Of a DNA stretch of 25,308 bases, positions 1-25,308 are shown in pieces; the stretch's first letter is position 1, and each line of letters opens with the position of its first letter. The position numbers and the translations under genes were made by a program. The stretch lies in IMG/VR virus record IMGVR_UViG_3300033551_000039, positions 1 through 25,308 of that record; one strand, given 5' to 3'. The stretch is from a virus. Below the pieces are notes generated by a model. It saw only the letters and a list, made by a program, of their open reading frames with translations, was not told the DNA's origin and ran no database searches.

Positions 1-573
1 GAAGTAGGGGAGGCGATCGTCAAGAGCGTCCTCGCCGGCGTCCCCGTCAGCATCGCCGCCCGCGCCGCCGGAGTCGAGCCCGGCACCGTCCGATCATGGA
101 TGACGAGAGGGGCCAGCGGCCAAGCCCGCGACCGGGTGTTCGCCGACTTCGCAGCGGCCATCGCGGACGCACGCGCGAAGGCGGCGGTCTCGAACATCGT
201 CGAGCTGAGGGCCGCGTCGCGGGGCGGGCAGGTGGTCGCCTCGACGACGGAGGTGGTCGAGACCGTCAACGCCGACGGGGAGGTCGTCGAGCGCAGGACG
301 ATCACCCGTGAGACCCGCCAGCGGCCGGACTGGCGGGGGAACGCGTTCTGGCTGAGCAGGCAGTACCCCGACGACTTCGGGCAGGTCGAGCGCCACGAGC
401 TGACCGGCAAGGACGGGGGGCCGGTGCTCCTCGGCGGCCTCGGCGAGCTGTATCAGCGGGACCCGAAGGCTCGTGCCCTCGCCCTGCAGCTCGCGGACCG
501 GGCGATCGCCTCGGGTGCCCTCGACGGTGGGGGTGGCGACACGATCGACGGGGAGTGGACGCCCGTCACGTGA
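1..573 (+). CDS. Terminase small subunit (5' partial)
   Basis: The frame is open from the first base, so the true start lies left of the window; the internal ATG at 100 would cut off the DNA-binding helix. Residues 1-35 read as a helix-turn-helix (AARAAGVEPGTVRSW), the usual DNA-recognition fold of small terminases. The rest is helical and contains DWRGNAFWLSRQYPDDFGQV, a pattern common in phage terminase small subunits, where a W..A.FWLER.YP segment is typical. It probably binds the packaging site and recruits the large subunit. The stop overlaps the GTG start of the large terminase gene, as expected for a terminase pair. Identification rests on the HTH, the C-terminal motif and the neighbour. 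Confidence 0.85.
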   Translation, partial: EVGEAIVKSVLAGVPVSIAARAAGVEPGTVRSWMTRGASGQARDRVFADFAAAIADARAKAAVSNIVELRAASRGGQVVASTTEVVETVNADGEVVERRTITRETRQRPDWRGNAFWLSRQYPDDFGQVERHELTGKDGGPVLLGGLGELYQRDPKARALALQLADRAIASGALDGGGGDTIDGEWTPVT

Positions 574-2111
574 CGACCCGGGAGCGGGCTCAGCGCATCC
601 CCGCGGCGATCGCCACCCCTCGAGCGTTCATGCACGCCGCCACCGGTGGGCGGCTGAGCGGGAAGCCCCGCCACCTCCGGGTGCTCGACGAGCTGATGAT
701 CCGGGCGGCCACCGAGAAAGTGCGGGCCGTGGTCACCATCCCCGTCCGTATGGGGAAGAGCGAGCTGATCTCGGTGCACACCCCCGCGTGGTACGCGGGG
801 ACCTTCCCCGACCGGCGGTTCATGCTCGGCGGCCACACGGCGGAGCTGGCGAACGCCTTCGGCGGCCGCGCCCGCGAGCTACTCGAGGTGCACGGGCCGG
901 AGGCGTGGGGCATCACCGTCGCCCGCGGCTCGAGGGCCAAGGGCCGGTGGGACGTCGCCGGCCGAAGCGGCGGGTTCTTCGGGGCCGGTGTCGGCGGCGG
1001 CTTCACCGGCCGCGGCGCACACATGCTCGTGATCGACGACCCCCTCAAGAACCGCGAGCAGGCGTTCAGCCCCGAGGCCCGCGACGCTCAGCACGAGTGG
1101 CTCAAGAGCACCGCCCTCACCCGCCTCGAGCCGGGCGGCTCCGCCGTGATCGTCATGGCCCGGTGGCACTACGATGACCTCGCCGGAAGGATGGTCGCCG
1201 AGGGGTGGGAGGAGATCCGGATTCCGGCGCTGTGTGAGGACCCCGCGACCGACGTCCTCGGCCGCGGCTTCGAGCCCTGCCCGGTGTGCGCGGCGACGGG
1301 TGAGCAGGCCGACGGGTCCGCCTGCCACTACTGCGAGGGTGCCCGCGAGGTCGGTGAGGCGCTGTGGCCCGAGCGGATGGATCACCTCGAGCTAGCTCAG
1401 CGCAAGCTCGACTCCGGCGGCTACTGGTGGCTCGCCCTCTACCAGCAACGGCCGCCCCGGGAGATCGGCGCTGTGTTCAAGGCGGAGCACTTCAGGTATT
1501 ACCGCGAGACCGACACGTCGTACGTCCTCGGCGACCCCGAGCGCGGCGGGAAGGTCGTCGGCAAGCACCGGTGCCGCCGCTTCACGTACGCCGACCTGGC
1601 GGCGAGCACGAAACAGCGGGCGGACTACACGGTGTTCCTCACCGTCGCCCTCACCCCCGACCGCGAGCTGATCCTCCTCGACGTGGTGCGCCGCCGCGCC
1701 GAGGGTGCCGACAAGATCGCCCTCTTGCGGCAGACCTATGAGCGGGTCGACCCCCTCGCGATCAAGGTGGAGGACGCGACCTACGGGCTCGACCTCATCG
1801 CCGACGCCCGGCGGGAGGGCTACCCGATCGGGGCGGTGCACGCCGACGCCGACAAGGTGGCCCGCGCCATCCGCGCCGCCGTGCTGTACGAGGGCGGCCG
1901 GATCTGGCATCCGCAGGTCGCCCCCCCGTGGCTCGGTGCGTACGAGTCGGAGCTGCTCGAGTTCGACTCGGGGGAGCACGACGATCAGGTCGACACCATC
2001 GCGTATGCCGCGACGGATGCGGCGGGCTCGAGGCCCGCGCGCACGACTGCGCCGAAGGGTCGGCTCACCGGCCGGCAGGGCCGCGGACCGATGAGCCGCC
2101 GCGTTACGTGA
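570..2111 (+). CDS. Terminase large subunit with cysteine-rich insertion
   Basis: This is the ATPase/nuclease that drives DNA packaging. Numbered from the alternative GTG at 555, the Walker A region is IPVRMGKSE (62-70) and Walker B is MLVIDDP (157-163). A GEALWPERM..WWLALYQQRP segment (268-300) is typical of phage large terminases. The RNase H-like nuclease supplies acidic residues in FTYADLA (about 346), VEDATYG (about 406) and HDDQVD (475-480). Between the ATPase and GEALWPE lies an insertion with CPVC (242-245) and CHYC (257-260), which looks zinc-binding and is not part of the usual family core. GTG 570 gives a GTGA overlap with the small subunit stop; GTG 555 would add five residues. 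Function is confident, the exact start less so. Confidence 0.95.
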   Translation: MTTRERAQRIPAAIATPRAFMHAATGGRLSGKPRHLRVLDELMIRAATEKVRAVVTIPVRMGKSELISVHTPAWYAGTFPDRRFMLGGHTAELANAFGGRARELLEVHGPEAWGITVARGSRAKGRWDVAGRSGGFFGAGVGGGFTGRGAHMLVIDDPLKNREQAFSPEARDAQHEWLKSTALTRLEPGGSAVIVMARWHYDDLAGRMVAEGWEEIRIPALCEDPATDVLGRGFEPCPVCAATGEQADGSACHYCEGAREVGEALWPERMDHLELAQRKLDSGGYWWLALYQQRPPREIGAVFKAEHFRYYRETDTSYVLGDPERGGKVVGKHRCRRFTYADLAASTKQRADYTVFLTVALTPDRELILLDVVRRRAEGADKIALLRQTYERVDPLAIKVEDATYGLDLIADARREGYPIGAVHADADKVARAIRAAVLYEGGRIWHPQVAPPWLGAYESELLEFDSGEHDDQVDTIAYAATDAAGSRPARTTAPKGRLTGRQGRGPMSRRVT

Positions 2112-2133
2112 CGCCCGGCACCCGCTGTAGGAT
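2104..2133 (+). promoter_or_regulatory. Candidate promoter upstream of small-gene cluster
   Basis: A TAGGAT -10-like hexamer (2128-2133) lies 14 nt after GTGACG (2108-2113). The same CGTGACG-N14-TAGGATC arrangement occurs at 4273-4300. The -10 lies in a short inverted repeat, TGTAG (2126-2130) and CTACA (2138-2142). A strong ribosome binding sequence (GAGGGAGAGGA) follows before the ATG at 2168. There is no good -35, so this is tentative. Confidence 0.35.
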
Positions 2134-2167
2134 CGCGCTACACACACAGCCCGAGGGAGAGGACCCG

Positions 2168-2461
2168 ATGGCAGATTTGCTCACACCCGACGACCTCGAC
2201 TCGATCGACGCCGTGCTCGACGAGGGCCTCGTGGTGCAGGCCGACACGCTCGCCCTACTCGTCGCGACCGCCCGCGCCTATCACGCGAAGATGGGCGACC
2301 CGATCGCCGCCCGCGAGCAGGGGAGCGCCGCGCTCGAGCAGGCGGCGATCATGGTCGCCGCCCACTACGAACAGCTCAAGGCCCGCAACCTGCCCGATCA
2401 GCTCGTCCACGACCTCGTGGCCGACGTGCACCACGTCCTGATTACCGGGGGTGTGTCGTGA
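2168..2461 (+). CDS. Small helical phage protein, unknown function
   Basis: The ATG at 2168 follows a strong GAGGGAGAGGA ribosome binding site and gives 97 residues. The frame is open further upstream, but only this start has a binding site. The protein is mostly alpha-helical (IDAVLDEGLVVQADTLALLVATARAYHAKM, shown here as a helix-rich stretch around residues 14-43). I recognise no catalytic motif and no family. It is the first gene after the terminase and overlaps the next gene by GTGA, so it probably starts a translationally coupled operon. Possible roles are a packaging accessory or an unrelated small early protein; the sequence does not decide. Confidence 0.7.
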   Translation: MADLLTPDDLDSIDAVLDEGLVVQADTLALLVATARAYHAKMGDPIAAREQGSAALEQAAIMVAAHYEQLKARNLPDQLVHDLVADVHHVLITGGVS

Positions 2462-2859
2462 CCCTCGATCCGCGGACACTCGCGGAGGCCGCCGCCGAGG
2501 CCGCCGTCGCGGCGCACGAGATCAACGCCGCCGTCCACGAGGTCGAGCAGGAGGGCTCCGACGATGACGCGCTGACGATGCGCCGCGACGTGCGCCTGCT
2601 CACCGCCGTGTCTCAGGCCCTCGCCGCCTCGAGCGTGGCGCTGCACTCCGCCGAGGGACAGTGGCTCACCTCGAGCGAGGCGCTGCACCCCGCCGAGGGA
2701 CGGTGGATCACCGAGGAGGCCCTCGACCCCGACGCCCTCGAGCGACTCGCCGAGACCCGGTGCGGCCAGCTCAACGGGAGCTATGCCTGCGCGCTCCCCG
2801 ACGGGCACGAGGGGCCGCACGTCAGCATCACCCGTTGGTGGGACGGGGGTGGGTCGTGA
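2458..2859 (+). CDS. Small protein with C-terminal CxLPxGHxGPH motif
   Basis: 133 residues, GTG start overlapping the previous stop. The N-terminal half is helical and alanine/acid-rich. Residues about 61-88 hold a tandem repeat (ALHSAEGQWLTSSE followed by ALHPAEGRWITEE), visible at DNA level too. The C-terminus has CGQLNGSYACALPDGHEGPH; the C...CxLPxGHxGxH pattern recurs in actinophage small proteins and looks like a metal-binding knuckle (Cys, Cys, His, His). The function of such proteins is not known to me. It overlaps the next gene by GTGA, so it lies inside the coupled small-gene operon. Confidence 0.7.
   Translation: MTLDPRTLAEAAAEAAVAAHEINAAVHEVEQEGSDDDALTMRRDVRLLTAVSQALAASSVALHSAEGQWLTSSEALHPAEGRWITEEALDPDALERLAETRCGQLNGSYACALPDGHEGPHVSITRWWDGGGS
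2638..2721 (+). repeat. Two-unit 42-bp tandem repeat inside a coding region
   Basis: Units 2638-2679 and 2680-2721 are in-frame copies of 14 codons. They differ at a few positions and diverge most at their 3' ends. They encode ALHSAEGQWLTSSE and ALHPAEGRWITEEA. The length is a multiple of three, so copy number could change without frameshift. Confidence 0.75.
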
Positions 2860-3347
2860 CGCCGAAGGTGGGCGACACCCTGTGGCGGATGCGGTGGGTC
2901 GAGGGACCCGACCTCAAACGCACCCCCCGACGCCCCGAGCCGCTCGCGTGCGTGATCTTCGAGGTGGAGCCCCCCGGCAGCGACGGCGTGATCCGCCGCG
3001 ACCACACGACCGTCAGGTGGGCGGAGGACGTCGGCGGCGGCCGGGAGGTGCGCCGCCATGCCTTCGTCGGCTTGAAGCCCCACGACGTCGCCGCCGAGCA
3101 CGCCGCCGCCGTCGTCGCGTACCACCCGCCGACGGCGGTGAAGCTGTACGCGACGCCCGCCGGCGCACTCGATCAGGCGCGCCGCGAGGCGGAGGACCGG
3201 GCTGAGCGGGCGGCGGCGGACGTCGCTCAGGCCGTCGGCCAGGTCGACGCGATCACGGAAGCCATCGACGCCCTCCCCGGCGAATGCCGCTGCACCGGCG
3301 ACCGCCACGCCGCGCCGTGTTTCTACGAAGGGACCATCCGTGGATAG
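2856..3347 (+). CDS. Hypothetical phage protein with C-terminal cysteines
   Basis: 163 residues from a GTG at 2856 that overlaps the previous TGA; a longer frame upstream merely shadows the preceding gene. The N-terminal 80 residues look beta-rich (TPKVGDTLWRMRWVEGP, ACVIFEVEPPG). A charged alanine-rich helix follows (about 105-140). The tail has ECRCTGDRHAAPCFYEG, three cysteines and a histidine that could bind metal. I do not recognise the family. It ends eight bases into the next gene, so the operon continues. Confidence 0.65.
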   Translation: MTPKVGDTLWRMRWVEGPDLKRTPRRPEPLACVIFEVEPPGSDGVIRRDHTTVRWAEDVGGGREVRRHAFVGLKPHDVAAEHAAAVVAYHPPTAVKLYATPAGALDQARREAEDRAERAAADVAQAVGQVDAITEAIDALPGECRCTGDRHAAPCFYEGTIRG

Positions 3348-3531
3348 CCTCGCCACCGAACGCCCCCACCTTGGCCCGACGGACTTTCGCGAGGTCGCGT
3401 CGTTCGAGCGGTTCCTCGCCCTCGGCCGGCGGCCCGGCGACGACGTGCCCGCCGTGTGGCACCCGTACTGCACCGGCACCGGCCCCGCCCCCCCGACGCC
3501 GTGGTCCCCCGAGTTCACGGAGGTCGAGTAG
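3340..3531 (+). CDS. Small hypothetical protein
   Basis: 63 residues, starting at a GTG preceded by GAAGGGA at suitable spacing and overlapping the preceding gene by eight bases. The sequence is DSLATERPHLGP at the start and proline-rich at the end (GTGPAPPTPWSPEF). No domain is recognised. The stop TAG shares one base with the GTG of the next gene. Support is from tight packing, ribosome binding site and absence of a better frame. Confidence 0.55.
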   Translation: MDSLATERPHLGPTDFREVASFERFLALGRRPGDDVPAVWHPYCTGTGPAPPTPWSPEFTEVE

Positions 3532-3872
3532 TGGACTGGCGCAGCCCCGACGCGGTGGCCCTCGTCATCCTCAGCCTCGGCGCGTTCCGCCTCACCCGGA
3601 TCATCGGGTGGGACACCCTCGCCGGGCTCGTCCGCCTCCGCGTGTGGGCGACGGGCCGCCGCCTCGAGGATGACGGGTCGGTCACCGTCACCAACCCCCG
3701 CCGCCCCGAGTGGCTCGATCAGCTCCTCTCGTGCCCGTGGTGCCTCGGGTGGTGGGTCAGCCTCGCGACCGCGTTCGCGTGGTGGGCGTGGCCGACCGTC
3801 ACCATCGCCGTCGCCCTCCCCCTCGCGCTGAGCGCGGTCGTGGGGCTCGTCGCGAAGAACCTCGACCCGTGA
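3531..3872 (+). CDS. DUF1360-like membrane protein
   Basis: 113 residues; GTG start preceded by GGAGG. It has the DUF1360 hallmarks: an N-terminal ALVILSLGAFRLTRIIGWDTL segment (about 10-30) with the conserved FRLTR, a basic middle, then LLSCPWCLGWWVS (66-77) with the CPWCLG.W signature, and hydrophobic segments near 70-108. DUF1360 proteins occur in phages and Gram-positive bacteria and have no settled function; a membrane role is likely. The next gene starts at its stop by a GTGA overlap and is also a membrane protein, so the two may act together. Confidence 0.8.
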   Translation: MDWRSPDAVALVILSLGAFRLTRIIGWDTLAGLVRLRVWATGRRLEDDGSVTVTNPRRPEWLDQLLSCPWCLGWWVSLATAFAWWAWPTVTIAVALPLALSAVVGLVAKNLDP

Positions 3873-4081
3873 CCCGCGCCGGGGCCTCCCTCGTCACCCT
3901 CAGCGTCGGGCTCTTCGCCGTCGCCCTGTGGGCCGGGACCGTGCCGACCCCGATGCCGGTGTGGCGGGCGGTCCTCCTGCTCGCCACCCTCGGCGTCGGG
4001 TGGGCGCTGTGGTGCGCCGGGGTGACCTTCCTCGCCCTCGCCCTCGTGCGATGGTGGCAGGAACGGCGGGCGTGGCGATGA
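3869..4081 (+). CDS. Small two-helix membrane protein
   Basis: 70 residues from the GTG that overlaps the DUF1360-like gene. Two hydrophobic segments are plain, about residues 8-24 and 34-61, followed by a basic tail (RWWQERRAWR). The size and topology resemble small phage membrane proteins, including holin-like ones, but no endolysin is nearby, so I do not call it a holin. It overlaps the following gene by ATGA. Confidence 0.6.
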   Translation: MTRAGASLVTLSVGLFAVALWAGTVPTPMPVWRAVLLLATLGVGWALWCAGVTFLALALVRWWQERRAWR

Positions 4082-4296
4082 CCCCCGACCGGTGCCCCGC
4101 CTGCAGGCGGCCGTGGGGGGCGACGCGCGGCGAGCGCCAATGGCGGACGCTGACCACCATCCGCAAGATCGACCTCGCCCCAATCGACGAGCCGAAGCCT
4201 TGGCTCGTGGAAGCCACCTATCCGAATACGACGCTGCAGGTGTGCGGGGACTGCGCCGCCGCCCTCCCGAAGCGTGACGTCACCCGGCCCGTCTAG
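4078..4296 (+). CDS. Small zinc-ribbon-like protein
   Basis: 72 residues, ATG overlapping the preceding TGA. CPAC near residue 6 and CGDC near residue 59 form two Cys pairs at the two ends, consistent with a zinc ribbon closing a small beta domain. No function can be assigned. Its TAG stop lies inside the candidate promoter for the next gene, and the next gene is separated by about 40 bases rather than overlapping, so this is the end of one coupled set. Confidence 0.65.
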   Translation: MTPDRCPACRRPWGATRGERQWRTLTTIRKIDLAPIDEPKPWLVEATYPNTTLQVCGDCAAALPKRDVTRPV

Positions 4297-4305
4297 GATC
4301 TAGAC
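4273..4305 (+). promoter_or_regulatory. Candidate promoter with perfect inverted repeat at -10
   Basis: CGTGACG (4273-4279), 14 nt, then TAGGATC (4294-4300) copies the arrangement seen before 2168. The -10-like TAGGAT is centred in a perfect 6-bp inverted repeat, GTCTAG (4291-4296) and CTAGAC (4300-4305). It precedes a GAGGGAGAGG ribosome binding site and the GTG at 4339. No -35 of the TTGACA type is present. Confidence 0.4.
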
Positions 4306-4338
4306 CTTAGAAACCGACACGAGGGAGAGGACCCCGCC

Positions 4339-4584
4339 GTGTATGACCCCGATGAGCGAGAGGCGATGAGTGCCTACCTCGCGTCCGAGCACTACACCCC
4401 GGCACTCGTCGGGGCTGAGATCGAGCGGTGGACGAGCTCAGGCGGCGGCTTCGTCGTCGAGTTCCCCGTCCACGGGGACACGACCGCCGACGTCCACGAG
4501 GGCCGCGCCGGGGGCGAGCCGGGCCGCAAGCTCGGCCGCGCCGTCGGCCTCGTCCAGCTCGACGACCTCCTGCCGCGGCTGTGA
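4339..4584 (+). CDS. Hypothetical small acidic protein
   Basis: 81 residues. The GTG at 4339 has a strong GAGGGAGAGG site eight bases upstream and a short untranslated leader. The sequence starts MYDPDEREAMSAYLASEHY and has a central beta-like stretch (GGGFVVEFPVHGDTTADVHE). No family recognised. It opens the second half of the small-gene run and overlaps the next gene by GTGA. Confidence 0.65.
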   Translation: MYDPDEREAMSAYLASEHYTPALVGAEIERWTSSGGGFVVEFPVHGDTTADVHEGRAGGEPGRKLGRAVGLVQLDDLLPRL

Positions 4585-4877
4585 GGCCCGGGACGGAGGT
4601 GTACGACCGGTTCGAGCACGACCCGTGCATATGGTGCTCCGCCGCGCCCGGCGAGCTGCACGCTTACATCACGTGCCCCGGCAACGACGTCGACCGCCGC
4701 GTCGCGGAGGCGACCTCGAGGGCGGATCTGCGCGAGGTCGCCCGCCTGCGCGTCGCGTCCGGCCGGACCACCGGCCGCCTCGCCCCCGCCCCCGAGCGGG
4801 GGCCGCTGCCCGTCGCCCTCGGCCTCATCGGTGCCGGGCTCCTCGCCGCCTTCCTCCTCGGGTGGTGGCTGGGATGA
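4581..4877 (+). CDS. Small single-pass membrane protein with Cys pair
   Basis: 98 residues from GTG 4581, overlapping the previous stop; a GTG at 4599 is an alternative but has poor spacing to a binding site. CIWC at 16-19 and a further Cys at 32 suggest a small metal-binding head. Residues 78-96 (ALGLIGAGLLAAFLLGWWLG region) form one C-terminal membrane helix. A tail-anchored arrangement with a cytoplasmic metal-binding domain is the simplest reading. No family recognised. Confidence 0.6.
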   Translation: MRPGTEVYDRFEHDPCIWCSAAPGELHAYITCPGNDVDRRVAEATSRADLREVARLRVASGRTTGRLAPAPERGPLPVALGLIGAGLLAAFLLGWWLG

Positions 4878-5125
4878 CCCACGCCGGACAGATCGACGAC
4901 TCCGCCGGCGGGGCGGTCGCGTCCTGCTCGTGCGGGTGGGCCGCCGCGGGCGGTGACCTCACGACCGCCGAGGCGGCGATGCTGCTCGCCGGGCACTACC
5001 GTGAGCACCCGCCGGACGTGCCCCGCGACGGCCACATGCGCGGCCCCGGGTCGCCGTCCGCCCTCGTGCTCCGCCGCCTCACCACGCAGGCCCTCGAGCG
5101 CAGCACCCGGAGGTGGGGCTCGTGA
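4874..5125 (+). CDS. Small CSCGW-motif phage protein
   Basis: 83 residues, ATGA overlap with the preceding gene. The segment CSCGWAAAGGDLTTAEAAML with a following H..H (GHYREHP) is a recurring pattern in actinophage miniproteins and looks like a treble-clef or knuckle fold binding one zinc. Function unknown. The gene ends with GGAGG, which serves as the ribosome binding site for the next start. Confidence 0.65.
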   Translation: MTHAGQIDDSAGGAVASCSCGWAAAGGDLTTAEAAMLLAGHYREHPPDVPRDGHMRGPGSPSALVLRRLTTQALERSTRRWGS

Positions 5126-5388
5126 CGATCGACGTCCGCCAGGTCGACGAGCGCGCGATCCGCCTGCGCGTGAGCCTCCGACCCCGCCACGACCTCGCCG
5201 ACGCCCTCGACTGGCTCAACGGGGAGTGGGCGGCCTCCGGCTACGCCGCCCCCGTCCTCGTCGTGCACGACTGGCTCCGGACCCTCAGCCTCGCCGCCCA
5301 CACCGCCGAGCAGGCCCTCGAGGCGACTGCCCGCGGACCCGTCGATGACCCGTGGCCCGTTGACCGCTACGCAGGAGCGCGCCCGTGA
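5122..5388 (+). CDS. Hypothetical small protein
   Basis: 88 residues. GTG 5122 is preferred over GTG 5113 because GGAGG at 5109-5113 is then eight bases upstream and the start overlaps the previous TGA. The protein starts with a beta-like strand pattern (TIDVRQVDERAIRLRVSLRP), then helices. No motif recognised. It overlaps the next, very short gene by GTGA. Confidence 0.6.
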   Translation: MTIDVRQVDERAIRLRVSLRPRHDLADALDWLNGEWAASGYAAPVLVVHDWLRTLSLAAHTAEQALEATARGPVDDPWPVDRYAGARP

Positions 5389-5474
5389 TCTACGTCATCC
5401 CCGCCGCCGCCCTCGTCCTCACGTGCGTCGCCGCCGTGTGGTCGCGGTGGACGTCCTCGAGGTGGGGCGGCTAG
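5385..5474 (+). CDS. 29-residue single-pass membrane miniprotein
   Basis: A GTG at 5385 overlaps the previous stop and is preceded by AGGAG. It encodes 29 residues: MIYVIPAAALVLTCVAAVWS forms one membrane helix, followed by a short tail RWTSSRWGG. Similar tiny membrane genes often close small-gene operons in actinophages. Support is the coupling, the binding site and the clear hydrophobic helix; no function can be named. The terminator begins seven bases after the stop. Confidence 0.55.
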   Translation: MIYVIPAAALVLTCVAAVWSRWTSSRWGG

Positions 5475-5480
5475 AACGGC

Positions 5481-5507
5481 CGCGGCCCCCGGTGGACGGG
5501 GGCCGCG
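5481..5507. terminator. Hairpin terminator between convergent operons
   Basis: An 11-bp perfect stem (5481-5491 with 5497-5507, nearly all G:C) closes a 5-nt loop GTGGA. There is no U-tract. It sits between the last plus-strand small gene and the stop of the minus-strand cassette, so it could serve both directions. Confidence 0.75.
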
Positions 5508-5530
5508 TGTCACACCTCGAGGCCGGGGGG

Positions 5531-5788
5531 TTAGACGATCCGCTCGCCGTCGCGGGTCGCGCCGCCGACGGGGAGGGTGGTGAACCGGACGTTCTCGGGG
5601 CCGTTGCCGTAGAAGAGGCCGCTGATCTCGTCCCACGGGGCGACGCCGATCTGGCTGTACTGCGCCGCGTGCTTAGACCACGCGACCTCAAGGATGCGGA
5701 GGGCGTGCGCGTCGTCGGTGCCGACCGCCTGGAAAGTGAAGTTCCGGGTCTCAAGGGTGGCGATGGTGATGGTGGGCGTGTCGGTCAT
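5531..5788 (-). CDS. Hypothetical protein, last gene of minus-strand cassette 1
   Basis: 85 residues, starting at the ATG whose complement is 5786-5788 with GGAG upstream; longer frames run into the upstream gene. Sequence begins MTDTPTITIATLETRNFTFQ and contains HALRILEVAWSKHAAQY, SGLFYGNGPENVRF and a GERIV end. It looks like a small alpha/beta protein. I do not recognise a function. It overlaps the upstream gene by ATGA, so it is translated from the cassette transcript starting near 6334. Confidence 0.7.
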   Translation of the reverse strand: MTDTPTITIATLETRNFTFQAVGTDDAHALRILEVAWSKHAAQYSQIGVAPWDEISGLFYGNGPENVRFTTLPVGGATRDGERIV

Positions 5789-5988
5789 CGGGGGCTCCGA
5801 TCCGGGTCGAGGCGGATGATCGCCTCGGAGGGCTGGCGGTCCTCGTGCACCTGCGCGTCGGCGAGGGCCTCCCCCTCGTACGGGGTCCACATGCCGATCG
5901 ACCTGCCGCACGAGCAGATCGCGCGGTGCAGGTCGAGGCGGCTCCCGCCGACGTCGTGGCGGTGGAGGATGGTGACCGCGTGCGTCAT
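5785..5988 (-). CDS. Small CSCG-motif protein, cassette 1
   Basis: 67 residues from the ATG complementing 5986-5988, which overlaps the stop of the upstream gene. CSCGRSIG near residue 25 with histidines at 9, 11 and 21 suggests a single small metal site. The middle is a short helix (YEGEALADAQVHEDRQ). Function unknown. It is coupled on both sides by ATGA overlaps, so the three cassette genes are probably produced together. Confidence 0.7.
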   Translation of the reverse strand: MTHAVTILHRHDVGGSRLDLHRAICSCGRSIGMWTPYEGEALADAQVHEDRQPSEAIIRLDPDRSPR

Positions 5989-6302
5989 GCCGTCACCTCC
6001 GGGGTGTAGGCGTCGGCGACGTCCATCGGGCCGCCGAGCAGCGGGTCGATCTCCCGGTAGCAGGCGCGGCACACGATGCCGTGCTCGCCACCCTTCGCGG
6101 AGGCGTCACAGCACGTCGTGAGCCCGTACTGCAGCCCGTCGCACTGCACGACGAGGTAGCCCTCGTCGCTGAGGCCGACGAAGCGGGGCGACTCGATCCC
6201 GAGGTCGGCGTACTCGGGGTCGGCCTCGAGGAGCCGGACGGGGACCGCGACACGGGCACCCGAGGCGAGGGTGACGGTGCGGTGATCGGAAGTGTGGGGC
6301 AT
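5985..6302 (-). CDS. Small Cys-rich protein (CCxAS-KG...VCRACY), first gene of cassette 1
   Basis: 105 residues. The ATG complementing 6300-6302 has GAGGAGG five bases upstream; an ATG eleven codons earlier lacks one. The N-terminal half is beta-rich (TVTLASGARVAVPVRLLE). The C-terminal part has TTCCDASAKGGEHGIVCRAC followed by YRE, a metal-binding pattern that I associate with widespread actinophage miniproteins of unknown role. It lies directly downstream of the strong minus-strand promoter at 6334-6363. Confidence 0.75.
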   Translation of the reverse strand: MPHTSDHRTVTLASGARVAVPVRLLEADPEYADLGIESPRFVGLSDEGYLVVQCDGLQYGLTTCCDASAKGGEHGIVCRACYREIDPLLGGPMDVADAYTPEVTA

Positions 6303-6325
6303 GTGCGCCTCCTCGGCGTCGGGGT

Positions 6326-6365
6326 GTGGACACACACTACAGCGGAGGCGTGGGCCGTGTCAACG
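6326..6365. repeat. 40-bp promoter repeat, copy 1
   Basis: Two perfect 17-bp arms, GTGGACACACACTACAG and CGTGGGCCGTGTCAACG, flank a variable 6-bp core. The same arrangement recurs at 14154-14193. It contains the whole minus-strand promoter, so it is a duplicated regulatory unit rather than a random repeat. Confidence 0.9.
6334..6363 (-). promoter_or_regulatory. Minus-strand promoter of cassette 1
   Basis: On the minus strand TTGACA (6363 to 6358), 18 nt, then TAGTGT (6339 to 6334). The -35 is a perfect sigma-70-type match and the -10 fits TANNNT. Transcription would enter the three-gene cassette about 25 bases downstream. The same promoter recurs before cassette 2. Confidence 0.75.
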
Positions 6366-6372
6366 TGGACAC
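6357..6372. promoter_or_regulatory. Candidate operator over two divergent -35 boxes
   Basis: GTGTC (6357-6361) and GACAC (6368-6372) form an inverted repeat with a 6-nt spacer. It covers the -35 of the minus-strand promoter (6358-6363) and that of the plus-strand promoter (6366-6371), which are two bases apart. A dimeric HTH protein bound here would block both. Binding is inferred only. Confidence 0.4.
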
Positions 6373-6394
6373 CCGCCACCCCCGCGTGTAGCCT
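6366..6394 (+). promoter_or_regulatory. Plus-strand promoter of the HTH gene operon
   Basis: TGGACA (6366-6371), 17 nt, then TAGCCT (6389-6394). The -35 matches TTGACA at five of six positions. Downstream TGTATCCACAC resembles the start region of the divergent promoter (TGTGTCCACAC). A leader with AGGAAGAGGACC leads to the ATG at 6434. Confidence 0.6.
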
Positions 6395-6433
6395 GTATCC
6401 ACACTAACCCGCTCGGCCAGGAAGAGGACCCAC

Positions 6434-6646
6434 ATGACCACGAGCACGAACACCGGCGAGGAGATCGCCGACAAGGTGAAGGCCGCCGGCAAGGCGTGGC
6501 GGAAGGCCGCGACCACCGAGCAGCGCCTCCGCGCCGAGCGCGACGAGGCGATCGTCGCCGCCGCGCAGGCGCAGCTCGGCGTCCGCGAGATCGCCCGGCT
6601 CGCGCAGGTCGACCCGACGCAGGTGTCGCGGGTGCTGAACCGATGA
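6434..6646 (+). CDS. Small HTH DNA-binding protein (candidate regulator)
   Basis: 70 residues, ATG with AGGAAGAGGA upstream. Residues 15-47 form a charged helix that may dimerise. Residues 48-69 (LGVREIARLAQVDPTQVSRV) are a clear helix-turn-helix with the typical alanine and the hydrophobic spacing of the recognition helix. It is the first gene after a divergent promoter pair with an inverted repeat across both -35 boxes, so autoregulation and control of the opposite cassette is a natural guess. It could instead be a general actinophage HTH protein with another target. It overlaps the next gene by ATGA. Confidence 0.75.
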   Translation: MTTSTNTGEEIADKVKAAGKAWRKAATTEQRLRAERDEAIVAAAQAQLGVREIARLAQVDPTQVSRVLNR

Positions 6647-7077
6647 CCCGCGCCGTCATCGCCGCCGCCGCGATCCTCGCCGCCGCGGCGCTCACCTCGA
6701 GCGACCGCGCGCAGGCTCAGCAGGCCGTCGGGTTCTACAACCCCGCGACGACGGTCTCGTGCTGGACGCGGACCGGCTCGAGGTTGGTCTGCTATCAGGA
6801 GTCGACCGCCACGTGGGCGTGGATCGACACCCGCGGCCGGTCCGGCCGCCAGCGCGGCGCGACGCAGCCCTACCGGCCGCCGTACCGCCTCCGGGTGAAC
6901 GCCCCCTACGTGACGATGCCCGGCGGCTTCCGGTGCGACGTGACGTACGCGAAGCGCGACGACCGGCCGATCCTCGTGTGCGTCGCCCCCACCCCGGACA
7001 AGGCCCTCGGTGCCCTCCGGGATTGGGGGTTCTACTTCGCGACCCGGGGCGCGGCTCACCGCCCCCCCACGGCATGA
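6643..7077 (+). CDS. Secreted or surface four-cysteine protein
   Basis: 144 residues. The N-terminus (MTRAVIAAAAILAAAALTSS) is a signal peptide with an AQA site after residue 25. The mature part has four cysteines, at 40, 50, 98 and 113, suited to two disulfide bonds outside the membrane, and tryptophan/tyrosine-rich strands. A secreted protein in a head gene cluster is not a standard virion component. Its position right after an HTH gene suggests an accessory or lysogenic-conversion role such as altering the host surface, which is a guess. I do not recognise the family. Confidence 0.7.
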   Translation: MTRAVIAAAAILAAAALTSSDRAQAQQAVGFYNPATTVSCWTRTGSRLVCYQESTATWAWIDTRGRSGRQRGATQPYRPPYRLRVNAPYVTMPGGFRCDVTYAKRDDRPILVCVAPTPDKALGALRDWGFYFATRGAAHRPPTA

Positions 7078-7358
7078 GCGGCCACCCCGAGGACTTCGGC
7101 GATCGGTACACCGACGCTATCCGGGGGAAGGCGAAGAACGCCGCGACCCTCGCCGACCTCGTGGGCCGCCTCGCCCCCGATGAGCCGGTGTTCGTGCTCA
7201 TCGGCCGGGACCTCCTCGCCCCCCTCGCGATCCAACAGTACGCGGAGGGGGCGCGGCGGGCTGGCCGCGAGGAGTTCGCCGCCGACGTCGAGGCGCGGGG
7301 GATCGACTTCCTGCGGTGGCAGGCCGCCAACCGCGGCCGCGTGAAGCTCCCCGACTAG
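7074..7358 (+). CDS. Small conserved phage protein (DEPVFVL..RDLLAP type)
   Basis: 94 residues, ATGA overlap with the secreted protein gene. The segment LAPDEPVFVLIGRDLLAPLA followed by IQQYAEGARRAG resembles small actinophage proteins in which a DEPVFVLRGxD motif precedes a helix. Function unknown. The end is basic (RWQAANRGRVKLPD). The stop TAG shares one base with the next GTG. Confidence 0.65.
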   Translation: MSGHPEDFGDRYTDAIRGKAKNAATLADLVGRLAPDEPVFVLIGRDLLAPLAIQQYAEGARRAGREEFAADVEARGIDFLRWQAANRGRVKLPD

Positions 7359-7576
7359 TGCCCTACTCCGTCATATGGACCGGTCCCGGCCCCGCCGACA
7401 ACGTGGATCACTTCACCGGGGTGAAGGTCACCGACCGCCCCCACGGCAAGGGCCGGTGGGCGGCGGACGCGATCGCCGAGGTGATGGCCGCGAACCCCGA
7501 CGCTCAGGCGCTCGGGGCCACCCTGCACGTCGCGGGCCTGTGCCTCGGCACGTGGGAGGTAGTGCCCGCACCCTAA
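7358..7576 (+). CDS. Small hypothetical protein
   Basis: 72 residues from a GTG that shares its first base with the preceding TAG. It looks like a small alpha/beta fold: PYSVIWTGPGPADNVDHFTG, a helix WAADAIAEVMAANPDAQALG, then a strand ATLHVAGLCLGTWEVVPAP. No recognised family. It is the last gene of the HTH operon and is followed at once by an imperfect hairpin. Confidence 0.6.
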   Translation: MPYSVIWTGPGPADNVDHFTGVKVTDRPHGKGRWAADAIAEVMAANPDAQALGATLHVAGLCLGTWEVVPAP

Positions 7577-7626
7577 GTGCGCGCCCCGCCGGTGAGGTCC
7601 CGGACGTGCCCTCCCGGCGGGCGCAC
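7577..7626 (+). terminator. Imperfect hairpin after the HTH operon
   Basis: GCGCCCCGCCGG (7581-7592) pairs with CCGGCGGGCGC (7614-7624) with one bulged C and a loop of about 21 nt. No U-tract follows. Position directly after a stop codon and before a new promoter-like element supports a terminator; fold quality is moderate. Confidence 0.4.
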
Positions 7627-7639
7627 GCGCAGTCGAGGC

Positions 7640-7668
7640 TAGCGGCCCCGCCGGGTGGCGGATACCAT
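7640..7668 (+). promoter_or_regulatory. Candidate late promoter before the portal block
   Basis: TAGCGG (7640-7645), 17 nt, TACCAT (7663-7668). The identical -35-like hexamer and spacing with TACCGT occur before the protease gene (11380-11408), and TTGTGG-N17-TACCTT before the capsid gene. The pattern differs from the TTGACA promoters at 6334-6394. Confidence 0.5.
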
Positions 7669-7703
7669 CGGCGTCGTTCACGTCGAGCAGGAGGACCCCG
7701 GTT

Positions 7704-7790
7704 ATGGGATGCGGCTGTGGTGGATCACGTCGGCCCCGGCCAGCGAGCGCGCCGAAGCCCCCCGCCGACCCCGCCCCACAGGGCGGATAG
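7704..7790 (+). CDS. 28-residue N-terminal Cys protein before the portal
   Basis: ATG at 7704 follows AGGAGG at good spacing. The product starts MGCGCGGSRRPRPASAPKPP and is 28 residues long, with a Cys-x-Cys N-terminus, a basic patch and a proline-rich tail. The portal GTG comes directly after its TAG without a gap, so it is translationally coupled. Tiny proteins starting with clustered cysteines next to portal genes are seen in other actinophages; their function is not known to me. It may have escaped annotation because of its size. Confidence 0.6.
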   Translation: MGCGCGGSRRPRPASAPKPPADPAPQGG

Positions 7791-9614
7791 GTGGCGAGCA
7801 CTCGTCGCCTCACGGGCCTCGCGCTCGTGGGGCGCTCGAGCCGCCCCGCCGACGAGGGCGGCGCTGACCCGCTGAGGTCCGCCGTGCGTGCCGTGACCGC
7901 CGCCGCAACGCGGATGGCGGACCCGGTGGTCAAGGCGACCCCCGCGAAAAAGCCGCGGTGGCAGGAACGGGCGTGGGCGTATTACGACTCCCTCGGCGAG
8001 ATCCACTATGCCGGCGAGTTCTTCGGTGCCAACCTCGGCCGCGTCCGCCTCCTCGCCCAAAAGCGGACGGCCGATGGCGAGTGGGAAGAGACCACCGACG
8101 GACCCGCCGCCGAGCAGCTCGAGCGTATCCGCGGCCCTCGAGGCGACCGGTCTGAGGTGCAGGGTGCGTTCGGCACGACGATGTTCTGCGTCGGGGAGGG
8201 CTACCTCGTCGGCACACAGGACCCCGAGGACCCGAGCCGCGAGGTGTGGGAGTTCCTCAGCGCCGACGAGTTCACCGTCAACCCGCGGGAGCGCAAGGCC
8301 GAGCGCAAGCGGGAGCCCCACGACAAGCGGAAGGTCACGTATGACCTCGTGACCGACCTCGGCTCAGAGATCAGCGACGGGGAGGCCCTCGCGATCCGCA
8401 TGTGGGAGCCGCATCCCCGGTGGTCGGACCTGCCGGTGTCGCCGCTCATGGCGGTCCTCGACGCCTGCGAAGAGCTTCGCCTCCTGCCGCGCGCCGTGAG
8501 GTCGCGCGCCAGGTCGCGGCTCGCGAGCGCCGGGGTGCTCGTCATCCCCCACGAGATCACCGACGGCGGCGGCCCCTCCCCCGCCGAGGCGCAGGGGATG
8601 GACGAGGACCCCGCCGTCGATCCCTTCCTCAGCGACCTGATCGACAACGCCGCGACCGCCATCAACGACGAGGATTCCGCGGCCGCCGCCGTGCCGATCG
8701 TCCTCCGCGTCGAGGGTGAGCACGCCGACAAGGTGCAGCACCTCAACTTTGTCGATGCCCGCGTCGCGTACCCCGAGACCGAGCGGGAAATGCACGTCAT
8801 CCGCCGGATCGCTCAGGGCCTCAACCTCCCCCCCGAGGTGCTCCTCGGGATGGCGGACGCGAATCACTGGTCGGCGTGGCAGATCAGCGAGGCGATGTGG
8901 ACGCAGCACCTCGAGCCGCTGTGCGTCGCCCTGTGCGCCAACCTCACGTCCGCGATGGTCGTGCCGGTCGCGGGGGTCGAGTACCGCGTGTGGTATGACG
9001 ACTCGGAGCTAGTCACGAAGCCCGACCGCACGGGCGACGCGAAGGAACTGCACGACCGCCTCGCGATCAGCGACGCCGCCCTCCGCGAAGCGGGCGGGTG
9101 GACGGACGAGGACGAGCCCGACGACGAGGAGCGCACCCGTCGCATCGGGGTGCTCCTCAAGGACGCGAAGCTCGCGATCGACGGGGAGGTCACCGAGGCC
9201 CCCGCCCCCGTCATCGCCCCGCCGGGTGGTGCTCCGCCGCCGCCGGCAGGCGGCCAGCCCGGCACGACCGACCCCGGGCCGCCCTCCCCGGATGGGGCGA
9301 CCGCCGGGGCTTTCACCGTCGCCGTCGTGCGCGCCCGGGAGGCGGCGGGGGCGAAGGTGCTCACCCGCCTGCAGCGCAGCAACGGGATGCGTGAGGAGGT
9401 CGAGCACCTCGGCCTCCGGGCGCTGCCCCGCGATCAGGTCTGCGCCGTCCTCGGGAGGGAGCGCCTCGAGCGCCTCGGCCTCGAGCCCGCCGACCTCGTG
9501 GCAGGCTCGACGACGTGCCTCGTCGCCGCCGGGTACCCCGCCGACCTCGCCGACGAAGCCGAACGGCACGCCGCCGCCCACCTCTTCACGGCGGTGATTC
9601 CGCCCCCGTCGTGA
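7791..9614 (+). CDS. Portal protein
   Basis: 607 residues. The dodecameric portal is the DNA gate at one capsid vertex. The diagnostic part is the segment around residues 335-367: VIRRIAQGLNLPPEVLLGMA followed by DANHWSAWQISEA, a signature of actinophage portals. Residues about 60-250 hold the usual crown/wing core. A Pro/Gly-rich linker (about 470-505) leads to a C-terminal extension of about 100 residues with helices (GAFTVAVVRAREAAG and later), longer than a minimal portal. The GTG start directly abuts the 28-residue gene. It overlaps the MuF gene by GTGA, the usual portal-MuF order. Confidence 0.92.
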   Translation: MASTRRLTGLALVGRSSRPADEGGADPLRSAVRAVTAAATRMADPVVKATPAKKPRWQERAWAYYDSLGEIHYAGEFFGANLGRVRLLAQKRTADGEWEETTDGPAAEQLERIRGPRGDRSEVQGAFGTTMFCVGEGYLVGTQDPEDPSREVWEFLSADEFTVNPRERKAERKREPHDKRKVTYDLVTDLGSEISDGEALAIRMWEPHPRWSDLPVSPLMAVLDACEELRLLPRAVRSRARSRLASAGVLVIPHEITDGGGPSPAEAQGMDEDPAVDPFLSDLIDNAATAINDEDSAAAAVPIVLRVEGEHADKVQHLNFVDARVAYPETEREMHVIRRIAQGLNLPPEVLLGMADANHWSAWQISEAMWTQHLEPLCVALCANLTSAMVVPVAGVEYRVWYDDSELVTKPDRTGDAKELHDRLAISDAALREAGGWTDEDEPDDEERTRRIGVLLKDAKLAIDGEVTEAPAPVIAPPGGAPPPPAGGQPGTTDPGPPSPDGATAGAFTVAVVRAREAAGAKVLTRLQRSNGMREEVEHLGLRALPRDQVCAVLGRERLERLGLEPADLVAGSTTCLVAAGYPADLADEAERHAAAHLFTAVIPPPS

Positions 9615-11194
9615 CCCCCTCCGCCGACGACCTCAACCGGGGGGTCGCGGCGGTGCACGAGGCCCTCGAGCCGCTCGTCGAGCTGCTCGAGCACCCGATC
9701 GCCGTCGCCATCCGGGACCTCGCCGCCCGGTGCGCCCGCGACCTCGAGGCGGGCCTCACCGCCGCCGCCGCCCCCGGGTGGGAGGGGCCAGACCCCGAGG
9801 CCCTCACCGAACGCCTCCGCCGGCGGCACGACGAGGCGTGGCGCTCCCGCCACGAGGGCCGCGTCGAGCGGGTGCAGGTCGAGGCGATGCGCCGCACCTA
9901 TGACGCGATGGGGGCCGCGCTCGGCGTCGACCTCACCCTCCGCAACCCCGTCCTCGACGGGCAGGTGCGCCAGCTCCGCAACCGGTCCACCCTCCCCGAG
10001 TCGGCGTGGCTCGACGTGAGGGAGTCGCTGCAGCGCAGCGCCGACGCGGGTGACGGCATCCGCGAGGCGTCGCGCCGCCTGCGGACCGACGTCGGCGGAA
10101 TGTCGGGGTACCGCTCGAGGATGATCGCCCGCACCGAGCTAGTCGGCATCGCCAACCGCGGGTCGATCACCGCCGCCCGCCTCGCCGGGGTCGGCGGCTT
10201 CAAAACCTGGCAGGCGACCAACGACGCCCGCACCCGCGCCGCCCATGCCCTCGCCCACGGTCAGACCGTCCCCCTCGACGACACGTTCTCGGTGATGGGC
10301 GAGGCGATGGACTACCCGGGGGACCCGATCGGGTCGGCGGCCAACGTGATCCACTGCCGGTGCACCGTCACCTATTCCGACTCCCCCGACGGGACGAACC
10401 TGCCGATGGCGGAGCCCGCCGGGGCTGAGCTCGGCCCGGCCCCCGTCGTCGAGGAGGCCCCCGCCGGCAGGGCCGTCGCGGATGCCGTCGAGGTGATGTT
10501 CAAGAGCCCCACCCGCCGCGCCGAGGTCGAGGCGAGCCTGCGGAACATCGGGGACCTCATCCGCCTCCCCGACGACGCACCCCCGATCCGCCTCCCGATC
10601 CAACAGAAAGGCAAGACCAAGACCCGCGGCGGCGCGTACTGGCAGCGCCGCGGCGGGAGTGGCGCGCTCGAGCCCGAGCGGATCACCCTCAACGATCTGC
10701 AGCACGGGGACGGCATCCGGAGGGTGTGGCTCGAGGATCGCGTCGCCCTCGCCCACGAGATCGGCCACCACATCGACCACTGGTACCTGCGCGCAGTCGA
10801 CGGCCGGGAGTTCCGGGCGGGCCTATCGAGTCGCGACGCGATGCTCGCCGCCCACCGGGGGGTGGACCCCCCCACCGAGTTCGGCCGGGCCTTCGCCGAG
10901 GTGTACCGCCGCATCCTCGCCAGCCCCACATGGCGGGAGCTGCTCAAGGTCGAGGGCCAGTTCGGGACCTACCTGCGCTCAGCCGAGGAGCTTTGGGCGC
11001 GGGCGTTCTCCCAATGGGTCGGCACCCGATCAGGCGACGAGGCGATGCTCGCCGCGTACCGCGATGCCGTCCGGTACCGGGACTTCGCCACCGACCGGTG
11101 GGGGATCGGGATGGACCATTGGACGGATGAGGAGTTCGCCGAGATCGCCGACGCGATCGACGACATGTTCCGGGAGGCGGGGATGCTGAAGTGA
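9611..11194 (+). CDS. MuF-like head morphogenesis protein fused to a zincin-like domain
   Basis: 527 residues, GTG overlapping the portal stop. Residues 160-255 are a MuF/SPP1 gp7-type domain: RMIARTELVGIANRGSITAA, then FKTWQATNDARTRAAHALAHG, and the end NVIHCRCTVTY with the typical CRC. MuF proteins bind the portal and enter the prohead in small numbers. After a linker (260-295), residues about 355-475 carry ALAHEIGHHIDHW, an HExxH zinc-metallopeptidase motif (His382, Glu383, His386), and a downstream SAEELWARAFSQWV (457-470) whose Glu fits a third ligand, as in gluzincin-like phage polyvalent-protein domains. The fusion suggests an enzyme packaged in the virion, perhaps injected. Peptidase activity is inferred. 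Confidence 0.88.
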   Translation: MTPSADDLNRGVAAVHEALEPLVELLEHPIAVAIRDLAARCARDLEAGLTAAAAPGWEGPDPEALTERLRRRHDEAWRSRHEGRVERVQVEAMRRTYDAMGAALGVDLTLRNPVLDGQVRQLRNRSTLPESAWLDVRESLQRSADAGDGIREASRRLRTDVGGMSGYRSRMIARTELVGIANRGSITAARLAGVGGFKTWQATNDARTRAAHALAHGQTVPLDDTFSVMGEAMDYPGDPIGSAANVIHCRCTVTYSDSPDGTNLPMAEPAGAELGPAPVVEEAPAGRAVADAVEVMFKSPTRRAEVEASLRNIGDLIRLPDDAPPIRLPIQQKGKTKTRGGAYWQRRGGSGALEPERITLNDLQHGDGIRRVWLEDRVALAHEIGHHIDHWYLRAVDGREFRAGLSSRDAMLAAHRGVDPPTEFGRAFAEVYRRILASPTWRELLKVEGQFGTYLRSAEELWARAFSQWVGTRSGDEAMLAAYRDAVRYRDFATDRWGIGMDHWTDEEFAEIADAIDDMFREAGMLK

Positions 11195-11382
11195 CCGACC
11201 TCGAGCAGCGGCACGAGGTGCTCGCCGCGCCCACCCTCCCCGCCGCCGTCGCGGTGCTCGTCCACGCCGGGTGCCCCGAGTGGCAGGCGTGGCGGATCGC
11301 CACCCTCGAGCGCGGCGACCCTGCCGGCGGCGACGTTCTGATCGACGGTGCACCCGTTCGACCCGAGGAAGCCCTGCCCTAG
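11191..11382 (+). CDS. Small hypothetical protein between MuF and protease
   Basis: 63 residues, GTGA overlap with the MuF gene. Residues 1-35 are helical (TDLEQRHEVLAAPTLPAAVA); the rest is short with GDVLIDGAPVRPEEALP. No family recognised. Its TAG stop forms the start of the TAGCGG element of the candidate promoter for the protease. A chaperone or structural adaptor for MuF is possible only by position. Confidence 0.6.
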   Translation: MTDLEQRHEVLAAPTLPAAVAVLVHAGCPEWQAWRIATLERGDPAGGDVLIDGAPVRPEEALP

Positions 11383-11408
11383 CGGACCAACGGGGGTCGC
11401 TGTACCGT
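11380..11408 (+). promoter_or_regulatory. Candidate late promoter, possibly giving a leaderless protease mRNA
   Basis: TAGCGG (11380-11385), 17 nt, TACCGT (11403-11408): same hexamer and spacing as at 7640. The protease ATG at 11416 lies seven bases after the -10, where transcription would start, so the message may have no 5' leader. Confidence 0.5.
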
Positions 11409-11415
11409 GGCGCGT

Positions 11416-12744
11416 ATGGACGACTGGCGCGCGATCCTCGCCGTCGAGGGCTCGCCCACGGGGGACGGCCGGTTCTTCGATCTCGGCGCGTTCACGTGGC
11501 GGGACCTCCCGCTGACCCTCATGTATCAGCCCGCGGTGGCGGGCGGACACGACGGGGCGTTCCCGATCGGGTCCATCACGTCGATCATGCGGGTGAGCAC
11601 CGGCCCCGCGCAGGCCGACCTCATCGGCACCGGCACGTTCGCCGACTCGAGCGACCCCGAGGTGCTCGAGGCTCAGCGGATGATCCGCGAGGGCCACGTC
11701 ACCGGGGTGTCGGTCGACTTCGCCGCCGACCTCTACCGCGTCGCCCCATTCGAGGAGGGTGTCACCCTCGTCACCGAGGACGGCCGCCCCGTCGGCGGCG
11801 ACCTGGCGGAGCCCGATGATGCGTGGGTGCAGATCGAGAACGTCGTGAACTTCCGGGTGCAGGCCGCGACGATCCTCGCCGCGACCGTCGTCGCCACCCC
11901 CGCGTTCGCCGAGACCACGATCGAGCCGACGGCGATCGCCGCCGGTGCGTACAGCCCCCCGGACGTCCCGCCCGCCGAGTGGTTCCACGACCCGCAGCTC
12001 GAGCGGCCCACCCCGCTACGGGTGGACGCGGACGGCCGGATCTTCGGCCACCTCGCCGCGTGGGGCTCGTGCCACATCGGGATGCCGGGGTGCTTCACCC
12101 CGCCGCGGTCGGCGACGAACTACAGCCTCTTCCGCCTCGGTGAGATCGCCACGACCGGAGGCCCCGTCGCCGTCGGTCAGATCACCATGAGCACGGGGCA
12201 CGCCGACCTCACCGCGAGCCTGCACCGCACGCAGGAGCACTATGACGACACGGGCCTCGCGGTCGCCGACGTCGCCGCCGGCGAGGACCCCTACGGGATT
12301 TGGGTCGCGGGTGCGATCCGCCCGGGGCTCAGCGTCCACGACGTCGCCGAGCTGAGGGCCGCGAAGCTCAGCGGGGATTGGCGGCGGTACGAGGGGAACC
12401 TCGAGCTAGTCGCCGCCCTCGCCGTCAACGTCCCCGGCTACCCGGTGCCGCGCGGCGAGTTCGCCCCCGGCGACTACGAGGACGAGGCGGTGTCCCTCAT
12501 CGCGGCGGGGGCCGTCCGCGTCGGCTCCCGCCGCGGCACCCTCGAGGGCCGCATCACGCACCTGCGCCTGAACGGCGTCGTCGCGTCGATCGGCACCCCG
12601 GATGAGCGGCAGGCCCTCGAGGCCCTCGCCGTCCGCGTGCACGGCCGGGACCTCGCCCGCCTCGGTGAGCGCGCCCACGCCGTCGCGCTCGAGCACCTCG
12701 GCCGCCGACTGCACCACGTCGGCGGCCCGGTGGGGGACGACTAG
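11416..12744 (+). CDS. Capsid maturation (prohead) protease
   Basis: 442 residues from ATG 11416; a GTG at 11407 would add three. The start DWRAILAVEGSPTGDGRFFD and ALPLTLMYQ-like region match HK97-type prohead serine proteases of actinophages. His45 (GGHDGAFPIGSI) and Ser99 (VTGVSVDFAAD) are the likely catalytic pair. The second half has CHIGMPGCFTPPRSATNY, VGQITMSTGHADL, HYDDTGLAVADVAAGEDPYG and LELVAALAVNVPGYPVP, a block typical of this family, followed by a helical tail that may be removed or act as scaffold. It processes the capsid precursor. Its stop overlaps a convergent gene's stop at a shared CTAG. Confidence 0.9.
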   Translation: MDDWRAILAVEGSPTGDGRFFDLGAFTWRDLPLTLMYQPAVAGGHDGAFPIGSITSIMRVSTGPAQADLIGTGTFADSSDPEVLEAQRMIREGHVTGVSVDFAADLYRVAPFEEGVTLVTEDGRPVGGDLAEPDDAWVQIENVVNFRVQAATILAATVVATPAFAETTIEPTAIAAGAYSPPDVPPAEWFHDPQLERPTPLRVDADGRIFGHLAAWGSCHIGMPGCFTPPRSATNYSLFRLGEIATTGGPVAVGQITMSTGHADLTASLHRTQEHYDDTGLAVADVAAGEDPYGIWVAGAIRPGLSVHDVAELRAAKLSGDWRRYEGNLELVAALAVNVPGYPVPRGEFAPGDYEDEAVSLIAAGAVRVGSRRGTLEGRITHLRLNGVVASIGTPDERQALEALAVRVHGRDLARLGERAHAVALEHLGRRLHHVGGPVGDD

Positions 12745-13004
12745 CGCAGGAGCGCCGCGACCCGCGCGAGGTCGTCGGTGTCGCTGAGCGGCATCCCGAC
12801 GATGCGAGCGCCGAGGTCGGCGTCGCTGAGGTGCGTGAGGCAGATCCCGAGCCTCGCCGCGCACCCGCGGATGAGGTCGGCGACCGTCGGCTCGTCATCA
12901 TCGGCGAGCCTCGAGTCGGGGACGATGTGGGCGAGGATCACCCGAGGGTCGGTGAACAGCTCCCGGCGGGGGTCGAGGATGCCCGCGTCGAGGGGGCCGG
13001 TCAC
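12741..13004 (-). CDS. Hypothetical protein, last gene of minus-strand cassette 2
   Basis: 87 residues; GTG start (complement of 13002-13004) overlapping the upstream stop. It is an alpha/beta protein with TVADLIRGCAARLGICLTHL and LSDTDDLARVAALLR. No motif of known function. Its stop codon uses the same CTAG as the converging protease gene, so the two transcripts overlap unless a terminator acts within the genes; no hairpin was seen between them. Confidence 0.65.
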   Translation of the reverse strand: MTGPLDAGILDPRRELFTDPRVILAHIVPDSRLADDDEPTVADLIRGCAARLGICLTHLSDADLGARIVGMPLSDTDDLARVAALLR

Positions 13005-13231
13005 GACTCACCCCGCTCGAGGGCTTCCCGCCGCCCCTCGTGGTGCTCGCAGCGGACCACCCCGTCGTCCCACGGCCGCACGGTGCCCTCACAGGCGTCC
13101 CCCTCCTCGACGCACGGCGGGGGAGGGGGCGGGAAGTCTGCCGGGGTGAGCGGTCCGCCCCGCTGCTCGGTGTAGCTCGGCGGCGGGACGAACCCCTCGA
13201 GGTCCCGGGCGATCTCGCCGGGGTCCCTCAC
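13001..13231 (-). CDS. Small proline-rich protein with Cys residues, cassette 2
   Basis: 76 residues from a GTG that overlaps the upstream stop (complement of 13229-13231). It contains a proline run (ADFPPPPPPC) and cysteines at 40, 47 and 61 with CEHHEGRRE, which could bind one metal ion. The pattern D..CEGTVRPWDDGVVRCEHHEG is typical of small actinophage proteins of unknown role. It lies in the middle of the coupled minus-strand operon. Confidence 0.6.
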   Translation of the reverse strand: MRDPGEIARDLEGFVPPPSYTEQRGGPLTPADFPPPPPPCVEEGDACEGTVRPWDDGVVRCEHHEGRREALERGES

Positions 13232-13446
13232 GACGTCACCCGGTGGCCGACGAGCGGCCGTCGGGCGTCGAGCACCACGACCGGGGGGCGAGCCCCCGGC
13301 CGCAGGCCCGACCCGTAGCACGACGGGCAGGCGTCGACCGGCTCCCACAGGGACGGGGCGACCTCCTGCCAGTCGTCACCGGTGCCGTCGCACGTCGGGC
13401 ACCGGTGCTCGGGGGGGATGGTCTCGGGTGCGTACGCGATCGGCAC
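13228..13446 (-). CDS. Small DnaJ-type zinc-finger protein, cassette 2
   Basis: 72 residues, GTG start one base after the upstream stop. Two CxxCxGxG repeats, CPTCDGTG (near residue 16) and CPSCYGSG (near residue 40), match the DnaJ Cys-rich zinc-binding unit; only two of the four repeats of full DnaJ are present, enough for one zinc site. There is no J domain. Phages and plasmids often encode such stand-alone fingers; the role is unknown, perhaps protein or nucleic-acid binding. It is coupled with its neighbours. Confidence 0.75.
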   Translation of the reverse strand: MPIAYAPETIPPEHRCPTCDGTGDDWQEVAPSLWEPVDACPSCYGSGLRPGARPPVVVLDARRPLVGHRVTS

Positions 13447-13447
13447 G

Positions 13448-13909
13448 TCACTCCCCCTCGATCTCGGCGGCGAGGCCCGCGTCGGTGCGCCCGGCGATGG
13501 CGGGGCCGAGGAGGCCGATCTGCGAGCCGCTGAGGGCGACGCGGCCCTCTCGCGCCCACGACTTGACGACGATGGTCGGGCCGTTGATCTCGAGCACCTC
13601 GGCGGTCGCGCCGCCGAGCCCGCTCTTCACGGTCATGCCGATCACGACGTAGTGGCCGCGCTCGAGCGCCTCACGGGCGATCGCGAGGCCCCGTTCGTTC
13701 CGGGCGGCCTTCACCTTCGGGTCGCGGTGGGCGACGACAAGGGTGTTGTGAACCGCGGCCTTCAGCTCGCGGAGGTCGAGGTCGAGCAGCCCGAGGCCCT
13801 CGACGGCGGCGCTCAGGGCCTCCGCCTGCTCGGGGGAGCCCCCGGCGGCGGTGACCATCGAAAGGACGTTCTGGCGCTCGGAGTCGGTCGTGTGAGTGGT
13901 GCGTCCCAT
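13448..13909 (-). CDS. Hypothetical protein with C-terminal SH3-like beta domain
   Basis: 153 residues; ATG (complement of 13907-13909) preceded by GGGAGAGGACC, the leader seen before several genes here. N-terminal residues 1-80 are helical (SPEQAEALSAAVEGLGLLDL). From about residue 85 there are strands: HYVVIGMTVKSGLGGATAEV, LEINGPTIVVKSWAREGRVA, LSGSQIGLLG, resembling a small SH3/KOW-like barrel. No function can be assigned. It is the second gene of cassette 2 and has its own binding site, 28 bases after the first gene's stop. Confidence 0.65.
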   Translation of the reverse strand: MGRTTHTTDSERQNVLSMVTAAGGSPEQAEALSAAVEGLGLLDLDLRELKAAVHNTLVVAHRDPKVKAARNERGLAIAREALERGHYVVIGMTVKSGLGGATAEVLEINGPTIVVKSWAREGRVALSGSQIGLLGPAIAGRTDAGLAAEIEGE

Positions 13910-13937
13910 GTGTGGGTCCTCTCCCGTGTGGGTTGGT

Positions 13938-14123
13938 CTAGCGGGTGGTGGTGCTGAGGCGGCGGATGAGGGCCTCGAGGCGGGAGATCGCGACCTTCGC
14001 GTTCTCGGCGGGCCAGTAGGCACCGTCCGCCTCCGCGGCCGCGAGCACGTGCCGGTGGCGGGTGATGCGCGCCTCGGCGTCCCTGATCTTGCGGGCGGTC
14101 TCTTGTGCGGCGGTCTCGGTCAT
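13938..14123 (-). CDS. Small coiled-coil protein, first gene of cassette 2
   Basis: 61 residues; ATG (complement of 14121-14123) preceded by GGGAAGAGGACCCC. Nearly all helix: TARKIRDAEARITRHRHVLA, then PAENAKVAISRLEALIRRL, a probable coiled coil. It is the promoter-proximal gene of cassette 2, about 40 bases from the promoter at 14162-14191. No HTH visible. Function unknown. Confidence 0.65.
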   Translation of the reverse strand: MTETAAQETARKIRDAEARITRHRHVLAAAEADGAYWPAENAKVAISRLEALIRRLSTTTR

Positions 14124-14153
14124 CGCGGGGTCCTCTTCCCTCGTGCTCACCTT

Positions 14154-14193
14154 GTGGACACACACTACAGTCGGTGCGTGGGCCGTGTCAACG
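14154..14193. repeat. 40-bp promoter repeat, copy 2
   Basis: Same two 17-bp arms as at 6326-6365, identical in both copies; only the 6-bp core differs (TCGGTG here, CGGAGG there). The conserved arms contain the -35 and -10 of the minus-strand promoter. Confidence 0.9.
14162..14191 (-). promoter_or_regulatory. Minus-strand promoter of cassette 2
   Basis: TTGACA (14191 to 14186), 18 nt, TAGTGT (14167 to 14162) on the minus strand, as in cassette 1. It would drive 14123 to 12741. The divergent plus-strand promoter and operator seen next to copy 1 are absent here. Confidence 0.75.
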
Positions 14194-14308
14194 GGTGGGG
14201 CGGGTACTCGTCGCGGATGCGTCGGATCTCCTCGGCATAGGCGAGGGTCTCGGGGCTCCGGATCAACTCGAGCAGGATGCGGCGGGTGTGGTGCAGGAAT
14301 GCGCTCAT
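14165..14308 (-). CDS. Possible small gene upstream of cassette 2 promoter
   Basis: 47 residues from an ATG (complement of 14306-14308). The sequence AFLHHTRRILLELIRSPETL and AYAEEIRRIRDEYPPHP looks like a real amphipathic helical protein. Against it: the last codons read through the promoter repeat and the upstream region lacks a strong ribosome binding site (only a weak CGGG). If real, it would be the first gene of a longer minus-strand operon with an internal promoter. Uncertain. Confidence 0.4.
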   Translation of the reverse strand: MSAFLHHTRRILLELIRSPETLAYAEEIRRIRDEYPPHPLTRPTHRL

Positions 14309-14360
14309 ACCCGAGGTATCGGCCCGCCGGCCGCCGCACTTGACCGCCGGGGGCGCGACC

Positions 14361-14389
14361 TTGTGGGCCTTCGGGGCCGGTGTTACCTT
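14361..14389 (+). promoter_or_regulatory. Candidate late promoter before the capsid gene
   Basis: TTGTGG (14361-14366), 17 nt, TACCTT (14384-14389), related to the TAGCGG-N17-TACCNT elements before portal and protease. It leaves a GC-rich leader of about 100 nt with a GGAGG site before ATG 14495. The 14309-14494 region holds no other supported feature. Confidence 0.5.
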
Positions 14390-14494
14390 CGCCGCACGAG
14401 GGGGGCCGGGCGGCCGAGTCGCCACCCCCGCCGGGCGTAGTCCGGGGCTGAGCACGACCTGACGAACGAATCCCCCGAACGGAGGGCTACCCCG

Positions 14495-16327
14495 ATGCCG
14501 ACCGACGACCCCCGTCCGCCCCTCTTCCCCGAGGTTCCGGACGATCTCACCGCGCTGAGCCGCGCCGACCTCGAGGCCCTGGCGGGCCAGATCGCACAGG
14601 TGGCGGCCACCATCGCCGACCCGAACGCCGACGGTCGCGCCGAGCTGATCGGTGAGACCCCCCTCGCGGACGTGCTGGCCGCGGCTGACGCCGCCCTCAG
14701 CTCCGCCGAGCGGATCGCCGAGCACCTCGGTGCCCTCGACGAGCAGGAGGCCGAGCAGGCCGCCGCCCTCGAGTCCCTCAGCACGCGCGCCGCCGCCCTC
14801 ACCTCCGAGCCCGCCCCCGAGGCGGACGCCGAGGTCGAGGAGGTCGAGGCCGCGGAGCCGGAGGGTGACGAGCCCGACGAGGCCCCCGCCGAGGTCGAGC
14901 AGCCCGAGGCCGAGCAGGTCGAGGAGCCCGTCGCCATCGCCGCGGGCGGATCTGAGCTCGTCGCCGCGATCGCCGACGCGATCCGTCAGGGCACCGCCGC
15001 CGCCGCGCCCCGCCGCCGCGCCCGCGTGCCCGCCCGCAACGAAGGCCGCGAGCGCCGGCAGGGTGGCGGCCCCGGTCAGTCCCTCAGCCTCGTCGCGTCC
15101 GGCGAGCCGCTCGAGTCGCGTGAGCAGCTCGCGCAGGCCGTGAGCGAGCGCCTGAACGGGTTCGTCGGCCGTCCCGTCTCGAGCGACGAGCGGATCACCG
15201 TCGCCCGCCTCTCCACCGAGTACCCGGAGGACCGCCACATCGGCGGCGGCCGGGAGGCGACCGAGGCCGTGCTGAGCCGGGTGTTCAGCCGCGACAACCT
15301 CGCCGCCCCGCAGGCCCTCACCGCCGCGGGTGGCATCTGCGCCCCGCCGGTGCCGCTGTACGACGTCGAGACCTTCGCCGTCGATGACCGGCCCGTCGCG
15401 GCCGCCCTCCCGAGCTTCAACGCCGAGCGCGGCGGGGTCACGTACCGCCTGCCCTCGACGATGGGCCTCATGACCGGCGCGAACGGTGTCATGACCGCCG
15501 ACGAGGACGCCGAGTTCATCACCTCCGGCGACGACGAGGGCATGCCCGCCAACGTCAAGTCATGCCTGCGGATCGAGTGCCCGGACCTCGTGACGGCCGA
15601 GGTCGAGGCGATCTACCAGTGCCTCACGATCGGCAACTTCGGTGCCCGCACGTGGCCGGAGGACGTCGCCCACAACGTCGACCTGGCGGCCGCCGAGTGG
15701 GCGCGCCTCGCCGAGCGGCGGTTCGTGGACGTCATCAAGACCGCCTCGACGGCCGTCACCGACGCCGGGGACGGCGGCGCGTGGCTCAGCCTCGTCGCGA
15801 CGATCCTGAAGGCCCGCGCCGGGATGATCTCCCGCCACCGGCTCAGCGAGGCCCAGCGGTTCCGGGTCCTCCTGCCCTCGTGGCTCGGCGAGGCCCTGCC
15901 GATGGACGGCATCCGCGGCGGCACGATCGGCAACATCGCCGACCTCACCCGCCAGACCGTCGCCGCGTCGCTCGAGCGGTACGGCGTGTCGGTCTCGTGG
16001 TACAAGGACGGCGTGACCGGCGGCACCGCCCAGCTCTTCGGGGCGCAGTCCACCGGCGCGATCACCGAGTTCCCGACGTCGGTGCAGTGGGCGTTCTTCC
16101 CGGAGGGGTCGTTCTTCGTCCTCGACAACGGGACCCTCGACCTCGGCCTCGTGCGCGACTCGGTGCTCAACAGCACCAACGACTACCAGCTCTTCATGGA
16201 GGCCTTCCTGAAGGTCGCGTACCGCGGGATCGAGTCCCTGTGGGTCACGTCCACGGTCTGCTACTCCGGGCAGGTGCAGCAGGCCGGCGAGATCATCGCC
16301 TGCGCCGACCCGGCCGCGACCACCTAG
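14495..16327 (+). CDS. Major capsid protein with N-terminal scaffolding-like domain
   Basis: 610 residues, ATG with GGAGG upstream. Residues 1-200 are helical with an acidic stretch (105-146, Glu/Ala/Pro) and a basic patch (173-188), typical of a delta/scaffolding domain removed by the neighbouring protease. From about 250 on the HK97-type capsid fold is recognisable by actinophage signatures: AAGGICAPPVPLYDVETFAV, SCLRIECPDLV...IYQCLTIGNFGARTWPE, SRHRLSEAQRFRVLLPSWLG and FFPEGSFFVLDNGTLDLG. This makes the icosahedral shell. Two further structural genes follow on the same strand. Confidence 0.93.
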   Translation: MPTDDPRPPLFPEVPDDLTALSRADLEALAGQIAQVAATIADPNADGRAELIGETPLADVLAAADAALSSAERIAEHLGALDEQEAEQAAALESLSTRAAALTSEPAPEADAEVEEVEAAEPEGDEPDEAPAEVEQPEAEQVEEPVAIAAGGSELVAAIADAIRQGTAAAAPRRRARVPARNEGRERRQGGGPGQSLSLVASGEPLESREQLAQAVSERLNGFVGRPVSSDERITVARLSTEYPEDRHIGGGREATEAVLSRVFSRDNLAAPQALTAAGGICAPPVPLYDVETFAVDDRPVAAALPSFNAERGGVTYRLPSTMGLMTGANGVMTADEDAEFITSGDDEGMPANVKSCLRIECPDLVTAEVEAIYQCLTIGNFGARTWPEDVAHNVDLAAAEWARLAERRFVDVIKTASTAVTDAGDGGAWLSLVATILKARAGMISRHRLSEAQRFRVLLPSWLGEALPMDGIRGGTIGNIADLTRQTVAASLERYGVSVSWYKDGVTGGTAQLFGAQSTGAITEFPTSVQWAFFPEGSFFVLDNGTLDLGLVRDSVLNSTNDYQLFMEAFLKVAYRGIESLWVTSTVCYSGQVQQAGEIIACADPAATT

Positions 16328-16342
16328 ACCGGGGGGTAGCTC

Positions 16343-17221
16343 GTGCCTCCGTCAATGGCAGAGCGGGTCGAGGGCCTACAGCCCTCGGCCCCTCTCCGGG
16401 GCCTCCTCTCCGTCGCTCAGACGATCGACGGGGAGGACGCCCCCCGGTGGCTCAACGGCGTCGCGATCGACCCGTACCCGTGCGGGTGCGCGATCGTCAC
16501 TCCGGGCGTCGCTTGCTTCGATGACCCGGAGCCGCTCGAGGGTGAGGAGGTCACCGCCTCCGACCCCGACGCTGTGCCCCGGTTCGACCCGTTCCTCGTG
16601 TACCTCCCCGACTCGTGCTCGACCTTCGGCCTCGGCCCCTACAGCGAGTTCGCGGGGAAGCTCCGGACCGCCTTCGAGGCGGTGCAGGGCTCGGCGATCG
16701 AGGGGGAGTTCTGGACCGGCGCTCAGGTGCCGACCAACCCCCACCTCGACGACGGGCTCAGCACCGACGCGGGGCCGCCGGCGGGGATCGTCGAGGGCAT
16801 CGCTCAGCTCGAGCAGGCGATCGGCCAGTCGTGCCGCGCCGGTGTGATCCACATGCCGGTGGCCGCCGCCGTCGTCGCTTCGGCGTACGGGCTGCTCGAG
16901 GCGAACGGGGCGGCCCTCCGCACCGTCGCTATGGGAACCCCCGTCGTCGCCGGGACCGGCTACACGGGCACCGGCCCCGGCGGCGACGCCCCTCCCGAGG
17001 GTGCGTCGTGGATCTACGCAACCGGTCCCGTCCGGGTCCGCCTCGGGACGATCGACGTGCCCGACGGCATCGCGCAGGCGATGGCCCGGAGCATCAACCG
17101 AGTTGTCGTGCGGGCTCAGCGCCCCGCGGTGGTCGAGTGGGACCGCTGCCTGCACGCCTCTCAGCTCGTGTCGCTGAGCGAGGCCGGGGTGCCGGTCCTC
17201 CCGAGCGGCTCGGGGTCCTGA
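16343..17221 (+). CDS. Conserved virion-associated protein downstream of capsid gene
   Basis: 292 residues, GTG with GGGGGT upstream. Recognisable segments of an actinophage family found after the capsid gene include WLNGVAIDPYPCGCAIVTPG, DSCSTFGLG, the FWTGAQVPTNPHL region, GVIHMPVAAAVVASAYGLLE and YATGPVRVRLGTIDVPDG, with Cys residues in the N-terminal and C-terminal parts. I infer a head or head-tail role from position and family context; I cannot name the exact function. It could be a decoration or connector protein. The next gene follows after 28 bases. Confidence 0.75.
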   Translation: MPPSMAERVEGLQPSAPLRGLLSVAQTIDGEDAPRWLNGVAIDPYPCGCAIVTPGVACFDDPEPLEGEEVTASDPDAVPRFDPFLVYLPDSCSTFGLGPYSEFAGKLRTAFEAVQGSAIEGEFWTGAQVPTNPHLDDGLSTDAGPPAGIVEGIAQLEQAIGQSCRAGVIHMPVAAAVVASAYGLLEANGAALRTVAMGTPVVAGTGYTGTGPGGDAPPEGASWIYATGPVRVRLGTIDVPDGIAQAMARSINRVVVRAQRPAVVEWDRCLHASQLVSLSEAGVPVLPSGSGS

Positions 17222-17249
17222 CCATGATGACCACCACAGGAGGCACCAC

Positions 17250-17912
17250 GTGAGCGAGTGCGCGGGCTCTATTCACGTCCTCGCGGCCCGTGCGACTCGG
17301 CTGCTCGCCGATGGCACGCCCGACGAGGGCAGCACCGGTTCCTACGTGACCGAAAACCCGATGCGGGTCGCGGTCAACCCCGAGATCGAGCAGGGCGAGG
17401 ACCGGACGCAGAAGAACGGCGCGGACTGCCCGTGCCTGACGTACAAGGTCCCCGACTACGTGAAGCGGTGGAACCTCGAGCTGGACAACTGCAGGCTCGA
17501 GCCCGGCCTCTTCGAACTGCTCTTCGGCGCTGAGGTGATCCCCGGCGCGGCCCCCGGGTCGATGATCGGGAATATCCTCCCGTCGGGTGTCGCCAACTGC
17601 GACCTCAGCACCCTCGGCGTCGCCTTCGAGTTCTGGACGCGGGCGTGGGACGGGGACCGGCAGAACCCCGGCTTCCCCTACATTCGGTGGGTCCTGCCGA
17701 AGAGCATCTGGCAGCTCGGTGACCACGAGTTCAACGCCGAGTTCCTCACGGTGTCGATGACCGGCTTCACCGAGAACAACCCGGGCTTCACCGACCCCTA
17801 CGGCGATATGCCCGCCGAGTACGACAACGCCGACGGCAAGGTCGCGTGGTTCTACGACACGGCCGTCCCCGAGGGTGACTGCGGGTACGCGGTCCTCGGG
17901 TCGGGCTCCTAG
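17250..17912 (+). CDS. Putative major tail protein
   Basis: 220 residues, GTG with AGGAGG ahead. It matches the layout of a common actinophage structural protein: N-terminal IHVLAARATRLLADGTPDEG, then SYVTENPMRVAVNPEIEQGE followed by DRTQKNGADCPC, then LELDNCRLEPGLFELLFGAE and beta-rich strands with YIRWVLPKSIWQLGDHEF. Related proteins are annotated as major tail or tail-tube subunits. Here Cys pairs replace some usual residues. It is the last gene before a strong hairpin, so it ends the capsid operon. A different virion role cannot be excluded. Confidence 0.65.
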   Translation: MSECAGSIHVLAARATRLLADGTPDEGSTGSYVTENPMRVAVNPEIEQGEDRTQKNGADCPCLTYKVPDYVKRWNLELDNCRLEPGLFELLFGAEVIPGAAPGSMIGNILPSGVANCDLSTLGVAFEFWTRAWDGDRQNPGFPYIRWVLPKSIWQLGDHEFNAEFLTVSMTGFTENNPGFTDPYGDMPAEYDNADGKVAWFYDTAVPEGDCGYAVLGSGS

Positions 17913-17925
17913 CCGAGCCACTGTG

Positions 17926-17955
17926 GCCGCCCGGATGATTCGGCATCCGGGCGGC
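17926..17955 (+). terminator. Strong hairpin terminator after the capsid/tail-tube operon
   Basis: A perfect 12-bp stem (17926-17937 with 17944-17955, GCCGCCCGGATG on one side) closes a 6-nt loop ATTCGG. It lies 13 bases after the stop of the putative tail protein. A C-rich rather than U-rich stretch follows, as is common in actinobacterial terminators. Confidence 0.8.
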
Positions 17956-17969
17956 TGCACCCCCCTCCC

Positions 17970-18464
17970 GTGCACGCCGCCGCCCGCGACTACGTGGCCC
18001 GCCAGGTCGAGGCCTTCGGCCCGTTCTCGAGCGTCGTCGAGATCGGCTCCCGCGATATCAACGGGGAGGTCCGCGACCTCTTCGGCGACGCCCGCTACGT
18101 CGGGCTCGACCTGCACCCCGGCCCGGGGGTGGACTGGCACGGCGACGCCTCGAGGTACCGGCCGCCGGAGCCCGTCGAGTGCGTGGTCTGTTGCGAGGTG
18201 CTCGAGCACGCCCCCGCGTGGTCGACGCTCATGCAACGGGCCTTCGAGTGGCTCGCCCCGCGGGGGGTCCTCATCGTCACGACCGCCGGGCCGGGCCGCC
18301 GGCCGCACAGCGCGATCGACGGCGGGTGGACGCTGCACCGCGGCGAGCACTACGCGAACATCGACGCGACCCACCTCGCCCGCGTCCTCCGCGCGGCGGG
18401 CTTCCCCGTCGTCACGACCTCGAGCGCGGGCCGCGACACCCGCGCGGTGGCGGTGAAGGGGTGA
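17970..18464 (+). CDS. Class I SAM-dependent methyltransferase
   Basis: 164 residues, GTG start just past the hairpin. Motif I is VVEIGSRDINGEV (22-34), motif II YVGLDLHPGPGVD (43-55), and VECVVCCEVLEHAPAW (69-84) gives the motif IV region typical of small-molecule or polysaccharide methyltransferases. TTAGPGRRPHSAIDGGWTLH (104-123) and GEHYANI are conserved in a phage family seen beside glycosyltransferases. Substrate is unknown; given the following genes a sugar or nucleotide-sugar product is more likely than DNA, and no DNA methylase NPPY motif is present. It overlaps the next gene by GTGA. Confidence 0.85.
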   Translation: MHAAARDYVARQVEAFGPFSSVVEIGSRDINGEVRDLFGDARYVGLDLHPGPGVDWHGDASRYRPPEPVECVVCCEVLEHAPAWSTLMQRAFEWLAPRGVLIVTTAGPGRRPHSAIDGGWTLHRGEHYANIDATHLARVLRAAGFPVVTTSSAGRDTRAVAVKG

Positions 18465-19114
18465 GGCTCGCCGTCCTCGTCCCCGTCCTCGCCCGCCCCC
18501 ACCGGGTGCAGCCGCTCGTCGAGGCCTTCCGGCGCACCACGTCCCTGCCTCACCGCGTCATCTTCATCGCCGACGCGGGTGATGATGAGGAGATCCGGGC
18601 GGTGCAGGACTGCTCGGGGGCGGACCTCATCGTCGTGCAGGCGGGCACGTCGTACGCCCGCAAGATCAATGTCGGGGTGCAGGCGACCGATGAGGCCCTG
18701 ATCTTCACGGGGGCCGACGACCTCGAGCCGCACCCCGGGTGGCTCACCGCCGCCCTCGCCCGAATGGGCGGGCCGGTGCAGGTCGTCGGCGTGAACGACC
18801 TCGGCACCGCCCGGGTGCGGGAGGGCCGCCACGCGACGAGCTTCCTCGTGGACCGCCGCTACGTGCAGGCCGGGACGATCGACGAGCCGGGGGTGCTCAT
18901 GCACCCGGGCTACCGCCACAACTACCCCGACGACGAGCTCGCCGAGACCGCCCGCCTGCGCGGGGCGATCGCCTTCGCCACCGACGCGATCGTCGAGCAC
19001 CTGCACCCCCACTTCGGGAACGCCCCCGACGACGCGACGTACCGCCTCGGCCGGGAGTCGTTCAAGGCGGACGGGCGGCTCTTCCGCTCGAGGCGGTCGC
19101 TGTGGCAGGCGTGA
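18461..19114 (+). CDS. GT-A type glycosyltransferase (GT2-like)
   Basis: 217 residues, GTGA overlap. The start MRLAVLVPVLARPHRVQPLV is the first strand and nucleotide-binding loop of GT-A enzymes. The metal-binding acidic pair is FTGADDLEPHPGW (82-94; Asp86-Asp87). The C-terminal block HNYPDDELAETARLRGAIAF and VEHLHPHFGNAPDDATYRLG is typical of phage-encoded transferases. It likely transfers a sugar to a virion protein or a glycan. The gene is coupled to the methyltransferase and to the next transferase. Confidence 0.85.
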   Translation: MRLAVLVPVLARPHRVQPLVEAFRRTTSLPHRVIFIADAGDDEEIRAVQDCSGADLIVVQAGTSYARKINVGVQATDEALIFTGADDLEPHPGWLTAALARMGGPVQVVGVNDLGTARVREGRHATSFLVDRRYVQAGTIDEPGVLMHPGYRHNYPDDELAETARLRGAIAFATDAIVEHLHPHFGNAPDDATYRLGRESFKADGRLFRSRRSLWQA

Positions 19115-19800
19115 TGGTCGTGATCCCGTGGCGGGAGGACCGCCTCGAGCAGCCCGAGCGCGAGGCGGCGATCGCGTGGGTTGGCCGCCAGCTCGCCGCC
19201 GCCGGGTACCCGGTCCACATCGCGACGCGGGAAGAGTCCCCCGCCGAGTGGTCCAAGGCGGCGGCGATCGCCTTCGCCTCCTCGGTGGTCGGCACCGAGG
19301 GGATCGTCGTCGTCACCGATGCCGACGTGTGGAGTCCCGGGCTCCCACAGGCGATCGCCGCGGTGCGCGCCGGGTACCCGTGGGCGATGCCCCACATGCG
19401 GGTGCACCGCCTCACCCCCGAGGCGACGCAGGCGGTGCTCGAGGGCGACACCCCCAACGAAGCGATGCCGTGCGTGAAGAGGCCGTATCGCGGGGTCTGC
19501 GGCGGCGGGATCGTGGTCATGCCGGCGGCGACGCTGGCCGAGGTCCCGCCCGACGTGCGGTTCCGGGGGTGGGGCTCCGAGGACCGGGCGTGGTGCGACG
19601 CCCTCCGAGCCCTCGCCGGGCAGGAGTGGCGGCAGACCCGCGCCCCCCTCTTCCACCTGTGGCACCCGCCGTACACCGACGGGGTGGGCGCTCACATCAC
19701 GAGCCCCGAGAACGCCCGCCTCGCCGCCGAGTACCGCAGGCACCGCCACGACGGGAACCGGGTGCGACTCATGGTCGAGGCCTCGAGGGGGCAGGCGTGA
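19111..19800 (+). CDS. GT-A glycosyltransferase with galactosyltransferase-type C-terminal motif
   Basis: 229 residues from GTG 19111 (GTGA overlap; ATG 19114 is an equal alternative). The DxD motif is VVTDADVWSPG (67-77). A CGGGIVVMPAATLAEVPPDV segment leads to FRGWGSEDRAW (151-161), like the GWGxED motif of GT7/galactosyltransferase C-terminal domains that sets acceptor and catalytic positions. FHLWHPP (181-187) is also usual for this group. It probably adds a second sugar. Donor and acceptor cannot be told. It is coupled to both neighbours. Confidence 0.85.
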   Translation: MMVVIPWREDRLEQPEREAAIAWVGRQLAAAGYPVHIATREESPAEWSKAAAIAFASSVVGTEGIVVVTDADVWSPGLPQAIAAVRAGYPWAMPHMRVHRLTPEATQAVLEGDTPNEAMPCVKRPYRGVCGGGIVVMPAATLAEVPPDVRFRGWGSEDRAWCDALRALAGQEWRQTRAPLFHLWHPPYTDGVGAHITSPENARLAAEYRRHRHDGNRVRLMVEASRGQA

Positions 19801-20825
19801 TCGACGCGACCGCGAAGCTCGAGCACTACGTCGATCACCTCGCCCCCGTGTGGCGGGAGATCCCCCTCGAGCGGCGCGGCGAGTTCTTCGTGCCGCCGCT
19901 CCTGGCGGACCACGCCCGATCGCTCGGCGTCAACCCGAGCGTGTACGAGGGGGACGGGGTGCCGTGGCGGAGCCCCGGCGACGCCCCGATCCTCGTCGCC
20001 GCGACACAGGACGTCCGCCGAGCCCGCCCCGCTGGCCGCCCGATCGCGTACCTCGGCCACGGCATCGGGCAGTCGTTCATCGCCCCCGACGGCCGCCGCC
20101 GCAAGGGGTACAGCGGCGGCCCCGGCTTCGAGGACGTCGCCCTCTTCCTCGCCGTCAACGAACGGCACGCCGCGCTGTGGCGCGCGGCCTACCCCTCCGC
20201 GCGTGTCGAGGTCGTCGGCACGCCGAAGCTCGGGGGCCGTTCTCGGGAGGGCGGCCCCCGGGGCACCCTCGTCGTCGCATCCTTCCACTGGCGCGCGCAG
20301 ATCGGGGTCCCCGAGGCGGGTACCGCGTGGGACTACTGGCGGCCCCACCTCCGCAAGCTCCGCGGCCGGTACCGCCTCGCCCTGCACTGCCACCCCCGCA
20401 TCCGCGACAAGGTGCGCCTCGAGGCCGCCAACCTCGGCGTCGAGTTCATCCCCACCTTCGATGAGGTGCTCGACCGCGCCGCCGTCTATCTGAACGACGC
20501 CTCCTCGACGCTGTGGGAGTTCGCCGCCTTCGGGGGGCCGGTGGTCGTGCTCAACGATCCGCGCTTCCGCCGGCACGTCGAGCACGGGCTCCGGTTTTGG
20601 GACTGCGCCGACGTCGGCCCCAACGCCGACCACCCCCCCGACCTCATCCCCGCCGTCGACCTCGCCCTCGAGGACCCACCCCGCATCGCAGCTCGACGCC
20701 GCGCGATCAGCGCGGAGCTGTACCCGTACGACGATCCCGCAACTCGCGCGAAGGTGGCTATCCTGAGTGCCGCCCCCGCCGTCACCACAGGAGGACCCCG
20801 TGCCGCGATACCGCATCCGGCTTGA
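19797..20825 (+). CDS. GT-B/TagB-like glycosyl- or glycerophosphotransferase
   Basis: 342 residues, GTG overlapping the preceding TGA. Segments match GT-B enzymes related to CDP-glycerol glycerophosphotransferases: IAYLGHGIGQSF (83-94), RVEVVGTPKLGG (136-147), LALHCHPRIRDK (194-205), and YLNDASSTLWEFAAFGGPVV (231-250) with the D-SST-E nucleotide-sugar site. In teichoic-acid enzymes this fold adds polyol-phosphate units; here the donor is unknown. It ends inside the start of the next gene (26-base overlap). A glycan-extending role beside two GT-A enzymes is likely. Confidence 0.75.
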   Translation: MIDATAKLEHYVDHLAPVWREIPLERRGEFFVPPLLADHARSLGVNPSVYEGDGVPWRSPGDAPILVAATQDVRRARPAGRPIAYLGHGIGQSFIAPDGRRRKGYSGGPGFEDVALFLAVNERHAALWRAAYPSARVEVVGTPKLGGRSREGGPRGTLVVASFHWRAQIGVPEAGTAWDYWRPHLRKLRGRYRLALHCHPRIRDKVRLEAANLGVEFIPTFDEVLDRAAVYLNDASSTLWEFAAFGGPVVVLNDPRFRRHVEHGLRFWDCADVGPNADHPPDLIPAVDLALEDPPRIAARRRAISAELYPYDDPATRAKVAILSAAPAVTTGGPRAAIPHPA

Positions 20826-21201
20826 GGACCCAAACTCCGAGCACTTTCGGCTCGTGACCACGCACGCCGACTCGGAAGCCGCGGCCCTCGCCAACGCACT
20901 ACGGAACGAGCAGAAGGCGGTCGGGTACGCCCTCCCGCCCGACGAGCTGGCCGCGATCGAGGCGAAGGACGCCGCCGACCGGATCGGCCGCGAGCGGGGG
21001 AACCTGTTCATGCACCGCCAGACCGAGGCGTTCAAGGTCGTCAGCGTGCAGGAGGGGACCGGCAAGCCCGCGACGGTCACGAAGGAACGGCTCGCCGACG
21101 CGCACGCCGTCCTCGCCGAGCGGCAGGCCGGGCTCGAGCAGCGCCAGACCGAGGCCCGCCAGCAGGCCGCCGACGAGTCCGCCGACGGCGGGGAGGGCTG
21201 A
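20800..21201 (+). CDS. Small coiled-coil protein at head-tail region
   Basis: 133 residues. GTG 20800 is chosen because AGGAGGACCCC stands just upstream; a GTG at 20767 is in frame but without a binding site. N-terminus PRYRIRLEDPNSEHFRLVTT is beta-like; the rest is a long helix, ending ADAHAVLAERQAGLEQRQTE and Ala/Gln-rich coiled coil. The leader AGGAGGACCCC and a possible -10 TATCCT (20759-20764) suggest its own transcript start. Function unknown; a tail-completion or chaperone role is possible by position only. Confidence 0.65.
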   Translation: MPRYRIRLEDPNSEHFRLVTTHADSEAAALANALRNEQKAVGYALPPDELAAIEAKDAADRIGRERGNLFMHRQTEAFKVVSVQEGTGKPATVTKERLADAHAVLAERQAGLEQRQTEARQQAADESADGGEG

Positions 21202-21204
21202 GGA

Positions 21205-21762
21205 GTGACGATCACCATCGAAAACCCGAGTGCCGCACTCGCCTTCGAGGGGCGATCGCTCCTCGAGATCGTCGAGGCGATGTGGGACGGCCGCGAGCTG
21301 CCCCTGCCGATGGCGGGTGGCGCGATCACCCCCCGGTGGATGGGTCCCGGCCTCCTGTACCTCCTCGACAACCCGGCGGACCTCGAGACCGTCACGCTCA
21401 AGCTCGCGCTCGCGACCTCGAGCTTCACCCCCAACATCGACACGACCGACTTCCGCGACGACTTCACCGCGAACGAGCTGAGCAACGCCTCCGGGTACAC
21501 GACCGGCGGTGTCACCCTCACGGGTGTCACATGGTCATACGACTCGGCCAGCGATCAGGTGCGGATCGACTTCGACGACCCGTCGTGGACGTTCTCGGCC
21601 ACCCGCACGTGGCGCTACGGACCCCTCTACATCGACACCGGCGGGGCTGACTCCACCGACCCCGTGATCGGGTACCTCGATTGGGGGACCGATCAGACCG
21701 TGAGCACCCCGTACACGCTCACGATCGACCCGGCGGGCCTCCTCTACATCGACATCACGTAG
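21205..21762 (+). CDS. Virion structural protein (tail or decoration type)
   Basis: 185 residues, GTG with a purine-rich GGGAGGGCTGAGGA upstream. After a 60-residue N-terminal region the sequence TVTLKLALATSSFTPNIDTT, DFRDDFTANELSNASGYTTG, GVTLTGVTWSYDSASDQVRI and YLDWGTDQTVSTPYTLTIDP matches a widespread phage structural family of all-beta proteins. These are usually annotated as virion or tail-associated proteins. It precedes two more receptor-end proteins, so it probably belongs to the distal tail or head fibre region. Exact role not determined. Confidence 0.75.
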   Translation: MTITIENPSAALAFEGRSLLEIVEAMWDGRELPLPMAGGAITPRWMGPGLLYLLDNPADLETVTLKLALATSSFTPNIDTTDFRDDFTANELSNASGYTTGGVTLTGVTWSYDSASDQVRIDFDDPSWTFSATRTWRYGPLYIDTGGADSTDPVIGYLDWGTDQTVSTPYTLTIDPAGLLYIDIT

Positions 21763-21771
21763 GCCCTCGTC

Positions 21772-22857
21772 ATGGCCTACATCGACGGGAGCACTTCCAA
21801 GAGCGGGGCGACGCTCGAGGCTGAGGGCCGTACCTACGCCGACGCCGCGGCCGCCGCCAGCCTCACGGCCGCCGTGAAGAACACGGGCGGCGGCCGCGAG
21901 GTGTACCGGACGGTCGCCTCCGCCTCCGGCTCGCAGACCGTCGACCTGGCGCTCGGGAATGAGCACCGGTGGACCCTCACCGGCGACGTGACCACGGTGA
22001 CGCTGACGGGGGCGACGAACGGGGTGGTCTGCACCGTCGTGCTCGCGCTCACGCAGGGCGGCAGCGGCGGCTACAACGTGACGTGGCCGTCGTCGATCGC
22101 GTGGCCGAACAGCGCGAAGCCGCACCTCATCGGGACCCCCGTCGGCTCGACGGACTACGTGACCCTCATCACGTACGACGGCGGGACCACGTGGTACGGG
22201 TCGCACACGACGACCGTCACCGCTGAGATCGCGGGCCAGACGTGGATCAGGCCCACCCTGCTCGAGCCCTTCGCGCAGGAGCTTGCGAACGCGCTGAACA
22301 CGGCCAACGGGGCGAATCAGCGCCTCGCGATGGTGCTCTTCCGGGCACCCCGCACGTTCACCGCGTCGAAGTTCGTCGTCCCCGGCGGCGGCACCGCCCC
22401 GACCGCGCCGACTCAGATCCGGTTCTCACTCCACACTGTGCCCGAGTCGTACGCCTCAGCGGGCACCGGCAATGCAACCCTCGTCGCGAATAGCGCGAAT
22501 GTGGCATCGACGGGGGCCGACCGCTACGCCGCGGGCACCGGCACCCTCGCCGCGTCGAACGGTCCCTTCGGTGGGACCACATTCGACGAATACGTGATGG
22601 CGTTCTCGACGGACAACTCGATGCCGACGAGCTACGAGCTCATCGCCGGGCGCATGTACGCCTTCGGTTTCTACTTCCTCGGGACGACCGCCCCGACCCT
22701 TCACACGATGCAGATCCTCAACAAGAGCATCAACAAGAGGTGGCCCCCGGCCCGGTCGATGCAGTTCGACAGTCAGGCGTCCTTCCCGACGGGCGCGCTC
22801 AACCTCGCGAGCGGGGCGACGGTCTCGACCGCGATGTGGCTCGCCCTCGGCGCATGA
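21772..22857 (+). CDS. Tail or head fibre-like virion protein
   Basis: 361 residues from ATG 21772; the upstream binding site is weak. Residues about 55-145 contain WTLTGDVTTVTLTGATNGVV, the VVLALTQGGSGGYNVTWPSS region and YVTLITYDGGTTWYGS, a beta-repeat pattern of phage fibre proteins, where such strands form a trimeric shaft or head. The C-terminal half is a different all-beta domain (LVANSANVASTGADRY). It probably helps in host attachment. It overlaps the GH26 gene by ATGA, so both are made together. Confidence 0.75.
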   Translation: MAYIDGSTSKSGATLEAEGRTYADAAAAASLTAAVKNTGGGREVYRTVASASGSQTVDLALGNEHRWTLTGDVTTVTLTGATNGVVCTVVLALTQGGSGGYNVTWPSSIAWPNSAKPHLIGTPVGSTDYVTLITYDGGTTWYGSHTTTVTAEIAGQTWIRPTLLEPFAQELANALNTANGANQRLAMVLFRAPRTFTASKFVVPGGGTAPTAPTQIRFSLHTVPESYASAGTGNATLVANSANVASTGADRYAAGTGTLAASNGPFGGTTFDEYVMAFSTDNSMPTSYELIAGRMYAFGFYFLGTTAPTLHTMQILNKSINKRWPPARSMQFDSQASFPTGALNLASGATVSTAMWLALGA

Positions 22858-23957
22858 GCCGCACCACGGGCACGGGCATCCGCTCGAGGGGGAAGCGCAA
22901 GCCGGGCTCGACGCCCACCCCCACCCCGATCACTCCGCCGGCGGAGGGGCGGATCTTCACGGGGGCGCTCATCCGCGGCGAGACCTACGGGTTCAAGCCG
23001 AGCCCCCCGGCCCCCGCCTCGACCCCGTATCAGGATTCGCCGTGGGACCCCGACACGTCGGACCTCTTCGAACTGCACGCCGGTAAGGGGATCTCGATCA
23101 TTCACTACGGTGCCCCGTGGCGGAGTGGCGGGGTGATGCAGTCGTTCTTCACCGGCCCCGCGAACCTGTGCCTTGCGAACGGGAGCTACCCGCTCCTCGA
23201 TTGGTCGCCGTGGGAGGTGTCGCCCTCCGAGGTGTATCCGTTCACGATGGCGGCGATCGCCGCCGGGACGCACGACTCGTATATCACCACGTACGCGCAG
23301 GCGGTCGGGGCATGGAATAAGCCGCTGTTCCTCCGCCCGATGTGGGAAATGAACGGGACGTGGTTCGAGGGGTGGAGCCCGAGCGCGAGCGGCGGCCCGT
23401 CGGCCGCCAACTTCGTATCGGCGTGGCAGAAGATCGTCGGCATCTTCCGGACCCACGCGCCGAAGGCGACGTTCGTGTGGTGCCCCAATGTCATCGACAA
23501 TCAGGCGGGGACGACTGTGTACCCGCTCACGGGCCTGTGGCCCGGCGCGTCGTACGTCGATTGGGTCGGGATCGACGGGTATGCGTGGGGCAGCGACAAC
23601 CTCAACAAGAGCTTCACGAGCACGTTCTCGAATAGCTACAGCGCGATCACCGCGCTGAGCGGTGCCTCGAGCCTGCCGATGATGCTCGGCGAGTGGGGGT
23701 GTGACGACTCGGCGACGGTGGTCGGCGGCTCAAAGTCAGCGTGGCTCACCGACGCCCTCAGCGTCCTGGCGGCGGGTGTGACCTTCCCGAATATCCGGGC
23801 GGCGGTGTACTTCAATCGCAACGTCGAGGGTCAGAACTGGTGCATTGAGAACGGGTCGGGGGCGCAGGCGGCCTACGCCGCGGGGATGGCGAACGCGCGC
23901 TTCGCCTCAGCCGAGTACGGGGGAGCGACGACGGGGCCGATCACGGCCCCCGCGTGA
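22854..23957 (+). CDS. GH26-type glycoside hydrolase (mannanase-like)
   Basis: 367 residues, ATGA overlap. After a 30-residue basic and Pro/Thr-rich linker comes a TIM-barrel-like region. NKPLFLRPMWEMNGTWFEGW (155-174) holds the acid/base Glu165 and SSLPMMLGEWGCDD (272-285) the nucleophile Glu280, in the order and spacing of GH26. In classical GH26 mannanases a His precedes the first Glu; here it is Trp164. The family cleaves beta-mannans and related glycans. There is no signal peptide, so it is probably carried on the tail as a depolymerase against a host surface polysaccharide. Activity is inferred. Confidence 0.85.
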   Translation: MSRTTGTGIRSRGKRKPGSTPTPTPITPPAEGRIFTGALIRGETYGFKPSPPAPASTPYQDSPWDPDTSDLFELHAGKGISIIHYGAPWRSGGVMQSFFTGPANLCLANGSYPLLDWSPWEVSPSEVYPFTMAAIAAGTHDSYITTYAQAVGAWNKPLFLRPMWEMNGTWFEGWSPSASGGPSAANFVSAWQKIVGIFRTHAPKATFVWCPNVIDNQAGTTVYPLTGLWPGASYVDWVGIDGYAWGSDNLNKSFTSTFSNSYSAITALSGASSLPMMLGEWGCDDSATVVGGSKSAWLTDALSVLAAGVTFPNIRAAVYFNRNVEGQNWCIENGSGAQAAYAAGMANARFASAEYGGATTGPITAPA

Positions 23958-23963
23958 TCCGGT

Positions 23964-25308
23964 GTGGCGACCCTCGTCCACATCGACGGGTTTGAGCACG
24001 GGGTACTAAGCGCCGCAGCGATCACCTCGGGCGTCAGCACCGTCCGGCTCTACAACTCCGTCCTCCTGCCGAACGCCGGTCTCACGATCGGGTCGGCGAC
24101 GCCGCGCATCGCTGGCGGCCGGTACCTCATCGCCGACTCCCTCGGCTCCGCGCGCGCCCCCGAAGTGATCTACGGGACGGAGCACTTCGGCACGACGCAG
24201 CGCCTCGTCGGCCGGTTCTGGATCTACCTCGATGACTGGTCGGCGGCCAACGGGAATACGCTCGTGTATGCGAGCTACGGGTCGGGCGGCCCGATCATCA
24301 TCCGCGGCGAGCAGTCGGGCGGGGGGAACCGCCTGCAGGTGTCGGTCGGCGGGGTGCTGCAGCAGACCTCGGGGCAGAACCTCAGCGTCGATACGTGGTA
24401 CCCGATCGACCTCGAGCTAGTGACCACGGGCACCACGTGGACGGTGAACTGGCGGGTGAACGACGTCGCGCAGACCGCCGCGAGCGTCGGTGGTAAGAGC
24501 GCACAGAACCTCGTGACCTTCGAGCTTGGCACCATGTCATCGGTGACGGGGTGGCGGGCGTACTTCGACGACCTGCAGCTCAGCGTCACCAACGGCGACT
24601 ACCCCCTGCCCGACGCGCAGATCGTCGGGGCGAATCCCGACGGGGTGGGGACCCACGACCTCACGAGCGGCAATGCCACGTTCTCGTGGTCCGACAATAG
24701 CTTTACGGCATCGACTAACTTCACCGGCACGACCGACTCCGCGGCGGTGTCCCGCCTCGACGAGTTCCCCGCCGCCGGCACCGGCGCGCTGACCGACACG
24801 ACGTTCCTCCGTCAGACCGCCAACTCGAGCATCACGAGCCTCCTGCCGACCACGAACTACGCCGAGTTCACCTATGGGGACGGGGGGATCTCACAGGTGC
24901 CGATTGCGGTCCGCCACATCGCCGCGGTGCGCGCGGCGACGACGACGGCGGCGCAGGTCGGCGTCGCGCTGAACGAGTCGGGCTCGAGCACGGTCGCGAG
25001 CCTCGCCGGTGACCCGTCAGAGACCACCCTCGTGTATTGGGCGCGGACCCACGCGACGAAGCCGAGCGGCGGCGCGTGGACGCTCGCCGCCCTGCAGAAC
25101 CTCCGCGGCCGCGTGTTCTCGAGCGACACCAACCCGAACCCGTGGGTCGCGGCGCTCATGCTCGAGATCTGCGTCCCCGTCGTCACGAGCGTCACCGACA
25201 ACGCGAGCACCGGTGGCGGGGTGGGGGCTGGCACCGCCCCCGGTGTGCGCGTCGCCGTCGCCACCGGCGGGGCCGTGGGGGCGGGCTCGAGTCCGGTGGT
25301 GCGTGCGG
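23964..25308 (+). CDS. Lectin-like virion protein (3' partial)
   Basis: Open from GTG 23964 to the right edge without a stop: 448 codons plus one base. It begins ATLVHIDGFEHGVLSAAAIT and has a concanavalin/LamG-like jelly-roll (FWIYLDDWSAANGNTLVYAS, YPIDLELVTTGTTWTVNWRV, FDDLQLSVTNGDYPLPDAQI). Then comes an all-beta region with DGVGTHDLTSGNATFSWSDN, a recurring signature of phage virion proteins, and ALMLEICVPVVTSVTDN. The last residues are Gly/Ala/Val-rich. It probably binds glycans or is a tail adhesin. The binding site before the GTG is weak. Confidence 0.8.
   Translation, partial: MATLVHIDGFEHGVLSAAAITSGVSTVRLYNSVLLPNAGLTIGSATPRIAGGRYLIADSLGSARAPEVIYGTEHFGTTQRLVGRFWIYLDDWSAANGNTLVYASYGSGGPIIIRGEQSGGGNRLQVSVGGVLQQTSGQNLSVDTWYPIDLELVTTGTTWTVNWRVNDVAQTAASVGGKSAQNLVTFELGTMSSVTGWRAYFDDLQLSVTNGDYPLPDAQIVGANPDGVGTHDLTSGNATFSWSDNSFTASTNFTGTTDSAAVSRLDEFPAAGTGALTDTTFLRQTANSSITSLLPTTNYAEFTYGDGGISQVPIAVRHIAAVRAATTTAAQVGVALNESGSSTVASLAGDPSETTLVYWARTHATKPSGGAWTLAALQNLRGRVFSSDTNPNPWVAALMLEICVPVVTSVTDNASTGGGVGAGTAPGVRVAVATGGAVGAGSSPVVRA

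Follow-up and report, generated by a model that had tools for sequence, protein, structure and literature searches.

Putative divergent SigA-type promoters between the terminase and portal genes of an uncultured phage: probably an ordinary boundary of transcription units, with a possible operator

Two predicted promoters of the SigA type stand back to back between the terminase and portal genes in the window, i.e., the whole stretch of viral DNA that was analyzed (25,308 nucleotides; IMG/VR record IMGVR_UViG_3300033551_000039, positions 1 to 25,308). The feature is probably real and of an ordinary kind, with a possible candidate operator. We consider it likely, judging from the sequence, that the pair represents the boundary of two ordinary divergent transcription units at which polymerase binding would be mutually exclusive. 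The elements of this interval are as follows.

6327 to 6363, minus strand: P_L1, predicted SigA-type promoter, TTGACA-N18-TAGTGT-N4-CCA(+1)CAC
6366 to 6401, plus strand: P_R, predicted SigA-type promoter, TGGACA-N17-TAGCCT-N4-CCA(+1)CAC
6357 to 6372: GTGTC-N6-GACAC palindrome, the two -35 boxes lying next to each other and not an independent element
6325 to 6341: 17-bp imperfect dyad TGTRG-N7-CYACA, over the -10/+1 region of P_L1
6387 to 6403: 17-bp imperfect dyad TGTRG-N7-CYACA, over the -10/+1 region of P_R
6434 to 6646, plus strand: gene of a 70-aa protein with a weak C-terminal helix-turn-helix (HTH) match, first in the rightward unit, with Shine-Dalgarno sequence AGGAAGAGGA upstream
5985 to 6302, minus strand: first leftward gene, 105 aa, phrog_6276 (a family of unknown function), with Shine-Dalgarno sequence GAGGAGG
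About 5785 to 5988 and 5531 to 5791, minus strand: second and third small leftward genes, within 5531 to 5988
5478 to 5511: 14-bp GC-rich hairpin between convergent genes, a candidate terminator without a T tract

Divergent promoters had been claimed for positions 6326 to 6433 in a sequence-only reading of this DNA, and they are present exactly as described and exceed chance. In P_L1, a perfect -35 box (TTGACA, 6363 to 6358; 6 of 6 matches) is followed after an 18-bp spacer by TAGTGT (6339 to 6334), and in P_R, TGGACA (6366 to 6371; 5 of 6 matches) is followed after 17 bp by TAGCCT (6389 to 6394), such that the -35 hexamers are separated by 2 bp and the predicted start points by 74 bp. When both strands of the window were scanned with relaxed criteria (at least 5 of 6 matches to TTGACA, a spacer of 16 to 19 bp, and TAnnnT), only three sites were recovered, namely, P_L1, P_R, and a copy at 14191 to 14162, and all three were followed, after about 25 to 33 nt, by a gene with a Shine-Dalgarno sequence. 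Dinucleotide shuffles gave an expectation of 0.37 sites, and 1 of 100 shuffles reached three. P_L1 and P_R were not reported by an E. coli-type promoter and terminator scan of the window, since such a scanner is blind to their GC-rich TAGnnT -10 boxes. GC3 values of 0.92 to 0.97 support the small genes that adjoin the promoters on both sides, and ORF 6434-6646 (GC3 of 0.97) is of the coding type. A cruciform or RNA structure at 6300 to 6440 (z = -4.0) was also considered and was rejected; the fold is what two similar promoters in mirror-image arrangement produce, and the greater part of it precedes both predicted transcripts.

P_L1 and P_R belong, on the basis of their layout, to a predicted family of about five phage promoters in the 25-kb fragment, the others being P_T (about 2140), P_L2 (14155), and P_MCP (about 14396), in which a TTGACA-like -35 box, 17 to 18 bp, TAGnnT, N4, and a CYA(+1)C initiator follow one another.

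2104 to 2142, plus strand: P_T, TTACGT-N18-TAGGAT-N4-CTACA, with a weak -35 box (boxes 2104 to 2133), directly after the terminase gene
14155 to 14191, minus strand: P_L2, near-identical to P_L1, preceding a second leftward cassette (12741 to 14123)
14361 to 14397, plus strand: P_MCP, TTGTGG-N17-TACCTT-N4-GCAC (boxes 14361 to 14389), without the TGTRG dyad, preceding the major capsid gene

The 41 bases at 6325 to 6365, which hold P_L1, recur at 14153 to 14193, again leftward, with 37 of 41 positions identical. Four of the family promoters are located about 25 to 33 nt before the start of a gene with a Shine-Dalgarno sequence, and the P_MCP leader is about 99 nt long. The stretch from P_MCP to the major capsid gene (14361 to 14494) contains blocks that are conserved in a related contig, L089. 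Before the gene at 4339, the segment from 4290 to 4340 carries CGTGACG-N14-TAGGAT, a P_T-like layout without the initiator and possibly a further promoter.

Conservation could be followed in two contigs from one other metagenome, L008 and L089, which are fragments of one or more sister viruses. The L008 terminase is 84% identical and the L089 protease 73% identical to the counterpart in the window, and L089 was retrieved by promoter pattern alone when 2.9 million viral contigs were scanned. A further contig, L006, derives from the virus of the window itself (99.99% identity, with one mismatch over 13 kb) and therefore does not count as independent evidence. The P_T ortholog in L008 (4054 to 4070), again after the terminase gene, keeps the TGTAG and CTACA arms around a diverged N7, and the P_L2 ortholog (L089, 761 to 799) keeps TTGACAC, TGTAGnnT, and CCACA with a changed spacer and N7. 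Likewise, L089 preserves the P_MCP boxes, although the spacers have diverged. This evidence comes from P_T, P_L2, and P_MCP, the sister contigs being without the region from about 2180 to 9360 that holds P_L1 and P_R. When viral contigs were scanned for TGTAGNNT-N4-CYACA with GAGGACCC downstream, four were recovered: that of this virus, L008 and L089, and one in which the pattern falls by chance within an unrelated terminase-like gene. In a more distant relative, L179 (portal 55% and protease 56% identical), a leftward cassette is preceded by TTGACT-N18-TATTAT-N4-CCACG. In two promoters of this relative (L179/G001, 46483 to 46512 and 53372 to 53401), the -35 box is covered by a near-perfect dyad, TGACCTNATNAGGTC, and one of these promoters is near an ORF that we take to resemble a tyrosine integrase; these dyads and the integrase-like ORF suggest that L179 is temperate and uses an operator type of its own.

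A DNA similarity search of a phage collection gave no match to the window, portal and capsid scans for close relatives returned only the virus itself or none, and a terminase scan of genome contigs yielded only distant relatives in other phyla. Portal and capsid relatives indicate that the host is probably an actinobacterium. Elsewhere in the window, a MuF-like head protein (9515 to 11194) matches LPD1 weakly in its C-terminal part, where a HEIGH-type (HExxH) metalloprotease motif is also present, ORF 22740-23957 among the tail genes presumably resembles a glycoside hydrolase (family 26-like), and ORF 2458-2859 contains a tandem 42-bp direct repeat that is 90% identical (2627 to 2710).

A start-site signal recurs at a fixed distance from the -10 box. 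Among 49 TAnnnT sites pooled from the window, L008, L089, and L179, the tetramer (C/G)(C/T)AC (SYAC) was found at exactly N4 after the box in 12 cases (0.8 expected), compared to 0 to 2 at other offsets, so that a peak occurs only at offset 4. The nominal P value of 2e-11 is optimistic because the 12 sites include orthologs and duplicates and are not independent, and 3 of them (7575, 7119, and 24699, minus strand) look like chance sites within genes. The same test on two other actinophages gave 0 at that offset. In SigA-type promoters, transcription starts 6 to 8 nt after the -10 box, and the fixed-offset CYAC fits a start point, with the predicted +1 at A6327 for P_L1 and at A6401 for P_R. 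TAnnnT-N4-SYAC provides a simple rule and predicted start points for an uncultured phage group without annotated close relatives, and the promoter family helps to delimit the transcription units of this group.

Anatomy, repetition, and family conservation are read in the DNA itself, whereas transcription and mutual exclusion are inferred, and any repression considered below would be hypothetical. Both promoters would be used by the host sigma-A-type polymerase. P_L1 would drive the leftward cassette of three small genes, with termination probably occurring at the hairpin near 5478 to 5511 (z = -2.4 on the plus strand; 5 of 200 shuffles fold equally well), and P_R would drive the rightward unit, in which the small HTH gene is followed by a gene for a secreted or membrane protein, toward the portal and head genes. 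The usual polymerase footprint extends from -50 to +20; footprints of this size on P_L1 and P_R would overlap by about 27 bp, and therefore one polymerase would load at a time and the two promoters would compete.

Compatible with two ordinary divergent units, and not exclusive of them, is the possibility that the leftward genes form a moron-like accessory cassette, with its own promoter and terminator, that was inserted between head genes; P_L1 would then have been copied from P_L2 or the reverse, and the divergent geometry would be an accident of insertion. We give this reading slightly less than an even chance. The cassette does have its own predicted promoter and is closed by the candidate hairpin, and P_L1 resembles P_L2 more closely (37 of 41 positions) than P_L2 resembles its own ortholog (29 of 41). 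Moreover, the terminase-portal gap of L179 (about 1.5 kb) holds no homolog of the HTH gene or of the leftward genes; however, L179 is a distant relative with a different terminase, and any insertion may or may not be recent, the sister-virus contigs being without this interval.

A regulated switch, in which a dimeric repressor on TGTRG-N7-CYACA would shut the P_T, P_L1, P_R, and P_L2 units together, appears unlikely. The repressor could be either the 70-aa HTH protein or an immunity repressor whose gene lies beyond the fragment. The dyad occurs in exactly four exact copies in 25 kb, at these four promoters and each over the -10/+1 region, where shuffles lead one to expect 0.015, and a center-to-center distance of 62 bp, or about six helical turns, separates the two copies that flank the divergent pair. 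P_T orthologs keep both arms even though 5 of the 7 N7 positions differ, and CYACA accompanies TGTAG in 6 of 6 instances, while conserved promoters without TGTAG carry SCACG. Against this, the pattern was defined only after the sites had been seen, its left arm largely coincides with the -10 box and its right arm with the initiator, and P_MCP and the L179 promoter have the initiator but no left arm. The dyad is thus a better operator candidate than the palindrome, but it may also be read as a -10 box plus initiator.

Nor is any protein tied to the dyad, and the HTH assignment of the 70-aa protein is weak. That assignment, likely from the sequence, rests on a match to Pfam HTH_38 (E = 5e-4; 20.1 bits) that does not reach the curated cutoff of 27, and several HTH families match residues 38 to 70 weakly, all below their curated cutoffs. 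Homolog searches of viral contigs, phages, plasmids, and solved structures returned the same virus or insignificant matches, and these searches brought up no homolog or binding-site evidence for the protein as a repressor. A single-sequence structure model gave one long helix and a short one (pTM of 0.47) and is low in information. As in a lambda-type immunity switch, the divergent promoters overlap, with -35 boxes 2 bp apart; regulators on both sides are not found, the first leftward gene being without an HTH and matching phrog_6276 only. Such a switch also has several related operators to which its regulator binds; here, TGTRG-N7-CYACA is present at both promoters but can be split into a -10 box and an initiator. 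It is less probable still that the dyad serves as an operator, built into the promoters, for a previously undescribed actinophage regulon of at least four units, with the HTH protein binding it to balance head-gene transcription against the leftward cassettes. If the dyad is a true operator, the phage would coordinate the units of its structural region via the -10/+1 region of host-type promoters; if not, the site is an ordinary divergent promoter pair.

The palindrome, GTGTCAACGTGGACAC at 6357 to 6372, spans both -35 boxes as originally written, and its proposed role as a switch operator was not supported. It consists of TTGACAC and TGGACAC, i.e., two juxtaposed -35 boxes, each extended by one C. 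P_L1, P_L2, and L089 share conserved TTGACAC, P_R has TGGACAC, and because P_L2 and L089 preserve this C with neither a partner box nor a palindrome, the sequence can be explained without an operator. It is missing from P_L2 (14191 and L089, 761) and P_T and from the other family promoters, and the window contains no second exact copy; with one mismatch allowed, there were 2 matches versus 1.8 expected. The HTH protein repressing both promoters from this palindrome, which does exist and adjoins the HTH gene, is therefore very improbable for a single occurrence built from -35 boxes and the following C.

The sequence-only reading had also held that no regulator is expected between terminase and portal genes. 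This expectation is contradicted by known phages, since an HTH gene is annotated in this interval of Gordonia phage Valary, as in the window, and the corresponding interval of Streptomyces phage TurkishDelight includes leftward genes together with a divergent junction; with comparable genes in Valary, TurkishDelight, and Corndog, the position of the HTH gene is unsurprising. Neither a TTGACA/TAnnnT promoter nor an initiator signal at offset 4 was found in the terminase-portal intervals of TurkishDelight and Valary, and the TurkishDelight divergent gap was rejected as a counterpart of P_L1/P_R because its promoter architecture does not match.

Multiple short repressor sites are dispersed over an actinophage genome in the phiC31 CIR system. 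The window differs from phiC31 and from the cluster A stoperators in its sequences, its four sites, and the lack of a recognized repressor or integrase in the fragment. Cluster A immunity likewise involves multiple short repressor sites across the genome (PMC9283540). The 18-bp inverted repeats of Microbacterium cluster EG (PMC7302621) and the ESAS/SAS of cluster K (PMC3203893) are described, in the sections used here, as lying in small intergenic gaps shortly before start codons, with the cluster K repeats associated with a conserved start-proximal motif (PMC3203893). Unlike the window dyad, these repeats have other sequences and are found among right-arm nonstructural genes, and those sections do not report promoter overlap.

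In the cluster O mycobacteriophages (Corndog), the SigA-like promoters include a divergent pair, PL1/PR2, close to the left end, and the structural operon contains small leftward genes that are served by SigA-like promoters of their own; one of these genes encodes a putative DNA-binding protein (PMC4351075). Corndog thus resembles the P_L1/P_R region in its SigA-like divergent pair, its leftward genes in the structural operon, and a repeated 17-bp dyad. The Corndog divergent promoters are AT-rich with leaderless mRNAs predicted (PMC4351075), in contrast to the leaders of 25 to 33 nt here. Its dyad, TGTTCGG-N3-CCGAACA, occurs in more than 30 copies, mostly away from promoters (PMC4351075), whereas TGTRG-N7-CYACA is of another type, with every one of its copies lying on a -10/+1 region.
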